A stretch of DNA of 64,000 nt from an uncultured Thiothrix sp. (GTDB lineage Bacteria > Pseudomonadota > Gammaproteobacteria > Thiotrichales > Thiotrichaceae), in the NCBI RefSeq assembly GCF_937873765.1, contig NZ_CALMZC010000023.1, positions 1-64,000 on the forward strand, written 5' to 3'. The notes under the pieces were generated by a model. It was not told the DNA's origin, did not search any database, and saw only the letters and a program-made list of their open reading frames with translations. The translations under genes and the position numbers were made by a program. Below, piece after piece: positions 1 to 64,000 of the stretch. Numbering within the stretch: position 1 is the stretch's first letter; each line of letters starts with the position of its first letter.

Positions 1-3000
1 ACCCCCCCTACGACACTGGCAGTTAAAGCAGCCGCGACCAATAACTACGATGCCAATACCCTTCCCAAGCAACTAATGGTTCGGGTAGCGTGGGAAAATG
101 TGAGTAGCTTGCAATACACCTATTATGCTGGGCAGTTTGGCGGTACGGATGTCGACTTGCAGGCGTTTAACACCGATGGTATCACACCGATCTGTGAGAC
201 CTATGACTATGGCGATGCCCCTGCTAGTTATGGCGAGGTCAGCCATAAGATTCTCAGCAGTATTTACTTAGGTGATAACCCACCTGATGCTGAGACAGCC
301 AGTAAATACAGCTTCAATGCACGTGCAGATAATTATGATGATGGTGCACCTCAACAGGCTGCATCGGGTGTCTATATTCCATTATTCCCTGTCTTGCAAT
401 TGACCGACAGCAGCTATAGCGTCAATTTTAAAGTAACCAATCTAACAGGGACAGCAGGCAAACTTCACGGCTGGATCGATTTTGATAAAAGTGGGACTTT
501 TGAAGCGGATGAAGCTGCTGTTGTTGATGTCCCTAGTGGTGCTAGTAATGCTACCGCTACGCTTAATTGGGGAAGTATTCCCCTTGATATTCAATTAGGT
601 ACAGTTGCGCTGCGGCTGCGTTTGAGTACCGATGCTAGTGTTTTAGTTAGTACGCCTACGGGTAGTGCCAATGATGGTGAGGTAGAGGATTATCCGATTG
701 CAATTGCAATGGATATTCCACCCAATAGCCCCTCTTTAGCCATTGTGAATGGGGCAACGCCTGCTGCTTGTGAAGTAGTGGTCTTTCAAGATAATTTTAA
801 TGATCTAACCCCGGGTCTGTTTTGGGGTTTGAATCGTCCAGGTAGTCAGGCTGTCCGTGATTGGGATCGGTCCGGTGGTGGTAATGATACCTATGCGCAT
901 ATCACCGCTAGTTCTGCCACAGATCGTAGTATCTATTTTGGGAATGGTGGTGTTCGGCAGATTAGTCCATCGATTGGTACGGGCTTTAGTTTTGATGCTA
1001 ATGGCAAGCTGCTCACGGTGATTGATGCAATTGCTCTGCGTGATGATATGGATGACATCATTAGCCCCGGAACAACCGTGAATGAATATGGCAGCAAAGC
1101 TGATTGGGGGCCAGAGCCAGTCAAGTTTTCACGCAGCTTCTCAACTATAGCAGGCAAGACTTACCGCCTCTACTTCAAGGCAAAGCCGGAAGATCCGGCT
1201 GGAACTTATGAATCTGGTATTATGCGCTTGGATATGCCGGGTGGTTCGCTGCATTTTAAAGCTCCCGGTAGTGCGGAGGGTGTGCAAAGTTATGCGGTTG
1301 AATTTACCGCAACCAGTACTAGCTCAGTCATTAGTTTTATTAACTATGGCCATGTAGAGAATGATAATAATAAATATTGTGACCCTAATAGTGTGTTTGG
1401 GAACAATGTTTGGTGTACGGTAGGTGGGCGTACCGATGGCAAAGTGGCTAATGAGTTAATCATTGATGATGTGGTACTGACAGAGGCTGCCTGTGCAACT
1501 GGCAGTATCAAGGGGCGAGTGTACCTCGATAGTAATCAGGATAATAACTATGATGAGGGTGTAGAGAACGGCCTTAGTGCAATCACTGTACGCTTGTATG
1601 ACGAGAATGGTACTACGGGTGACTATAGTGATGACCGATTAGTTAACACCAAGAGTACCTATGTGAACGGCGAATATGATTTCACTGAAGTCAATACGAG
1701 CCGTAGCTATCGCCTTGAAGTTGATACAACTGACAGTGACTTGCCAGCTCACACGGTGATTGGTACCGCTAATCCACTAACTAACCGCACTGTGGCCGCG
1801 AATACTTTGCTAGATCATCAGCATTTTGGTTTTGATTTGATGATGCCTAGCAAGATCCTTGGTACGGTGTACTTGGATAATAATACAAATGACAGCTTTA
1901 ATCTGGGCATAGACTACGGTCTTGGTAATATCACTGTCTCTTTACATACGATGGCAGGTGTACTAGTTGCAAGTACCCAAACAGCAATTAATGGTACCTA
2001 CCAGTTTGCTAATCTAGATCATAATCTGAGCTACCGAATAACGGTTGATGGCACTGATGCTGATCTTCCTCCGGGGGCGACACTGGGTACCGTCAATCCA
2101 ATACCAAATATAAGCGTTCCACAGAATAGCATGGTAACTAAAGATGTTGGTTTTGATCAGGCGGCCAATGGTATCACGGGTAAAGTCTTCCTTGATTACA
2201 ACTTGAATGGGCAGCTCGATAGTCAATCGGCGATGATTAATTTCGCCAATAATATGAATATTGGCCTCGCCTTTGATAAGGGTATTGCGAATGCACAAAT
2301 CAAGGCAGAATGCGTCGGTGCAGCCGGTAAGCTTAGCTTCGGTCCAGTAACCAGTGATGTGAATGGACAGTATTATCTAGCAACCCCAGGAGCTGTTGCT
2401 GGCAATTACAACTGTATTTTGCAACTGACGACAATACCTAGTGGCTATACCGTAGCGACCCAATCAGGTTCAGGTCAGCAGGTCTTAACGCAAGTCGTTA
2501 GCCCTACTGCGGTCAATACTTACTTTGCCTTACAACAAGAGATGAGTTATTGCCAGAATAATCCTGATTTGGCAGTCAACCGTTTTGCTTACGGTCAACA
2601 GACCGCCAATGCACCATTTGCAGGCAATAACGATGTGGCCAATATCTTTGCTTTCCCCTATAACAGTGGTACTGCAGGTGTTCCTAACACCCTGCCGCTT
2701 GGCTACAACCATCCGCTAGAAACCGATACTGCGTTTAAAGATTTAGCGTTAGCGAATCAAGTGGGGAGTGTATTTGGTCTGGGCTGGCATCCTAGTTCGC
2801 ATAGTCTCTTTGCTTCTGCCTATATGAAAGCATGGACAGGGTTTGGCTCAGGTGGTACCGGTGGTATCTATCGGGTTGACTTGAGTAATCCGAGTAGTCC
2901 GGTCAGTAGCCTCTACGCTAACTTGAATCAGATTTTTCCAGCTACACCACCTACAGTCGGTAGTGACCCCTATTTGACGGGTATTTTCTCAAGCACTAAT

Positions 3001-6000
3001 CCGGGTTATGTACAAATTGCGGATGGTAGCAGTGCTCCAGATGGCTCTTATGTAGCTTCTGGTAATGCGACGCGTGATAATCAAAACGGGCAGATCGCTG
3101 CGGCTGTGGGTAAGACAGCTTTTGGTGATTTAGATGTCTCAGCAGATGGTAAATCCTTATTTGTCGTGAATATGGCGAATAATAAGTTATACATCCTACC
3201 AGTGCGTTCTGCCCCATTGACGGCTGCTGATGCTGGTTTGATCAGTAGTTATAGCATTCCGTTTGCCGCCAATTGTCGGGTTAATGGCACTAAGCGAGCC
3301 TTTGGTTTAGGGGAGTATGAAGAGGGACTTTATGTCGCGACTGAATGCGGTGCAGAATATGGGCTTCCGTGGGAAGTGTCTGAGCATTCAGTATTCCGCT
3401 TTGATCTACAGAGTAAAACTTTCTCAACAACACCCAGCCTTGTTTATGCAAGTTCTAGTGAAGATAGCTATGGTATTTCTTTCTCGCTTATCACAGATCT
3501 AGTATTTGACCCTGCGGGGCAGATGATATTGACCTTCCGTAATAATTTATCATCCTCTACTGATACGACGGCTGATGACGGTAAAGGGTCAGCCTATAGT
3601 GTGATTCGTCGTGCTTGTATTCAAGATAAAGCAGCTTATCGTTGGGAAAAAGAAAATAATGCGAGCTGTGGAGGGGTAACCACGCCTGGCAAGGATGCAG
3701 GTTATGGTACTGGACCTGGTTCTGGCACCTTCTTCTATCAAGAATATCCGGCTGATAATGGGCCAGCCTTGCGCTCTGCTAGTTACGGTGGTGCTGCCCA
3801 AATTCCGGGCTTCATGGAAATGGCTTATACTGTTTCTGAACCCTTCGAGTTTTATAGTGTCGGTGTGTCTTGGGTGGATACCGGCCTTGGCAACCCTGCA
3901 ACCGCTGGGCAACGTAACCGTGCTTACAGTTTTTATAAGGGAACAGGTGCGTTTGACTACCCTGACAATCGTCCAGTCAACGGCAAAAATGCTGCGATTG
4001 GTGATCTTGAAGTCCTGTGCGATACACCCTCCCTCGAAATCGGTAACCGCGTTTGGCAGGACAGTGATAGTGATGGAGTACAGGATGCGGGTGAGCTCCC
4101 TGTAGCAGGTGTTAAAGTTGAACTGTTCGCGAACGGTGCAAATCTGGCTTCTGCCACTCCATTGGCCACTACTGTTACCGATGCCAACGGTTATTATGTC
4201 TTCTCCAGTGACATGCGCGGTTATCCAGCTACTGGCAACAATGCGCCTAATGATACGACCGGAGCCAATGGCGGTTTCAATGCTGCCGATATTCAGGGTG
4301 GGCGAGCCAGCACTACTAGTCACAAATATGGCCTACTATCACTAACACCTAACACCCAGTATCAGGTTGTAATCCGTAATGTGGGCGGTGCAAGCAAACA
4401 GGCATCTCTTGGTAGCATGACTCTGAGTACCGTTGCACAAGGGACAGACCCTGAGCTTGACTCAGATGCAGGCGCTGTGGGTAATCATGCGGTTGCCAAC
4501 GTCTCCATGCTAGGTTATGGCAACCATTACCATGCGGTGGATTTCGGTTTCAAAGTAGGAGCCATCCTTACTGATTATGGTGATGCGCCCGCTAGCTATG
4601 GTACTCCGTCCCACACTATTGTCTCAGGCATCCGTTTGGGGGCAACTGCGCCTGATGGTGAAACTGCCGCACAACCTAGTATTGGTGCAAACCTCGACGA
4701 CACCACCGGCACAGATGATGAGGATGGTATTACTCTGCCCGCCCTGACCCAAGGTCAAACCACCACCATCACTACCACAGTGGTAGGGGCTGGCGGTTAC
4801 CTCCAAGGCTGGATTGACTGGAATGGCGATGGTGACTTTGCCGACAGTGGCGAACAAGTTGCTACCAATATTCAAGATAATTTAGTGGGTGATACTAATA
4901 ATGTCTTGGGCACAATTGCTTTTAGTGTGGCTGTACCTGCTAATGCAGTAACAACTCCAACCTATGCCCGTTTCCGCTGGTCAACCACTATAAGCCTTGA
5001 TGCAATCACAGCAGCGGTGAATGGGGAAGTGGAGGATTATGCCTTAACGATTACTAATCCTTCTGGCCAAAGCAGCCTATCTGGTAAGGTTTGGTTTGAC
5101 AGCAACAATGATGGCATCCAAAACGATGGTACAACTGCTTATATTGGCGGAGCTAAAGTTGAACTGTATAACCCAGCCACTAGCACTATCGTAACCACTA
5201 CGACTACGGATGCTAATGGCAATTACCAATTTAGCAGCGCAGCGGGTTTCCTGCCTTCTACCACTTACCAATTACGTATTCGCCGTCTGGATACCCAAAA
5301 ACCGTTCAGTGAATGGAGTCTAACCACTGCAAATTTAGGGGGTGATGATAACCTTGATTCAGATGCTATTTTAAATGGCAATTACTGGATCATCAGTTTC
5401 ACTAGTCCTAATAGTGGCAATAGCGCCACTGGCTATGGGTTTGGCTTTGTAACTAATAGTGCGCAAGGCTGTATTGATGTAGGGAGCACTGGAATAGCCA
5501 ATGACACCCTCAGTAATGGCCATGCACATGCTTATGATTTCGTTTTTGCAGGAAAACAGGTGACTGGTTTTTGTGCCGAACCTTCTGAACCATCGCCCCA
5601 ACTGAATGATAGTTATCAGGTCTATAGTTCCGACCGTCTTGGGTTTAGTACTGCACAAAAATCCAAGTTACGCCGTTTGTATTCTGCCATCCAAGATCCT
5701 GATGTGCTGTTCAGTATCGCTCGTGTTTCTCCCCCCGGAGGATCACAAGCCTTTAACCAACAGATGCTACTGGATCATGTCATGTCCTATATGTCATGGT
5801 ACTACCTCCATTACAACGAAAACATGACGACTATCATTAGCACTTTCTTTGAAAGTAACGGTGACTATACGGCAGAGCAACTTACGCTGATCAGGGATCT
5901 TCTACCGTTAATTGCTGATAGGGTTGCAGGGACGAATGGTCAGGTGCAGTACCCTGAGCAGAATATGTTCTGGTTATGGAACATGACCACCACTACCCGT

Positions 6001-9000
6001 CAGGATATTATTATCCCGTCTTCATACGCGGCTGAAGCCAGTTGCGCTGCTAATACCAATCTATCGGGTAAAGTCTGGTTTGACAGCAATAATGATGGCA
6101 TCCAGAACGATGGCGTAGGGGCAGGTGTGGAAGGGGCTAAACTGGAGTTATTCAACCCAGCGACCAATACTATTGTTGCCACCACTACGACTACTGCAAC
6201 GGGGACTTATGCTTTCGATACTACTAGTGGTTTAATGCCCAATATTAGCTATCAAGTGCGCATGCTGAAACCGGATAATGATTTCCCCTTATCAGACTGG
6301 GGGTTAACAGCTAAGAATATGGGGGGAGATCCGAACCAAGATTCTGATGCAGTTGTTAATGGCAGCTATTGGCAAATTAATCTAGTAAGCCCTAATAGCG
6401 GACAAACGCTGGGTGGATATGATATTGGTTTGGTGAATACTATCCCACAAGGTTGTTTGGACAATGGAGCGACAGGTGTAGCCTATGTTGCGCCCTCTCC
6501 TTTCTATGCGTATAACTTCCTATTTAATGGCAAACAGGTGTCAGGTTATTGCTTGGAGGTTGCAGACTTCTCCCCACAAGCTAATGACAGTTTTCAAGTC
6601 AATCCAATTGACAGGAGAGGCTTAAGCGCTATCCAACGCAGCCAGTTGGCACGTCTATATTCTGCCTTGCATGATCCTGATATTGTTTTCCCTATTATCA
6701 GTGTGTCCAACCCCAACACCATGCAAGATAACCTAGATGCTTTGTTAAAGTACATGACGTGGTATTACTCTGATTACAATGAAAATATCACCAGTGTTAA
6801 CAACAATATTACTGACAATAATTCCCTGACTGTGGCGCAAAAAGATTTGTACAAAATCTTAGCTGTCAAGATCATTAACCGGGTTGCGGGTAGTAATGGT
6901 GAAACACAGTACCCTGAACAGAAACTCTATTGGTTATGGAACCTAACCACTACTGCTCGGCAAGACATAGTAGTACCTGCCCGTTATATTATTGGTGGTG
7001 TTTGTACTGCAAACTATGTTATCTCGGGAAAAGTCTTCGAGGACGTAAATTACGGCGGTGGTGCAGGGCGTAACGCAAGTGTCACAGGCACAGCAGGTAT
7101 TAGTGGTACACAAGTAGAACTGTACAATTCAACTGGCAACTTTGTTAGCAACACTACCACTGCTGCAAATGGCGCTTACAGTTTTAGTGCTGTGCCAGCA
7201 GGTAACTATTTTGTGCGTGTGGTCAATGCCAGCGTCAATTCTAGTCGCTCTGGTTCTAATGGTAGTGAGCTGGGTGTACAGACTTTCCGTACCAACGGCA
7301 CCGTAGCCATCACCAATGAAGTCGGTGGCCGTAAGCCTGATGCGACTGATGCTGAAGCACATGACGGTACGGCTACCTTAAATACCACGACCTTTGTCTT
7401 TAGCGGTGGAGCACTGAATGGTAAGCAGGCACAATCAGTGACTCCAGTCACTGTTGCAGGTGCTCTCAGTGGCGTAGACTTTGGCTTCAACTTTGACACG
7501 GTTGTGAATACCAATGATAGTGGCCAAGGTTCACTTCGCCAATTTATTCTCAATGCTAATTTATTAGGGGGAGAGGCGAGTTTAGCTCAAGTGGGGCTAG
7601 CGGCTGGTAAGGAACGATCTATTTTTATGTTGCCGCTTACCGATCCACGCTATATCAATTCTGATGGGGTTGCTAACAATGGTGATGAATTTTGGCGCAT
7701 TCCACTCCTGAATGGCTTGCCAGAAACTACGGGTGCGGAAACGGTTCTCGATGCATCAACACAAGCCGGTTCTCAATGTAACCCAGTGGTAGGACGCAGA
7801 CTGGTAGTCGAGTTAGATGGCAGTAATGTAAGCAATTTAACAGGTACGGCCATCACCTTAGCTGGCCCCTATAATGGTGTACGCGGTTTTGCGATTGGTA
7901 GCAACAGTGGCAACCAGTTCACCTTTGGTATTTATTTGCGTAAGAGAACTGTCTTTGAATCACAGACACCTGCACATGACTCCGTCATTGCTTGTAATAA
8001 CATTGGTGCAACGCCGAGTGGGCAAGCCTATCCAGTAAGATTCTATACTGATGCAGTAGGCATTTTTGCAGATAATGTAACAGTGGGGGGGAGTGACCCA
8101 GCAGACCGTAATATTATCGGTAGTGCCGATGATGATGGCGTAGAGTCAGAAGGTAACGCAACGATCATTCGCAATAATTATATTGGTCTAGCTGCTGATG
8201 GCGTTAGCAAACTACCGCTGAATGACCATGTAGTTGCTTTATGGCCGCCTGGTAGCAATATGACGGTTATAGATAATAAGCTAGCAGTCACAAGGTTTGG
8301 CATTTTTAGTCAAAGTTCAGGTACTACTGTACGTAATAATACGATTGGTTTAACTGCGAATGGACAAAACGTTGTTGCTGGGGGGGAATATCTACTCCAA
8401 TTCCAAGCTGGCAATGCTTTGGCAGAAAATAACCTATTTGCTAGTGGTGGGGCAGGAGGACAACCGGCTGTCATTTTGATGGATGGTTCGACTTTCCAAA
8501 ACAATACTATCGGTTTCAATAGCGCTGGGATAAGTGTTGCAGGTTCTGGTAGTGCTCATGTAGGCATTTCATTGAGAAATGCGGCTGGTACAGCGAACAC
8601 TCCAATTGTAATTAACAATAATACCATCGGTAATGCAGGTAGTGCTGGGATTGGTTTTAACAGCGATGTTGATGTGCCTGTCAGTATTACCCGCAACCGG
8701 ATCGGTGTTGCCCCGAATGGGATCACACCAGCGAGCAATGCATGGAGTGGGATTGCGGTTAATAATAATGCTTCGAGTCCTGTGACAATTGGTGGTGCTA
8801 ATCTTGGGAATATTATTGCTAATAATATGAAGGCAGCGATTGCCCATACGGGGACAGGGATTGTTACTGTTAACCAAAATAGTATTTATAACAACACTGG
8901 TTTAGGTATTGATCTAAGTGATGATGCGGTCACCACCAATGATGCAGGTGATGTGGATGTTGGTCCCAACGGCAAACTTAATTTCCCTCTGTTGCAACAG

Positions 9001-12000
9001 CTTGTATTTACAAATGGAAATTTGATTGTGCGTGGCTGCGCACCCGCTGGATCAGTAGTTGAGTTATTTGAAGCGGATGTCAGCCAAGGTGGTACAGCAG
9101 CGGTGGGTGCGAATCGTTTTGGACACCTATTTGATTATGGTGAGGGGCAGAGTTACCTAGGCAGCTTTGTGGAGGGGACTGTTGTAGATGCGGATACAGG
9201 TAGTTGTGCAATACCTGCAGCAGATGGCAACAATAATACAGGGATGAAGGCTTTCCAATTCTCAATTCCAGTACCCGCTAGTGTGGTTAGTGGAGACTAT
9301 TTGACAGCAACAGCTACTTTGGCAGCAATGGGTACGTCAGAATTCAGCCCGACAGTGGCCGTGATTGATGGCCCGCCTCCTGTTGGCTCGGGTAGTTGTG
9401 CAGCAACCGGTGGCTCAGATATTTTATTCATTGTGGATAATTCGGGGTCGATTGTTGAGCCAGAATATGCTGATTTTGCCCAAACGATTCAAGCTGTGGG
9501 TAGTCAGGTATTGGTGAGCAATCCAAAGAATCGGATAGCAGTGGCTCATTTTGGGGGACCTTCTGACTCTTTAGTGAGTGGAGGACAATATGTGTATATC
9601 GAGCGTGATTTCTCAAGTACCGCTATGCTCGCACCAGTCAGACAGTTCGGTTGGGGGGGATCTTATAATCCAACTTGGACTGCAGATCACTTGGCGGGTG
9701 CTCTGCAACAAATGCGCTATGCCTTAGATGGGCAAGCCAGTACTACTTCGAGTTATATTCTTAGCCCACTTAAAGAAACGTCACGGAATACAGCTTCACC
9801 ATTGCAGATTGTGTTAATGACAGATGCAACGCGTTATTTAGATCTTGTTCCTAACGATATTTCTATGTTGATTGATCCACCCGGTTCAGGTGCAGAGCCT
9901 GATGATGGCTCGGCTTTCACTATATATAACCAAATGAAAGCCGAGGGGGTATTATTTTCAGTGGCTAGCTTTAATGCAGATCCATCGGATATTGCTGCAT
10001 CGGCTGCGATTGCGTCAGTGGGTGGCACTTATACTGGAGATATTGAAGCTAATGCACATGATCCACAAGGATCGCAAGTGACTCCACGTCGCTATGTCTC
10101 AGTGACAGCAGGGTTCCAGTTAACGACGACTCAGTTAGAGGAGTTGGTAGAAGGTACGGCTATTTGTGGTAGTTCTATCCAAGGCAGGGTATTTGAAGAT
10201 CCAAATTACGGCGGTGGAACAGGACGACCCTTTGGTACTCTTGGTACAGTCGGGATCACAGGGGCAAGCATTGAGGTCTATGATCAAGCCGGTAACTATG
10301 TAGCCAGTGTAGTGAGTACGACTGATGGCAAGTATAGCTTACCCAACCTGCCGGATGCTCCTTATTATGTGCGCGTAGTGGATGCAACGGTTAAGTCCAG
10401 CCGCCTAGGTTCTAATGGCTCTGAAATACCCGTGTTAACGTATCGGACAGATGGTTTAGTCGCGACAGCTAACCAGATTGGTGGCAATAAACCGATGTTA
10501 GCCGATGCAGGAGTGAATTTAGGTACAGCAACCTTAAATACTACGACCTTCCTGTTTAGTGGGGGTGGTTTGACTGGTAAGCCTGCACAATCAGTACAGC
10601 TAGTTAACCTGTCAGGTGGGGATTTGAAAGGAGTTGATTTTGGTTTCAACTTTAGTACCGTAGTCAACACTAATGACAGCGGACAAGGCTCATTACGGCA
10701 GTTCTTATTAAATAATAAACAGCTCGCTACCGATGGTTTGGCTCAAGTCTTACCGGCTTCTTTAGCGGCTGAATATCCAGCCGGTACTGAAACCAGTATC
10801 TTCATGATCCCAGCGACTCAGTTGACGGCAGGTCAAGCTATAATCACTTTAACCAGTGGTGCGCTAAGTTTAGAGCGTATGCATACGGCGATTGATGGAC
10901 GTACCCAAATCGCTAATATTGGGAGTGGCACGATTGTCTTAAACAACAGTATTAGTAATGGCTTGAACTTACTCGCCAGTGCAACCAGTTCAGCCGTGCG
11001 GGATATTACAGTTAGCCATGCTGCAGGGAGTGGAGTATTGCTGGATGATACTGATAATGCAGTGCTTGAGCGCGTTACTATTCTTAATAATAGCCAATAT
11101 GGTGTCAGTCTCACCAATGAAGCTCTCAATAACCGTATAGTAACTAATACGATTGCACATAATGCTTGGGCAGGCATCGCCCACATTGGGAGTGGTCTTG
11201 GTAATACTTATAGCCAAAATAGTATTCATGATAACGGTGGTTTAGGAATCGACCTAGGTGTGGACGGGGTGACTGCTAATGATGATCTAGATGTGGACAC
11301 AGGGTCGAATAAGCTCTTGAACTATCCAGTCGTAGAGGCAGGCTCATCGATCAGCTCAAATGGTACCAAAGTTGTTGCCTATGATTTTGATCTGGATGTA
11401 CCGACTAATACGCATGGTTACCGTCTAGAGTTTTTCCGCAATACTGCAGTGGATAGTTCAAGTCATGGGGAAGGTGAGATTTACCTAGGTTATGTCGATA
11501 TTAATCATGCAGGTGGTGGGCTACTGAACTTTAAAGGATCACTGAATGCCAACCAAACAGTACCTGCGAATGCAAATATTGCGGTGACTCTCACGGAGAA
11601 AACTAGCCCTACCAGTTTGGGGAGTACGTCTGAGTTTTCTGGAGTGAAGAACGGTTCAGTCTCTATTTGTACCGATTTAATTAATGGTACAGGCGCGGAT
11701 ATAACGGTGAATGAAAACGCACCAGTCATCACCTATCTTGAGTCAACGGATGACAATGGCAATCCGATTACCTATGTTATTAGTGGTGGTGCAGATAGTA
11801 ATCAATTTATTGTCCAAGGCCCTGAGCCAGGTGCAACACTAGATTGCCAACTTATTGTCTTCTATAAGCCTAATGTCATGGGTGCTCGCTCAAGTGCTCT
11901 GATCAAAGCTTTACCCTTGATAAAACCCGGCGATTACGAGGCTCCAACCGATAATGGTGGGGATAATACCTATAATCTAACGATTACTGCGACCGTTAAT

Positions 12001-13152
12001 GGGCAAGCTTATGAGCGTCCAGTTACTGTAGGGGTCAATGATATTAATGAAGCACCTGAAATTATCAATGAAACCCAAACTGAGTTTTTAGAGGGTAAGA
12101 CGGGCGTTGCGTTAGATCTTGAATCCTTCGATCCAGATGCAGGTGATGCAGAAGGAGCGGGTATTAGCTATGCACTTTCTGGCGGGGTCGATCGGGCGCG
12201 CTTTAAACTGAATCCTCAAACGGGTGAGCTGAGCTTTATAGCAACGCCCGACTTTGAGCAGCCTGTGGATGCGAGCAATGACAATATCTATGATATTGAT
12301 CTGCGTGTTATGGATGATCAGGGGCTGAGTAGCGTGAGTAGCTTAAAAATTGCCGTCACCGACGATAAACTCAATGATGGAGTTTATCTGCAAACTAAAG
12401 TCTTACTGCAAGGCCCTTATATTGCCTCCAGCGGCTTAATGCAGGATAGCTTAAGAACTACAGGTATATTGCCCATTAGCCAGCCGTATCAAGCAAGTCC
12501 CTTTAACTACTTGGGTACTGAGCAGTTGAATTTAGACTTAGCAACAGTGACTGGTAAAGAGGCCGTGGTAGATTGGGTATTGATTGAACTACGCGATGCC
12601 GCCAATCCAAAGACTATCGTCGCGAGTAAAGCAGCATTGGTACAACGAGATGGTGATGTGATTGACGCGCTCACTGGATCTGCGGTACTCAACTTCCCTG
12701 TAGCAACAGGCAGTTACTTAGTAAGTGTGCGCCATCGTAATCACTTGGGAGTTAGAACTGCGACTGCAGTATCCTTTGGGAGCCAATCAGTGATGATCGA
12801 CTTCAGCCAAACGGCTACCAAAGTTGCGGGTATACATGCACGTCTAGAAGCTACTAATTTAGCTTTACTCTGGGCGGGTGATGCCAATAACGACGAGCTC
12901 TTAATCGCTACGGGCATTGGCAGTGATGCGCGTGAAATTCTCAATGTGATACTCAAAACACCTAGCAATATTAATCTTAATAGTAGTTATCGCTTGTTGG
13001 GTTATTTGGATAGCGACCTAAATATGGATGGTGCCACTCTATTCATGGGGCCGAGCAATGATGCTAATGTATTGTTAGGAAACTTGTTTTTATTCCCAAG
13101 TAATACGGGTCATAACAGTAATTATATAGTGGTAGGTGGTTTAGCTAAATAA
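1..13152 (+). CDS. Giant multidomain surface protein (5' end outside window)
   Basis: The frame is open from base 1, so the ATG at 76 is internal and the protein begins upstream; 4,383 residues are visible. Domains in order by nucleotide: GEVED-like (about 199-714), jelly-roll-like (775-1480), three SdrD-B-like Ig repeats (1501-2535), a propeller-like region (2545-4010), SdrD-B 4, GEVED 2 (4576-5060), two tandem units of SdrD-B plus putative thioester domain (5083-7005), SdrD-B 7, a beta-helix opened by a GSLRQF motif (7500-8990), a von Willebrand A domain with the MIDAS motif DNSGS at 9436-9450, SdrD-B 8, a second beta-helix, a cadherin-like repeat (about 12050-12360) and a dockerin-like C-terminal module (12385-13149) shared with the gene at 14104. 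No membrane anchor or sortase motif is seen at the C-terminus. It is probably secreted and adhesive; ligand and export route cannot be read from the sequence. Confidence 0.9.
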   Translation, partial: TPPTTLAVKAAATNNYDANTLPKQLMVRVAWENVSSLQYTYYAGQFGGTDVDLQAFNTDGITPICETYDYGDAPASYGEVSHKILSSIYLGDNPPDAETASKYSFNARADNYDDGAPQQAASGVYIPLFPVLQLTDSSYSVNFKVTNLTGTAGKLHGWIDFDKSGTFEADEAAVVDVPSGASNATATLNWGSIPLDIQLGTVALRLRLSTDASVLVSTPTGSANDGEVEDYPIAIAMDIPPNSPSLAIVNGATPAACEVVVFQDNFNDLTPGLFWGLNRPGSQAVRDWDRSGGGNDTYAHITASSATDRSIYFGNGGVRQISPSIGTGFSFDANGKLLTVIDAIALRDDMDDIISPGTTVNEYGSKADWGPEPVKFSRSFSTIAGKTYRLYFKAKPEDPAGTYESGIMRLDMPGGSLHFKAPGSAEGVQSYAVEFTATSTSSVISFINYGHVENDNNKYCDPNSVFGNNVWCTVGGRTDGKVANELIIDDVVLTEAACATGSIKGRVYLDSNQDNNYDEGVENGLSAITVRLYDENGTTGDYSDDRLVNTKSTYVNGEYDFTEVNTSRSYRLEVDTTDSDLPAHTVIGTANPLTNRTVAANTLLDHQHFGFDLMMPSKILGTVYLDNNTNDSFNLGIDYGLGNITVSLHTMAGVLVASTQTAINGTYQFANLDHNLSYRITVDGTDADLPPGATLGTVNPIPNISVPQNSMVTKDVGFDQAANGITGKVFLDYNLNGQLDSQSAMINFANNMNIGLAFDKGIANAQIKAECVGAAGKLSFGPVTSDVNGQYYLATPGAVAGNYNCILQLTTIPSGYTVATQSGSGQQVLTQVVSPTAVNTYFALQQEMSYCQNNPDLAVNRFAYGQQTANAPFAGNNDVANIFAFPYNSGTAGVPNTLPLGYNHPLETDTAFKDLALANQVGSVFGLGWHPSSHSLFASAYMKAWTGFGSGGTGGIYRVDLSNPSSPVSSLYANLNQIFPATPPTVGSDPYLTGIFSSTNPGYVQIADGSSAPDGSYVASGNATRDNQNGQIAAAVGKTAFGDLDVSADGKSLFVVNMANNKLYILPVRSAPLTAADAGLISSYSIPFAANCRVNGTKRAFGLGEYEEGLYVATECGAEYGLPWEVSEHSVFRFDLQSKTFSTTPSLVYASSSEDSYGISFSLITDLVFDPAGQMILTFRNNLSSSTDTTADDGKGSAYSVIRRACIQDKAAYRWEKENNASCGGVTTPGKDAGYGTGPGSGTFFYQEYPADNGPALRSASYGGAAQIPGFMEMAYTVSEPFEFYSVGVSWVDTGLGNPATAGQRNRAYSFYKGTGAFDYPDNRPVNGKNAAIGDLEVLCDTPSLEIGNRVWQDSDSDGVQDAGELPVAGVKVELFANGANLASATPLATTVTDANGYYVFSSDMRGYPATGNNAPNDTTGANGGFNAADIQGGRASTTSHKYGLLSLTPNTQYQVVIRNVGGASKQASLGSMTLSTVAQGTDPELDSDAGAVGNHAVANVSMLGYGNHYHAVDFGFKVGAILTDYGDAPASYGTPSHTIVSGIRLGATAPDGETAAQPSIGANLDDTTGTDDEDGITLPALTQGQTTTITTTVVGAGGYLQGWIDWNGDGDFADSGEQVATNIQDNLVGDTNNVLGTIAFSVAVPANAVTTPTYARFRWSTTISLDAITAAVNGEVEDYALTITNPSGQSSLSGKVWFDSNNDGIQNDGTTAYIGGAKVELYNPATSTIVTTTTTDANGNYQFSSAAGFLPSTTYQLRIRRLDTQKPFSEWSLTTANLGGDDNLDSDAILNGNYWIISFTSPNSGNSATGYGFGFVTNSAQGCIDVGSTGIANDTLSNGHAHAYDFVFAGKQVTGFCAEPSEPSPQLNDSYQVYSSDRLGFSTAQKSKLRRLYSAIQDPDVLFSIARVSPPGGSQAFNQQMLLDHVMSYMSWYYLHYNENMTTIISTFFESNGDYTAEQLTLIRDLLPLIADRVAGTNGQVQYPEQNMFWLWNMTTTTRQDIIIPSSYAAEASCAANTNLSGKVWFDSNNDGIQNDGVGAGVEGAKLELFNPATNTIVATTTTTATGTYAFDTTSGLMPNISYQVRMLKPDNDFPLSDWGLTAKNMGGDPNQDSDAVVNGSYWQINLVSPNSGQTLGGYDIGLVNTIPQGCLDNGATGVAYVAPSPFYAYNFLFNGKQVSGYCLEVADFSPQANDSFQVNPIDRRGLSAIQRSQLARLYSALHDPDIVFPIISVSNPNTMQDNLDALLKYMTWYYSDYNENITSVNNNITDNNSLTVAQKDLYKILAVKIINRVAGSNGETQYPEQKLYWLWNLTTTARQDIVVPARYIIGGVCTANYVISGKVFEDVNYGGGAGRNASVTGTAGISGTQVELYNSTGNFVSNTTTAANGAYSFSAVPAGNYFVRVVNASVNSSRSGSNGSELGVQTFRTNGTVAITNEVGGRKPDATDAEAHDGTATLNTTTFVFSGGALNGKQAQSVTPVTVAGALSGVDFGFNFDTVVNTNDSGQGSLRQFILNANLLGGEASLAQVGLAAGKERSIFMLPLTDPRYINSDGVANNGDEFWRIPLLNGLPETTGAETVLDASTQAGSQCNPVVGRRLVVELDGSNVSNLTGTAITLAGPYNGVRGFAIGSNSGNQFTFGIYLRKRTVFESQTPAHDSVIACNNIGATPSGQAYPVRFYTDAVGIFADNVTVGGSDPADRNIIGSADDDGVESEGNATIIRNNYIGLAADGVSKLPLNDHVVALWPPGSNMTVIDNKLAVTRFGIFSQSSGTTVRNNTIGLTANGQNVVAGGEYLLQFQAGNALAENNLFASGGAGGQPAVILMDGSTFQNNTIGFNSAGISVAGSGSAHVGISLRNAAGTANTPIVINNNTIGNAGSAGIGFNSDVDVPVSITRNRIGVAPNGITPASNAWSGIAVNNNASSPVTIGGANLGNIIANNMKAAIAHTGTGIVTVNQNSIYNNTGLGIDLSDDAVTTNDAGDVDVGPNGKLNFPLLQQLVFTNGNLIVRGCAPAGSVVELFEADVSQGGTAAVGANRFGHLFDYGEGQSYLGSFVEGTVVDADTGSCAIPAADGNNNTGMKAFQFSIPVPASVVSGDYLTATATLAAMGTSEFSPTVAVIDGPPPVGSGSCAATGGSDILFIVDNSGSIVEPEYADFAQTIQAVGSQVLVSNPKNRIAVAHFGGPSDSLVSGGQYVYIERDFSSTAMLAPVRQFGWGGSYNPTWTADHLAGALQQMRYALDGQASTTSSYILSPLKETSRNTASPLQIVLMTDATRYLDLVPNDISMLIDPPGSGAEPDDGSAFTIYNQMKAEGVLFSVASFNADPSDIAASAAIASVGGTYTGDIEANAHDPQGSQVTPRRYVSVTAGFQLTTTQLEELVEGTAICGSSIQGRVFEDPNYGGGTGRPFGTLGTVGITGASIEVYDQAGNYVASVVSTTDGKYSLPNLPDAPYYVRVVDATVKSSRLGSNGSEIPVLTYRTDGLVATANQIGGNKPMLADAGVNLGTATLNTTTFLFSGGGLTGKPAQSVQLVNLSGGDLKGVDFGFNFSTVVNTNDSGQGSLRQFLLNNKQLATDGLAQVLPASLAAEYPAGTETSIFMIPATQLTAGQAIITLTSGALSLERMHTAIDGRTQIANIGSGTIVLNNSISNGLNLLASATSSAVRDITVSHAAGSGVLLDDTDNAVLERVTILNNSQYGVSLTNEALNNRIVTNTIAHNAWAGIAHIGSGLGNTYSQNSIHDNGGLGIDLGVDGVTANDDLDVDTGSNKLLNYPVVEAGSSISSNGTKVVAYDFDLDVPTNTHGYRLEFFRNTAVDSSSHGEGEIYLGYVDINHAGGGLLNFKGSLNANQTVPANANIAVTLTEKTSPTSLGSTSEFSGVKNGSVSICTDLINGTGADITVNENAPVITYLESTDDNGNPITYVISGGADSNQFIVQGPEPGATLDCQLIVFYKPNVMGARSSALIKALPLIKPGDYEAPTDNGGDNTYNLTITATVNGQAYERPVTVGVNDINEAPEIINETQTEFLEGKTGVALDLESFDPDAGDAEGAGISYALSGGVDRARFKLNPQTGELSFIATPDFEQPVDASNDNIYDIDLRVMDDQGLSSVSSLKIAVTDDKLNDGVYLQTKVLLQGPYIASSGLMQDSLRTTGILPISQPYQASPFNYLGTEQLNLDLATVTGKEAVVDWVLIELRDAANPKTIVASKAALVQRDGDVIDALTGSAVLNFPVATGSYLVSVRHRNHLGVRTATAVSFGSQSVMIDFSQTATKVAGIHARLEATNLALLWAGDANNDELLIATGIGSDAREILNVILKTPSNINLNSSYRLLGYLDSDLNMDGATLFMGPSNDANVLLGNLFLFPSNTGHNSNYIVVGGLAK
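5083..7005 (+). repeat. Tandem SdrD-B plus thioester-like protein module (2 copies)
   Basis: Two consecutive units of about 320 residues (5083-6040 and 6055-7005) align throughout. Each begins with an SdrD-B motif (GKVWFDSNNDGIQNDG), then has a Cys-containing motif (GFCAE with Cys codon 5572-5574; GYCLE with Cys codon 6550-6552), and about 125 residues later a Gln in YPEQNMFWLWN or YPEQKLYWLWN (codons 5959-5961 and 6919-6921). DNA identity is visible but interrupted at many third positions, so the duplication is not recent. Confidence 0.75.
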
Positions 13153-13275
13153 TGCAGTTGGTTGTCTACATGACTTACCACTCTATAATCCGTCTATCCG
13201 TAAAATAAACAGTTGATTGTAGCTTATCGGTACAATCATCTGTTAAGAAGAATAATAACTTTAGGAATTTCCTTC

Positions 13276-13860
13276 ATGCACATTCAAAACAAGACTTCTT
13301 ATTTAGGTTTATTATTAGGTTTAGGCCTCAGTCTAGCTGCGAATTCTGTATTCGCCGAACCTGTCCTAGAATATAAGGTCGCCTTGTCTGATGATGGTAA
13401 CAGCTATGAGGTTTGGATGAGGCCTTCAGCAACGCCCAAACCTAATATCAGCCTAACAGGGCAGCTAACTCTCAAAGTCCCGCATGAGGCTCAATTTAAG
13501 CCTGCTAAAGTGGTAGCGGGTGTTGAGGGTGCTGATTGGATTGAAGCCTCACGAGTGGATGCTCCTAAAGAAGATTCTAAGCACGATTATATTTCTTTTT
13601 CTTATATCGGTGCGCAAGGTAATAGTTCGCAAAATTATGAATGGACAGCTAATGAAGAGTTATTAGTCTTTTCATTCGTGAATGAAAAAGGTTGTGTAAA
13701 TGGCGTCAGTATTATGGCTGATACAGATCCTTTTAATGTAGCGAATAACTCTCAGCAAACTAATCCAGGTAATCAATTTACGAATCTAGGCTGGGGCGCT
13801 GTAGGGGAAAATAATTTTAAGGGTGTCTATGGTGATTCACCTAAGTGTTTGAAAAAATAG
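13276..13860 (+). CDS. Secreted stand-alone N-module protein
   Basis: The 194-residue protein starts at the ATG at 13276, chosen over the ATG at 13213 because an AGGA lies about 9 bases upstream and the signal peptide then begins correctly (hydrophobic LGLLLGLGLSLAAN, cleavage after VFA). The mature part is one module of about 170 residues also found at the N-termini of the proteins at 14104 and 17065. Shared landmarks are a Y..WM.PS.TP strand, VP.....F, DY.SF, a GC turn, a DTDPFN motif and TNPGN.F.NLGW. From memory, similar modules occur in large secreted proteins of Bacteroidetes. It may be a free subunit or binding partner of the larger proteins; the function is unknown. Confidence 0.8.
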   Translation: MHIQNKTSYLGLLLGLGLSLAANSVFAEPVLEYKVALSDDGNSYEVWMRPSATPKPNISLTGQLTLKVPHEAQFKPAKVVAGVEGADWIEASRVDAPKEDSKHDYISFSYIGAQGNSSQNYEWTANEELLVFSFVNEKGCVNGVSIMADTDPFNVANNSQQTNPGNQFTNLGWGAVGENNFKGVYGDSPKCLKK

Positions 13861-13970
13861 AATTTTATTTTTAAATAATGCTTAGGGCGTCAGTTTAAAA
13901 AAGCTTAAAGCCCTCTAAAGAATGCAACCTAAGGGCAGTGTCATTTGGACGGAGAGTTTGACTGAAAAAA

Positions 13971-14008
13971 TGATTTATAGGGTATTTAAAGCGATTCACC
14001 CAAGTGTT
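13971..14008 (+). pseudogene. Remnant of the 3' end of an N-module gene
   Basis: The frame here reads G-I-stop-S-D-S-P-K-C-L-S-K, which matches the last residues of the preceding gene (GVYGDSPKCLKK) in the same phase, with about 20 of 24 bases identical in the core. It looks like the decayed tail of an additional tandem copy. The surrounding gap (13861-14103) holds no other gene. Confidence 0.5.
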
Positions 14009-14044
14009 TGAGTAAAAGCATTTTAAAGTAATCAAACGTTGTTC

Positions 14045-14067
14045 AGGGTAGGCAATCAGTCTACCCT
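14045..14067 (+). other. Intergenic hairpin upstream of the repeat protein gene
   Basis: AGGGTAG and CTACCCT form a perfect 7-bp stem with a 9-base loop, 36 bases before the ATG at 14104. No T-run follows, so it is at best a weak terminator or a leader structure. A similar hairpin precedes the next gene. Confidence 0.4.
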
Positions 14068-14103
14068 AGGGCCTTTGCGTCAATATAAAAAGAGATAAAG
14101 CAA

Positions 14104-16980
14104 ATGCGTACCCGTAACTTCACTTTGCGTAAGTATCTAGGGCTAACTGTTTCTGTTTTCTTACTCGCAACTAGCAGTAATGCGGCATGGGCGACTCCAA
14201 ACGTTGAGTTTGCAATTCGTTGGAGCACGGTTGATGATCGTTATCATATTTATATGAAGCCAAGTGTTACGCCTGTACCAGATGCACATTTAAATGGCCA
14301 AGTGACCGTAGTTGTACCGAACTCTCCAGAAATAAGCTCTGCTTTTAAGGTGAGTGGTCTAATTTCTACTGTAGATAATACAATTTGGTCTCCTAGCTCA
14401 CGGGTGAATGCTCCACCTGAAACCAAAGGAGCTTATGACTATCTTTCCTTTACTTTAAGAGCTGATCAGGTCAATGCCTTTGCTTGGCAAGCTAACAAAG
14501 AAATTGAGGTCTTTAATTTCGCAAATATCGGTAAGTGTTTAGGGCCGGTATTTTTAATGGAGAACACAGACCCCTTTAATAGTGGGAATAATGCAGCACA
14601 GACTAATCCCGGTAATGAGTTGAGTAATCTTGGTTGGGACATGGGTGAAAATGCCTATTTAGGTACTTATGGTGGTGCGGCTAATTGCTCGGATAGTTTA
14701 GATTCAGATGGTGATGGTTTAAAAAATGGCTTAGAGAAACAGTTAGGTACTAATCCTAACAGCTCAGACACGGATGGCGATGGCTTGAGTGATAGCATGG
14801 AGGTCAATACGACTAAAACCAATCCACTGAAAGCGGATACGGATGGTGATGGTTTAGCGGATGGGGTAGAAGTGAACACCACTAAAACCGACCCTCTCAA
14901 GGCCGATAGTGATGGCGACGGCCTCAGTGATAGCGTGGAGGTTAATACGACCAAAACTGATCCGTTGAAAGCGGATACGGATGGTGACGGTTTAGCGGAT
15001 GGGGTAGAAGTGAATACCACTAAAACTGACCCCCTCAAGGCAGATAGTGATGGTGATGGCTTGAGTGATAGCGTGGAGGTCAATACGACTAAAACTAATC
15101 CACTGAAAGCAGATACGGATGGTGATGGTTTAGCAGATGGGGTAGAAGTGAATACCACTAAAACCGACCCTCTCAAGGCAGATAGTGATGGCGACGGCCT
15201 CAGTGATAGCGTGGAGGTCAATACGACTAAAACCGACCCGTTGAAAGTGGATACAGACGGTGATGGTTTAGCCGATGGGGTGGAAGTGAATACCACTAAA
15301 ACTGATCCTCTCAAGGCAGATAGTGATGGCGATGGCTTGAGTGATAGTACTGAGGTCAACACGACCAAGACTGATCCGTTGAAAGCGGATAGTGATAGCG
15401 ATGGCTTGGTGGATGGTGTGGAAGTGAATACCACTAAAACTGACCCTCTCAAGGCGGATAGCGATGGGGACGGACTTAGCGATGGTGCTGAAGTAAATAC
15501 CACGAAGACTGATCCACTGAAAGCCGATACGGATGGTGATGGCTTGACTGATGGGATGGAGGTCAATACGACTAAAACCAATCCCCTAAAAGTAGATACG
15601 GATGGTGATGGCTTGAGTGATGGGGTTGAGGTGAATGTAAATAAGACAGACCCCTTAGTGTCAGACTCGGATGGCGATGGTTTGTTGGATAGCTATGAGC
15701 TTAATGTTTCTAAAACTGATCCCTTGAAAGCAGATACGGATGGCGATGGTCTTAGCGATAGTAATGAAATAAATATCACTAAAACCAACCCGCTAAAAGC
15801 AGATACGGATGGCGATGGTTTAAATGATGGTAGTGAGGTCAATCTCACCAAAACCGACCCATTAAAGGCAGATACCGATAGTGATGGGGTAAGCGACGGA
15901 ATTGAGGTTGGCGCAGATCCAGCTAAGCCATTGGATACTGATCTAGATGGGAAAATTAATGCACTAGATACCGATGATGATAATGATGGCCTGCTAACTA
16001 GTAGTGAAAACTACAATGGTGGGACACCGATGGATGATGATACCGATAAAGACAGTAAACCTGACTATCTCGATAATGATGACGATAATGATGGCATTCT
16101 CTCTGCAAATGAAGGTAATGACCCAAATAAAAATGGCTTGCCTGAAGACGCGGTTGATGCAGATTTAGATGGTATTGTTGATTACTTAGATGCCACGGTG
16201 AATGCAATTACATTGCAAATGCGGGTCATGTTGCAAGGTGCTTTTAATAGTACGAGCTTATTAATGCGCGATGATTTGCGTGCGAAGGGATTAATTCCAA
16301 GTAAGCAGCCTTACGCAGTAGCACCTTATAATTATGCTGGTTCTGAGCAAGTTGCTGCTGCCCAGCTCAGTCTGACTGGCAATAATGCACCGGTCGATTG
16401 GGTTTTAATTGAATTACGCTCCAATACAGATGCTAAAACCGTTTTGCATCGTAAAGCAGCTTTAGTCCAACGCGATGGAGATGTGGTTGAAGCGGATACA
16501 GGCAGTGCTACTTTAAGTATCTCGGGTGCTTTACCAGATAATTATTATGTAGCGATTCGCCACCGTAATCATCTCGGTGTGATGACCGCATCAGCTTTAA
16601 GCTTAATGGCGACTCCTACCTTGATTGATTTTATGGCCGCTACGACCAAAACTTATGGGGATGTAGCTGGGCGTATTCAAACGAAGGGTCTTAGTTTACT
16701 CTGGGCCGGGGATGCCAACATGGATACTCGGTTAATAAGTAATGGGGTTGGGCAAGATTCAGGGGTGATTTATGCAAAAATATTAAGTGCCCCCTTGAAT
16801 ACTTCGTTCAGCAGTAATTTCGTTGTGAGTGGTTACAATACGACCGATTTTACCCTTGATGGGGATACAATTTTTACTGGTCCAAATAATGATACTAATA
16901 TGTTAGTGGCTAATGTGTTGGTTTATCCAGCAAATACTAACTTTAATGCAAACTACATTGTGAAAAGCCAGCTGCCTTAG
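14104..16980 (+). CDS. Secreted DxDxDG-repeat protein with dockerin-like C-terminus
   Basis: A 958-residue protein with a Sec signal peptide (hydrophobic [11 protein letters not shown], cleavage near AWA). The N-module (residues about 30-195) is shared with both flanking genes. Residues 222-590 are 16 consecutive 23-residue repeats of the form D(T/S)DGDGL.D..EVNTTKT(D/N)PLKA, then a diverged unit and degenerate DxDxDG motifs, as in thrombospondin type-3/OmpA-like calcium-binding repeats. The last 250 residues match the C-terminal module of the giant protein, including [27 protein letters not shown] and a dockerin-like LWAGDAN.D segment. It is probably an extracellular calcium-stabilised rod with a binding module at each end. 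Very regular acidic repeats make length variation by recombination likely. Confidence 0.85.
14767..15870 (+). repeat. 16 tandem 69-bp coding repeats (calcium-binding)
   Basis: Sixteen in-frame 69-bp units encode 23 residues each; a 17th diverged unit starts at 15871. In units 1-8 alternate units resemble each other most (SDSVEV alternating with ADGVEV), giving a 138-bp higher-order period. The first half is more homogeneous than the second, which points to recent expansion of the dimer. Confidence 0.9.
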
Positions 16981-16990
16981 CAGTTTAATG

Positions 16991-17017
16991 CAGAAGGTGG
17001 GTGCAGCCTACCTTCTG
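16991..17017 (+). other. Intergenic hairpin
   Basis: CAGAAGGT and ACCTTCTG form an 8-bp stem around an 11-base loop, between the stop at 16980 and the ATG at 17065. There is no adjacent T-run. It is possibly a weak terminator or an mRNA-stabilising structure. Confidence 0.4.
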
Positions 17018-17064
17018 TGAAACGCTAGGTTGATTTTATAAGAATTAAAAAAAGTGGTACATTA

Positions 17065-18906
17065 ATGATGAAAAAGTCGCTAAAGCAAGCTGTCCTCAGA
17101 GGGATTGCCTTTGTTCTCGCTACACAAGCAGGCTATGCCTTGGCTGCCCCAACTGAAGGTGTGGAGTTTAGTATTCGGTGGGATGCTACTAGCAGTCTCT
17201 ATCGAGTGTATATGCGTCCTGTATCCACACCAGCAGCACCTGACATTACTATGTCTGCTCAGGTAACGATTCGTGTACCCCATGCTGAATTGCCCAATCA
17301 ATTTACTATTCCTACAAGCTCTATTACTGCGGCTCATAGTGAGTGGGCATGGCCGATCACCTCTAAAGCTGATGCACCACCCGAAAGTCCGTCGTTTGAC
17401 TATTTTTCATTTACTGCCTCGGTTCCAAACAGCGCAGCGCGTGAAGTAGGCTGGCAAGCAGGTGTAGAGCAGGAAGTATTCAGCTTCAAAAATACCGGTA
17501 AGTGCTTAGGCGCTATAGCGCTCATCAATAATGACACAGATCCGATTATCGGTGGTGTATCAAATTTGAATGCGGGCAATGAGTTTAGTCATAGATCTTG
17601 GGATGCGGCGAATGATTATATTGGCAATTATGGAGCTGTGACTGCAGCCGATTGTACCGCTAGTGCGAGTACAAATAGTGCACCCAAGGCGATAACAGAT
17701 AATGCCTCAGTTGTTAGTGGCGGTTCGGTGACCGTTGATGCTTTAGCTAATGATACGGATGCGAACAATGACGCTTTGGTTCTGCAGCATGCGACTGATG
17801 GTGATTTTGGTAAAGCCGTTATTAAAAATGGCAAATTAGTCTATACCGCTGATGCGGCTTATGTAGGTGCTGATACTTTTTCTTATTTTGTGTCTGATGC
17901 TAAAGGGGGAGTAACTGAGGGCACGGTCAATGTGACAGTGAATTCTGCGACTACTGGTACAGACACGGATGGTGATGGTTTAACGGATACCCAAGAGCAA
18001 AGCTTAGGAACGAATCCGGCTGCAGCCGATACGGATCTTGATGGCGTGCCAGATAAAGTCGAAGTGGGTGCTGATGTGACTACTCCAGTCGATACGGATG
18101 GGGATGGTAAAATTAATGCCTTAGATGCGGATGATGATGGGGATGGTATTCCGACAAAAGGTGAGGATCAAAATCTGGATGCGGATAAGAACCCCTCGAC
18201 TCAGCCTACGGATACGGATGGTGATGGTAAACCGAACTATTTAGATGCGGATGATGATGGAGACGGTAAGCTGACGAAGTCCGAAGATGACAATACGGAT
18301 GGAGATGGTAATCCACAAACCAATCCACGCGATACCGATGGCGATGGTATTCCTGATCCTATTGACTCGAATGATGCAAGTAGTTCAGGTGCAGATGATG
18401 ATGGTGATGGCCTGACTAATGCAGAAGAGGTCAAATTAGGTACTAATCCTAATCAGGTCGATACGGATGGCGATAGTGTACCGGATGCTAAAGAGGTCGG
18501 AAGTGATCTAGCTAAACCGTTAGATACCGATGGTGATGGTATCATCAATGCTTTAGATCAAGATGATGATAACGATGGTGTTTTCAGCATCTATGAGCAC
18601 TACAAGGGAGCAGATGTTCTGAATACAGATACTGATGCAGATGGTACACCAGACTATCTTGATGCCGATGATGACGGTGATGGGGTAGCAACAAATAAAG
18701 AAACCGCTGATGCTAATAAAGACGGTAATCCAGCCGATGCAGCGGATGTTGATAAGAACGGTCTGCCCGATTATTTGGATAAGAGTTTTGTTAATACACT
18801 AACTCCTACCAAAGTATCAGTACCAACTTTAAGCCAATGGGCACAAATTTTGTTGACAATGCTCCTAGGATTATTGGCAGTCCGTCGTTTTGCGAAGAGG
18901 GATTAG
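17065..18906 (+). CDS. Secreted DxDxDG-repeat protein with IPTL-CTERM-type tail
   Basis: A 613-residue protein with a signal peptide (MMKKSLKQ then hydrophobic residues, cleavage near YALA). The N-module spans residues about 30-195. A cadherin-like Ig domain follows at about 200-295 (VTVDALANDTDANNDAL, ending FSYFVSDAKGG). Residues 300-575 are irregular DTDGDG calcium-binding motifs with ALDADDDGDG and YLDADDDGDG spacers. The C-terminus VPTLSQWAQILLTMLLGLLA followed by RRFAKRD has the Pro-Thr-Leu motif, single membrane helix and basic end of IPTL-CTERM sorting signals, so it is probably processed and sorted at the envelope. The sorting enzyme is not in this window. It lacks the dockerin-like module of its upstream paralog. 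Confidence 0.85.
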   Translation: MMKKSLKQAVLRGIAFVLATQAGYALAAPTEGVEFSIRWDATSSLYRVYMRPVSTPAAPDITMSAQVTIRVPHAELPNQFTIPTSSITAAHSEWAWPITSKADAPPESPSFDYFSFTASVPNSAAREVGWQAGVEQEVFSFKNTGKCLGAIALINNDTDPIIGGVSNLNAGNEFSHRSWDAANDYIGNYGAVTAADCTASASTNSAPKAITDNASVVSGGSVTVDALANDTDANNDALVLQHATDGDFGKAVIKNGKLVYTADAAYVGADTFSYFVSDAKGGVTEGTVNVTVNSATTGTDTDGDGLTDTQEQSLGTNPAAADTDLDGVPDKVEVGADVTTPVDTDGDGKINALDADDDGDGIPTKGEDQNLDADKNPSTQPTDTDGDGKPNYLDADDDGDGKLTKSEDDNTDGDGNPQTNPRDTDGDGIPDPIDSNDASSSGADDDGDGLTNAEEVKLGTNPNQVDTDGDSVPDAKEVGSDLAKPLDTDGDGIINALDQDDDNDGVFSIYEHYKGADVLNTDTDADGTPDYLDADDDGDGVATNKETADANKDGNPADAADVDKNGLPDYLDKSFVNTLTPTKVSVPTLSQWAQILLTMLLGLLAVRRFAKRD

Positions 18907-18925
18907 CATTCGTTAGTTTTAGTCT

Positions 18926-18957
18926 AAGGTCATGTTTTTTTATTCATGGCCTTTTCT
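18926..18957 (+). terminator. Probable rho-independent terminator
   Basis: AAGGTCATG and CATGGCCTT form a 9-bp stem with one G-U pair, with a T-rich loop and a following T-rich run, just after the stop at 18906. The rest of the gap to 19245 shows no gene; it is AT-rich and must hold the promoter of the thioredoxin gene, which I could not place. Confidence 0.55.
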
Positions 18958-19245
18958 TATTTGGGTATCAATAAAACTGTTTGACTACTAAAATGTTGTG
19001 GAAATACAACTTGCAATCACCGCAGTGTATCCATAATCTTAGTAGCGTGTTTGCGGCTTAAAAGTAAGCTATTCATTGTCAGTTTTGCACAAATGATTTA
19101 ATTAAGTCGTTGATCTCTAAGGGTGTTGATAACAAAATTCAAAAAAAATTAAACCTCTAGTCGGTCATATTTTTATAACAAAATAATCACTAGTTGTGCA
19201 TTGACTGTTTTCAATTACTAGATCAAAGGTTTGAGGGCATTTATT

Positions 19246-19767
19246 ATGAAGTTTATGAAGTGGTTGACTGTTTTTTCTGGTCTGCTTATGTCTGCGGTTG
19301 TTTCTGCACAGACGCCGAATTTTTCTTTCCAAGATATTTACGGTAAACAACATCAATTTGCTGAGTACAAAGGCAAATGGGTAATCGTTAATTATTGGTC
19401 TCCACAATGTGGGCCTTGTCTATCGGAAATTCCAGCTTTGAAGCAGGTGGCTGCTCAGTATCGTAATAATGTAGTGGTTTTAGGAATGGATGCTGGCGAA
19501 ACCCCTGATGCAGAGCTGCGTCGGTTCATTCGCCAAAAAGGGATTAATTATACCGTCGTGCCTACTCAGGATAGCACCATGTTTGCTTTAGGTTTAATCT
19601 ATGGAGTTCCCACTACTTACATCGTTTCGCCTCAAGGCAAAGTCATCGATACCCATATGGGCGCAGTGACTGTTGAGCAAATCAAAGGTTATTTTGCTAG
19701 AGAACCACAGAAATTTTCTAATAAAGACGAAGGTAGCGAAAAGCCTTGTACTGGTGGGCTTTGCTAA
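19246..19767 (+). CDS. Periplasmic TlpA-like thioredoxin-fold protein
   Basis: A 173-residue thiol-disulfide oxidoreductase. The ATG at 19246 is preferred over the TTG at 19231 because a GAGGG lies 9 bases upstream and the signal peptide (LTVFSGLLMSAVVSAQ) follows directly. The thioredoxin active site is WSPQCGPC, with the cis-Pro loop GVPTTYIV near residue 125, as in TlpA/ResA proteins. The C-terminal tail ends in CTGGLC, a second Cys pair outside the fold. It probably reduces periplasmic disulfides, for example in cytochrome c maturation; no cyc/ccm gene is adjacent to confirm this. Confidence 0.85.
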   Translation: MKFMKWLTVFSGLLMSAVVSAQTPNFSFQDIYGKQHQFAEYKGKWVIVNYWSPQCGPCLSEIPALKQVAAQYRNNVVVLGMDAGETPDAELRRFIRQKGINYTVVPTQDSTMFALGLIYGVPTTYIVSPQGKVIDTHMGAVTVEQIKGYFAREPQKFSNKDEGSEKPCTGGLC

Positions 19768-19798
19768 TTTGCTTAAAGGGCTTTAGTTTTAAACTGAA

Positions 19799-19827
19799 AC
19801 CCGTGCTCTAAAGCACGGGTTTTTTTA
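19799..19827 (+). terminator. Strong rho-independent terminator
   Basis: ACCCGTGCT and AGCACGGGT form a perfect 9-bp stem with a 4-base loop followed by a run of T. It ends the thioredoxin transcript and lies between convergent genes. Confidence 0.9.
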
Positions 19828-19836
19828 TAGCGGGTT

Positions 19837-20835
19837 TTATTTAAGACGTAATACTTGCCCTGGATTAATTTGATAATTGGGAGCTTGTAAATTATTCAAC
19901 CGAATAATGTCTTTCCAATATACCCCAGTATTCCGCATGACTTGGAATACAGTATCACCGCGTTTTACCGTATAGCTATTGCCGCCAGAGTAATTATTGG
20001 GTGCGAAGGAGCCACTACTACTGTTTCCACCTGTATAAGTATCATAACTACCACTGCCACCACTAGAGCTAGGTGAGCTGTAGTCGTAGTTGGTATTAGA
20101 GTTATTGTCATAATAGTTGGATGGTGCTTTGGGTTGAGTGCTGTCGTAGTAGTTCTGATTATTACTACTACCTGAACTTGAGCCACCATAATTGTAGTAG
20201 CCCCCATTATCGTTGTTGGCACTGCCATTACCTGCTTGACTGGAATAGTCATAATTAGTACCACTACTACTATTATTGCCATAGGCGTAGTCATAACCGC
20301 TATTGCTTTTATTACCTTGCTGCTGGCCGCCATATTGCCCACCGTATTGAGTACCCCCTTGCTGGCCGCTAGAGGCTTGGCCGGCAGGGCAGGCGGGATT
20401 TCCATGGGTATGCGCTAAACCTTGGCTGGGTAAGGGGTGACTATGTACACGGCCACAATGTGAGTGCGGTACACCGCCACTATTGTTACCTGCGTTATAA
20501 CGAGGAGGTGGCTGATAGTTAGTTCGTGGTGGCACATACGTATTGCCGCCGCTATAACCCCCACCTGTATACCCAGAGCTACCTCCACCAGAGCCACTAC
20601 CAGTTGCATGTGTGTGCCGTAAGCCGGTGCTTGGTAAGACATGTGAGTGAACTTTGCCGCCATGAGAATGCGTTACCGGTGCTTTAGTTGCTCCACCGCT
20701 ACCACCACTCCCACCATAGTTTTCATTATAAGTACTTCCAGTACCAGAGCTATAAGGCGAATAGCCTGGAGCACAAGCTGTCATTGTCAACATGACGACG
20801 GAGCTTGCTGCGAGAAGCTTGATTGTTCTGTCCAT
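19837..20835 (-). CDS. His-rich LysM lipoprotein
   Basis: A 332-residue protein. The ATG at 20835 has AGGTG 6 bases upstream and is preferred over the GTG at 20844. The lipobox TMTAC places the lipidated Cys at residue 21. Two copies of an H.H(G/C)G(K/R)VHSH(V/P)LPS.GL.HTH motif lie at residues 56-76 and about 125-145, separated by Gly/Ser/Tyr-rich low complexity. The C-terminus is a LysM domain (YTVKRGDTVFQVMRNTG, ending in INPGQVLRLK), so the protein probably binds peptidoglycan. The His clusters suggest metal binding, such as copper, zinc or nickel, but no metal gene is adjacent. The ligand is unknown. Confidence 0.8.
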   Translation of the reverse strand: MDRTIKLLAASSVVMLTMTACAPGYSPYSSGTGSTYNENYGGSGGSGGATKAPVTHSHGGKVHSHVLPSTGLRHTHATGSGSGGGSSGYTGGGYSGGNTYVPPRTNYQPPPRYNAGNNSGGVPHSHCGRVHSHPLPSQGLAHTHGNPACPAGQASSGQQGGTQYGGQYGGQQQGNKSNSGYDYAYGNNSSSGTNYDYSSQAGNGSANNDNGGYYNYGGSSSGSSNNQNYYDSTQPKAPSNYYDNNSNTNYDYSSPSSSGGSGSYDTYTGGNSSSGSFAPNNYSGGNSYTVKRGDTVFQVMRNTGVYWKDIIRLNNLQAPNYQINPGQVLRLK

Positions 20836-21001
20836 GAGATACACCTGTGTTATTTAAACGCTTAATAATAGAGAGCAGCCACATTGCAAACAGCTAAACC
20901 AGTCGAGGCTACGAACCAAACCTTGCAAAACACGTTGGGGTTTGTGCAGACACTAAGTTCTGCGCCAAGAAAAACGTGCTCCCCATTTGATAATGTCCGT
21001 A

Positions 21002-21030
21002 ATTATAAATGGAATCAAGGCTATTGATAA
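21002..21030 (-). promoter_or_regulatory. Sigma70-like promoter for the LysM lipoprotein
   Basis: On the minus strand TTATCA (21025-21030), a 17-base spacer and a perfect TATAAT (21002-21007) lie about 165 bases before the lipoprotein ATG. No other gene is seen in the 20836-21180 gap. Confidence 0.45.
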
Positions 21031-21180
21031 TGCACATCGCGCAATCGCTATACTTTTAGTGGTGTTTCATTCAAGAGTAAGTACTGACAAAATGTCGCCA
21101 CACTCTTAATTCGTATGAATACTTTGTCGTACAAAGATTGGAAAAGTTTCAGTCCCCGTTTATTTTCCCCATAAAACTGC

Positions 21181-21852
21181 TTAGGCACGTACTAAGGGCA
21201 CAAATTGTACGGTCTCAATAACTTGTTCTTGATAATCAGTTTCAGTGGTACGAGTGACAACTTTCAGTACTTGCCCCTCACCTTGTTTGCCCGTAGGAAT
21301 GATAAGACGTGCGCCGATAGCGAGTTGCTCTAAGAGGGCTTGGGGAATTTCCTCGGGTGCTGCGGTCACTAAAATCCCATCAAAAGGTGCCTCATAGTTT
21401 ATTCCCCAGCTACCATCGCTTAGACTGGTGCGGATATTTCGATAGCCTAACTCGTCCAATAACTGACGTGCTTGCTTATATAGAGTTTGAATCCGTTCTA
21501 CGGTATAAATTTTGGGAATCAATTTGCCAAGAATGGCGGCCTGATAACCTGAGCCAGTCCCTACTTCTAAAATCTTCTCTAAAGGCTGCTCACTTGCCAG
21601 CAATAATTCTGTCATACGCGCGACCATATAAGGCTGAGAAATAGTTTGCCCATGACCAATCGGTAACGCGGTATCTTCATAGGAGCGTGTAGCCAATGCC
21701 TGATCCATAAATAAATGTCTAGGCACTTTACGCATCACTTCGAGCAAAGCGTCGTGTTTGATACCTTGTTCACGCAATCGCTGAATCATGCGATCACGCG
21801 TGCGCTGCGAAGTCATGCCAATACCCTCGATTTCTAATCTAGTCAGCGCCAT
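21181..21852 (-). CDS. pcm: Protein-L-isoaspartate O-methyltransferase
   Basis: This 223-residue cytosolic repair enzyme methylates L-isoaspartyl residues with S-adenosylmethionine so that damaged Asp/Asn sites revert. Family motifs are LPIGHGQTISQPYMVARMTE, VGTGSGYQAA (SAM-binding motif I) and VTAAPEEIP, and the length fits the family. It overlaps the 3' end of surE by 14 bp, the usual surE-pcm arrangement, implying translational coupling. An internal Met at residue 13 is a possible alternative start. Confidence 0.96.
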   Translation of the reverse strand: MALTRLEIEGIGMTSQRTRDRMIQRLREQGIKHDALLEVMRKVPRHLFMDQALATRSYEDTALPIGHGQTISQPYMVARMTELLLASEQPLEKILEVGTGSGYQAAILGKLIPKIYTVERIQTLYKQARQLLDELGYRNIRTSLSDGSWGINYEAPFDGILVTAAPEEIPQALLEQLAIGARLIIPTGKQGEGQVLKVVTRTTETDYQEQVIETVQFVPLVRA

Positions 21853-22600
21853 GTGTTTGCTCCTCTAGCCATTGCTGGGTGCAGGCTAGGGCTTGATAAC
21901 GGGTTAAATCGCTGTGAATCGGTGTAATAGAGATATACCCCTGTTCGACTGCATGAAAATCTGTGCCTTCGCCTGCTTCAGCAATGCCCCCTACCGCACC
22001 TACCCAGAATATCTCTCGACCGCGTGGATCAGTAGTACGAATGGCAGGCTCGGAATAATGGCGTTTTCCTAAACGTGTGACTTTAAAACCACGTATCTGC
22101 TCCCAAGGTAGATTTGGCACATTGATATTTAAGATCATATGACTGCGATCAGGATAGCTTTGCGTGAGTGGTAGCAAATGCAACACAGCATTGACGGCGG
22201 TTTGCAAATGACTAGTGTCACTGGAGTTCATAGAGACTGCTAACGAGGGATAACCTAAATGCCGTCCTTCCATCGCGGCAGCCACTGTACCGGAGTAGAG
22301 CACATCATCACCGAGATTAGGCCCTGAATTGATACCAGAAATCACAATATCCGGTGGATTGTCATACAATCCGGTTAAACCTAAATGCACGCAGTCGGTG
22401 GGTGTGCCGTTCACGCTATATAAGTTATCGCCTTGTTGGCGTAAGCGTAACGGATTGATTAAGGTAAGCGAGTTGCTGGCTCCACTGCGGTCGCGGTCAG
22501 GTGCAACGGTAATCACCTGATGCTGTGCGGCTAGGGCAAGGCGTAAAGCAGTGAGGCCGGGTGCTTGAAAGCCGTCATCATTGCTCAGCAATATATTCAT
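21839..22600 (-). CDS. surE: 5'/3'-nucleotidase SurE
   Basis: This 253-residue metal-dependent nucleoside monophosphatase starts with the diagnostic MNILLSNDDGFQAPG, in which Asp-Asp binds the divalent cation. Other family signatures are APDRDRSGASNSLT, SGINSGPNLGDDVLYSGTVAAA and NVP. It is linked to stress survival together with pcm, which follows with an overlap. It is divergent from the Smr gene; the 49-bp gap to that start must hold promoters for both. Confidence 0.96.
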   Translation of the reverse strand: MNILLSNDDGFQAPGLTALRLALAAQHQVITVAPDRDRSGASNSLTLINPLRLRQQGDNLYSVNGTPTDCVHLGLTGLYDNPPDIVISGINSGPNLGDDVLYSGTVAAAMEGRHLGYPSLAVSMNSSDTSHLQTAVNAVLHLLPLTQSYPDRSHMILNINVPNLPWEQIRGFKVTRLGKRHYSEPAIRTTDPRGREIFWVGAVGGIAEAGEGTDFHAVEQGYISITPIHSDLTRYQALACTQQWLEEQTHGAD

Positions 22601-22649
22601 GATGTCCTAGGCAAATAGTAAATGAATGAAATTAGCAGGAGGATGCTCA

Positions 22650-23195
22650 ATGCAAAACGGACACAAATTACCTCCCGCTGATGATTTAGCGTTATTTCGT
22701 GAGTCTATGCAGGATGTAGCGCCCCTGCAACCGCTAAATCAAGCCGAGTTAGCGATTCATAAGCCACCGGCTATTCCTTTAAAAACTATCGAAGACGAAC
22801 AGCAAGTGCTGCTCGATATGTTTTCCGATGAATATGATCCGACGGAATTACAACCCGGCGATATGCTGAGTTACTTACGTCCGGGCTTACAACACCGCGT
22901 TTTTAATAAATTACGGCGTGGCGAATATCGAGTCGCTGCCGAGTTAGATTTGCATGGTTTAAATATTCGCCAAGCGCGTGCCTATTTAGCGGAGTTTCTG
23001 GTTACAGTGTATCCCTTGCAAGGCGAATGTGTGCGTATTATTCACGGTAAGGGTAATCGCTCCAACCACCGTGGCCCGGTACTTAAAACAAAAGTGAATC
23101 ATTGGTTGCGCCAACATGATCGTGTGCAGGCATTTCATTCAGCGCGCCCCGTGGATGGTGGGACTGGTGCCGTTTATGTTTTATTAAAACGTTAA
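22650..23195 (+). CDS. Smr-domain endonuclease (SmrA/B-like)
   Basis: A 181-residue protein. The ATG at 22650 is chosen because a perfect AGGAGG (22637-22642) lies 7 bases upstream; the ATG at 22626 has no such site. The C-terminal Smr domain shows ELDLHGLN, IIHGKGN and GGTGAVYVLLKR, and the preceding LQH..F.KLRRGEY is typical of the proteobacterial Smr proteins SmrA/SmrB. Family members are nucleases; E. coli SmrB cleaves mRNA at collided ribosomes. The end (GGTGAVYVLL) resembles SmrA more than SmrB, so no symbol is assigned. Confidence 0.85.
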   Translation: MQNGHKLPPADDLALFRESMQDVAPLQPLNQAELAIHKPPAIPLKTIEDEQQVLLDMFSDEYDPTELQPGDMLSYLRPGLQHRVFNKLRRGEYRVAAELDLHGLNIRQARAYLAEFLVTVYPLQGECVRIIHGKGNRSNHRGPVLKTKVNHWLRQHDRVQAFHSARPVDGGTGAVYVLLKR

Positions 23196-23318
23196 TTGAT
23201 GGCTCTGCGCCTAGGGATCTGGGTAAAGAGTAGCTTCTATAGTTTATGTGCAAAATCTAATGAAAAGTAGGCATAATGCGTGTTCTTTTTGTCTTTAAAG
23301 TTCTGGACACTTTTGGAA

Positions 23319-23990
23319 ATGAATAAAAAACTCAGTTTAACGCTAGCAACTCTGATATCGATGACGGCTTTATTAGCCGCTTGTGGTGATAAGGCCGTTA
23401 CTACTAGTACCACCACTACCACTGAAACTAAAACTGCTGAACCAGCCGTAGCAGCTACTCCTACTGAAGCGGCGAAGCCTGCGGATACAGCGGCAGCGAC
23501 TACTGAAACAGCTAAGCCTACAGAGGCTGCTGCAACGACCACTGAAGCAGCAAAACCAGCAGAAGCTGCTGCACAAACGAGTACAACTACAGCTACGGCC
23601 GAACCTGCCACCGCTACTCCTGCTGCGAGTAGCTCCAACATCACGAGCTTACAGTCTAATGATGTGAAAGCAGGAGCGGGTGCTGAAGCGGTGGCTGGCA
23701 AAACAGTCAGTGTCCATTACACTGGCTGGTTATATGATGAAACAGCGGCTGACAAACATGGAGCACAATTTGATAGCTCACATGATCGTGGTGAGCCGTT
23801 TGAGTTTACTTTAGGAAGTGGTCAAGTAATTCAAGGCTGGGATCAAGGCGTAGCTGGCATGAAAGTCGGCGGTCAACGTACCTTAACGATTCCGGCCAGC
23901 CTTGCTTATGGTGAAACGGGTGCGGGTGGTGGTCTGATTCCACCGAATGCTACTTTAGTGTTTGATGTCGAACTCTTAGATGTTAAATAA
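23319..23990 (+). CDS. FKBP-type peptidyl-prolyl isomerase lipoprotein
   Basis: A 223-residue protein. The ATG at 23319 places the lipobox LLAAC correctly; the upstream ATG at 23280 would add 13 residues before the signal. After the lipidated Cys comes an Ala/Thr/Glu/Pro-rich linker of about 90 residues with repeated TTEAAKP. The C-terminal 110 residues are an FKBP domain: VSVHYTGWLYD, FDSSHDRGEPFEFTLGSGQVIQGWDQGV, GGQRTLTIPASLAYGE and LIPPNATLVFDVELLDV. It isomerises X-Pro bonds in the periplasm, tethered to a membrane. The linker resembles those of the lipoproteins at 30870 and 32254. Confidence 0.92.
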   Translation: MNKKLSLTLATLISMTALLAACGDKAVTTSTTTTTETKTAEPAVAATPTEAAKPADTAAATTETAKPTEAAATTTEAAKPAEAAAQTSTTTATAEPATATPAASSSNITSLQSNDVKAGAGAEAVAGKTVSVHYTGWLYDETAADKHGAQFDSSHDRGEPFEFTLGSGQVIQGWDQGVAGMKVGGQRTLTIPASLAYGETGAGGGLIPPNATLVFDVELLDVK

Positions 23991-24006
23991 GTTGCACTAA
24001 ATGAAA

Positions 24007-24035
24007 CAGGGCTAGTAGTTGAGAGGCTAGCCCTG
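24007..24035 (+). terminator. Stem-loop after the FKBP gene
   Basis: CAGGGCTAG and CTAGCCCTG form a perfect 9-bp stem 17 bases after the stop codon. The downstream T-run is poor, so termination may be weak. Confidence 0.55.
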
Positions 24036-24157
24036 CTTCAAGCTAAAATAAATTTTCTATGACCTTGCTCATTTAAAATTCCTCTATCTCTAGCAGTCAA
24101 ATTCCTCTCTCTTCTGGGTAGGGACAGGTTTGTAAGCACTTACGTTACACTGCATAA

Positions 24158-25552
24158 ATGGCAAGATTATTCATTTCCGCAGCACACAAATCTTCCGGCA
24201 AAACCACTTTGTCTATTGGCCTTTGCGCGGCGTGGCAGCAGCAAGGCTTACAAGTACAGCCTTTTAAAAAGGGTCCTGATTATATTGACCCCTTGTGGCT
24301 GACAGCAGCTAGCCAACGTGCTTGTCATAATCTTGATTTTAATACTTCCAGTCCCCATGAAATCCTGCATTGCGTCCAGAGTTATGGACAAAGCGCTGAC
24401 TTAAGCCTAGTTGAAGCGAATAAAGGTTTATATGATGGGCTATCTTTGGACGGTTCAGATAGCAATGCAGCACTTGCCAAATTACTTCAAGCTCCTGTGG
24501 TATTGGTCTTAGATACGCGAGGGATGACTCGCGGGATAGTACCCATTTTACTCGGGCATTTAGCTTTTGATCGTGAAGTGCAGATTGCTGGGGTGGTTTT
24601 TAATCGGGTGGGTGGTGGCCGACATGCCAGCAAGTTGCGCCAAGCCGTAGAGTATTTTACGGATGTTCCAGTGCTAGGCAGCGTGCAAGATACTGCTGAG
24701 ATGCAAATTGAAGAGCGCCATCTAGGATTGATGCCGAGTAATGAGCAAGCAGATGCTAAGCAGCAAATTGCCCGCATTCGTGAGTTAGTGGCTGAGCAAG
24801 TTGATTTAACTAAGCTATTTATGCTTGCTCAACGAGCGCCGAGTTTGCCCACCGTGATGCAGTCAAGCAGTTTCAAGCCAGTTATCAGTTCCAGCAAACT
24901 ACGCATTGGAATTTGCCAAGACGCTGCCTTTGGGTTTTATTATCCGGGTGATTTGGAAGCCTTACAGCAAGCAGGTGCTGAGTTAGTGCCAATTAATACT
25001 CTGCAGGATGCACACTTACCGAGTATTGATGGTCTTTTCATTGGTGGTGGCTTTCCTGAAACCCAGATGCAGCAGTTGGAAGCCAACCACGGTATGCGCG
25101 TTTCGATTCGTAACGCGATTGAGGCTGGCTTACCCACTTATGCAGAATGTGGTGGTCTAATGTATTTAGCACGTAGCCTGCACTGGCGTGGACAGCACGC
25201 CGAGATGGTTGGCATTATTCCGGGAGATGCAGTGATGTACCCTAAGCCACAAGGCCGGGGTTATGTGCATTTAGAGGAAACGATAGCTATGCCTTGGCCA
25301 AAGGTAACAACTAATCCACAGGTACAGGCTCATGAATTCCATTACTCGCGGCTAGAGAATTTAAGCGAAAAAGGCCATTACGCTTACAAAGTTCAGCGGG
25401 GGCAAGGGATTGATGGTGAACAGGATGGTTGGGTGTATAAAAATCTGTTAGCGTCCTATACTCATTTGCGCCATACCCAACGTTATCCTTGGGCACAGCG
25501 GTTCATGGAGTTTGTACGTCAGCAAACACAAGAGAGGAAACAAGCTGCATGA
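24158..25552 (+). CDS. dsrN: Cobyrinate a,c-diamide synthase family (DsrN-like siroheme amidase)
   Basis: A 464-residue ATP- and glutamine-dependent amidase. The N-terminal CbiA/dethiobiotin-synthetase-like domain has the P-loop SAAHKSSGKTT and FKKGPDYIDPLWL. The C-terminal class-I glutaminase-like domain has the catalytic Cys in TYAECGGLMYLA and FHYSRLEN near the end. By sequence alone it could act on cobyrinate. The immediately following IscA-like gene reproduces the dsrN-dsrR order of purple and colourless sulfur bacteria, where DsrN is thought to amidate siroheme of sulfite reductase DsrAB. No cobalamin gene is nearby. The stop overlaps the next start (ATGA). Confidence 0.8.
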   Translation: MARLFISAAHKSSGKTTLSIGLCAAWQQQGLQVQPFKKGPDYIDPLWLTAASQRACHNLDFNTSSPHEILHCVQSYGQSADLSLVEANKGLYDGLSLDGSDSNAALAKLLQAPVVLVLDTRGMTRGIVPILLGHLAFDREVQIAGVVFNRVGGGRHASKLRQAVEYFTDVPVLGSVQDTAEMQIEERHLGLMPSNEQADAKQQIARIRELVAEQVDLTKLFMLAQRAPSLPTVMQSSSFKPVISSSKLRIGICQDAAFGFYYPGDLEALQQAGAELVPINTLQDAHLPSIDGLFIGGGFPETQMQQLEANHGMRVSIRNAIEAGLPTYAECGGLMYLARSLHWRGQHAEMVGIIPGDAVMYPKPQGRGYVHLEETIAMPWPKVTTNPQVQAHEFHYSRLENLSEKGHYAYKVQRGQGIDGEQDGWVYKNLLASYTHLRHTQRYPWAQRFMEFVRQQTQERKQAA

Positions 25553-25860
25553 TGACCATTACGCCTGAAGCGACTAGGCAAATTCAAGTTTCAGCTCAGC
25601 ATTCACAAGCACAGGGATTACCTTTAAGAATTGCTGCCGAACGTAAAGCAGATGGACGTTTCCATTATCAAATGGGCTTTGATGATGCTCAACAGATAGG
25701 TGATTTAGTGTTTGAGCAGGAAGGAGTCAGTGTGATTATTGATGCTGTTTCTGCATCCCTATTAAAAGGAGCATGGTTGGATTTTGTAGATTTAGATGGT
25801 CATATGGAGTTTGTCTTTATGAATCCAAATGATCCGCATTATCGACCTCCACAGGTTTGA
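25549..25860 (+). CDS. dsrR: DsrR-like A-type (IscA/HesB-fold) protein
   Basis: A 103-residue protein starting at the ATG that overlaps the dsrN stop, with GAGAGGA about 10 bases upstream. The HesB/IscA fold is recognisable (MTITPEATRQIQVSA, ISEV-like VSVIIDAVSASLLKGAWLDF, ending FMNPNDPHYRPP), but the three Cys that bind Fe-S clusters in IscA are absent: there is no Cys in the protein. Loss of these cysteines and the NPNDP ending fit DsrR, which is linked to post-transcriptional control of dsr gene expression in Allochromatium. It is translationally coupled to dsrN and followed after 5 bp by the sensor kinase. Confidence 0.8.
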   Translation: MMTITPEATRQIQVSAQHSQAQGLPLRIAAERKADGRFHYQMGFDDAQQIGDLVFEQEGVSVIIDAVSASLLKGAWLDFVDLDGHMEFVFMNPNDPHYRPPQV

Positions 25861-25865
25861 AAGCG

Positions 25866-27560
25866 ATGGGCAGCAGTATGGACAGCCCTAAAGCAGAAAT
25901 AGTACTCGAGTCTACCAGCAATGCGCGCCCGGTGGGTTCGCGTGCACAATCTCTAAATAAACAACATAGCAGCAAGCCCGTTATTGCTTTTCCCTTACGT
26001 GCTCGTATTGCACTGACCGTCTTATTGAGTTGGTTTGTTGGCATTGGTGCTTTGTATTTTTGGGTAGTCCACACCGATGCAGAAGCTAGGTGGATACCTC
26101 CTCTGATGAGTGTCTTGTGGTTTGTAGCTGGAGCTGGCGTACTCACGCTTTTATATTGGATGTGGTCGGAGTTCGTGCTGTTTGGAACCGATTTGTCTAG
26201 TTGGGCGCAGCAATTGCGCAAGGGTAATTTAAACGTCAGGATGCCGACTTCACGGCGTGGTTGTCCATCGATTCGTATTCGTGAACAAATTAATGCGATT
26301 ACTGATGATTATCAAGCGGTGTCACGTATGCAACAACAACGCTTAAATCGTCAAGAACAGTTTATTGCGCAGAAAAATCACCATCTGAGTGTGCTTTACG
26401 ATGTGGCGGCAAGTGTGAATCGCTCGAATACTTTAGATGAATTACTCAAAGGTTTTTTGACAACTTTACAGGATGTATTCAAAGCCGAAGCGGTTGCGGT
26501 GCGCTTATTGGATGCAGAGGATCAACTGAAGCTGGTTGCTTATATTGGTTTAGCAAGCCACATCGCACGTTTAGAGTCAAAATTACCCCATCCAGATTGC
26601 CTCTGTGGACGTGCTGCGAGTGAGCAGGTCATTATTGCCCGTGAAGATCTGCGCCAATGTGGTTTGATTTTAGGTCGCCCGATGTTTAAACAAGAGCGGC
26701 AGATTGAAATGCTCGCGATTCCGCTGAGTTATCGGGAAAAAGTACTAGGCATGTATAACTTATTTGTCTCGCGTGATCAGTTTGTACGCCTTGAAGAAGA
26801 ACATGAGCTCTTAACCAGTATCGGTCAGCATTTAGGGATGGCGATTGAAAAAGCCAGTGTCGAAGAAGATGCGCGTATGCTCTCGATTATGGAAGAGCGC
26901 ACGCGCATGGCACATGAACTCCACGATTCTTTAGCTCAAACCTTGGCGAGCTTACGCTTTAAAGTGCGTTTATTTGATGATTCGTTACAGCGTGGCGATC
27001 AGAAAATTATTTGGCAAGAGTTAGAAGGCTTAGAAAAAAATATTGATGAAGCCTATGCAGAGTTGCGTAGTCTGATTACCCATTTCCGCGCACCGATTGA
27101 TGGTAAAGGTGTAGTGCGTGCCGTGGAAAAACTCACTGAGCGTTTTAAGCTAGAAACTAATCTGGATGTATTTTTCTATCACAACTGGAATCTCCCAGAC
27201 TTAGAGCGAGATGTTGAAGTGGAAGTAATCCGCATCGTGCAAGAAGCACTGACCAATGTACGTAAGCATAGTAAAGCCAGCACCGTGCGCATTCTGATGT
27301 ATAGTTCAGAAGAAGGACGTTGCAGTATTTTAGTGGAAGATGATGGGGTGGGCTTGCCTGAGCCTTTGCCTGAGCCGAATCCAAGCACGGGCGAGCATAT
27401 TGGCATGCGCATTATGCAAGAGCGTGCCGAAAAAATTGCTGGTGAAATCCAGTTTGAAAGCGACCCCGATGAGGGTGGTACTTTAATGCAACTCAGCTTT
27501 GATGCGCCGCCGGTGCGCCAGCTTTCAGAGTTAGTGGGGAAGCAAGCACATGCGAATTGA
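25866..27560 (+). CDS. NarX-type sensor histidine kinase with GAF domain
   Basis: A 564-residue inner-membrane kinase. Two membrane helices lie near residues 45-65 and 75-97, with only a short loop between them, so there is no large periplasmic sensor domain. A HAMP-like stretch and coiled coil follow, then a GAF domain (about 180-340) containing a Cys cluster (HPDCLCGRAA and a later RQCG) that may bind a metal or sense redox. The HisKA_3 box is MAHELHDSLAQTLASLRFKV (phospho-acceptor His) and the HATPase has EALTNVRKHSKAS and DDGVGLP. The start is uncertain (TTG 25857, ATG 25866 or ATG 25878). It is paired with the response regulator that follows. Confidence 0.9.
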   Translation: MGSSMDSPKAEIVLESTSNARPVGSRAQSLNKQHSSKPVIAFPLRARIALTVLLSWFVGIGALYFWVVHTDAEARWIPPLMSVLWFVAGAGVLTLLYWMWSEFVLFGTDLSSWAQQLRKGNLNVRMPTSRRGCPSIRIREQINAITDDYQAVSRMQQQRLNRQEQFIAQKNHHLSVLYDVAASVNRSNTLDELLKGFLTTLQDVFKAEAVAVRLLDAEDQLKLVAYIGLASHIARLESKLPHPDCLCGRAASEQVIIAREDLRQCGLILGRPMFKQERQIEMLAIPLSYREKVLGMYNLFVSRDQFVRLEEEHELLTSIGQHLGMAIEKASVEEDARMLSIMEERTRMAHELHDSLAQTLASLRFKVRLFDDSLQRGDQKIIWQELEGLEKNIDEAYAELRSLITHFRAPIDGKGVVRAVEKLTERFKLETNLDVFFYHNWNLPDLERDVEVEVIRIVQEALTNVRKHSKASTVRILMYSSEEGRCSILVEDDGVGLPEPLPEPNPSTGEHIGMRIMQERAEKIAGEIQFESDPDEGGTLMQLSFDAPPVRQLSELVGKQAHAN

Positions 27561-27585
27561 ATCAATCTGCAAGGAGGGACTAAAG

Positions 27586-28257
27586 ATGAATGAGAAAGTA
27601 TTGCTGATTGATGATCACACTTTATTTCGTGCGGGGCTGCAAGACTTGCTGGTACGGCGGGAAATTAATGTGGTCGCTGCGGTAGGGAGTGGAGATGAAG
27701 GCATTCGCAAAGTTGCGGAATTGAGTCCCGATATTGTGCTCTTGGATATGCGCATGCCAAATATGGATGGATTAGCTGTTTTGCGGCAATTACGTAAAAA
27801 TCATCCCACTCTCAAAGTAATTATGCTCACCACCAGTACTAATGAAAATGATTTGGTAGAGGCTTTACGTAGTGGTGCACGTGGCTATTTATTGAAGGAT
27901 ATTGAGCCGGATCAATTGGTCGTCGCTTTACGGGATGTGCTAGCAGGACAGACTGCAGTTGCTCCAGAATTAACGCCGGTATTGGCTCGATTTGTGCGGG
28001 GCGAAAATGGGGATCTGAATGAAGGTAAAGCAGATAATCCGTTCTCAGAGTTGACGCCTCGTGAATATGAAATCCTCACATTGTTAGCAGAGGGGCAAAG
28101 CAATAAAGTGATTGCACGCAACTTAGGCATTTCTGATGGCACGGTGAAGCTGCATGTGAAAGCGATCTTACGTAAACTGAATGTGAGTTCGCGGATTACA
28201 GCGGCGGTGATGGCCGTTGAGCATGGTGTGCGTGCGAGTGCTTCTGAAGGTAGTTAA
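27586..28257 (+). CDS. NarL/FixJ-family response regulator
   Basis: A 223-residue regulator. The ATG at 27586 has AAGGAGG 8 bases upstream and is clearly better than the ATG at 27550. The receiver domain has the acidic pair IDDH, phospho-acceptor Asp in IVLLDMRMPNMDG, Thr in MLTTSTNE and Lys in GYLLKDI. The C-terminal LuxR-type helix-turn-helix reads LTPREYEILTLLAEGQSNK followed by ISDGTVKLHVKAILRKL. It is the likely partner of the kinase 26 bp upstream; targets are unknown, but the setting suggests control of sulfur or respiratory genes. Confidence 0.93.
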   Translation: MNEKVLLIDDHTLFRAGLQDLLVRREINVVAAVGSGDEGIRKVAELSPDIVLLDMRMPNMDGLAVLRQLRKNHPTLKVIMLTTSTNENDLVEALRSGARGYLLKDIEPDQLVVALRDVLAGQTAVAPELTPVLARFVRGENGDLNEGKADNPFSELTPREYEILTLLAEGQSNKVIARNLGISDGTVKLHVKAILRKLNVSSRITAAVMAVEHGVRASASEGS

Positions 28258-28266
28258 AGCTAACAT

Positions 28267-28728
28267 ATGGCTAAAACCTATAAAGCTTTAGTGGCGGAAG
28301 CTCTGCTTCAAATCCGCGAAATTTTTCCTTGGGATTTGCAAGAACTGCTAGCCAAGCAACCAGATACTTTAGTCGTTGATATTCGTGAAGCCAATGAGTT
28401 TGCACTCTGCTCTATTCAGCAATCTATCCTCGTGCCACGCGGCATTTTGGAAAGTGCTTGCGAATGGGGCTATTCCGATACAGTGCCTGCTTTAGTGCAA
28501 GCACGTCAGCAAGCTGTGGTGTTAGTCTGTCGTTCTGGCAATCGAAGTGCTTTGGCGGCTTTAACCTTGCAGCAGCTTGGTTATGAGCAAGTGTATTCGC
28601 TAAAAACTGGGATTCGTGGCTGGAATGATTATGAGTTGCCATTGATGGATCAATGGGGACGAGCAGTCGACGGAGAGCAGGCGGATCAATGGCTTAATCC
28701 GCCGATTATTATACAGGATGCAGTTTAG
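28267..28728 (+). CDS. Rhodanese-domain protein
   Basis: A 153-residue cytosolic single-domain rhodanese with active-site loop VCRSGNRS (Cys carries the persulfide), preceded by the family motifs [10 protein letters not shown] and VPRGILE. The N-terminal 30 residues and a C-terminal extension ([19 protein letters not shown]) lie outside the fold. It probably transfers sulfane sulfur. It lies 9 bp after the response regulator on the same strand, continuing the dsrN-dsrR unit. It is convergent with dapD and overlaps its end by 4 bp. Confidence 0.88.
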
Positions 28729-29549
28729 ATGCCGCGTAATAGCTCGTTAATTCCTACTTTACTACGTGTTTTGGCATCGACACGCTTCACAATCACCGCA
28801 CAGTAAAGGCTGCATTTGCCATCGGCTGAAGGTAAATTGCCAGAGACGACGACTGAGCCAGCAGGAATCCGGCCATAGATGATTTCATCATTCTCACGGT
28901 CATAAATGCGCGTGCTTTGACCGATGTAAACACCCATTGAAATAACCGAACCTTCTTCAACGATCACGCCTTCGACGACCTCTGAACGTGCGCCAATAAA
29001 ACAATTATCTTCGATAATGGTGGGTGCAGCTTGCAATGGCTCTAATACACCACCAATACCTACACCACCCGACAAATGCACATTCTTACCAATTTGTGCA
29101 CAAGAGCCAACAGTTGCCCATGTATCCACCATTGTGCCAGTATCCACATAAGCACCGATATTCACATACGAGGGCATCAATACCGTACCAGAGGCAATAA
29201 AAGAACCACGGCGGGCGATGGCTTGGGGTACAACCCGAATACCACTGGCTGCGAATGCTTCGCTGGTCATATCGGCGAATTTAGATGGTACTTTGTCATA
29301 GTATTGAGTGCAGCCACCGGCCATGACCACATTGTCATTCATGCGGAAAGAGAGCAGCACCGCTTTTTTCAGCCATTCATTCACCACCCATTTGCCTACA
29401 TCTTGGCGCTCAGCCACACGGGCTTGACCTCTATCGAGTAATTCTAGAGCAGAGTTGACTGCCTCACGGGTAGTAGCATCAACATTTTTTGGGGTAATTT
29501 CAGCGCGGCGTTCAAAGGCGGCTTCTATAGTAGCTTGCAAATCAGACAT
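28725..29549 (-). CDS. dapD: 2,3,4,5-tetrahydropyridine-2,6-dicarboxylate N-succinyltransferase
   Basis: A 274-residue trimeric left-handed beta-helix acyltransferase of the succinylase route to diaminopimelate and lysine; it transfers succinyl from succinyl-CoA. The start at MSDLQ gives the canonical length of the E. coli enzyme and has GGAGA just upstream. Landmarks are [25 protein letters not shown]-type hexapeptides, [15 protein letters not shown] and [10 protein letters not shown]. It lies 20 bp downstream of dapC, so the pair is an operon. Confidence 0.97.
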
Positions 29550-29569
29550 CAATCTCTCCAAAGCAGATC

Positions 29570-30763
29570 TTACAATTGTTCAATGACATGGCGGATGCGT
29601 TCTGCCGCCTCGATACATTCTTTTTGAGTAGCCACTAAAGCCATGCGCACGCGATTTTGCCCGGGATTACCCGTTGCGGTTTCGCGTGATAAATAGCTGC
29701 CGGGGACAATATGTACATTCGCCCATGCGACTAGTTCTTTAGTAAAGGCTTGATCATCAATGGGTGTGACTGGCCATAAATAAAAACCAGCATCCGGTTT
29801 TTTCACATCCATAACAGGTGCTAAAATCTCCAGAACCGCAGCGAATTTAGCCCGATATTGATCACGATTAGCCCGTACATGCGCTTCATCTTGCCAAGCA
29901 ACGATACTAGCGGCTTGAAAAGGCGGTGGCATCGCACAACCCTGATAGGTTCGATACAGCAAAAACTTCGCTAAAATTTCAGCATCACCTGCAATAAATC
30001 CAGAACGCATCCCCGGTGCATTCGAGCGTTTGGATAAACTATGAAATACCACACAATGTTTATAGGCGCTATTCCCCATTTGTGCAGCGGCTTGGAGCAA
30101 ACCTACTGGAGGTTTAGCTTCATCAAAGTACAACTCGGAATAACATTCATCAGAAGCAATCACAAAATTATATTGCTGTGCCAAATTAATCAGCTTTTGC
30201 AATTGGGCAATCGACATGACCGCGCCAGTGGGGTTGCCCGGTGTGCAGATATACAGTAGTTGGCAACGCTCCCAAAGCTCAGGAGATACCACATCGAAGT
30301 CAGGGATAAAGCCATGTTCTTCCCTGCAATTTAGATAAACTGGCTCAGCCCCCGCGAGAAACGCAGCACCTTCATAAATTTGATAGAAAGGATTTGGCAT
30401 AAGTACAGCAGGTCGGTCTTTGCGATCAACAATGGCTTGGGCAAAGGCAAACAAGGCTTCACGGGTACCATTCACAGGCAACACATGTTGTTCAGGATCA
30501 ACTGAGTCGACTGGCAGTTGAAAGCGTTGTATCAGCCATGCACTAATCGCTTGACGCAAATTGGCATCACCCTTAGTTAACGGGTAGGTCTCTAAGCCTT
30601 GTAAATGCTCGGTGACCGCTTGATAGATGAATTCCGGCGTTGGGTGTTTAGGCTCACCAATTGCCAAAGAGATATCTGGCTGGTTAGCGGGAATTACGCC
30701 TTTGAGAAGACTACGAATTTTTTCAAAGGGATAAGGGTGAAGCTGGTTTAAATCACTGTTCAT
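29570..30763 (-). CDS. dapC: Succinyldiaminopimelate aminotransferase
   Basis: A 397-residue PLP enzyme of fold type I that converts N-succinyl-2-amino-6-ketopimelate to N-succinyl-diaminopimelate, the step after DapD. The Schiff-base Lys lies in [16 protein letters not shown]; other landmarks are [34 protein letters not shown] and [12 protein letters not shown]. The gene is directly followed by dapD, supporting this assignment over a generic class I aminotransferase. Confidence 0.94.
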
Positions 30764-30818
30764 GCTAAGGACAGGGGCACCGGTTAGCTAAAGGAGTTGA
30801 GTATACAGTACAGATACC

Positions 30819-30847
30819 AAAAAAAGAAAAGCCTCCAAAAAGGAGGC
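30819..30847 (-). terminator. Rho-independent terminator of the cytochrome lipoprotein gene
   Basis: On the minus strand GCCTCC and GGAGGC form a 6-bp GC-rich stem with a 5-T loop, followed by a T-rich tract (30819-30830). It lies just after the stop at 30870. Confidence 0.85.
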
Positions 30848-30869
30848 CTTTCTGTATGAATGAAAGAAG

Positions 30870-32225
30870 TTATTTCACGCTAGATAGTATGAAATCTACC
30901 GCTGCTTTGACTTCGTCATCATTTAAAGCAGCATTCCCGCCTTTAGCAGGCATCGCATTTTTGCCTTTCAGTGCGTTGTTATAAAGTGAGTCCATACCGG
31001 CAGCAATACGTGGTGCCCATGCAGTTTTATCACCTAATTTAGGTGCATTCGCGACACCCATATCATGGCAACTAAAGCATAAAGAGCGATAAATTTGCTC
31101 ACCATTGATCGCGGGAGTAGGTGCTGCTTGAGTGGCAGGTGCTGTTGTAGTCTGAATTTGGCTTTGAGTAGCAGCAACAGAGGCTGGATTGGCAGCTTCG
31201 GTAGTGGCTGAAGCCATTGCAGGAGCTACTGTAGTTGTAGTTGACGCAGCTTCTGTTGGAGCTGCTGTCATAGTAGTGCTTGCGGCTGGAGCAGAAGTAC
31301 TGCTGCTAGAATCAATCGTCATTGAGCCCAAAGCGGGAGCTGTAGGCTGAGCAGCTGCAATTGTTTCAGTTGTAGTGACTGCTGTAGCTGTACTAGTAGC
31401 TGGTGCAACTTCTGTTGGAGCAGAACTGGCATTAGAGTCAATCGTCATTGAGCCTAAGGCAGGAGTAGCAGGTTGTGGAGTAGCTGTGTTAGCCACCTCA
31501 GTAGGCGGAGTCGTTGTTGCTGGTGCAGCATCTGTACCAGTACTCTGGCTTCCATCGATGGTCATCCCACCTAAAGCAGGTGTAGCGGCATTTGTAGTTA
31601 TTTCATTTGTAGCTGCAGCAGTGCCTGCGCTTGCATCCATAGGTTTGGCGGTTTCGGTAGCAGTAGCTTCTGTCATTGCTGCGGGTTGACTAGCAACTGT
31701 ATCAGTTGCTGATGCTGCGGTTGGCGTAGCTGCCTCTGTAGTAGCTTGAGTTGCAGTGCTAGCAGGTGCAGTTACTTCCGTTGCGGTCTTTGCAGCTTCA
31801 GTTGCAGTAGATTGGTTTGTAGTTTCGGTTACTACTGGCGTTGCAGCAACAGTTTGAGTCGATTCTGTTGCTGCTAGATTTATTTCGGTGGTCGCTTGAG
31901 CAGCAGGTTCAGTGCTTGTTTTAGCAGCTTCGGCTGTAGTTGCTGCTGCTTCAGCACTAGCACTCGCTGTTGGAGTGGTTTCACTAGCAGTTTGTGTCGG
32001 TGCTTCATTAGTTTTGGCTACCTCAGTAGCGGCTACAGCAGCTTCAGTCGTCGACTTGGCTGCTTCAGTAGGAACGGGAGTAGCTTGGGGGGCAGTGTCA
32101 GTAATGGCTTTAGCAGACTCAGTCGTTGAAGTCGTGGTTTCGGCTTTCTCGGTTTTCTCGCCACAGCCGCTTAATAAGCCTACTGTAAGGAAAAGGGTAG
32201 ATAGACTGACAACAACCTGTTTCAT
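30870..32225 (-). CDS. Cytochrome c lipoprotein with very long Ala/Thr linker
   Basis: A 451-residue protein. The lipobox is LLSGC near residue 20. About 345 residues of Ala/Thr/Glu/Pro low complexity follow (TTEAAK-like), including three copies of a PALG(S/G)MTIDS motif. The C-terminal 80 residues are a class I cytochrome c: heme attachment CFSCH, an axial Met candidate in NAMPAKGG, and a final helix VKAAVDFILSS as in cytochrome c5 proteins. The heme domain appears to be tethered at a long reach from the membrane, consistent with electron shuttling across the periplasm. It lies 28 bp downstream of a related lipoprotein gene. The linker length is unusual for the family. Confidence 0.88.
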   Translation of the reverse strand: MKQVVVSLSTLFLTVGLLSGCGEKTEKAETTTSTTESAKAITDTAPQATPVPTEAAKSTTEAAVAATEVAKTNEAPTQTASETTPTASASAEAAATTAEAAKTSTEPAAQATTEINLAATESTQTVAATPVVTETTNQSTATEAAKTATEVTAPASTATQATTEAATPTAASATDTVASQPAAMTEATATETAKPMDASAGTAAATNEITTNAATPALGGMTIDGSQSTGTDAAPATTTPPTEVANTATPQPATPALGSMTIDSNASSAPTEVAPATSTATAVTTTETIAAAQPTAPALGSMTIDSSSSTSAPAASTTMTAAPTEAASTTTTVAPAMASATTEAANPASVAATQSQIQTTTAPATQAAPTPAINGEQIYRSLCFSCHDMGVANAPKLGDKTAWAPRIAAGMDSLYNNALKGKNAMPAKGGNAALNDDEVKAAVDFILSSVK

Positions 32226-32253
32226 CGCGTAGCTCCCGGTTTTCTATTTAAAA

Positions 32254-32868
32254 CTAGTTAGTTTTTGGGGCTTCAGTAGTACCTTCTGGTTTTTTGCCTT
32301 CAGTTTCTTCATCCCCATCATCTTCAACAGCCGCTTTAGTAGCTTCGGCAGCGTTAGTGACTGCATTAGCAGCGCCTTGAGCCACATCACTGGCTGCATC
32401 AGCAGTTGCCTTAACTGCTTCTTTAGCACCTTCAGTGACTGCACCTGCAGCAGCAGCCGTGGCAGCGGCTGCATCTTGAGCAGTTTCTTTTACTGCTTCA
32501 CCCGCTGCTTGCCCTGCATTTTGTGCTGCATCTAAAGTAGTTTTCGCAGCTTCGCTAGTGGCTTCAACAGCAGTAGCCGCTGCATCTTTTACCGTTTCAG
32601 CAGCATTAGTAGCTGCTTCTGCAGTGGCTTTCGCGGCATCTTGAGTCGCTTGAGCAGCAGCTTCTGCAGTCGCTTTTGCTGCCTCTGCAGTAGCATCAGC
32701 CGCCTGTGCAGTGGCATCTGCTGCCTTTTCAGTTGCGGTAGCTGCATCTTGTGCTGCTTTTTCAGTAGTTTGACTAGGTGCCGCTGCATTTTCAGCTTTC
32801 TCACCACAACCTGCTAACAAACCTAAGGCTAGCATTAAAGCGGATAAACTGACGGTAACATTTTTCAT
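32254..32868 (-). CDS. Ala-rich LEA-like lipoprotein
   Basis: A 204-residue protein. Start chosen at MKNVTVSL with GGAGA upstream. The lipobox is LLAGC. The mature protein is almost entirely Ala/Thr/Lys/Glu with an irregular 11-residue periodicity (AAKATAEAAAQ, AAKATAEAATN, TVKDAAATAVE) predicting long amphipathic helices, as in LEA-type or apolipoprotein-like repeats, and an acidic tail (EDDGDEETEG). The signal peptide resembles that of the downstream cytochrome lipoprotein, suggesting shared ancestry of the 5' ends. The role is unknown; a structural or desiccation-protective envelope role is only a guess. Confidence 0.75.
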   Translation of the reverse strand: MKNVTVSLSALMLALGLLAGCGEKAENAAAPSQTTEKAAQDAATATEKAADATAQAADATAEAAKATAEAAAQATQDAAKATAEAATNAAETVKDAAATAVEATSEAAKTTLDAAQNAGQAAGEAVKETAQDAAAATAAAAGAVTEGAKEAVKATADAASDVAQGAANAVTNAAEATKAAVEDDGDEETEGKKPEGTTEAPKTN

Positions 32869-33149
32869 TAGATTATTCTCCAAAATTCAAAAAAATAGGT
32901 TAAATTAGCCTTAAATTGCCGCTAGCAATTACCATTAAATGCCTGAAAATAGTTAAATTCAGTCAATTGGGTAGGATGTGCGCATCCTAGGGAGCTTTGC
33001 TAGAGCTGTCAATTACCGTTCATTAATAGATACCTAAGCTAGCTGCATGAGTTTGCAGATTTTGTGCAGACCCAATAAAGCCTACAGCTAAGTACTTGTG
33101 ATTGCTAAGATTATAGATAAGAAAATTTGGGTAGGTGGTGGTGAAGTAG

Positions 33150-33602
33150 ATGGATGAGATTGGGAAAAACCTTGATTTTCTTCATGTGTTTCGAGGCAGT
33201 TTTCAAGGCGTATTGCGCTGGCCGCAATTAGATCAGTTATGGGCAACTGTTCTGAATGAATCACAAAGTCAGTGGTATCTGTATGCGGTTGGTGAAGCCC
33301 CCCCTGAGCAAGTAGCAAGTTCTATGCAAGTTCAGCAGTTTATTCAGGAAGTGGATGGTTTATTAAGGCGCGAGCATACGGAAGATTATTGCGGGATTGT
33401 GTATGTTGATAATTTTCAGCAACCTAGCTTGATTAAAATCTTTGATCCGCATAATTTAGGCACTATGTGTGGGAGTAAGGTGATGCAACCTTTACCGGCG
33501 TGGATTATCTCTAAATTAAAACCTATCGATTTGCCGCACACAGTACCTATGCCCCAAAATCGTCGGCGTTGGTGGCAACAATTATTCGCTATGCATAAAT
33601 AA
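33150..33602 (+). CDS. Conserved hypothetical protein
   Basis: A 150-residue soluble protein with no signal peptide or membrane helix. It contains FRGSFQGVLRWPQLDQLW, WYLYAVGEAPP, DYCGIVYVDN, IKIFDPHNLGTMCGS and PLPAWIISKLKP. I associate this pattern with small uncharacterised proteins of sulfur-oxidising gammaproteobacteria, without a known function. A GGTGGTGG stretch precedes the ATG. The next gene follows after 12 bp. The 281-bp gap upstream (32869-33149) shows no other feature. Confidence 0.75.
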   Translation: MDEIGKNLDFLHVFRGSFQGVLRWPQLDQLWATVLNESQSQWYLYAVGEAPPEQVASSMQVQQFIQEVDGLLRREHTEDYCGIVYVDNFQQPSLIKIFDPHNLGTMCGSKVMQPLPAWIISKLKPIDLPHTVPMPQNRRRWWQQLFAMHK

Positions 33603-33614
33603 GGAAAATGTTTC

Positions 33615-34157
33615 GTGTACCTCAGCAATGCTCGCTTAATTAGCCTGTTTATGGCTTTGCTTATTCTTACTCTAAGTTTATTGTGGCTATTAAGTAATAA
33701 GGCCAATCTGTCTACTTCGAGCGCTTTAAATGCTAACGAACCGGTACAGTTAGCTGCTGGGCAACCCGAAACTACAGCGGCTGAAAATAAAGTTAGCCCG
33801 ATTCCTAGTTTAGAGCCAGCTAAAGAAGTTATAGCGTCAGAAGCTTCAGTAGGCGCTCAGTCAGCACCATTGAGTGCAGCGCCTCCCAAAACTACACAGG
33901 TCGCTGTGATTCCTGACAATTTGGTTTTATCAGAGAAAGAGTTAAAAGCGCTGTCCACGAAAGAACGTAAACGTTATGAGAAGATGATGGAAAATTTGCA
34001 TTCACTGCGTGAGCAATCCACACAGCTTACTAGTGAGCGTCAGCGCCTAGAGCAGCAAATGACAGAGCTAGAACGGCGTAATCAAGAGCTGACCAAACAA
34101 TTGGAGGCGATCCGCCAAGCTAAAGCTAGCTCTGCAGATAATCAGGCGAAACCTTAA
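33615..34157 (+). CDS. Membrane-anchored coiled-coil protein
   Basis: A 180-residue protein starting at GTG, with AAGGAAA about 8 bases upstream. One N-terminal membrane helix (LFMALLILTLSLLWLL) is followed by a Ser/Ala/Pro-rich linker (residues 30-100) and a C-terminal coiled coil (about 105-170) rich in Glu, Arg and Gln (ERKRYEKMMENLHSLREQS). It probably projects into the periplasm. No family was recognised. It follows the hypothetical gene by 12 bp and is likely cotranscribed with it. Confidence 0.7.
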   Translation: MYLSNARLISLFMALLILTLSLLWLLSNKANLSTSSALNANEPVQLAAGQPETTAAENKVSPIPSLEPAKEVIASEASVGAQSAPLSAAPPKTTQVAVIPDNLVLSEKELKALSTKERKRYEKMMENLHSLREQSTQLTSERQRLEQQMTELERRNQELTKQLEAIRQAKASSADNQAKP

Positions 34158-34162
34158 TAATT

Positions 34163-34186
34163 TCCGCCACCTTTAGCGATGGCGGA
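34163..34186. terminator. Hairpin between convergent genes
   Basis: TCCGCCA and TGGCGGA form a perfect 7-bp stem with a 10-base loop between the stops at 34157 and 34200. T-runs are short on both sides; it is possibly bidirectional. Confidence 0.5.
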
Positions 34187-34199
34187 TTAATGCTCTATT

Positions 34200-34586
34200 T
34201 TAACGTTGTAAGACTGTCGCGTCACAGAATTTGCCGCTGACTAAAGGTTGTTGTTCGAGTGGATCTTGGTATTTCATATAAATCAGTTTAGATACACGAT
34301 TGACACAATATTGTGTGACGGGTTTGTTGGAGCGTGTTCTTAATCCATTTACAATTTCTCCACAAACAGCTTCGCCATTAAACATAGTTTGCCGCATGCG
34401 TGCAAAAGGAAAGACCCGTTTCTCGTTAGTTGGCAAATTGACAGTCATATACAAATAACCTTCGCCACTGAGCGTTTGTAGATAGTGTAAGTTTTTGCCA
34501 TCAGTACATTTAGCTTCCCACTGCTGAGCAGATGCAGCACCTGAGGCCATACATAAAGCCAAGGTCAGCAGCCAAATTTTTTTCAT
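34200..34586 (-). CDS. Small secreted hypothetical protein
   Basis: A 128-residue protein. The ATG at 34586 has AAGGAGA upstream and starts a clean Sec signal peptide (MKKIWLLTLALCMASGAASA). The mature protein has five Cys (EAKCTDG, AVCGEI, QYCVNR, FCDA and others spread evenly), suggesting disulfides in the periplasm. No known family was recognised. It lies downstream of mnmC in the same direction, with a gap of about 115 bp. Confidence 0.75.
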   Translation of the reverse strand: MKKIWLLTLALCMASGAASAQQWEAKCTDGKNLHYLQTLSGEGYLYMTVNLPTNEKRVFPFARMRQTMFNGEAVCGEIVNGLRTRSNKPVTQYCVNRVSKLIYMKYQDPLEQQPLVSGKFCDATVLQR

Positions 34587-34700
34587 GGGGGTTCTCCTTC
34601 TTGATTGTGTTTGGGGTTTAGAAAAGCAACTGAGTCTCAGACACATAACATGACTATGAACTATAGACGGGTCTTGGTGGTTTTGTAACCCACTCAAAGC

Positions 34701-36668
34701 TCAATCACGCTGTTGTTGTAGTTTCTTCAATAAAAATCGTGCTGGATGCAATTTGTAATAAAGACTGCGTTCAATTGGTAATGGTTCCCCAGTGATTAGC
34801 GCGGCTAATAATTCGCTGCACAACGGCGCTGTAGTTAAGCCCCGCGAACCATAGCCAGCACTAATAAATACACCAGTTTGGTAAGTGATTTGCGGCCAAG
34901 TTTTATACTTAGTGCCGTGCTGAATGCCTGCATAAGTTTGACGAAATAAGTCAGGGTCAGGTAAAGGCCCAACATACGGATAGCGATCTGGTGTTGTCAT
35001 CCGAATCGCTGCATGGCTACTTGTTTTGCTACCTAAAGTAGATGCAAATTCGGGTAGGTACTGTGCTAATTGCTGATAATTAAGTGCATCATCACTAGGT
35101 TTGATTGAGGGCGTGCTTTCCCCGCGTTCAAAGCTGGCACCAAAGATATGCTGGCCTGCTATGGCAGGGGTTAAATAGCCTTCATGCCCAAGTGTGAGTT
35201 TGAGTTGGCTAGTATAAAAACTCGCTGATGCTTGAGTGGTTTGTCCACGTACCGGCAGAAAAGGTAGAAAGTTACTTTGCTTAAACTGCCTTATATCTTT
35301 GCCATTGGCTAACACGACTACAGCAGACTCAGCCATAAGCTGATTGTCAGTATTGAGCACTCGCCAAGTTTTTTGCTCTGTTTGAACAAGAGCTAAGGCT
35401 TCAGTTTGTGTTTGCAGCGTAATTAAAGGATGTTGAGTGAGGGTTTTACATAGACTGCGTGGATATAAATAACCGGCTTGTGGGAAATAACTGCCTCCCA
35501 GAGTTAGCGGAATGCCTGCTAAGGTGGATGCCTCTGTTTTATCCAGTAACTGAATAAAGTCGCTAGGTAAGTCGCGTTCTTGTAAAGCATACCAACGCTT
35601 GGTTTCATGTGCGTTATGATTTAGTTGTAAAGAGCCTGATGCAAACCATTCTAAGTCTTTATTCGCAGACTCTCTGGCCAAACCTTTTAACTGGCGTATC
35701 GCATATAAAAACGCTTGCCGATAAAAACGCTCTCCCCAATCTGGCTCTGCAGTCATCTTCGGTGTAAGAATACCCGCACGATTGCCTGAAGCTTCCTGAG
35801 CTAGTTCTGCATGGCGCTCTAGCAATTGTACTTGCCAGCCGCGCAAGGCGAGAGCATAAGCGATTTGACAGCCTGCAAGGCCTGCCCCAATGACCGTAGC
35901 GGTGTGCGCCTTAATTTGTGATTTGGGTAAGCTAAACCAAGCTGTTTCTAAGTGATTGGAGCTAGCTCCCGTAAAGCTTGCGGCCAACATTTCCCGTTTC
36001 TGCCCAAAGCCCGGGCGTTTTTCCCAAGTAAATCCGGCTGCTTGTAGATCGCGTCGTACTTGGCCGGAGACAGTAAAGGTTGCTAAGGTACTGTTGGGTT
36101 TGCTATGCGCAGCGATGGCTTGAAATAGAGGAAATGACCACAGATCTGCGTTTTTTGCAGGGGCGAAGCCATCTAAATACCAAGCGTCGACCTGCGCTAC
36201 TAAGTCTTTGAGAGCATGCTCAGCTTCTGTGAAACACAAGGTTAATTTAACTTGGTGGTTAGCAAAATTTAGCTGATGAAAACCTGCGAGTACGGGCGGA
36301 TACTGGGTGAGTAGCTCCTGTGCGTATGCGGCTAGCTCTGACCAAGCAGCTAATAGTTCAGTAAGTTGGGTTTTAGGAATAGGGTGTTTTTCAAAAGAAA
36401 TATAATGCAGAGTTTGGCAGTGCTTTGGATCATTTTGCCAAGCCTGCCAAGTGGCTAAAAAATTTAAACCTGTGCCAAATCCAGTTTCAGCGATGACAAA
36501 TTGAGCCCTGCCTTGCCATGCTTTAGGCAGATCATTCCCCTGTAGGAACACATGGCGGCTTTCAGCTAAACCACTTTCACGAGAGAAATAGCGGTCACCG
36601 TAATCAGTGGCGAAGGGTAAACCATTCACATCCAGTTCGATTTTTGCAGGGTAAATTTCGGGTAACAT
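34701..36668 (-). CDS. mnmC: Bifunctional tRNA mnm5s2U biosynthesis enzyme MnmC
   Basis: A 655-residue fusion of the two MnmC activities that finish 5-methylaminomethyl-2-thiouridine at the tRNA wobble position. The N-terminal methyltransferase half (about 1-230) has ETGFGTGLNFLATW and WYLDGFAPAKNADLWS. The C-terminal FAD-dependent oxidase half starts with the dinucleotide motif VIGAGLAGCQIAYALALRG and contains GNRAGILTPKM and SAGYGSRGLTTAPL. The length matches the fused gammaproteobacterial form. The 284-bp gap to the divergent lytic transglycosylase shows no other feature. Confidence 0.97.
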   Translation of the reverse strand: MLPEIYPAKIELDVNGLPFATDYGDRYFSRESGLAESRHVFLQGNDLPKAWQGRAQFVIAETGFGTGLNFLATWQAWQNDPKHCQTLHYISFEKHPIPKTQLTELLAAWSELAAYAQELLTQYPPVLAGFHQLNFANHQVKLTLCFTEAEHALKDLVAQVDAWYLDGFAPAKNADLWSFPLFQAIAAHSKPNSTLATFTVSGQVRRDLQAAGFTWEKRPGFGQKREMLAASFTGASSNHLETAWFSLPKSQIKAHTATVIGAGLAGCQIAYALALRGWQVQLLERHAELAQEASGNRAGILTPKMTAEPDWGERFYRQAFLYAIRQLKGLARESANKDLEWFASGSLQLNHNAHETKRWYALQERDLPSDFIQLLDKTEASTLAGIPLTLGGSYFPQAGYLYPRSLCKTLTQHPLITLQTQTEALALVQTEQKTWRVLNTDNQLMAESAVVVLANGKDIRQFKQSNFLPFLPVRGQTTQASASFYTSQLKLTLGHEGYLTPAIAGQHIFGASFERGESTPSIKPSDDALNYQQLAQYLPEFASTLGSKTSSHAAIRMTTPDRYPYVGPLPDPDLFRQTYAGIQHGTKYKTWPQITYQTGVFISAGYGSRGLTTAPLCSELLAALITGEPLPIERSLYYKLHPARFLLKKLQQQRD

Positions 36669-36952
36669 AAAATGTAATGTTTAATTTTTATACGTAAAGT
36701 AGTAGATAAATTTTGGACAACCTATAAAAAATACTTGAATCAACTTTAGCTTAGAAACCTTCTAAGGCGCTAGTAGACTTGTTTTCGATAAAAACTATTA
36801 GAAAATTTAATTTTCAATCGAAAATAAAGATTAGCGACCCGATAGAAGCTTGTTATATAAAGCCATGATTTTTCAAGAAGCATTGAATGCGACTAAATCT
36901 GTGTAATCTTGACAAACGTAGATTTGTGTGCTTTGCAGCATAAAGTAGAGAA

Positions 36953-37900
36953 ATGCCTAAGATGAGAAAACGACTGTCCCAATGGATTTGTGTGCAGTTT
37001 TTAATATGTATGACCGGAGTGTCATTCGCCACTAACGCTCAAGCAGGTTTAAGAACCTGTGATCAAAATAGCCCAACCATCATTCGCCAAAAAGCGAGTG
37101 CCTACCAAAATCTGATCAATGCGGTTTCACTGCAATATGGGGTCAGTGCTGATCTAATTCAAGCGGTGATTACGGCCGAGACCTGCTTTCGCCCAACAGC
37201 CGTCTCCCACAAAGGAGCTTATGGTTTAATGCAGTTGATGCCTGCAACGGCACGCCGGTTTGGGGCGACTGATAAAAGTGTGACACACAACGTGCATGCT
37301 GGGACACGGTATTTGCGTTGGTTATTAGATCGTTATGACGGCAGTATTTATCATGCAGTAGCCGCCTATAATTCGGGTGAGGGCACGGTAGATCGGCATG
37401 GTTGGAATGTACCTTACCAAGAAACGCGCCGTTATTTAGTGCAAGTCTTAAATGCTTATCGCAAATTATCGAATAGGAATAGCCAAGTCCTATTTGCTCC
37501 CAATGTAGCCGCCGCAGCTCAGTTTCAACGCGCAAGTTTAGTTGAAGATCAATTATATCCCCAGCAACTTGAATCTGACGCAGTGGAACCCGTGATTACG
37601 GGCAAGCGTTTGCGATCGAGTAAGATCGAGCGTGTCTTGACTCCGAAAACTGCCGAAAAGCGTCTTCTCCCCAGATGTAAGTCAGCTTCCAAAAAGCTCA
37701 AAAAATCAACTTCTTACAAAGATAAAAAAGGTATTCGCACTTTCTTCTACACCGTTAAAGATAATGACTCTATTGACCGCATCAGTAGAGTGACTGGCTC
37801 CTCAAAAATCATGATCAAGCGTTACAATGATATGGAAAGCAAGCGTACAATCATTAAGCCTGAGCAGGTACTTAAGGTTTCTGAATGCAGCTTAGAGTGA
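36953..37900 (+). CDS. Lytic transglycosylase with C-terminal LysM-like domain
   Basis: A 315-residue secreted murein hydrolase that cleaves the glycan with 1,6-anhydro product formation. The signal peptide is hydrophobic near residues 10-27 with cleavage near NAQA. The SLT domain has AVITAETCFRPTAVS (catalytic Glu), GAYGLMQLMPATA, AGTRYLRWLLDRY and AVAAYNSGEG. After a basic linker, a LysM-like end reads YTVKDNDSIDRISRVTGSS to IIKPEQVLKV. An alternative start is the ATG at 36962. It stands alone, convergent with ettA. Confidence 0.93.
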   Translation: MPKMRKRLSQWICVQFLICMTGVSFATNAQAGLRTCDQNSPTIIRQKASAYQNLINAVSLQYGVSADLIQAVITAETCFRPTAVSHKGAYGLMQLMPATARRFGATDKSVTHNVHAGTRYLRWLLDRYDGSIYHAVAAYNSGEGTVDRHGWNVPYQETRRYLVQVLNAYRKLSNRNSQVLFAPNVAAAAQFQRASLVEDQLYPQQLESDAVEPVITGKRLRSSKIERVLTPKTAEKRLLPRCKSASKKLKKSTSYKDKKGIRTFFYTVKDNDSIDRISRVTGSSKIMIKRYNDMESKRTIIKPEQVLKVSECSLE

Positions 37901-37918
37901 ATCGATTTAAATAAAAAA

Positions 37919-37939
37919 GCCCTCAGATGAGGGCTTTTT
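37919..37939. terminator. Bidirectional terminator between lytic transglycosylase and ettA
   Basis: GCCCTC, a 4-base loop and GAGGGC are followed by a T-run on the + strand and preceded by an A-run, so the hairpin can terminate both convergent transcripts, including the end of the polysaccharide-ettA operon. Confidence 0.88.
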
Positions 37940-37961
37940 AGTAGGTCTTCAGTGAATAAGT

Positions 37962-39629
37962 TTAAGCCGTTTTGAGGCGCTTATACTTGATCCGCTGTGG
38001 GTTGAGTTCATTACCGTGACGACGCTTATAATCTTCTTCGTAATCGCTATAGTTGCCTTCAAACCAATTCACTTGCGAATCACCTTCAAAGGCTAAAATA
38101 TGGGTAGCAATCCGGTCGAGGAACCAACGATCATGCGAGATCACCACTGCACAGCCGGGGAAGTTGAGTAAAGCCTCTTCCAAAGCGCGTAAGGTTTCCA
38201 CGTCTAGATCATTGGTCGGCTCGTCGAGTAGTAGTAAGTTGCCACCGGATTTCAATAGTTTAGCTAAATGCACACGGTTGCGTTCACCACCTGATAAATC
38301 ACCAATCCGTTTTTGTTGCCCTTCACCTTTGAAATTGAAGCGGCCAATATAGGCACGGGATTGCAAGGTATAGCCATTGACATTCATCAGGTCATGGCCG
38401 TCGGCAATTTCTTGAAAAACGGTTTTATTCGCATCCAAAGCATCGCGGGATTGATCGACATAAGCGATTTTAACGGTATCGCCCACACGGAACTCACCAC
38501 TATCCGCTTGCTCTTGCCCAGTAATTAAGCGGAATAGGGTCGTTTTACCTGCACCATTCGGGCCAATCACACCAACGATGCCACCTTTCGGCAAGTTAAA
38601 GCTCAAATTGTCATATAAAACCCGATCACCAAAGGCTTTACTGATGTTATTGGCTTCAATCACCAAATCGCCTAAGCGTGGGCCAGGGGCAATATAGATT
38701 TCATTGGTTTCAGCACGTTTTTGATAATCACTCGAAGACAATTCCTCAAAGCGCTGCATCCGTGCCTTGCTCTTAGCTTGGCGGCCTTTAGGGTTAGAAC
38801 GTACCCATTCCAATTCTTCCTTCATGGCTTTTAAGCGACCTTGTTCGGCTTTCTTTTCTTGAGTTAATCGCCGCTCTTTCTGATCCAACCAAGAAGAGTA
38901 ATTGCCTTCCCAAGGAATACCTTGTCCACGGTCTAATTCTAGAATCCAACCCGCCACATTATCCAAAAAGTAACGATCATGCGTTACCGCTACCACAGTA
39001 CCCGGAAATTCTTGTAAGAAGCGCTCTAACCAAGCCACGGACTCCGCATCCAAATGGTTAGTAGGTTCGTCGAGAATCAACATATCGGGTGAGGAAAGTA
39101 ATAAACGACACAGCGCAACCCGCCGCTTTTCCCCACCCGATAGCGTAGAAACATCTGCATCCCAAGGGGGTAAGCGCAAAGCATCAGCAGCCACTTCTAA
39201 AGTATGCTCAAGATTACTTATATCGGCCGCTTGCAGAATATTTTCTAAACGTGCTTGCTCAGCCGCGAGCGCATCAAAATCAGCATCAGGCTCGGCATAA
39301 GCCGCATACACAGCATCTAGCTTCTCCTGTGCCTCCTTAATCACTTTTAAGCCCTCTTCCACATTACCGCGTACATCCTTGTTAGGATTTAGTTGCGGTT
39401 CTTGTGGCAGATAACCAATATTAATCCCCGGTTGTGGACGTGCTTCCCCTACGATCTCTTGATCTACTCCTGCCATAATCCGTAGCAGTGTCGATTTACC
39501 CGCACCGTTGTAACCTAGCACGCCGATCTTTGCACCCGGGAAAAAATTGAGATAAATATCTTTTAAAATAAAACGGTTCGGCGGCACCACCTTGCCGACA
39601 CCGTTCATGGTGTAGATGTATTGAGCCAT
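37962..39629 (-). CDS. ettA: Energy-dependent translational throttle protein EttA (ABC-F)
   Basis: A 555-residue ABC-F ATPase that binds the ribosomal E site and gates the first elongation step according to the ATP/ADP ratio. It has two ATPase cassettes with Walker [10 protein letters not shown] and GPNGAGKTT, signatures [13 protein letters not shown] and [13 protein letters not shown], and the linker arm between them. There are no membrane segments. Its ATG directly abuts the stop of the Wzz gene (TAAATG) and its ribosome-binding AAGGA lies inside wzz, so it is read as the last gene of the polysaccharide locus. Confidence 0.96.
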
Positions 39630-40961
39630 TTATACTTTTCCTTCTTCAAGACGGAAAGATTGCCAGAAATTGGCAATAAGTGCTGCAAGTATTCCAAGGA
39701 TCAGTCCAACAATCGTGCCGAGCAATAGAATTTTAGTACGATTAGGGCTTTCGCGTTTTTCAGGGGGATAAGCCGCTCGGTCTAAAGTTGCAACACTGAT
39801 TTGATTAGCGTCAATTTTAAATGCTTGTAAAATAGCTAATTCAGATTCTTTATCACGTAAGGTTTCAATGAAAGGGTCATTACTTTTACGTGCTTTTAAC
39901 GCGTCTACTTGTCGGTTAGTCTTTAAGAGTTCTACTTTATCCTGTAGATCACGCAATCCGGGGACAAAAGGATCATCTGAAGTGCGTTCAGTCAGTTCTT
40001 TTATTTCGGATCGAAGGGCCTTAGAACCACGTAGATAGAGTGGTTGCGGTTGTGTATTCACTTCTGTATAAAAAGCATTGCGGTCATTATTTGCTAAGAT
40101 AGTATTTTCAAGCAGATCTGCTTTTTCAGTAAGGCCTATGCTTTCAGCGATCTTAGCAGCCTCTGTAAGTTCAATAATTCTATCCATCCGCTTTATTTTA
40201 GCACTTTCGCGGAAAGTTTTGATTTGATCTTCCAGTTTTTCACGCTCAATCTTATCAATTTCTTGGAGCTTAATAATCTCATCTATGTTTTTTCGGTCAG
40301 CTTTTGCCCGTAACTCATTTATTTCACGACCTAATTGTGCCTTCTTAAAGTTAACTTGTTCAATGATATCACGAATAGATTCTTGTTTAGTAGTAGAAAG
40401 AACTAAGTTGGTAGTTTGATTAAGAATATCAGCTATTAGTTTTGGATCACTACCCTTTAAGGTAAGATTAATAGGCGCTAATATTGAGCTATCCTTTTTT
40501 GTAGTTATTTTTTCAACCGTGAAATTTTTATTAAATTGTTCAAAAAATAAATCTGCATCTGCTTGAGTACTAGCGCTTTTTTTAAATAATTTTATTATGT
40601 TCATTTTTTGAAAAATTTCGCGACGTAAATTTAATGAGTTAAGATTTTTTTCAAAATGCTCGTAAATACTTTTAACTAATTCCTGATTTATATCTAAGGT
40701 AACAGACGATTGCTCTGTTGTGGTGGGTATTTTTAGTGGAGCAACATCTCCAATGGTAGGAGGTAAAAATAAAGCTTTAGCTTTGTACATAGGTGATCCT
40801 ATAAAAGCATATAATAAAAAAATTAAGAAGATAAAAGAAAATGTAAATATTACAACCTTTTTATATTGTATGATTTTTTTTATAAAATCACGTAGTTCAA
40901 TTTCATCCTTTCTGGAAGGATTAATAAGAAAATTATTTGGGTTTTTACTCTGAAGGGACAT
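39630..40961 (-). CDS. wzz: Wzz-type polysaccharide chain-length regulator
   Basis: A 443-residue inner-membrane protein with the Wzz layout: a short cytoplasmic N-terminus, TM1 at about 37-55, a large periplasmic helical region, and TM2 at about 413-432 preceded by the Pro-rich YPPEKRESPNRTK. There is no cytoplasmic kinase domain, so it belongs to Wzy-dependent O-antigen/ECA-type systems rather than Wzc-type capsule systems. The periplasmic part contains an internal repeat (SDDPFVPGLRD and SNDPFIETLRD, about 40 residues apart). It controls modal chain length with the Wzy-like protein at 49882. Confidence 0.9.
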   Translation of the reverse strand: MSLQSKNPNNFLINPSRKDEIELRDFIKKIIQYKKVVIFTFSFIFLIFLLYAFIGSPMYKAKALFLPPTIGDVAPLKIPTTTEQSSVTLDINQELVKSIYEHFEKNLNSLNLRREIFQKMNIIKLFKKSASTQADADLFFEQFNKNFTVEKITTKKDSSILAPINLTLKGSDPKLIADILNQTTNLVLSTTKQESIRDIIEQVNFKKAQLGREINELRAKADRKNIDEIIKLQEIDKIEREKLEDQIKTFRESAKIKRMDRIIELTEAAKIAESIGLTEKADLLENTILANNDRNAFYTEVNTQPQPLYLRGSKALRSEIKELTERTSDDPFVPGLRDLQDKVELLKTNRQVDALKARKSNDPFIETLRDKESELAILQAFKIDANQISVATLDRAAYPPEKRESPNRTKILLLGTIVGLILGILAALIANFWQSFRLEEGKV

Positions 40962-40997
40962 AGATCATTAAACCAGCTTTATAAATGGGTTATGGAT

Positions 40998-42947
40998 TCA
41001 TATACGACGCAAAGGTAGTGGGGTTATGTTACTTTTGTTCAAACTTGGGTCAAGTAGTAGGTTTTCTGTTGTATAAGGGATCAATAAACCTTTAAATCCT
41101 GATACTAGTTCCTCAATAAGTTTTTGTAATACAAATAGATCATGCCTGCTACAACTAATCTCTAGCTCTTTAAGCTTTGACTCTAGAATAGACCAAGGAA
41201 GCAAAGATTCATGAGCTTTGAATATTTTAGGATGTAATGTTCTATCAGCTTGTGCATCTATTAATAACTCTTCATACAATTTTTCACCAGGTCTAAGGCC
41301 AGTGAATTTAATCTCGATGTTCCCAGTGATATTATGTTCATCTTTGACAGTATATCCTGAAAGATGAATCATTCTTCGTGCAAGATCAGTAATTTTTACA
41401 GGCTCACCCATATCTAATAAAAAAACTTCTCCACCTTTTGCTAATGCCCCTGCTTGAATAACTAATTGTGCCGCTTCTGGAATAGTCATGAAGTAGCGGA
41501 TAATATCTGGGTGAGTAACTGTCAGTGGTCCACCATCTTTAATTTGTTTGCGGAATAATGGAACTACAGAACCTGATGATCCTAAAACATTGCCAAAGCG
41601 TACCATACTGAAGATCGTGCGTGATGGTTGTTCAGCTAAAGCTTGTAATACTAACTCTGCCATGCGCTTGCTGGCACCCATTACATTGGTAGGTCTAACC
41701 GCTTTATCGGTTGAAATCAATACGAAGTGGCGTACTTGAGCATTGCGTGCTGCCAACGCAGTATAGAGTGTACCAAATGTATTATTCCGAATACCCTCTA
41801 GTGGATTAGACTCAACTAAAGGCACATGTTTGTAAGCAGCAGCATGATAAAGTGTACTTACTCGATAGTGCTGCATAATTTCTTCTAAATGAGGCTGGTT
41901 TTGAACTGAACCTAATACCGGAATAATAGCTCCTAATTCAATTTCTAATTTTTCAGAAGTAATTAGCTTTAAAAGCTCACTTTCGATATTATAAAGTGCA
42001 AACTCTGATACTTCGTATAAAATAAGCTTCTTTGGATTTATTCGTAAAATCTGGCGACATAACTCAGATCCTATAGAACCACCAGCTCCAGTGACCATGA
42101 CTGTGTGATTTTTGATACAATTAGCCAATAAATCATGGTCAGGGTCAATTTGATCTCGACCTAATAATTCGTCTACCTCAATTTCTCTTAAATCAGCAAT
42201 ATTTCTTTCGCCAGAAATAAGCTCAGACATGCTAGGAATAGTCAAAACATGAACAGGTAAAGGCTCTAATTTTTGTAAAATCTCTTTTTTACGAGCTTTA
42301 CTAGTGGAAGGCAAGGCTAGAAATACTTGTCCTACTGAAAATTTATGGATAAGCTTTGGCAGATCTGTAAGCGTATAAACTTGCAATCCTTGAATAATAG
42401 CTTTATTGATCGCTGGATTATCATCTATGTATGCAACAACTCTATATTCATGATGTCTTGCTAATGCATTAGCAAGTTGTATACCTGCATCACCCGCTCC
42501 ATAAATGACTGCATGTGTTTTTTCAGTTCGTAAATAATATCTTGTATAGACGAGTCTTATAATATAACGACTACCTCCTATTAATAGAAAAGCAGTACCC
42601 CAATAAATAGGGAAAACTGACCGAGGTATACCTTGCCAGTTCGCTAATAATGCTATTAGGGCTAGTATTAAGACAGAGAGACTTATACCTCCTAAAACTG
42701 TCATAACAGCTTGCTGACCACCTATAAATCGAATAATTGCTTTATAAAGTCCAAGTTTAGCAAAAATTGGAATAGTAATAAGTGGTGACAGAATCAGCAT
42801 CCAAACTCCATCAGCTATTTTTGGATCCCATGTACCTAGCCTAAGAGCAAAGCTAGCCCAAATAGAGAGTGGGATTAAAATCAAGTCTATTATAGTTATA
42901 ATCAGCCGCTTTTTCCAGCGTGATAAGGAGAAGAGTGTTATTATCAT
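40998..42947 (-). CDS. Membrane-bound nucleotide-sugar 4,6-dehydratase (WbpM/PglF-like)
   Basis: A 649-residue protein. Four N-terminal membrane helices (about 15-120) precede a Rossmann-like domain (IYGAGDAGIQLANAL) and a short-chain dehydrogenase domain with VTGAGGSIGSELCRQI, HAAAYKHVPLVE and ISTDKAVRPTNVMGASKRMAE. This is the long FlaA1/CapD/WbpM class that converts UDP-GlcNAc to the 4-keto-6-deoxy sugar. It overlaps the next gene upstream by 4 bp. With the adjacent PglE- and PglC-like genes it would supply and load a 4-amino-6-deoxy sugar. Confidence 0.92.
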   Translation of the reverse strand: MIITLFSLSRWKKRLIITIIDLILIPLSIWASFALRLGTWDPKIADGVWMLILSPLITIPIFAKLGLYKAIIRFIGGQQAVMTVLGGISLSVLILALIALLANWQGIPRSVFPIYWGTAFLLIGGSRYIIRLVYTRYYLRTEKTHAVIYGAGDAGIQLANALARHHEYRVVAYIDDNPAINKAIIQGLQVYTLTDLPKLIHKFSVGQVFLALPSTSKARKKEILQKLEPLPVHVLTIPSMSELISGERNIADLREIEVDELLGRDQIDPDHDLLANCIKNHTVMVTGAGGSIGSELCRQILRINPKKLILYEVSEFALYNIESELLKLITSEKLEIELGAIIPVLGSVQNQPHLEEIMQHYRVSTLYHAAAYKHVPLVESNPLEGIRNNTFGTLYTALAARNAQVRHFVLISTDKAVRPTNVMGASKRMAELVLQALAEQPSRTIFSMVRFGNVLGSSGSVVPLFRKQIKDGGPLTVTHPDIIRYFMTIPEAAQLVIQAGALAKGGEVFLLDMGEPVKITDLARRMIHLSGYTVKDEHNITGNIEIKFTGLRPGEKLYEELLIDAQADRTLHPKIFKAHESLLPWSILESKLKELEISCSRHDLFVLQKLIEELVSGFKGLLIPYTTENLLLDPSLNKSNITPLPLRRI

Positions 42948-43567
42948 AAGTTATCAGTTCTATTAAAGTCTCTATCCTTAAAAATTGATTGTAGAGTTTT
43001 CTTGATTATGAGGTAATCATCATAAATGTTGTTTTTTAGAGCATAATTCTTATAGTATTTAATCTTAATTGGTAGGATAGTCTCCCTGTAGATTTTTTCA
43101 GGATCTACTGCATGACCAAGAAGTTTATTCTCATCTCGAAATTCAATTGATGCTCTATCTGTTATACCTGGTTTTACTGAAAGTATTAAGTCGCGTACAT
43201 CTTCTGGATAGTAAGCTACATATTTAGGAACTTCAGGTCGAGGGCCGACTAAGCTCATTTTTCCTAGAAGAACATCAATTAATTGTGGAAGCTCATCAAG
43301 CTTATAATGCCTTAATAAAAAACCTGATTTTGTAATGCGATAGTCTTTGTCGATAGTAATTTGTATACCACATTTTTCTGCATCTACTATCATAGTTCGA
43401 AATTTATGAATAAGAAATGTTTTGCCGAATTGGCCTACACGCTCCTGACGGAAAAATATAGGGCCTGGTGAGTCACATTTGATCCATAATGAAATAAATA
43501 TAAATAGAGGACTTAAAAAAATTAACCCTAGTCCAGAAAAAATAATATCAAGCAACCGTTTAGTCAT
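42944..43567 (-). CDS. PglC-like initiating phosphoglycosyl transferase
   Basis: A 207-residue monotopic transferase that moves a sugar-1-phosphate from a UDP-sugar to undecaprenyl phosphate and starts the repeat unit. It has the re-entrant helix with Ser-Pro (IFLSPLFIFISLWI), KFRTM, the catalytic Asp-Glu in HYKLDELPQL and MSLVGPRPE. The size matches the minimal PglC/WcaJ catalytic domain without extra membrane helices. It overlaps the aminotransferase stop/start (1 bp at 43567) and the dehydratase by 4 bp. Confidence 0.93.
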   Translation of the reverse strand: MTKRLLDIIFSGLGLIFLSPLFIFISLWIKCDSPGPIFFRQERVGQFGKTFLIHKFRTMIVDAEKCGIQITIDKDYRITKSGFLLRHYKLDELPQLIDVLLGKMSLVGPRPEVPKYVAYYPEDVRDLILSVKPGITDRASIEFRDENKLLGHAVDPEKIYRETILPIKIKYYKNYALKNNIYDDYLIIKKTLQSIFKDRDFNRTDNL

Positions 43568-44724
43568 TAAGTAAGGATATCCCTAACTGCAGCGATCACT
43601 CTAGTTTGATCTTCAACTGTCATTTTTGTATACATAGGCAGGCTAAGAGCTTGATTATAAGTTGCTAAAGCATGAGGGAAGTCTTCTGCTTTTAGTTTAT
43701 AGGTATCGCGCCAATAAGGATGTAAATGCAGTGGGATAAAGTGGACGCTACACCCAATACCTCGCTTTATCATTTCTTCAATAAATTGATCACGTGGGAT
43801 ACTAGCCTCCAGTTTAAGGCGTAGAACGTATAAATGCCAAGCATGTATATCACCTACAAAAGCACTAGGGGGGGCTAGTAATGGCAAATCTGAAAACTCA
43901 CTGGTGTAATGCTCTGCCATTTCTTGACGTCGTTTCTGAAAGCGATTGGCCTTTTTTAACTGATGAATTCCAATAGAAGAAGCTAAATCAGTAAGGTTAT
44001 ATTTAAAACCGGGTGCTAAAACCTCGTACTGCCAAGATGGTTTATTAGAGGTATAGCGATCAAATGCATCACGACTTATACCATGCAAGCGCATGATTTT
44101 GCAGCGATTCGCTATGTCAGGATTTCGCGTTACGATCATGCCACCTTCACCTGTAGTTATGGTTTTTGTAGCGTAGAAGCTGAAAACGGTAACGTCACTT
44201 TCTAGTGAGCCAATTAGTTGACCTCGGTAGTAAGTTGGCAAAGCGTGAGCAGCATCTTCTACTACTTTAAGCTGGTATTTACGGGCAACAGTTAAAATGT
44301 TTTCCATTTCACAAGCTAAACCAGCGAAGTGAACAGGAATAATAGCTTTAGTTTTGGGCGTAATGGCAGCTTCTATTTTATTTGGGTCGATATTGAAAGT
44401 ATTTGGATCAATGTCAACAAAGACGGGATGTGCACCCAAATAGCGAATAACTTCAGCTGTAGCAGTAAATGTATAGGGTGTAGTAATGACTTCATCACCT
44501 GAGCTGATGCCAATGGCTTCGAGTGCTAGATGTAATCCTGCGGTGGCAGAGTTAACAGCAATAGCTTCGCAGTTGCCGCCGATAAATTCAGCGAAGTCAG
44601 ACTCAAAGCGTTTGGTCTTTGGGCCAGTTGTTACCCAGCCAGAACAAAGAGAATCCACGACCTCAGTTATTTCGGCTTCATCGATATCGGGAAGAGCAAA
44701 GGGAATGAATGGTTGCGCTGTCAT
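43567..44724 (-). CDS. DegT/DnrJ/EryC1 sugar aminotransferase (PglE-like)
   Basis: A 385-residue PLP enzyme. The Schiff-base Lys is in [19 protein letters not shown]; other motifs are [31 protein letters not shown] and [11 protein letters not shown]. It probably aminates the 4-keto sugar made by the membrane dehydratase two genes on, giving a UDP-4-amino-4,6-dideoxy sugar. No acetyltransferase of the PglD type is in the window, so the final sugar may keep a free amine or be acylated by an unlinked gene. Confidence 0.9.
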
Positions 44725-45434
44725 TGTTTATTTACTTTTGGTTTTTCTATCCAGATTAGTACATGAGTACGTAACCAAGGGATTATGTTAAATAAATGGT
44801 ATAAATAGGGATGAATTTTGCACACACGACGGCTGATAGGTGGCGCTAATGTAATACGTTTTACAATCATCTTTCCATCAGGAAAAAGCTCGTGTACTCG
44901 TCTCACAGGCACACCACGAACATCAGGGTTGGATGGATTATTGAAAATGAAGTCATACCAAAGTATTCCTCCACCCGGTTTGACCCATTGCCACATTTTA
45001 TTTGCCAGTATTTGTTGGAAGTTATTATCTAACAATGAAGAAAAAACAACAGACTGAAACACAATATCTTGACTATTTTGAGGTATATTAGCAAGAGTAG
45101 AATCGCCAGAGTAAATTATGACATCTATAGGCAATACATGCCGTGCAGCAATCACACGTTCTTCTAATAATTCGCTTCCAGATAAGTATTCAGGATGAAA
45201 GCCAAATCGTAAGAACTCCAGTAGATTGTTACCATTACCGCAACCAATTTCTAATAAACTTTTATCATTTGTTGTTTGCCAACAAAGGTCTTTTTGAAAT
45301 AGCCTTAGCATAGAGCGTTGGCGTTCTTGTATCCCAAGGTATACTTCAGGGCGTAGCATATTGTAACGACTACCGACATCACGACGGGCATAGCGCTCAA
45401 TAACTAATTGTGTTTCAGTAGTTTGCTCAGACAT
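44721..45434 (-). CDS. SAM-dependent methyltransferase
   Basis: A 237-residue class I methyltransferase with the SAM motif [19 protein letters not shown] and [20 protein letters not shown] downstream. There is no membrane segment. It lies between the 4-amino-sugar genes and a glycosyltransferase and overlaps both by a few bases, so it probably methylates a sugar of this polysaccharide. The substrate cannot be read from the sequence. Confidence 0.85.
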
Positions 45435-46665
45435 CTTGCATGATTTTCAAGAAGTTCTTAGCTAATACGGGATATGTATGGTTTTTTAAGATGTATTTCC
45501 TTCCACGTTGTCCCATAGTTATTCTTTCAGTTGTACTTAGACCTAGTAAGTGGCGTATCCCTTGAGCAATTTTTTGAGGATTTTCTGGTGGTACTGTCAG
45601 TCCACACGCTGCCTCAGTTACGGGATCGTTGCCTGCCTGCACGGAATGTAAGACTACTCTTTCTGCCATCATGTAGTCCATCAGTTTATTAGGTGCTATA
45701 CCAAAACGATACAGTGACTGTTTACGCCAACCTATGTAGGCAATATCAAAGTATTGTAATAGTTTAGGAATTTGACTTTTCTTTACAGGATCCAAAAAAA
45801 TAATATTTTTAATTTTTTCGTGCGCAGCTCTTTGTTGCAATTCTTTTTTTTTGGAACCTTGTCCAACTAGCACAAATAAAACTTTCTCATCTTGAAATAG
45901 ATTTGCTGTATCTAGCATAGTATCCAAGGCATTAGATACGCCATGTGTTCCCGCATAACCCACAATGGATATACCTTGATTTTTAAAATTAGAAAGTAGC
46001 GTGCTGAAAGACGTTTCTAGTTCTGTTAATTTATGACTTTGCCATTCTGCTGGACTTATACCATTCGGTATGATGTGTAATTTGTGTGAAGCCATCCCTC
46101 GAGACTCCATATAGCCACGGACTTTAGGAAGCATAGATACTACTATATCAGCATGGCGATAAGCATAGTCTTCTGCTTGCTGCACCAGCATAATAAATGG
46201 ATGCCATTTAGACATTTCTCCCAGCTCCATCGGTGACAAGGGCCATAAGTCATGAACTTCAAAAATTAGTTTCGCATTAGTGAGCTTGGCAATACGACGT
46301 GCTGGCCAAATATCCATTGGATAAGTGCTGGATGCAATAACAATATCTGGCTTAAATTTATTCGCAATAGATCGGCTCTTGTGAAATAAGCGAAGAACGA
46401 ACACAGCCATATTTTTTAAACGGCCTATACTGTTACCTTTATAGGTAGGTGTTTTGAACCAAGTATATTGAATGCCATCAATAGTTTCATCTAAATGCTC
46501 TTGATTATTTAAGATAGGAGTATTGGTGCGGACGTGTGACTCCGATGAAGCAAGAATATGGACTTGATGACCTGACTGTACCCATTCCCTTGCTAAATAA
46601 TAAGGGCGGTATTCCATACCATGCTGAGGAGAACCAGCATAATGATTAATTAGAAGAATATTCAT
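45427..46665 (-). CDS. Family 4-type glycosyltransferase (WbuB-like)
   Basis: A 412-residue GT-B enzyme. The start at MNILLINHYAG overlaps the epimerase stop (ATGA) and is preferred over the Met two codons earlier. The N-terminal part YRPYYLAREWVQSGHQVHILAS and the C-terminal donor part (GYAGTHGVSNALDT, FVLVGQGSKKKEL, IAPNKLMDYMMAERVV) are typical of WbuB/WbpT-like transferases that add the second sugar to lipid-linked intermediates. Specificity is unknown. Confidence 0.88.
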   Translation of the reverse strand: MNILLINHYAGSPQHGMEYRPYYLAREWVQSGHQVHILASSESHVRTNTPILNNQEHLDETIDGIQYTWFKTPTYKGNSIGRLKNMAVFVLRLFHKSRSIANKFKPDIVIASSTYPMDIWPARRIAKLTNAKLIFEVHDLWPLSPMELGEMSKWHPFIMLVQQAEDYAYRHADIVVSMLPKVRGYMESRGMASHKLHIIPNGISPAEWQSHKLTELETSFSTLLSNFKNQGISIVGYAGTHGVSNALDTMLDTANLFQDEKVLFVLVGQGSKKKELQQRAAHEKIKNIIFLDPVKKSQIPKLLQYFDIAYIGWRKQSLYRFGIAPNKLMDYMMAERVVLHSVQAGNDPVTEAACGLTVPPENPQKIAQGIRHLLGLSTTERITMGQRGRKYILKNHTYPVLAKNFLKIMQDV

Positions 46666-47747
46666 GCACAAGCTAGGAGCTTTTTAGCGATTCGTGAACT
46701 AGTATACCCATCACCGTAAGGTTGAATGGGGGAGCCAAACGATTCTACCGCTGCCAATAATGCGTGAGTGATGTTACTCTTGTCAGTGGGTGGCACTATC
46801 TGATTCCATCCTGCATCTACCAGCTCAATCCATTCTGTTTCATCTCGGAGAGTTACACAAGGGATTTGGTAAAAAAAGGCTTCTTTCTGCACGCCACCAC
46901 TATCAGTGGCAATGACAGCTGCATGTTGTTCCAACATGACCATATCCAAATAACCAACAGGGTCTATTAACTGAACTTGGGTTCCTAATAAGGAGTTTAG
47001 CTCGGGTTGCTCTAGTAATTTTTGTGTGCGAGGGTGAACAGGCCAAATGACAGGTAGGGTATGGGATACTTCGTTTAAACTTTTTAGAATGTTTTGCAAG
47101 CGTTGTAAGTCATTAGTGTTTTCAGCACGGTGAATAGTCGTTAGAATATACTTTCCTGCTGATAGATTGAGCAATTGGAGAATAGTAGATTGTTGTTTGG
47201 CGCGCGCGCCGAAAAGTAAAGCTGCGTCGTACATCACATCACCAACATGATGACAGTGTTCTAAGGGAATACCTTCATTTGCCAGATGTTGCATCGCAGT
47301 TGCAGTAGGGGCGAAAAGCGCAGTACTGATGTGGTCGGTGACAACACGATTAATTTCCTCTGGCATTCTACGATTAAAGGATCGCAAACCTGCCTCAACG
47401 TGGGCGACAGGTATATGTAGTTTAGCCGCCGCTAAAGCACCTGCTAAGGTTGAGTTGGTATCGCCGTAGACCATTACCCAGTCAGGTTTTTCTTGGAGTA
47501 AGACGCCCTCAATACCCGCTAATTGCGCACCAGTCATCGCACCATGTAGACTTCCACCAATGCCAAGATTATAGATTGGTTTAGGAATGCACAATTCTTC
47601 AAAGAATACATTCGACATATTAGTGTCAAAGTGTTGTCCGGTGTGAAGAATGACTTCCTGTATATTCTCGTATTGGGCAAAGGCATAACTAACAGCGGCT
47701 GCTTTAATAAATTGAGGACGCGCGCCAATAATGGTAAGAATTTTCAT
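46662..47747 (-). CDS. wecB: Non-hydrolysing UDP-N-acetylglucosamine 2-epimerase family (WbpI-like)
   Basis: A 361-residue cytosolic epimerase. Signatures are MKILTIIGARPQFIKA, HTGQHFDTNM, VYGDTNSTLAGALAA, HVEAGLRSFNRRMPEE and TDSGGVQKEA. It inverts C2 of a UDP-HexNAc. Several stretches, such as FFEELCIPKP and GAMTGAQL, resemble WbpI, which acts on UDP-2,3-diacetamido-glucuronate. A WbpE-like aminotransferase of the same pathway lies at the window edge, so a UDP-ManNAc(3NAc)A route is likely. Confidence 0.93.
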   Translation of the reverse strand: MKILTIIGARPQFIKAAAVSYAFAQYENIQEVILHTGQHFDTNMSNVFFEELCIPKPIYNLGIGGSLHGAMTGAQLAGIEGVLLQEKPDWVMVYGDTNSTLAGALAAAKLHIPVAHVEAGLRSFNRRMPEEINRVVTDHISTALFAPTATAMQHLANEGIPLEHCHHVGDVMYDAALLFGARAKQQSTILQLLNLSAGKYILTTIHRAENTNDLQRLQNILKSLNEVSHTLPVIWPVHPRTQKLLEQPELNSLLGTQVQLIDPVGYLDMVMLEQHAAVIATDSGGVQKEAFFYQIPCVTLRDETEWIELVDAGWNQIVPPTDKSNITHALLAAVESFGSPIQPYGDGYTSSRIAKKLLACA

Positions 47748-47748
47748 A

Positions 47749-48831
47749 TTAGCTTGTTCTCAATAGGGTTTCATAAAGGTCAATCATGTTCTTGACATTA
47801 CTATCCCAAGCATATAATTGCTCGACTTTTTTTCTGCCAGCTTGCCCCATCTGCTCTCTTAAAGTTCGATCTAAAATCAACCTTTCTATTGCGTCTGCTG
47901 TAGCTTCTGGATCACGTGGAGGAACGATGATTCCTGTTACTCCATCATCAACAACTTCAGGTAGTCCTCCCACGTTACTAACTACGACAGGCTTCGCACA
48001 GGCACTTGCTTCAATAATGGCAACTCCAAAGCTTTCACTGTTAGATACAGATACAGATACAGATACATCTAGCATGTTTTGATAGGTTGGAACTTCTTCA
48101 TGACTAATTCTTCCAGTAAAAATCGTTTTTTCTGCAATATTTAAGTCTTTAGCTATTTGCTTGAGTTTCTTTTCTAAATTACCATCACCGACTATCAAAA
48201 GTCTTAATGGTAAATTTGAATGTTTTTCGCTAACTATCTTGAACGCTCGGATAAGGTACTCTATCCCATATTTTTCACTAAGCGTTTTAACTGTGCCAAT
48301 GATGATAGCTGCATCATCAAAAGGTTTTTTTACGTTAATAGGCCTGAATTTTTCTAAATCAACTCCAAAAGGAGTAATATAAATATTGGGTCGGTGATTG
48401 ACTAATGATTTAGTTTGCTCTGCCATACAGTAACTAGTGGAGGCTATTGCATCAGCGGCATAGAGATTTTTCTGTAGTAAATATTTGTGGAGGGGAGAAA
48501 TGTAGGGAAAATGATACACATCACTACCCCAAACAGATAATAAATAAGGATGGAAGTCAACAAGTCTTGCTGTGGTGCCATAGCCGCTGGCATAGTGTGC
48601 ATTTAGTATATCAGGTTTAAGGTTATGCAATAATTTTTTAACAGCAGATGTCATAGTAAAGTAACCTAATATTCCAAAATTAGGAAATATATGTACTTTT
48701 ACGTTTGGATTGAACGATTCAATAATAGGCTGTTGTGTAATAACGTGGACTATATGACCAGCAACACTTAGGCCATTAGCCCAACGAACAGTGTGAATGG
48801 ATGACGCACTAGAAAGCAAAGCAATCTTCAT
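47749..48831 (-). CDS. Family 4 glycosyltransferase
   Basis: A 360-residue GT-B transferase with the retaining EX7E motif (ESFGVAIIEAS), the phosphate-binding VGDGNLEKKLK and GTVKTLSEKYGIEYLI. The N-terminal acceptor part begins MKIALLSSASSIHTVRWANG, as in WbpH-like enzymes of O-antigen loci. An in-frame hexanucleotide repeat (4 copies) encodes VSVSVSVS just before the EX7E motif. It lies 1 bp upstream of the epimerase gene. Confidence 0.9.
   Translation of the reverse strand: MKIALLSSASSIHTVRWANGLSVAGHIVHVITQQPIIESFNPNVKVHIFPNFGILGYFTMTSAVKKLLHNLKPDILNAHYASGYGTTARLVDFHPYLLSVWGSDVYHFPYISPLHKYLLQKNLYAADAIASTSYCMAEQTKSLVNHRPNIYITPFGVDLEKFRPINVKKPFDDAAIIIGTVKTLSEKYGIEYLIRAFKIVSEKHSNLPLRLLIVGDGNLEKKLKQIAKDLNIAEKTIFTGRISHEEVPTYQNMLDVSVSVSVSNSESFGVAIIEASACAKPVVVSNVGGLPEVVDDGVTGIIVPPRDPEATADAIERLILDRTLREQMGQAGRKKVEQLYAWDSNVKNMIDLYETLLRTS
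48043..48066. repeat. Hexanucleotide microsatellite (AGATAC x4) in a glycosyltransferase gene
   Basis: Four perfect tandem copies of AGATAC on the + strand encode alternating Val-Ser on the minus strand. A change in copy number would add or remove two residues without a frameshift. Confidence 0.85.
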
Positions 48832-49922
48832 TGAGTTAAATCCTTAATAACTTGCTCAGCTCTTGCATGCCATGAGTGTTGTGGAGTAGTTTTTTGTATA
48901 TTGTGGTGAACGGACTCTATTAGATCAGGGGTTGTCAATAGTTCAGAAAAAAAACGAGTAACTGCATCACAATCATAAGGTATAGTCCAGCCTATACCAT
49001 GATGTCTAACAAAATCGCCGGCTAAAGTACCCTCACTGGCAAGAATAGGCTTTTGATAGCCTAGATACTCATAAAGTTTTAGAGGAGCAGCAAATTCTCT
49101 GTACTCCTGAGGTTTTACAAATAGTACAGCAACATCACAATTGCGCAGTTCCGTCTGCATTGCAAGGCCTGATAGATGAATAATTTTAATATTAGAGCTT
49201 GTTTGTGGGTATTCATGCATAACTGCCCGCCATTCTGCTTCGCGAGTGCAAATAGTTAATTCGACTTTTGGTTGTTTCTGCACAGCATCGAATAACTTAT
49301 GTAGTTGATAGTAACTTGATATACCTCCCACGTAAAAAAGCTTTAAAGGGCGATTTTGTAATTGAAGTGATATGAAATTATTTAATTTAGGCGATACATG
49401 ACCCGGTGGCAGTGCTTTAAACATGCAAGGATTTATTATCGGTATATACTCGCCCATTTTAAGTGACGGCAAATAAAGCCAGCTTAATGTTTGCTTATAT
49501 ACTCGCAGGTCGAAATGATAGGCTACCTTGGCAGCAATAGCTTTTAATGGATTGAGGTTTTTACCGTAGTCTTCAAAAAGCCAGTATATATCCCGATAGA
49601 AGAGTCCAATAGGAATCCCGTTGTTCTTGCAAAAACGAAAAAAAAAATAATCGAGCAAAGGATGTAAGGGTAGATGATGTGGGTCTGTTAAGGTCGTTGG
49701 TGCAGTAGAGCTTTCTGCATACATAAAATCGTAATTTAAGCCATTTTTTATATTTTTTTTAATTCTGGCTATTTGTCTTCTTCGTTCAGGTGAATATCCA
49801 GCTATAATCTCAACTTCACAGCCAAGCTCCTGAAATGCTTCCAGCATCTTTACAGGTCTTATCCCACTAGCAGAAGCTGCATTAGGGTTGAGTGGTAATG
49901 GGTGATGAAAAATTATTTTCAC
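48828..49922 (-). CDS. Glycosyltransferase (GT-B type)
   Basis: A 364-residue cytosolic transferase-like protein with an N-terminal acceptor part (FHHPLPLNPNAASASGIRP, LGCEVEIIAGYS) and a C-terminal donor part (LKLFYVGGISSYYQLHKLFDA, CDVAVLFVKPQEYREFAAPL, KLYEYLGYQKPILAS). A run of 10 A on the + strand (49638-49647) encodes a Phe triplet and is a potential slippage site. Its start lies 41 bp inside the polymerase gene, an unusually long overlap. Confidence 0.83.
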   Translation of the reverse strand: MKIIFHHPLPLNPNAASASGIRPVKMLEAFQELGCEVEIIAGYSPERRRQIARIKKNIKNGLNYDFMYAESSTAPTTLTDPHHLPLHPLLDYFFFRFCKNNGIPIGLFYRDIYWLFEDYGKNLNPLKAIAAKVAYHFDLRVYKQTLSWLYLPSLKMGEYIPIINPCMFKALPPGHVSPKLNNFISLQLQNRPLKLFYVGGISSYYQLHKLFDAVQKQPKVELTICTREAEWRAVMHEYPQTSSNIKIIHLSGLAMQTELRNCDVAVLFVKPQEYREFAAPLKLYEYLGYQKPILASEGTLAGDFVRHHGIGWTIPYDCDAVTRFFSELLTTPDLIESVHHNIQKTTPQHSWHARAEQVIKDLTQ

Positions 49923-51270
49923 ACTCGGTTTCCTGTATGGTTTTTAGAAAGATGCCAATAATGTATACAGTTGTAAAAATAGCTATTGTTATTATAATAC
50001 CTGCATTATAAACGAAATCATTAATACCGCCAGTAATAGGTAATGAACAACTAAAATAAGTAAATAAGCCTAACATCATGGGTGTCTTTCTTGATTTTAA
50101 GAAAAATAGAAACAATAATTGAATAATAAAACCAACATAAATTGGTGAAATAATTACACCTGTCAAACCAAAGTTTGCCCAAGCTTCTGCAATGAATAGA
50201 CTATTCATGACACCAGCCAATCCAGCTTCAACACTAGATGGGTGAAAAATAGTCATCATAATACGTGCTGCTCTCTCACTCTGTGGTAGACCTAGAAAAT
50301 CACTAATAAAACTAGAGAATGATGCAAAACCAATAAAGTCATTAGATGATGGAAAGTGCTCAAAGGCAAAGTAGGTGCCTGCCGCCTGGGTTAGAAATAC
50401 ACGTCCACCAATTCCTGTGTTATAGGATAATAATTCTGTCAGGTTGGCATTATCCATTACTAAGTAATAGGCTAGAAAAATGAGCAAGAGTGCTATACAG
50501 AAAAAAAATAAAAATAATTTTTTACTCACTCCACCTTGTATAAGCACATATAAAAATAAAAATCCTAATATAAAGAAGACAAAAGGTGCTTTGGATAAAT
50601 CGTAAGTTTTTATAAAAAAAGAGGCTACGAACATTAACAGAAACCACAAAAAATCTTTTCTCGATTGAGTGAGTTTCCAGTAAGAAAATGCGATATAAGC
50701 TAAGATTGGTGTCAAACCGATGGCGAAGACATTTCGAACATAAATGTTTCCCGAAAATTGACGGCTTGCATCTTGACGGAGACCTGCCAACGATTCGGCA
50801 TCAAAACCACTGAATATTGCCACCAAAGGGTTAGTGTTTAGCATTGCAAAGGTATAAGCAACTGAACAGATAGCGATAATAGATAAAATATATAAAGGAT
50901 ATCTAATATAGCTGTCATTAGGACTCAAGGTGGTCTGAATAGGCGCACTAATATAATAATGAAAAATAGCCGTATTGGATGGCAAACCACTCAAATAAAC
51001 CGCAAGTAACATTCCAAAGGGTAGTGCTAGCATCGTGTATTGAACCGCCACCCAACCATAAAAGCGTGCTTCAGGTTCAAGGGTGTTTATTATATAGTGA
51101 TTATCCCAATTATTAATGATTAAGACTGAGGCAATAAAACTTTGAATAATTAAATTATAGTAAAAAATCCACGAGATTAAATTAATTTTTGTTAGTGCTA
51201 AGCTGCCAGCGACTGCTTTGAAAAGAAAAAAAGAAAGTATTAGGGTAATCAGTGAAATTGAAAGAAACAT
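49882..51270 (-). CDS. wzy: Wzy-like polysaccharide polymerase
   Basis: A 462-residue integral membrane protein with about 11 hydrophobic segments throughout and a long periplasmic-type loop between about residues 275 and 345 containing TGIGGRVFLTQAAGTYFAF. Wzy proteins are poorly conserved, so the assignment rests on topology, the single such protein in the locus, and the presence of Wzx and Wzz. It would join lipid-linked repeat units in the periplasm. Confidence 0.75.
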   Translation of the reverse strand: MFLSISLITLILSFFLFKAVAGSLALTKINLISWIFYYNLIIQSFIASVLIINNWDNHYIINTLEPEARFYGWVAVQYTMLALPFGMLLAVYLSGLPSNTAIFHYYISAPIQTTLSPNDSYIRYPLYILSIIAICSVAYTFAMLNTNPLVAIFSGFDAESLAGLRQDASRQFSGNIYVRNVFAIGLTPILAYIAFSYWKLTQSRKDFLWFLLMFVASFFIKTYDLSKAPFVFFILGFLFLYVLIQGGVSKKLFLFFFCIALLLIFLAYYLVMDNANLTELLSYNTGIGGRVFLTQAAGTYFAFEHFPSSNDFIGFASFSSFISDFLGLPQSERAARIMMTIFHPSSVEAGLAGVMNSLFIAEAWANFGLTGVIISPIYVGFIIQLLFLFFLKSRKTPMMLGLFTYFSCSLPITGGINDFVYNAGIIITIAIFTTVYIIGIFLKTIQETECENNFSSPITTQP

Positions 51271-51362
51271 GTCATTTTTATCTTGATGTTATGATCGATG
51301 ATTATCAGTAGACATAGTTTTAAAATGTTTTAAACATGGTAAAATTTTCAATTTATTATTGA

Positions 51363-52730
51363 CTATAAAGCAAGCATATTTTGATAAAGCTGCTTAGCTT
51401 TCCGATGGGCAAAATAGCTATTGTGCCAAAGCAAAGTGAATTGCCCGCCCACTTTTCGACAGATTTCTTTGAGATTTAAAAAAGTATTTAAGGCTTGCTC
51501 ACTGTAACCTAAACCCATGTAGTTCTCAGCAATAATTGAAGATTCCATTACAATCAAAGGCCGAATACGCAGATTTAGCATTTCTTGTTTGACCGGATCG
51601 AAAGCGGGGTACTCAAAACAAGTACCACAACGAAATCCCGGACTATCTGCGTAACCCAGCGTGCTGTCATAGTCCATGCCTGCTTGTTCCCATGCTTGTA
51701 GAGTGATCGCTTGTTCCCAACGCAGATAATGCATTCTACCGCCCCATTGTGCTTGCTGGATCCCTTCTTCGGCACAGATTTTTTTTAAGCGTTGTGCTTC
51801 AGTGATGATAGCTTGGGGAGTTTGGTAAGTGTTATAGCTTGGATGTAGACCAATTTCATGACCACGCTGATGAATATGGCGTATAAGCGCACGGATAGCA
51901 GGATGCTCAGGTTGGTAATCTGCATCGTGAGAAGAATTTCCCCCACAGATAAAGTAAAATGCGCTGGTTAAACCATAGTGGTCAGATAGGTTCATCAGCC
52001 AATCAAAGGTATTATAGGGGTCTTGTGGGTGCAGAGTTTGTTGAGTGTTAAGGCGAATCCAAGGTGCAATCAGTAAGCTCTTAAAATCGCGTTTTTTAAT
52101 AAGATCACTGCCTATGAGGCGCATAAGGGTGTTAGGGGGACAAAAGCCATAGAGGCTAGGTTTATCGACATCATGCGATACTTTCATGCTGAATTGAGGT
52201 TGCTTTAATTCAAGCTCGGGCCAAGTACGTTGAATAACCTGCCCTAAGATCGCTAGCCATTCATCGACAATGGGGCGTTCGAGATAGTGATGCTTATAGG
52301 CATGAGACGCGGTAGCTGGGAAACGCCCATGCTGGTCTAGGTTCGTACTACCTATTTCTTCTTGCCGCGTGAGCATCCAGTAAGCAAGGCCGAGAATGTC
52401 GTAGGCAATGCTGTAATGAGAGTCAAGTTTGCTGATCAGTGGGCTAGGGAGTTTGCTAACACCCGGTGCGGGTAGAGGTCGTTTCAATAGGGAAGGCCAA
52501 CCTTCTGTAGTACTTTCCCAATAGGTACAAGTTAAGTTTTTTTGAGCTTGAAAAAAGCAGTCGCTTAAAGGTGGTAGCTTGATTACCGCCGTTTGTGTGG
52601 GGAGAGTAAGCTGTAGTTGCCCATCAGCTTGAGTGTGTAAGCGAAGCTCCGGCTGGAAGCGCTCTTTTAATAAGCATTCCAGCCAATACAAGCAATAGTT
52701 ATGCCTTTGTGTAGACACACTTAATATCAA
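51363..52730 (-). CDS. Polysaccharide deacetylase family protein
   Basis: A 455-residue protein. The NodB-like catalytic region holds the Asp pair in KVSHDVDKPS (near residue 190), the metal-binding HEIGLHPSYNT, RMHYLRWEQA and YDSTLGYADSPGFRCGT. The N-terminal 180 residues are an extra domain often seen with deacetylases in exopolysaccharide loci. No signal peptide was recognised, so it may act in the cytosol on a precursor. It probably removes an N-acyl group from a sugar. Confidence 0.85.
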   Translation of the reverse strand: MILSVSTQRHNYCLYWLECLLKERFQPELRLHTQADGQLQLTLPTQTAVIKLPPLSDCFFQAQKNLTCTYWESTTEGWPSLLKRPLPAPGVSKLPSPLISKLDSHYSIAYDILGLAYWMLTRQEEIGSTNLDQHGRFPATASHAYKHHYLERPIVDEWLAILGQVIQRTWPELELKQPQFSMKVSHDVDKPSLYGFCPPNTLMRLIGSDLIKKRDFKSLLIAPWIRLNTQQTLHPQDPYNTFDWLMNLSDHYGLTSAFYFICGGNSSHDADYQPEHPAIRALIRHIHQRGHEIGLHPSYNTYQTPQAIITEAQRLKKICAEEGIQQAQWGGRMHYLRWEQAITLQAWEQAGMDYDSTLGYADSPGFRCGTCFEYPAFDPVKQEMLNLRIRPLIVMESSIIAENYMGLGYSEQALNTFLNLKEICRKVGGQFTLLWHNSYFAHRKAKQLYQNMLAL

Positions 52731-52746
52731 TGTCTAAAAATAAAGC

Positions 52747-53553
52747 TTATTGAGACGGTGTTTTGGGGAAATCGTCAGCATTGCCTACATATAAATCCAT
52801 ACCACCTTGCGGGGTTTGCTGGGTGATGATGGTGCGATCTGTCCCATCAACTGGAAAAGTGCCAGATTCCATTAATACCAGCATAGGATCCAGCAGTTCA
52901 CCCTTACTGCCGCGTAAGTTAGCTTGACTAAATTGAAAGCGACAGAGGGTGGAACCACACTCTATCTTAGGAGGGGAGCCGCCAATATTGGCCGTCGCTA
53001 AATAAGACTCAAAGCTACTACTAATTTGGCTGGTTTTTCCGGGGTCTGCGGTAGCTGTAATGGTAGAGGCTAGCTGTTGTTGTTGTTGTTGTTCTGCTAA
53101 TGCTTGTTGCTGTTGGATCTGTTCCTTGCTCATCCCCGCGTAAGGATCGGGTTTGGGCGCTGGCTCATCCTTTGCCTGATTAGGGTTGGCTAACAAGGCG
53201 GCTAATTGTTGTTGTAAATCAGCTAACTGCTGATCAACTTTAGCCAAGCGATCCTCCGGTATCGCAGTTGGAGTTGCTGTAGTCATCGGCTGGGCGGCCG
53301 TCGGTACAGCCGAGGCTTGGTTCTGTAATTGAGTAGTTTTAGAATCCAACCGACTAACTTCTGTATTGAGCCGTTTCAGATTATTTTCGAGTGTTGAGAG
53401 AGATGCCGATTGTTGTTTGATCCCCTGCAATACCTGATCCATCTGACTAGTATCCGAAGGCGCTGGGGTAGGCGCGAGCCATTTGACTACTATCGCACTG
53501 ACTACCACCGTCGCTAACAATAATCCGATAACATAGGAAGTATTTTTGAACAT
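52747..53553 (-). CDS. Membrane-anchored coiled-coil protein with C-terminal Cys domain
   Basis: A 268-residue protein. Start chosen at MFKNTSYVIG, so that the membrane helix (VIGLLLATVVVSAIVV) is N-terminal. A coiled coil follows (SLSTLENNLKRLNTEVSRLD), then Pro/Thr linkers and a Gln-rich segment (six CAA/CAG codons encoded by a TTG-triplet run near 53077), and a C-terminal domain of about 80 residues with a Cys pair in IECGSTLCRF. It is probably periplasmic; no function was recognised. The upstream terminator at 53620 separates it from the duplicated block. Confidence 0.7.
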   Translation of the reverse strand: MFKNTSYVIGLLLATVVVSAIVVKWLAPTPAPSDTSQMDQVLQGIKQQSASLSTLENNLKRLNTEVSRLDSKTTQLQNQASAVPTAAQPMTTATPTAIPEDRLAKVDQQLADLQQQLAALLANPNQAKDEPAPKPDPYAGMSKEQIQQQQALAEQQQQQQLASTITATADPGKTSQISSSFESYLATANIGGSPPKIECGSTLCRFQFSQANLRGSKGELLDPMLVLMESGTFPVDGTDRTIITQQTPQGGMDLYVGNADDFPKTPSQ

Positions 53554-53619
53554 AAAGGTTTTGCTCTGAAGAATGCAATGAAAAATAGCGAAAAAATCAA
53601 GCAGAAAATAGTTGCTGTT

Positions 53620-53650
53620 TAAAAGATCAAGCCCCAAAACTGGGGCTTGA
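53620..53650 (-). terminator. Rho-independent terminator at the end of the duplicated block
   Basis: TCAAGCCCCA and TGGGGCTTGA form a perfect 10-bp stem with a 4-base loop, followed on the minus strand by TCTTTT. It lies 48 bp after the secreted-protein stop at 53698. The second copy of that gene lacks this terminator because the repeat starts at 53700. Confidence 0.85.
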
Positions 53651-53697
53651 GTCTATAATTACGGCACTAAGAAATAGTACTCGATCTACTGTAACTA

Positions 53698-54201
53698 TTA
53701 TGGGTTAACAATAGAGTGTAACATCTGGCCAGTATACAAGTAGCAACCAATCGTGTAGGTTTTAGTTGCGTCAACTGGAAAGTCAGTAGCACCTGATGGT
53801 GTGATTTCTGCTGCTGTTGGACCTGCGCTCGAGCCAGCTTTCCATGCTACTTTTCTATTAGCAGTACCAGTAGAAGTCAATGACTGTGCAGCAACATAGC
53901 AATTATAAATATCTTTAACAGCATCCACAGGGATGTCTAAATTGAAAGTAGTCTTTAAGTTATGGCCTACACCACCACCTACACCTTCACCTGGGCAATG
54001 AACCCAAGCACTTGTTACGCTTTTCAGTGTACTCCAATCCGGTGTAAAACTAGTATCTTGTGAAGGATAGTAAGCCTTACAAGCGGTTCCTGCAGTAACA
54101 GTCTTTGTAGTAGTATCATATGCCATAGCACCACTGCTCGCTAATAAAGAACCACCCATCAGAACAGCAGCTGTTAGAGCTGTTAAATTTAATTTTTTCA
54201 T
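53698..54201 (-). CDS. Secreted four-cysteine protein A, copy 1
   Basis: A 167-residue protein. The ATG at 54201 has GGAGA about 9 bases upstream and starts a Sec signal peptide (ALTAAVLMGGSLLASSGAMA). The mature protein has four Cys (GTACKAYYP, WVHCPG, IYNCYVA, TIGCYLY), probably two disulfides, and alternates short beta-type segments. It is a paralog of protein B at 55629, with the same Cys spacing and the shared words ACKAYYP, FNLDIP and GCYLYT. No known function. It ends in NP-stop directly at the left edge of the duplicated block. Confidence 0.85.
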   Translation of the reverse strand: MKKLNLTALTAAVLMGGSLLASSGAMAYDTTTKTVTAGTACKAYYPSQDTSFTPDWSTLKSVTSAWVHCPGEGVGGGVGHNLKTTFNLDIPVDAVKDIYNCYVAAQSLTSTGTANRKVAWKAGSSAGPTAAEITPSGATDFPVDATKTYTIGCYLYTGQMLHSIVNP

Positions 54202-54320
54202 TTCAGAATATCTCCAAAAACATCTCAAATCAGTGACACCCCCAGAAACTAGAGACGTCGTTCCTAACCCAAACGAAGGCTACACTACTTAAAACCAATA
54301 GTCTAGCTTCGTCTGACTAT

Positions 54321-54350
54321 ACTATAAAGTAAACTAACATGTTGTGTTAA
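54321..54350 (-). promoter_or_regulatory. Promoter of secreted protein A, copy 1
   Basis: On the minus strand TTAACA (54345-54350), an 18-base spacer and TATAGT (54321-54326) match the sigma70 consensus at 5 of 6 positions each. They lie about 120 bases before the start at 54201 in a 311-bp gap without any other gene. Confidence 0.55.
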
Positions 54351-54512
54351 CTATTTACGTAACGATAGTCTACAGCGTACTAAACTGTTGTAGCATTACC
54401 ACAGTGGGCAGTTTAATACAAAACTTAAGCGACCTACAACTGTCTATTGAGTTTTGAACAAAAAATTTTATTTAGTTTTATAAATCAGTGAAAGTACTTA
54501 CAAAATTAGCGT

Positions 54513-55553
54513 TTAAGCTAAAAAAGCGAGCTTTGACCAAAACCGGCGCACCAGTGTGAAAACAGAGGTTCTAAGAGGTGGCCAAATGAGGGTTTTGCGT
54601 CTGGCCAGAAAGCGTCTTTGCGTATAGAGCCTTAAAATCTGCCAACGTCCGGTGAGTATTGCTTTTGTGAAATAAAGCCCGTCAATCCAAACAATATTCT
54701 CAAGAATTTGATGTTGCTGATCAGCGATGGAATCCAAGGCAAAATACCGTTTGACTAAACCATTGCCGCTTGCCAGAAAAATCGCATGTTGCATCCAAAA
54801 GCGTGGATTCAACTCAAGTATGACGACCTCTCCCTTTGCAACCATAAACTCCAGCTCATAAGGCCCCACAAATGCTAGAGCGTCTAGAACTTGTGTAGTT
54901 TTGGTAAGCAAGTCCCATTGATCAGGAATCGTTTCTACCATAGCCGCACAACTGAGCCCTTGATGATGGGATAACAAGCGTTTGACGATAGCGGTAGTGT
55001 TGCGGGAATGATTTTGACTATCATGGAAACCACAGACCGATATATTCTGATGATCTTGGTCTCCCAACCATTCTTGGAAAAAAAAAGCTTGGTAGGATAA
55101 GCCCATTTTAGTAACTTGTTGCAAGTGTTGCTGAACATCGTGCTCCGAACGGCAAATCCAGCCTCTAGGCAGTTTAATGCTTCCTTGCCAAGAATGTTTA
55201 GCTTTTAGCAAGCAGGGAAAAGCGGGGGGGGGCTTATCATCAATCGCCCATTGTCGTAAGCCTGCAGGTAAGTCTTTGTTAGAGGCTAGCCAAGCAGCGA
55301 AAGCCCATTTGTCATCCAATAAAGAAGGTGGAAATTGTGGCGGCAAGAAACGCCCTATCAATTGCCCCTGTAAAGCCTGACCTAAGGTATGCTCTTCTGT
55401 AAATAATAACCATGCCTGCTCATTATCAGGAGTTTGGTAGGGAATCGGATAACTTGGATTTTCCTCAGTGGTAAACACCTCAATATTCAGAGCTTTAGCT
55501 GCCTTGTAGAGAGTATAAGCATTGATGGAGGCGGTAAACGTATAAGCTTTCAT
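54513..55553 (-). CDS. ATP-grasp ligase, copy 1
   Basis: A 346-residue protein without a signal peptide. The second half shows the ATP-grasp metal/ATP motif VVILELNPRFWMQHAIFLAS, with an upstream lysine/Glu region (LKAKHSWQGSIKLP; FQEWLGDQDHQN) and YELEFMVAKGE, as in carbamoyl-phosphate synthetase-like ligases that form amide or peptide bonds via an acyl phosphate. The substrate is unknown; an amino-acid amide on a sugar or on another molecule is possible. The gene contains a C9 run (plus-strand G at 55224-55232) and a T9 run (plus-strand A at 55078-55086). Upstream of its ATG lies a fragment of the PLP gene end. Confidence 0.85.
   Translation of the reverse strand: MKAYTFTASINAYTLYKAAKALNIEVFTTEENPSYPIPYQTPDNEQAWLLFTEEHTLGQALQGQLIGRFLPPQFPPSLLDDKWAFAAWLASNKDLPAGLRQWAIDDKPPPAFPCLLKAKHSWQGSIKLPRGWICRSEHDVQQHLQQVTKMGLSYQAFFFQEWLGDQDHQNISVCGFHDSQNHSRNTTAIVKRLLSHHQGLSCAAMVETIPDQWDLLTKTTQVLDALAFVGPYELEFMVAKGEVVILELNPRFWMQHAIFLASGNGLVKRYFALDSIADQQHQILENIVWIDGLYFTKAILTGRWQILRLYTQRRFLARRKTLIWPPLRTSVFTLVRRFWSKLAFLA
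55224..55232. repeat. Homopolymer G9 (coding-strand C9) in the ATP-grasp gene
   Basis: Nine G on the + strand encode three Pro codons near residue 110. The second copy has the same length at 58938-58946. A slip of one base would truncate the enzyme. Confidence 0.9.
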
Positions 55554-55558
55554 TACTA

Positions 55559-55584
55559 ATCATCAAAGCCTTTAAAGTGATAGC
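55559..55584. repeat. 26-bp direct repeat, left copy (block copy 1)
   Basis: Identical to 56355-56380. On the minus strand it reads YHFKGFDD, the last residues of the PLP protein, here stranded just before the ATP-grasp ATG. The repeats bracket the secreted protein B gene with a spacing of 796 bp. Confidence 0.92.
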
Positions 55585-55628
55585 AGCTCAGCGCACTAGC
55601 GAGGTAATAAAACCTTTCTTCATTTAGG

Positions 55629-56120
55629 TCATTGTCTACCAATAGAGTATAAGCTATGAGCTGTGTACAAGTAGCAACCGGTGGTAAGCGTTTTATTCTC
55701 ATCAACTAGAATAGAACCATTAGGCCCCCCCCCATCCGTATCACCAATTTCAACCACAACAGGCCCCACGCCTGAACCTATTATCCAGATTACTTCTTTA
55801 GTAGAGCTGTCAGCAGTTGCATTCTGTGTAGCAATATAGCAATTAAAGATATGTTTTTCCGCACTAATGGGTATGTCTAGATTGAAAATAACCACGTTGC
55901 CAGCAGCTACACTGCCACCTATATCTGGACAATGAAACCAAGTATTAGCCGTGCTTTTAACACTATTCCAGTCAGGCTGTAGGTTAAGCTTTTGATTAGG
56001 ATAATAAGCTTTACAAGCTGCTCCCGCAGCTATCCTGTCGAGCGATGCCATCCCGCTTCCAATAAACGTCAAGGGACTAATCATCAAAACAGCAATTATT
56101 AGGTTTTTTAAATTTTTCAC
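55629..56120 (-). CDS. Secreted four-cysteine protein B, copy 1
   Basis: A 163-residue protein starting at GTG with a strong AGGAAGGA 7 bases upstream. The Sec signal peptide is NLIIAVLMISPLTFIGSGMA. The four Cys align with those of protein A (ACKAYYP, WFHCPD, IFNCYIA, TTGCYLY). It has an insertion containing a G8 coding run (DGGGPNGS) at plus-strand positions 55726-55733. The function is unknown. The gene is bracketed by 26-bp direct repeats, suggesting it was inserted between the PLP and ATP-grasp genes. Confidence 0.83.
   Translation of the reverse strand: MKNLKNLIIAVLMISPLTFIGSGMASLDRIAAGAACKAYYPNQKLNLQPDWNSVKSTANTWFHCPDIGGSVAAGNVVIFNLDIPISAEKHIFNCYIATQNATADSSTKEVIWIIGSGVGPVVVEIGDTDGGGPNGSILVDENKTLTTGCYLYTAHSLYSIGRQ
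55726..55733. repeat. Homopolymer C8 (coding-strand G8) in secreted protein B
   Basis: Eight C on the + strand encode Gly-Gly-Gly and the start of Pro in the protein B loop. The same length is present in copy 2 (59440-59447). Slippage would alter the C-terminal third. Confidence 0.85.
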
Positions 56121-56277
56121 TTTAGATTCCTTCCTAAAAGCATTATTAAATTAATCCTGAATTAGCTTTCTAGGAATGCTATTTATAAAAAAAACTATTA
56201 ATTAAATTTAATATTTAAATCCATGATTGCATTAGCATAAAAACCAGACAAGTATCTCAAGCATTAACACACAAATG

Positions 56278-56286
56278 ATTATAGCA
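56278..56286 (-). promoter_or_regulatory. Extended -10 promoter of secreted protein B, copy 1
   Basis: On the minus strand TGC is followed directly by a perfect TATAAT (56278-56283), an extended -10 element about 160 bases before the GTG start. No good -35 is at the proper distance (a TTGACG is too far upstream). The rest of the 228-bp gap is AT-rich. Confidence 0.55.
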
Positions 56287-56348
56287 TATTAAATCACTGT
56301 GCTCACCGTCAAATATTGTTTGAGCAAAGTCTGTAGTTTACGGTTTCA

Positions 56349-57365
56349 CTATTGATCATCAAAGCCTTTAAAGTGATAGCTCGGCGTGTTGGGGCGCTCA
56401 CTGTAGTTTGGGCGGTCATGGCTAGCATAAGGTGCCTTTTTTTTGAGCTGCGCGGTAGCAGATTTAGCCAAAATATAAGGAGCTGACAGATAGAAGGGAG
56501 TTGGTTGGGGAGTAATCAAGCCTTTCTGCAAATAACGTTGTTTGCACCACTGATAGTATTTGCTAAACCACAGACCTGCAGTAGCGACGGCAATCTGTAG
56601 TTTGGTAGCACCACTGTGTGCAAAGGTATAGGGAAACTGTTGACAATAGGAATACTCAAAAGTGCTAGGGTAGTCTTGTTCAACCAAGTAAGAATCGGCC
56701 GGTTTGTTACCTATGCTGAAAATTGGCTTGATGATTCGTTTAACAAGCTGCTTAACTATACCTAACTGCTCAAAATCTGTTGCAGCACTCAATAAGGGGT
56801 CGTCGAGATTACTAATGACTACAGCGCCCATTACACTAGGAAATGCCTTGTTGTTGAAGCTAGCCATAAGGACAATTTGCTGGTCTAGATCAGCATGACT
56901 TAACTGTTTCAGGCGGGAAATACCCTGAGATAGGTCTATGAATAAGGTAACATTATTTTGAGTACGCCAGTTTTTACCTTCAGGAGAAAAAGCCCAAGAT
57001 AGACCTCCTTCAGCACCCATAATTGGGGCTAAGCAAAGTATTAGGGAGACTTGGTCTTTTGCGTGTTGCTGAATAGCTTGAATGGAAGGCTCAAAATATT
57101 TATCAGTCGGGTAACTGCATATATGAACGCCTGCTTCTTGGAAAGCTTTGTGTACAACATTGCAAATATAATCGGGTAGAAGGGCGATAGTATTTTCTTT
57201 TTTACATGCTAAGGCCATGCGGTATAAAGCAACACGTCCTGAGAAGTAGAACCGAGTGGGCAGTAAAAAATTATGGATATTTAATGCTTTCTGAAAAAGC
57301 AATACTATTACCTTGTAGGGAAGCAAAGCCAATAAACTACCTAACACATATTGGCAGATGGGCAT
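56349..57365 (-). CDS. Divergent DegT-fold PLP-dependent protein, copy 1
   Basis: A 338-residue protein that aligns by pattern with DegT/EryC1-type aminotransferases: an N-terminal substrate-side GRVALYRMALA, LLPDYICNVVHKAF in place of the usual PGYTF region, FIDLSQGIS where the family has the PLP-contacting Asp, and SFNNKAFPSVMGAVVIS with a Lys at the Schiff-base position. Overall similarity is low, so it may have a changed reaction. The hydrophobic N-terminus (LGSLLALLPYKVIVLLFQ) may associate with the membrane. The start follows a methyltransferase remnant, as its full-length counterpart follows the intact methyltransferase. Confidence 0.7.
   Translation of the reverse strand: MPICQYVLGSLLALLPYKVIVLLFQKALNIHNFLLPTRFYFSGRVALYRMALACKKENTIALLPDYICNVVHKAFQEAGVHICSYPTDKYFEPSIQAIQQHAKDQVSLILCLAPIMGAEGGLSWAFSPEGKNWRTQNNVTLFIDLSQGISRLKQLSHADLDQQIVLMASFNNKAFPSVMGAVVISNLDDPLLSAATDFEQLGIVKQLVKRIIKPIFSIGNKPADSYLVEQDYPSTFEYSYCQQFPYTFAHSGATKLQIAVATAGLWFSKYYQWCKQRYLQKGLITPQPTPFYLSAPYILAKSATAQLKKKAPYASHDRPNYSERPNTPSYHFKGFDDQ
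56355..56380. repeat. 26-bp direct repeat, right copy (block copy 1)
   Basis: The 3' end of the PLP gene itself (YHFKGFDDQ-stop on the minus strand); identical to 55559-55584. Confidence 0.92.
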
Positions 57366-57414
57366 TTAAATTTTCCTAAAAACCAATACTTTCTCGCGGA
57401 ATAGTCAGCCCAGA
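57366..57414 (-). pseudogene. Methyltransferase 3'-end remnant at the duplication junction
   Basis: Matches the last codons of the methyltransferase gene (61080-61120) except for 8 extra bases, CTCGCGGA at 57393-57400. In the intact gene these bases are absent and the frame reads WADYKVLVFRKI-stop. The fragment supplies the altered C-terminus of secreted protein A copy 2. Confidence 0.9.
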
Positions 57415-57915
57415 TGGGTTAACAATAGAGTGTAACATCTGGCCAGTATACAAGTAGCAACCAATCGTGTAGGTTTTAGTTGCGTCAACTGGAAAGTCAG
57501 TAGCACCTGATGGTGTGATTTCTGCTGCTGTTGGACCTGCGCTCGAGCCAGCTTTCCATGCTACTTTTCTATTAGCAGTACCAGTAGAAGTCAATGACTG
57601 TGCAGCAACATAGCAATTATAAATATCTTTAACAGCATCCACAGGGATGTCTAAATTGAAAGTAGTCTTTAAGTTATGGCCTACACCACCACCTACACCT
57701 TCACCTGGGCAATGAACCCAAGCACTTGTTACGCTTTTCAGTGTACTCCAATCCGGTGTAAAACTAGTATCTTGTGAAGGATAGTAAGCCTTACAAGCGG
57801 TTCCTGCAGTAACAGTCTTTGTAGTAGTATCATATGCCATAGCACCACTGCTCGCTAATAAAGAACCACCCATCAGAACAGCAGCTGTTAGAGCTGTTAA
57901 ATTTAATTTTTTCAT
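57376..57915 (-). CDS. Secreted four-cysteine protein A, copy 2 (altered C-terminus)
   Basis: Identical to copy 1 up to SIVNP, then continues for 12 residues (SGLTIPRESIGF) read from the methyltransferase remnant, giving 179 residues. All four Cys and the signal peptide are retained, so it is probably still functional. It lacks the terminator that follows copy 1, so its transcript should run into the next PLP gene 10 bp downstream. Confidence 0.83.
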   Translation of the reverse strand: MKKLNLTALTAAVLMGGSLLASSGAMAYDTTTKTVTAGTACKAYYPSQDTSFTPDWSTLKSVTSAWVHCPGEGVGGGVGHNLKTTFNLDIPVDAVKDIYNCYVAAQSLTSTGTANRKVAWKAGSSAGPTAAEITPSGATDFPVDATKTYTIGCYLYTGQMLHSIVNPSGLTIPRESIGF

Positions 57916-58034
57916 TTCAGAATATCTCCAAAAACATCTCAAATCAGTGACACCCCCAGAAACTAGAGACGTCGTTCCTAACCCAAACGAAGGCTACACT
58001 ACTTAAAACCAATAGTCTAGCTTCGTCTGACTAT

Positions 58035-58064
58035 ACTATAAAGTAAACTAACATGTTGTGTTAA
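58035..58064 (-). promoter_or_regulatory. Promoter of secreted protein A, copy 2
   Basis: Same TTAACA, 18-base spacer and TATAGT arrangement as in copy 1, 3,714 bp away. Confidence 0.55.
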
Positions 58065-58226
58065 CTATTTACGTAACGATAGTCTACAGCGTACTAAACT
58101 GTTGTAGCATTACCACAGTGGGCAGTTTAATACAAAACTTAAGCGACCTACAACTGTCTATTGAGTTTTGAACAAAAAATTTTATTTAGTTTTATAAATC
58201 AGTGAAAGTACTTACAAAATTAGCGT

Positions 58227-59267
58227 TTAAGCTAAAAAAGCGAGCTTTGACCAAAACCGGCGCACCAGTGTGAAAACAGAGGTTCTAAGAGGTGGCCAAA
58301 TGAGGGTTTTGCGTCTGGCCAGAAAGCGTCTTTGCGTATAGAGCCTTAAAATCTGCCAACGTCCGGTGAGTATTGCTTTTGTGAAATAAAGCCCGTCAAT
58401 CCAAACAATATTCTCAAGAATTTGATGTTGCTGATCAGCGATGGAATCCAAGGCAAAATACCGTTTGACTAAACCATTGCCGCTTGCCAGAAAAATCGCA
58501 TGTTGCATCCAAAAGCGTGGATTCAACTCAAGTATGACGACCTCTCCCTTTGCAACCATAAACTCCAGCTCATAAGGCCCCACAAATGCTAGAGCGTCTA
58601 GAACTTGTGTAGTTTTGGTAAGCAAGTCCCATTGATCAGGAATCGTTTCTACCATAGCCGCACAACTGAGCCCTTGATGATGGGATAACAAGCGTTTGAC
58701 GATAGCGGTAGTGTTGCGGGAATGATTTTGACTATCATGGAAACCACAGACCGATATATTCTGATGATCTTGGTCTCCCAACCATTCTTGGAAAAAAAAA
58801 GCTTGGTAGGATAAGCCCATTTTAGTAACTTGTTGCAAGTGTTGCTGAACATCGTGCTCCGAACGGCAAATCCAGCCTCTAGGCAGTTTAATGCTTCCTT
58901 GCCAAGAATGTTTAGCTTTTAGCAAGCAGGGAAAAGCGGGGGGGGGCTTATCATCAATCGCCCATTGTCGTAAGCCTGCAGGTAAGTCTTTGTTAGAGGC
59001 TAGCCAAGCAGCGAAAGCCCATTTGTCATCCAATAAAGAAGGTGGAAATTGTGGCGGCAAGAAACGCCCTATCAATTGCCCCTGTAAAGCCTGACCTAAG
59101 GTATGCTCTTCTGTAAATAATAACCATGCCTGCTCATTATCAGGAGTTTGGTAGGGAATCGGATAACTTGGATTTTCCTCAGTGGTAAACACCTCAATAT
59201 TCAGAGCTTTAGCTGCCTTGTAGAGAGTATAAGCATTGATGGAGGCGGTAAACGTATAAGCTTTCAT
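58227..59267 (-). CDS. ATP-grasp ligase, copy 2
   Basis: Protein identical to the copy at 54513, including the ELNPRFW motif and both homopolymer tracts (G9 at 58938-58946 and A9 at 58792-58800). Because no base differs, the two copies must be functionally equivalent, or one arises from an assembly error. It is preceded by protein B copy 2 and followed by protein A copy 2. Confidence 0.85.
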   Translation of the reverse strand: MKAYTFTASINAYTLYKAAKALNIEVFTTEENPSYPIPYQTPDNEQAWLLFTEEHTLGQALQGQLIGRFLPPQFPPSLLDDKWAFAAWLASNKDLPAGLRQWAIDDKPPPAFPCLLKAKHSWQGSIKLPRGWICRSEHDVQQHLQQVTKMGLSYQAFFFQEWLGDQDHQNISVCGFHDSQNHSRNTTAIVKRLLSHHQGLSCAAMVETIPDQWDLLTKTTQVLDALAFVGPYELEFMVAKGEVVILELNPRFWMQHAIFLASGNGLVKRYFALDSIADQQHQILENIVWIDGLYFTKAILTGRWQILRLYTQRRFLARRKTLIWPPLRTSVFTLVRRFWSKLAFLA

Positions 59268-59272
59268 TACTA

Positions 59273-59298
59273 ATCATCAAAGCCTTTAAAGTGATAGC
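59273..59298. repeat. 26-bp direct repeat, left copy (block copy 2)
   Basis: Same PLP-gene-end fragment as at 55559, located just before the ATP-grasp ATG of copy 2. Confidence 0.92.
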
Positions 59299-59342
59299 AG
59301 CTCAGCGCACTAGCGAGGTAATAAAACCTTTCTTCATTTAGG

Positions 59343-59834
59343 TCATTGTCTACCAATAGAGTATAAGCTATGAGCTGTGTACAAGTAGCAACCGGTGGTA
59401 AGCGTTTTATTCTCATCAACTAGAATAGAACCATTAGGCCCCCCCCCATCCGTATCACCAATTTCAACCACAACAGGCCCCACGCCTGAACCTATTATCC
59501 AGATTACTTCTTTAGTAGAGCTGTCAGCAGTTGCATTCTGTGTAGCAATATAGCAATTAAAGATATGTTTTTCCGCACTAATGGGTATGTCTAGATTGAA
59601 AATAACCACGTTGCCAGCAGCTACACTGCCACCTATATCTGGACAATGAAACCAAGTATTAGCCGTGCTTTTAACACTATTCCAGTCAGGCTGTAGGTTA
59701 AGCTTTTGATTAGGATAATAAGCTTTACAAGCTGCTCCCGCAGCTATCCTGTCGAGCGATGCCATCCCGCTTCCAATAAACGTCAAGGGACTAATCATCA
59801 AAACAGCAATTATTAGGTTTTTTAAATTTTTCAC
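59343..59834 (-). CDS. Secreted four-cysteine protein B, copy 2
   Basis: Identical to the protein at 55629, with the same GTG start, ribosome-binding site, signal peptide and G8 coding run. It is bracketed by its own pair of 26-bp repeats (59273 and 60069), so the insertion of protein B predates the 3.7-kb duplication. Confidence 0.83.
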   Translation of the reverse strand: MKNLKNLIIAVLMISPLTFIGSGMASLDRIAAGAACKAYYPNQKLNLQPDWNSVKSTANTWFHCPDIGGSVAAGNVVIFNLDIPISAEKHIFNCYIATQNATADSSTKEVIWIIGSGVGPVVVEIGDTDGGGPNGSILVDENKTLTTGCYLYTAHSLYSIGRQ

Positions 59835-59991
59835 TTTAGATTCCTTCCTAAAAGCATTATTAAATTAATCCTGAATTAGCTTTCTAGGAATGCTATTTAT
59901 AAAAAAAACTATTAATTAAATTTAATATTTAAATCCATGATTGCATTAGCATAAAAACCAGACAAGTATCTCAAGCATTAACACACAAATG

Positions 59992-60000
59992 ATTATAGCA
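59992..60000 (-). promoter_or_regulatory. Extended -10 promoter of secreted protein B, copy 2
   Basis: TGC plus TATAAT on the minus strand, identical to the element at 56278. Confidence 0.55.
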
Positions 60001-60062
60001 TATTAAATCACTGTGCTCACCGTCAAATATTGTTTGAGCAAAGTCTGTAGTTTACGGTTTCA

Positions 60063-61079
60063 CTATTGATCATCAAAGCCTTTAAAGTGATAGCTCGGCG
60101 TGTTGGGGCGCTCACTGTAGTTTGGGCGGTCATGGCTAGCATAAGGTGCCTTTTTTTTGAGCTGCGCGGTAGCAGATTTAGCCAAAATATAAGGAGCTGA
60201 CAGATAGAAGGGAGTTGGTTGGGGAGTAATCAAGCCTTTCTGCAAATAACGTTGTTTGCACCACTGATAGTATTTGCTAAACCACAGACCTGCAGTAGCG
60301 ACGGCAATCTGTAGTTTGGTAGCACCACTGTGTGCAAAGGTATAGGGAAACTGTTGACAATAGGAATACTCAAAAGTGCTAGGGTAGTCTTGTTCAACCA
60401 AGTAAGAATCGGCCGGTTTGTTACCTATGCTGAAAATTGGCTTGATGATTCGTTTAACAAGCTGCTTAACTATACCTAACTGCTCAAAATCTGTTGCAGC
60501 ACTCAATAAGGGGTCGTCGAGATTACTAATGACTACAGCGCCCATTACACTAGGAAATGCCTTGTTGTTGAAGCTAGCCATAAGGACAATTTGCTGGTCT
60601 AGATCAGCATGACTTAACTGTTTCAGGCGGGAAATACCCTGAGATAGGTCTATGAATAAGGTAACATTATTTTGAGTACGCCAGTTTTTACCTTCAGGAG
60701 AAAAAGCCCAAGATAGACCTCCTTCAGCACCCATAATTGGGGCTAAGCAAAGTATTAGGGAGACTTGGTCTTTTGCGTGTTGCTGAATAGCTTGAATGGA
60801 AGGCTCAAAATATTTATCAGTCGGGTAACTGCATATATGAACGCCTGCTTCTTGGAAAGCTTTGTGTACAACATTGCAAATATAATCGGGTAGAAGGGCG
60901 ATAGTATTTTCTTTTTTACATGCTAAGGCCATGCGGTATAAAGCAACACGTCCTGAGAAGTAGAACCGAGTGGGCAGTAAAAAATTATGGATATTTAATG
61001 CTTTCTGAAAAAGCAATACTATTACCTTGTAGGGAAGCAAAGCCAATAAACTACCTAACACATATTGGCAGATGGGCAT
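60063..61079 (-). CDS. Divergent DegT-fold PLP-dependent protein, copy 2
   Basis: Identical to the protein at 56349. Here the native context is visible: its ATG directly follows the stop of the intact methyltransferase (TAAATG), so the methyltransferase and PLP protein are translationally coupled and probably act on the same substrate. This is probably the original location of the gene. Confidence 0.72.
   Translation of the reverse strand: MPICQYVLGSLLALLPYKVIVLLFQKALNIHNFLLPTRFYFSGRVALYRMALACKKENTIALLPDYICNVVHKAFQEAGVHICSYPTDKYFEPSIQAIQQHAKDQVSLILCLAPIMGAEGGLSWAFSPEGKNWRTQNNVTLFIDLSQGISRLKQLSHADLDQQIVLMASFNNKAFPSVMGAVVISNLDDPLLSAATDFEQLGIVKQLVKRIIKPIFSIGNKPADSYLVEQDYPSTFEYSYCQQFPYTFAHSGATKLQIAVATAGLWFSKYYQWCKQRYLQKGLITPQPTPFYLSAPYILAKSATAQLKKKAPYASHDRPNYSERPNTPSYHFKGFDDQ
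60069..60094. repeat. 26-bp direct repeat, right copy (block copy 2)
   Basis: End of the PLP gene of copy 2; identical to 59273-59298. Confidence 0.92.
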
Positions 61080-61874
61080 TTAAATTTTCCTAAAAACCAA
61101 TACTTTATAGTCAGCCCAGAAATGCTTCCCCAAGAGGGCAAGTAATTTTTCACCTAATAAGTAGCGCTTCTTAAGATGTTCTCCTGTGTAATCTGAATTA
61201 GCGAGCCACTCTCTAAAAGGCCAGAACAGTATGCCTGATTTTTTTTCTAAGACTAAGCCTTTGCCAGAAAAATAGTTTATCACATCCTGGCTACCATACT
61301 TTGCTCTAGCTAAGTAATTCCAGCGGTGAAATGGATCGATCATAATAAGTAACCCATTTGTAGCTAGCATTTCTGATGCGTAGTGGAGTGATTGCTCAAG
61401 CTTACTGATATCACGAATGGCTGAGTAACACCCTGATGACAAGATAAGAGAATAGGGTTGCTCACTATAATAATTCTCTGCTTCGCAAGCGATATAATTA
61501 ATTTGGACGCCCGCGTTTTTAGTTGTTGCCACAGCGATCATTTCTGGAAAATCAACCGCATCAACTTTAAGAGTTGGGTTCATGCGGGTGATCATGCTGG
61601 CAACAACCCCTATTCCACAGCCAATGTCTAACACACTAGCTTGGGGTACAAGCTGCTTAAAATATGGCTCTAGAATTGTTTGTTGATCTTGGCGATAAAG
61701 GCTGTTGTATTCCTGATTAGTCCATAGTACTGCAGCCTGATCAGGATCAGCTGCACGCTTCTTCCAATATTGTGATGAATCATAATTATGATAGATAAAT
61801 AACTTACGAAAACGAGCTACAAGTCGTTTTACAGATTCTGGTGTGTATTTTTTAGCGACTGTAACATAAGACAT
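61080..61874 (-). CDS. SAM-dependent methyltransferase
   Basis: A 264-residue class I methyltransferase. The start at MSYVTVAKK overlaps the flippase stop (TAATG). The SAM motif is VLDIGCGIGVVASMI, followed by the acidic VDAVDFPEMI and LILSSGCYSAIRDIS. The N-terminus contains YWKKRAADPD. No membrane segment. The next gene is the PLP protein with zero spacing. The substrate is unknown; a sugar or the product of the ATP-grasp/PLP pair is plausible. Confidence 0.87.
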   Translation of the reverse strand: MSYVTVAKKYTPESVKRLVARFRKLFIYHNYDSSQYWKKRAADPDQAAVLWTNQEYNSLYRQDQQTILEPYFKQLVPQASVLDIGCGIGVVASMITRMNPTLKVDAVDFPEMIAVATTKNAGVQINYIACEAENYYSEQPYSLILSSGCYSAIRDISKLEQSLHYASEMLATNGLLIMIDPFHRWNYLARAKYGSQDVINYFSGKGLVLEKKSGILFWPFREWLANSDYTGEHLKKRYLLGEKLLALLGKHFWADYKVLVFRKI

Positions 61875-63139
61875 TAATAGTGTTTTCCTGATAACCAATA
61901 TTCTACAATTCCATCGACCAAATAAAGTGTGATATTAATTAACGCAAATAGATATAAAATAAGCTCGATGGATGGTTTTTGATAGAAAGCGTAAAAAAAT
62001 AAGATAGTTAAAGCAACAAGTCGGACACAATGCCAGATAAAAATATATCTGTTAGCTCCAACGACTAAAGCACCCTTATCAATAGGTGTGAAGATAAACT
62101 GAACATAGGCCGAAATAATCAAAATCTGAGCATACTCTCCAGCAATACGCCAAGACTCTCCGAATAGTAAAGCAAATAAAGTAGGCGCAGACGCATACAA
62201 TATTAATGATGGTAACAATGCCAAGCTGGACGTAGCAATGAGGGTTTTAAGAAAGATAGTACGGAATTCACCTTTTTGGTTATATTCTTCGGCGATTTTC
62301 TGACGATAGACATCACCGATGGCACTTGCAACTAGAGTAGTTGGTAGGCTGACTAATCGAAAAGCTAGAGAAAAAAAACCAGTTGCTGCTAGCGAGTAGA
62401 CACTGCTGATTATCAAGAGCGGTATTTGCTGTGCAGTTACCCCAATCAGTTGTGAGGGAGCAATGTATTTAGGATGAGATGAATAACGCCGTGCTAGCTG
62501 CAGTTGTGCTTGAAAGTCGGTTTGTTTGAAAAGCGTTTTATTATGTTCCCATAGTTTTCGACCTATCCAACTGGTAAAGATCAAATTGGAAAAAACGCTG
62601 CCTATTAATAACCCGCCGCTTACCTTACTTAAACCAAAACCTATCTGTGTGCTAGCAGTCAGTAGTGATTGTTGCACCCGGTTAATGGCTATTATTTTGT
62701 ACTTACTAAGCCGATTATACCAAAACTGGAGGGTGCTGAAGACACCGCTGGCTAACACCGATAGTGGCAGTAGATATAGCCAAAGCGCTAACTGCTCATG
62801 ACCAAGCGCTACTGTTATATCACGACCAAACAAAGTGATAGGAATAAACAACAGAGCACTGATGAGTGTACATACCTTTAAGGTTAGTATGACGAGGTTA
62901 GCAGCATCAAGATGGTTATCAGGTAAAGTAATGGCCAATTCAAAACGCATAGTGGCGATTACAGAGAGTACTGTGACACAAGCTACATAAATAGCTAATA
63001 AACCAAACTCATCAGGTCTATAAATCCGGGTTAAGACAGGGCTAACCGCAATTGGGATTGCTTGTGCTATCACTGTACCAGAAAATAGAATAGCTACACT
63101 CTTGGCAAAGTGGCTAGACTTTATTCGCTTAATGAGCAT
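61874..63139 (-). CDS. wzx: Wzx-type lipid-linked oligosaccharide flippase
   Basis: A 421-residue integral membrane protein with about 12 hydrophobic helices from end to end. The N-terminal motif SHFAKSVAILFSGTVIAQAIPIAVSPVLTRIYRPDEFG is split here by function: the first helix and the Pro-containing VSPVLTRIY..DEFG are typical of Wzx/RfbX proteins. It moves undecaprenyl-linked repeat units across the inner membrane before Wzy polymerisation. It overlaps the methyltransferase start by 1 base. Confidence 0.9.
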   Translation of the reverse strand: MLIKRIKSSHFAKSVAILFSGTVIAQAIPIAVSPVLTRIYRPDEFGLLAIYVACVTVLSVIATMRFELAITLPDNHLDAANLVILTLKVCTLISALLFIPITLFGRDITVALGHEQLALWLYLLPLSVLASGVFSTLQFWYNRLSKYKIIAINRVQQSLLTASTQIGFGLSKVSGGLLIGSVFSNLIFTSWIGRKLWEHNKTLFKQTDFQAQLQLARRYSSHPKYIAPSQLIGVTAQQIPLLIISSVYSLAATGFFSLAFRLVSLPTTLVASAIGDVYRQKIAEEYNQKGEFRTIFLKTLIATSSLALLPSLILYASAPTLFALLFGESWRIAGEYAQILIISAYVQFIFTPIDKGALVVGANRYIFIWHCVRLVALTILFFYAFYQKPSIELILYLFALINITLYLVDGIVEYWLSGKHY

Positions 63140-63183
63140 TTGGAGTTAGAGGATAGGACAATATTTGAACCTTAAACCGCTAG

Positions 63184-64000
63184 TCAGTCGTAAGATGTGA
63201 GCTTGTTTGTGGATATTATCTCAACAACTCTTGCTTGATCTGCTAGGCTTAAATCTGCTCCCATTGGCAAACTCATCACTCGTTGCGCTATCTCTTTGGC
63301 GACTGGTGTGTGATCTTTATTACATAAATGCTGATAAGCAGGTTGATTATTCAAGGGTACTGGATAATGCACTGTTGTTGGAATTCCCGCCGCCCTAAAG
63401 TGTTTTTCTATCTGCTCACGCTCATCTACTAAGACTGTATACTGTGCAAACACACTCGTCCGATCGTCACGTTGCTGCACCCGTTGAATCTCAGCTTGAT
63501 CCATTAGCTGATTATATTGTTGTCCAATAGCAAGACGCTGCTCCACTTCCCAATCAAACCGTTCTAGCTTTGCTAGTAATATTGCACATTGTAGTGTATC
63601 CATTCGCCCCCCCACACCGACTCGTGTATGGTAATAACGTCGGCTTTGTCCATGTACACGAATCTCTTTGCAAGCTTGAGCGATTTGATCATGATTAGTA
63701 AAAATCGCTCCACCATCTCCGTAACAACCTAACGGTTTACTCGGAAAAAAGCTTGTACATCCTATTGTAGAAAGGTTACAACTTTTAATACCCTTATATG
63801 TAGCTCCAAAACTTTGTGCTGCATCCTCAATAACGGATAAATTATACTTAACAGCAATTGTGTTAATTTCATCCATATTTGCAGGTTGGCCATACAAACT
63901 TACTGGCATAATAACTTTGGTTTTATGTGTAATCTTTGCTTCAATCAAATTCACATTGATGTTACAAGTATCTGGTTCAATGTCGACAAAAACTGGTTTC
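63184..64000 (-). CDS. wbpE: WbpE-like UDP-sugar 3-aminotransferase (5' end outside window)
   Basis: The reading frame is open to base 64000; the GTG at 63954 is internal. About 271 C-terminal residues of a protein of roughly 360-370 are visible. Motifs are PVFVDIEPDT, MPVSLYGQPANMDEIN, VIEDAAQSFGATYKG, CNLSTIGCTSFFPSKPLGCY (PLP Lys) and GDGGAIFTN. The SCNLST...FFPSKPLGCYGDGG pattern is that of WbpE/WlbC-type enzymes, which put an amino group on C3 of UDP-GlcNAc-3-keto-uronate in the UDP-ManNAc(3NAc)A pathway. The partner genes wbpA/B/D would be expected beyond the window. Confidence 0.88.
   Translation of the reverse strand, partial: KPVFVDIEPDTCNINVNLIEAKITHKTKVIMPVSLYGQPANMDEINTIAVKYNLSVIEDAAQSFGATYKGIKSCNLSTIGCTSFFPSKPLGCYGDGGAIFTNHDQIAQACKEIRVHGQSRRYYHTRVGVGGRMDTLQCAILLAKLERFDWEVEQRLAIGQQYNQLMDQAEIQRVQQRDDRTSVFAQYTVLVDEREQIEKHFRAAGIPTTVHYPVPLNNQPAYQHLCNKDHTPVAKEIAQRVMSLPMGADLSLADQARVVEIISTNKLTSYD

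Follow-up and report, generated by a model that had tools for sequence, protein, structure and literature searches.

The window analysed here comprises 64,000 bp (bases 1-64000 of an 88,493-bp contig) from a draft genome of 4.01 Mb in 69 contigs. The repeat described below lies in a surface-polysaccharide locus, in which some genes were named by eye from the sequence. Its neighbours encode a Wzx-like flippase, a Wzy-like oligosaccharide repeat unit polymerase, a VimE-like deacetylase, glycosyltransferases and sugar-nucleotide enzymes; the first three fit the description of the block as an envelope module in an earlier note made from the letters of this stretch. Elsewhere in the window, an ORF of 4,358 residues (76-13152) extends from near the contig start and appears, by eye, to encode a surface protein with SdrD-repeat, VWA and cadherin-like features. 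Every gene of the repeat region is on the minus strand, and the order in gene direction is methyltransferase, PLP-like, B, ATP-grasp-like, A, scar, PLP-like, B, ATP-grasp-like, A, hairpin:

61080-61898, minus strand: methyltransferase gene, intact; the right breakpoint is 40 bp before the gene end
60063-61079, minus strand: PLP-like protein, copy 2, 338 aa; labelled by eye only, without a family match
59343-59834, minus strand: secreted protein B, copy 2, 163 aa; an orphan, paralogue of A
58227-59267, minus strand: ATP-grasp-like protein, copy 2, 346 aa
57376-57942, minus strand: secreted protein A, copy 2; natural stop lost, 12 extra residues from the scar
56349-57365, minus strand: PLP-like protein, copy 1
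55629-56120, minus strand: secreted protein B, copy 1
54513-55553, minus strand: ATP-grasp-like protein, copy 1
53698-54228, minus strand: secreted protein A, copy 1; natural end, the left breakpoint is within the stop codon
53627-53650, minus strand: terminator-like hairpin, 3' of secreted A and outside the unit

At an offset of 3,714 we identified a single run of 3,693 identical bases (53700-57392 vs. 57414-61106), and a repeat search gave an equal spacing, so that the near-perfect head-to-tail duplication claimed earlier at this offset holds for the assembled text. Comparison of 53700-57413 to 57414-61119 by blastn shows 99.785% identity over 3,714 columns, the sole difference being an 8-bp insertion. 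Similarity resumes for 13 bp past the insertion, which places the exact right end of the repeat at 61119; of the block bounds proposed before, 53700-61120, the left one stands and the right one is refined accordingly.

53700-57413: repeat unit, copy 1, 3,714 bp, including the 8-bp insertion near its right end
57414-61119: repeat unit, copy 2, 3,706 bp
57393-57400: 8-bp insertion CTCGCGGA, the one point at which the copies differ, with a single occurrence in the window
57366-57413, minus strand: junction scar, consisting of the copied last 40 bp of the methyltransferase gene and the 8-bp insertion

The sequence to the right of copy 2 reads CAATACTTT-ATAGTCAGCCCAG-AAATGC, and that at the junction reads CAATACTTT-CTCGCGGA-ATAGTCAGCCCAG-ATGGGTTAAC, where the 8-bp difference had also been noticed before. 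No further exact repeats of at least 40 bp were found in the 64-kb window, and none of at least 60 bp in the contig together with ~330 kb of other contigs sampled. As assembled, the locus thus contains two direct, adjacent and highly similar copies, the arrangement that defines a tandem duplication. The identity seen here describes the sequence as assembled, and “100% identical” is an upper bound. Graph assemblers may merge isolated differences between repeat copies. Taking the assembled string at face value, 0 substitutions in 3,706 compared bases correspond to a divergence below ~8 × 10−4 per site (rule of three, 95%). The duplication is likely to be recent, with the proviso that slight differences between the copies may have been collapsed by graph assembly at K = 55.

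In gene direction, the unit starts with the last 40 bp of the methyltransferase gene and finishes in the stop codon of A. On the right outer flank, the methyltransferase ends naturally (WADYKVLVFRKI-stop), and on the left outer flank A ends with VNP-stop, followed by the terminator-like hairpin. At the junction, the two unit ends are fused with at most 1 bp of shared sequence, and the 8-bp insertion lies 13 bp from the join. Here, the second copy of A is without its own stop, gains 12 residues and reaches a stop 10 bp short of where the next PLP-like gene starts; the altered end of this copy, pointed out in the earlier note, is therefore borne out, and the left copy keeps the natural end. The locus accordingly has one novel junction between outer ends that look ancestral, as in a tandem duplication, and with natural ends outside and fused ends inside, the ancestral single-copy order is legible. 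Within 57376-57400, the 8-bp insertion sets the frame in which the second copy of A stops; without the insertion, this copy would run into the PLP-like gene.

The IS or long repeats that amplification mediated by IS or transposons would be expected to show were not found at the unit ends, and the ends of the common IS of this genome are absent from the 64-kb window. Together with the homology of at most 1 bp, these observations point to an illegitimate rather than a homologous event. The unit ends (53700-53718 and 61101-61119) form an imperfect inverted match (13/19, P ~1 × 10−3 allowing shifts, noticed post hoc). The unit-end motif was not found in pairs elsewhere, and no recombinase was seen in the unit among its ORFs and family matches. 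A transposon with terminal inverted repeats was rejected because the end match is weak and non-recurring and no recombinase was seen in the unit. A candidate hairpin at the junction scored no better than shuffles.

Of the 137 contig termini of the draft genome, 114 have sequence in common with some other terminus, and the overlap stops exactly at base 55 for 92 of them, which indicates a short-read de Bruijn assembly with K = 55; three of the other termini belong to masked contigs. The assembler was presumably SPAdes. A single type of IS (CAACTC(C/T)TCTGGTGCATGACC) accounts for about 60 of the contig termini, which lie in its two ends, so that roughly 30 copies of this IS break the assembly. 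The ends of another contig (3,185 bp) overlap by exactly 55 bp, which makes it a 3,130-bp circle; its genes encode a 359-aa replication-initiator-like protein and a RelB/YafQ-like toxin-antitoxin pair (names by eye). An rRNA copy test of the assembly returned no match, and the small contigs read N.

A K = 55 short-read assembly cannot span a 3.7-kb exact repeat. Five models of the locus were each converted into a K = 55 graph, namely, one, two, three and six copies, and one copy with a 3,714-bp circle. The sets of 56-mers were exactly identical for 2, 3 and 6 copies and for one copy with the circle; 76 of these 56-mers, which are specific to the junction, are missing from the single-copy model. 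Because the graphs are identical for two or more copies or a circle, the assembly shows the junction and not the copy number. The same assembly breaks at IS ends but runs through the repeat block, as expected where the repeat forms a plain loop that has a single entry and a single exit, the one type of long repeat that SPAdes does print (PMC6052550). According to that study, SPAdes rebuilds loops exceeding the insert size, and its scaffolds print two copies when the simulated array has anything from two to five (units of 100-500 bp; PMC6052550, Table 5). An assembler would be expected to retain such a loop only given read support, and the junction is probably real. The earlier note had taken the 8-bp difference as an argument for a real event: it does make a plain overlap error hard to invoke, but it is silent on copy number.

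We further compared the proteins of the block to known families. The ATP-grasp-like protein (54513-55553) matched NCBIfam NF009402 with E = 5 × 10−5 and 22 bits vs. a cut-off of 218, and Pfam CPSase_L_D2 with 0.037, which lends the label given to it earlier weak support. The PLP label did not stand in the same way: for the protein at 56349-57365, no aminotransferase model of the PLP-dependent fold type I was matched in Pfam, NCBIfam or PDB. AlphaFold single-sequence models of both proteins were unusable (pLDDT ~36), and Rfam yielded no match. The gene setting suggests that the block may have an accessory role in the polysaccharide locus, in modification and secretion.

Each genome, plasmid or viral collection was searched with one query among the ATP-grasp-like protein, the PLP-like protein and A/B. 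Neither the ATP-grasp-like nor the PLP-like protein had a credible relative in 38 relatives or 368 other genomes of the class, where the searches yielded two marginal partial matches (4 × 10−4 and 1 × 10−3). Secreted A had no relatives in the genomes searched; an A/B profile gave weak matches within the family, and those that were checked had aligned to the signal-peptide region in longer proteins that are unrelated. Nothing was retrieved from the plasmid collection with the ATP-grasp-like query or from viral contigs with the A query. A single-copy parent of the block was not found, no genome searched containing a relative with the block, and since the block proteins are without credible relatives, no outside copy shows the single-copy state. 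The methyltransferase has distant relatives only, and two neighbouring genes have no relatives in the genus, so no empty site can be read.

Each unit also contains an older duplication scar that is absent from the earlier note:

55540-55584, minus strand: older scar, relic of the PLP-like 3' end before the ATP-grasp-like gene; partner at 56336-56380
59254-59298: older scar in the other unit copy; partner at 60050-60094

The scar joins two stretches, the PLP-like 3' end and the ATP-grasp-like 5' start, both of which are present twice per unit, on either side of secreted B. The alignment of the two occurrences (65 columns) scored 68 vs. a maximum of 34 in 200 shuffles, and the repeat covers 45 bp at 87%. 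The layout is like that of the new junction, where a scar from the 3' end of an upstream gene likewise comes after a secreted gene, and A and B are paralogues (46% protein identity). These observations suggest that the older scar is a trace of an earlier event in the same operon. In such an earlier round, the segment reaching from the PLP 3' end through A may have been copied in an ancestral PLP-ATP-grasp-A arrangement, after which one ATP-grasp copy would have been lost and B left. However, the leaders of A and B showed no alignment above shuffles, which weakens this simple account, and the relic retains 26 bp of exact identity despite the 46% protein identity of A and B, which also counts against an older duplication. 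It is just as possible that B was inserted and its target duplicated. That the operon is generally prone to duplication, each round copying from the 3' end of the upstream gene through the end of the secreted gene and so generating lineage-specific secreted proteins, is a doubtful extension of these findings.

We consider the probable explanation of the locus to be that a 3.7-kb segment of the operon was recently duplicated in tandem by an illegitimate, homology-independent event. Under this scenario, a right breakpoint 40 bp before the methyltransferase end and a left one in the stop codon of A would have been joined with at most 1 bp shared. Both flanking genes are intact, which implies a small cost of the duplication. 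The copies are in the same operon direction, and no terminator was seen between them, so a higher dose of the block is expected. Across 3.7 kb of identity, RecA could expand or collapse the array, and the event would be present in the sequenced cells at two or more copies. Bacterial duplications without end homology are well described (PMC11111574, PMC7661048). The suggestion of a very recent amplification thus survives insofar as a recent tandem duplication is the best reading, but two copies are not fixed, given that the K = 55 graph is the same for more copies or a circle.

The most plausible variant, itself a case of tandem duplication although a rather unlikely one, is a true amplification to three or more chromosomal copies that was printed as two. 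The identity of the K = 55 graphs for 2, 3 and 6 copies agrees with it, as do the benchmark scaffolds of SPAdes, in which simulated arrays with three to five copies came out as two (PMC6052550, Table 5); two copies, however, need fewer events, and there is no positive sign of more. We regard as improbable a single chromosomal copy with the junction confined to a subpopulation or to a 3.7-kb circle. Although one copy with a 3,714-bp circle yields the same graph and the unit ends are weakly inverted-repeat-like (13/19, P ~1 × 10−3 allowing shifts), no gene for replication or for a recombinase is among the unit ORFs, the end motif was not found as a pair elsewhere, and the inverted match was noticed after the fact. 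Least probable of all, and very unlikely, is a pure artefact of assembly or library, that is, a chimeric join without a counterpart in the cells. The assembly is indeed a short-read draft in which all the information resides in the 76 junction 56-mers, but a random chimera would be rare among reads and normally removed, and this join carries an 8-bp insertion and sits at gene ends, with both outer flanks continuing naturally.

A recent tandem duplication of this kind belongs to a known class of events, gene duplication-amplification, of which it is an unusually fresh case. In Haemophilus influenzae type b, the capsule locus duplication consists of long repeats bounded by IS1016. The locus described here resembles it in the tandem copies of part of a surface-polysaccharide locus and a possible dosage effect, and differs in the illegitimate junction and in having no IS. 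Closer in mechanism are the duplications in Acinetobacter, attributed to short-homology-independent illegitimate recombination (Reams and Neidle 2004, as cited in PMC11111574), and in Pseudomonas fluorescens (PMC7661048). Shared features are copies in direct, head-to-tail orientation, a single novel junction, ends with little or no homology and intact flanks, whereas the 8-bp insertion near the join and the lack of a known selection set the present case apart, as does its unit of 3.7 kb vs. 45-290 kb in P. fluorescens. As in the copy-number variation of cagA in Helicobacter pylori (PMC5358911), the gene copies may be able to expand and contract; in contrast to cagA, the present case is known from one assembly, and copy-number variation was not observed.

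These findings carry a warning, namely, that in a K = 55 short-read assembly two perfect copies can stand for a tandem array of any size as well as for a single copy accompanied by a circle. If real, the locus would represent a natural duplication caught before divergence, with an illegitimate junction that can be read to the base, inside a polysaccharide locus.
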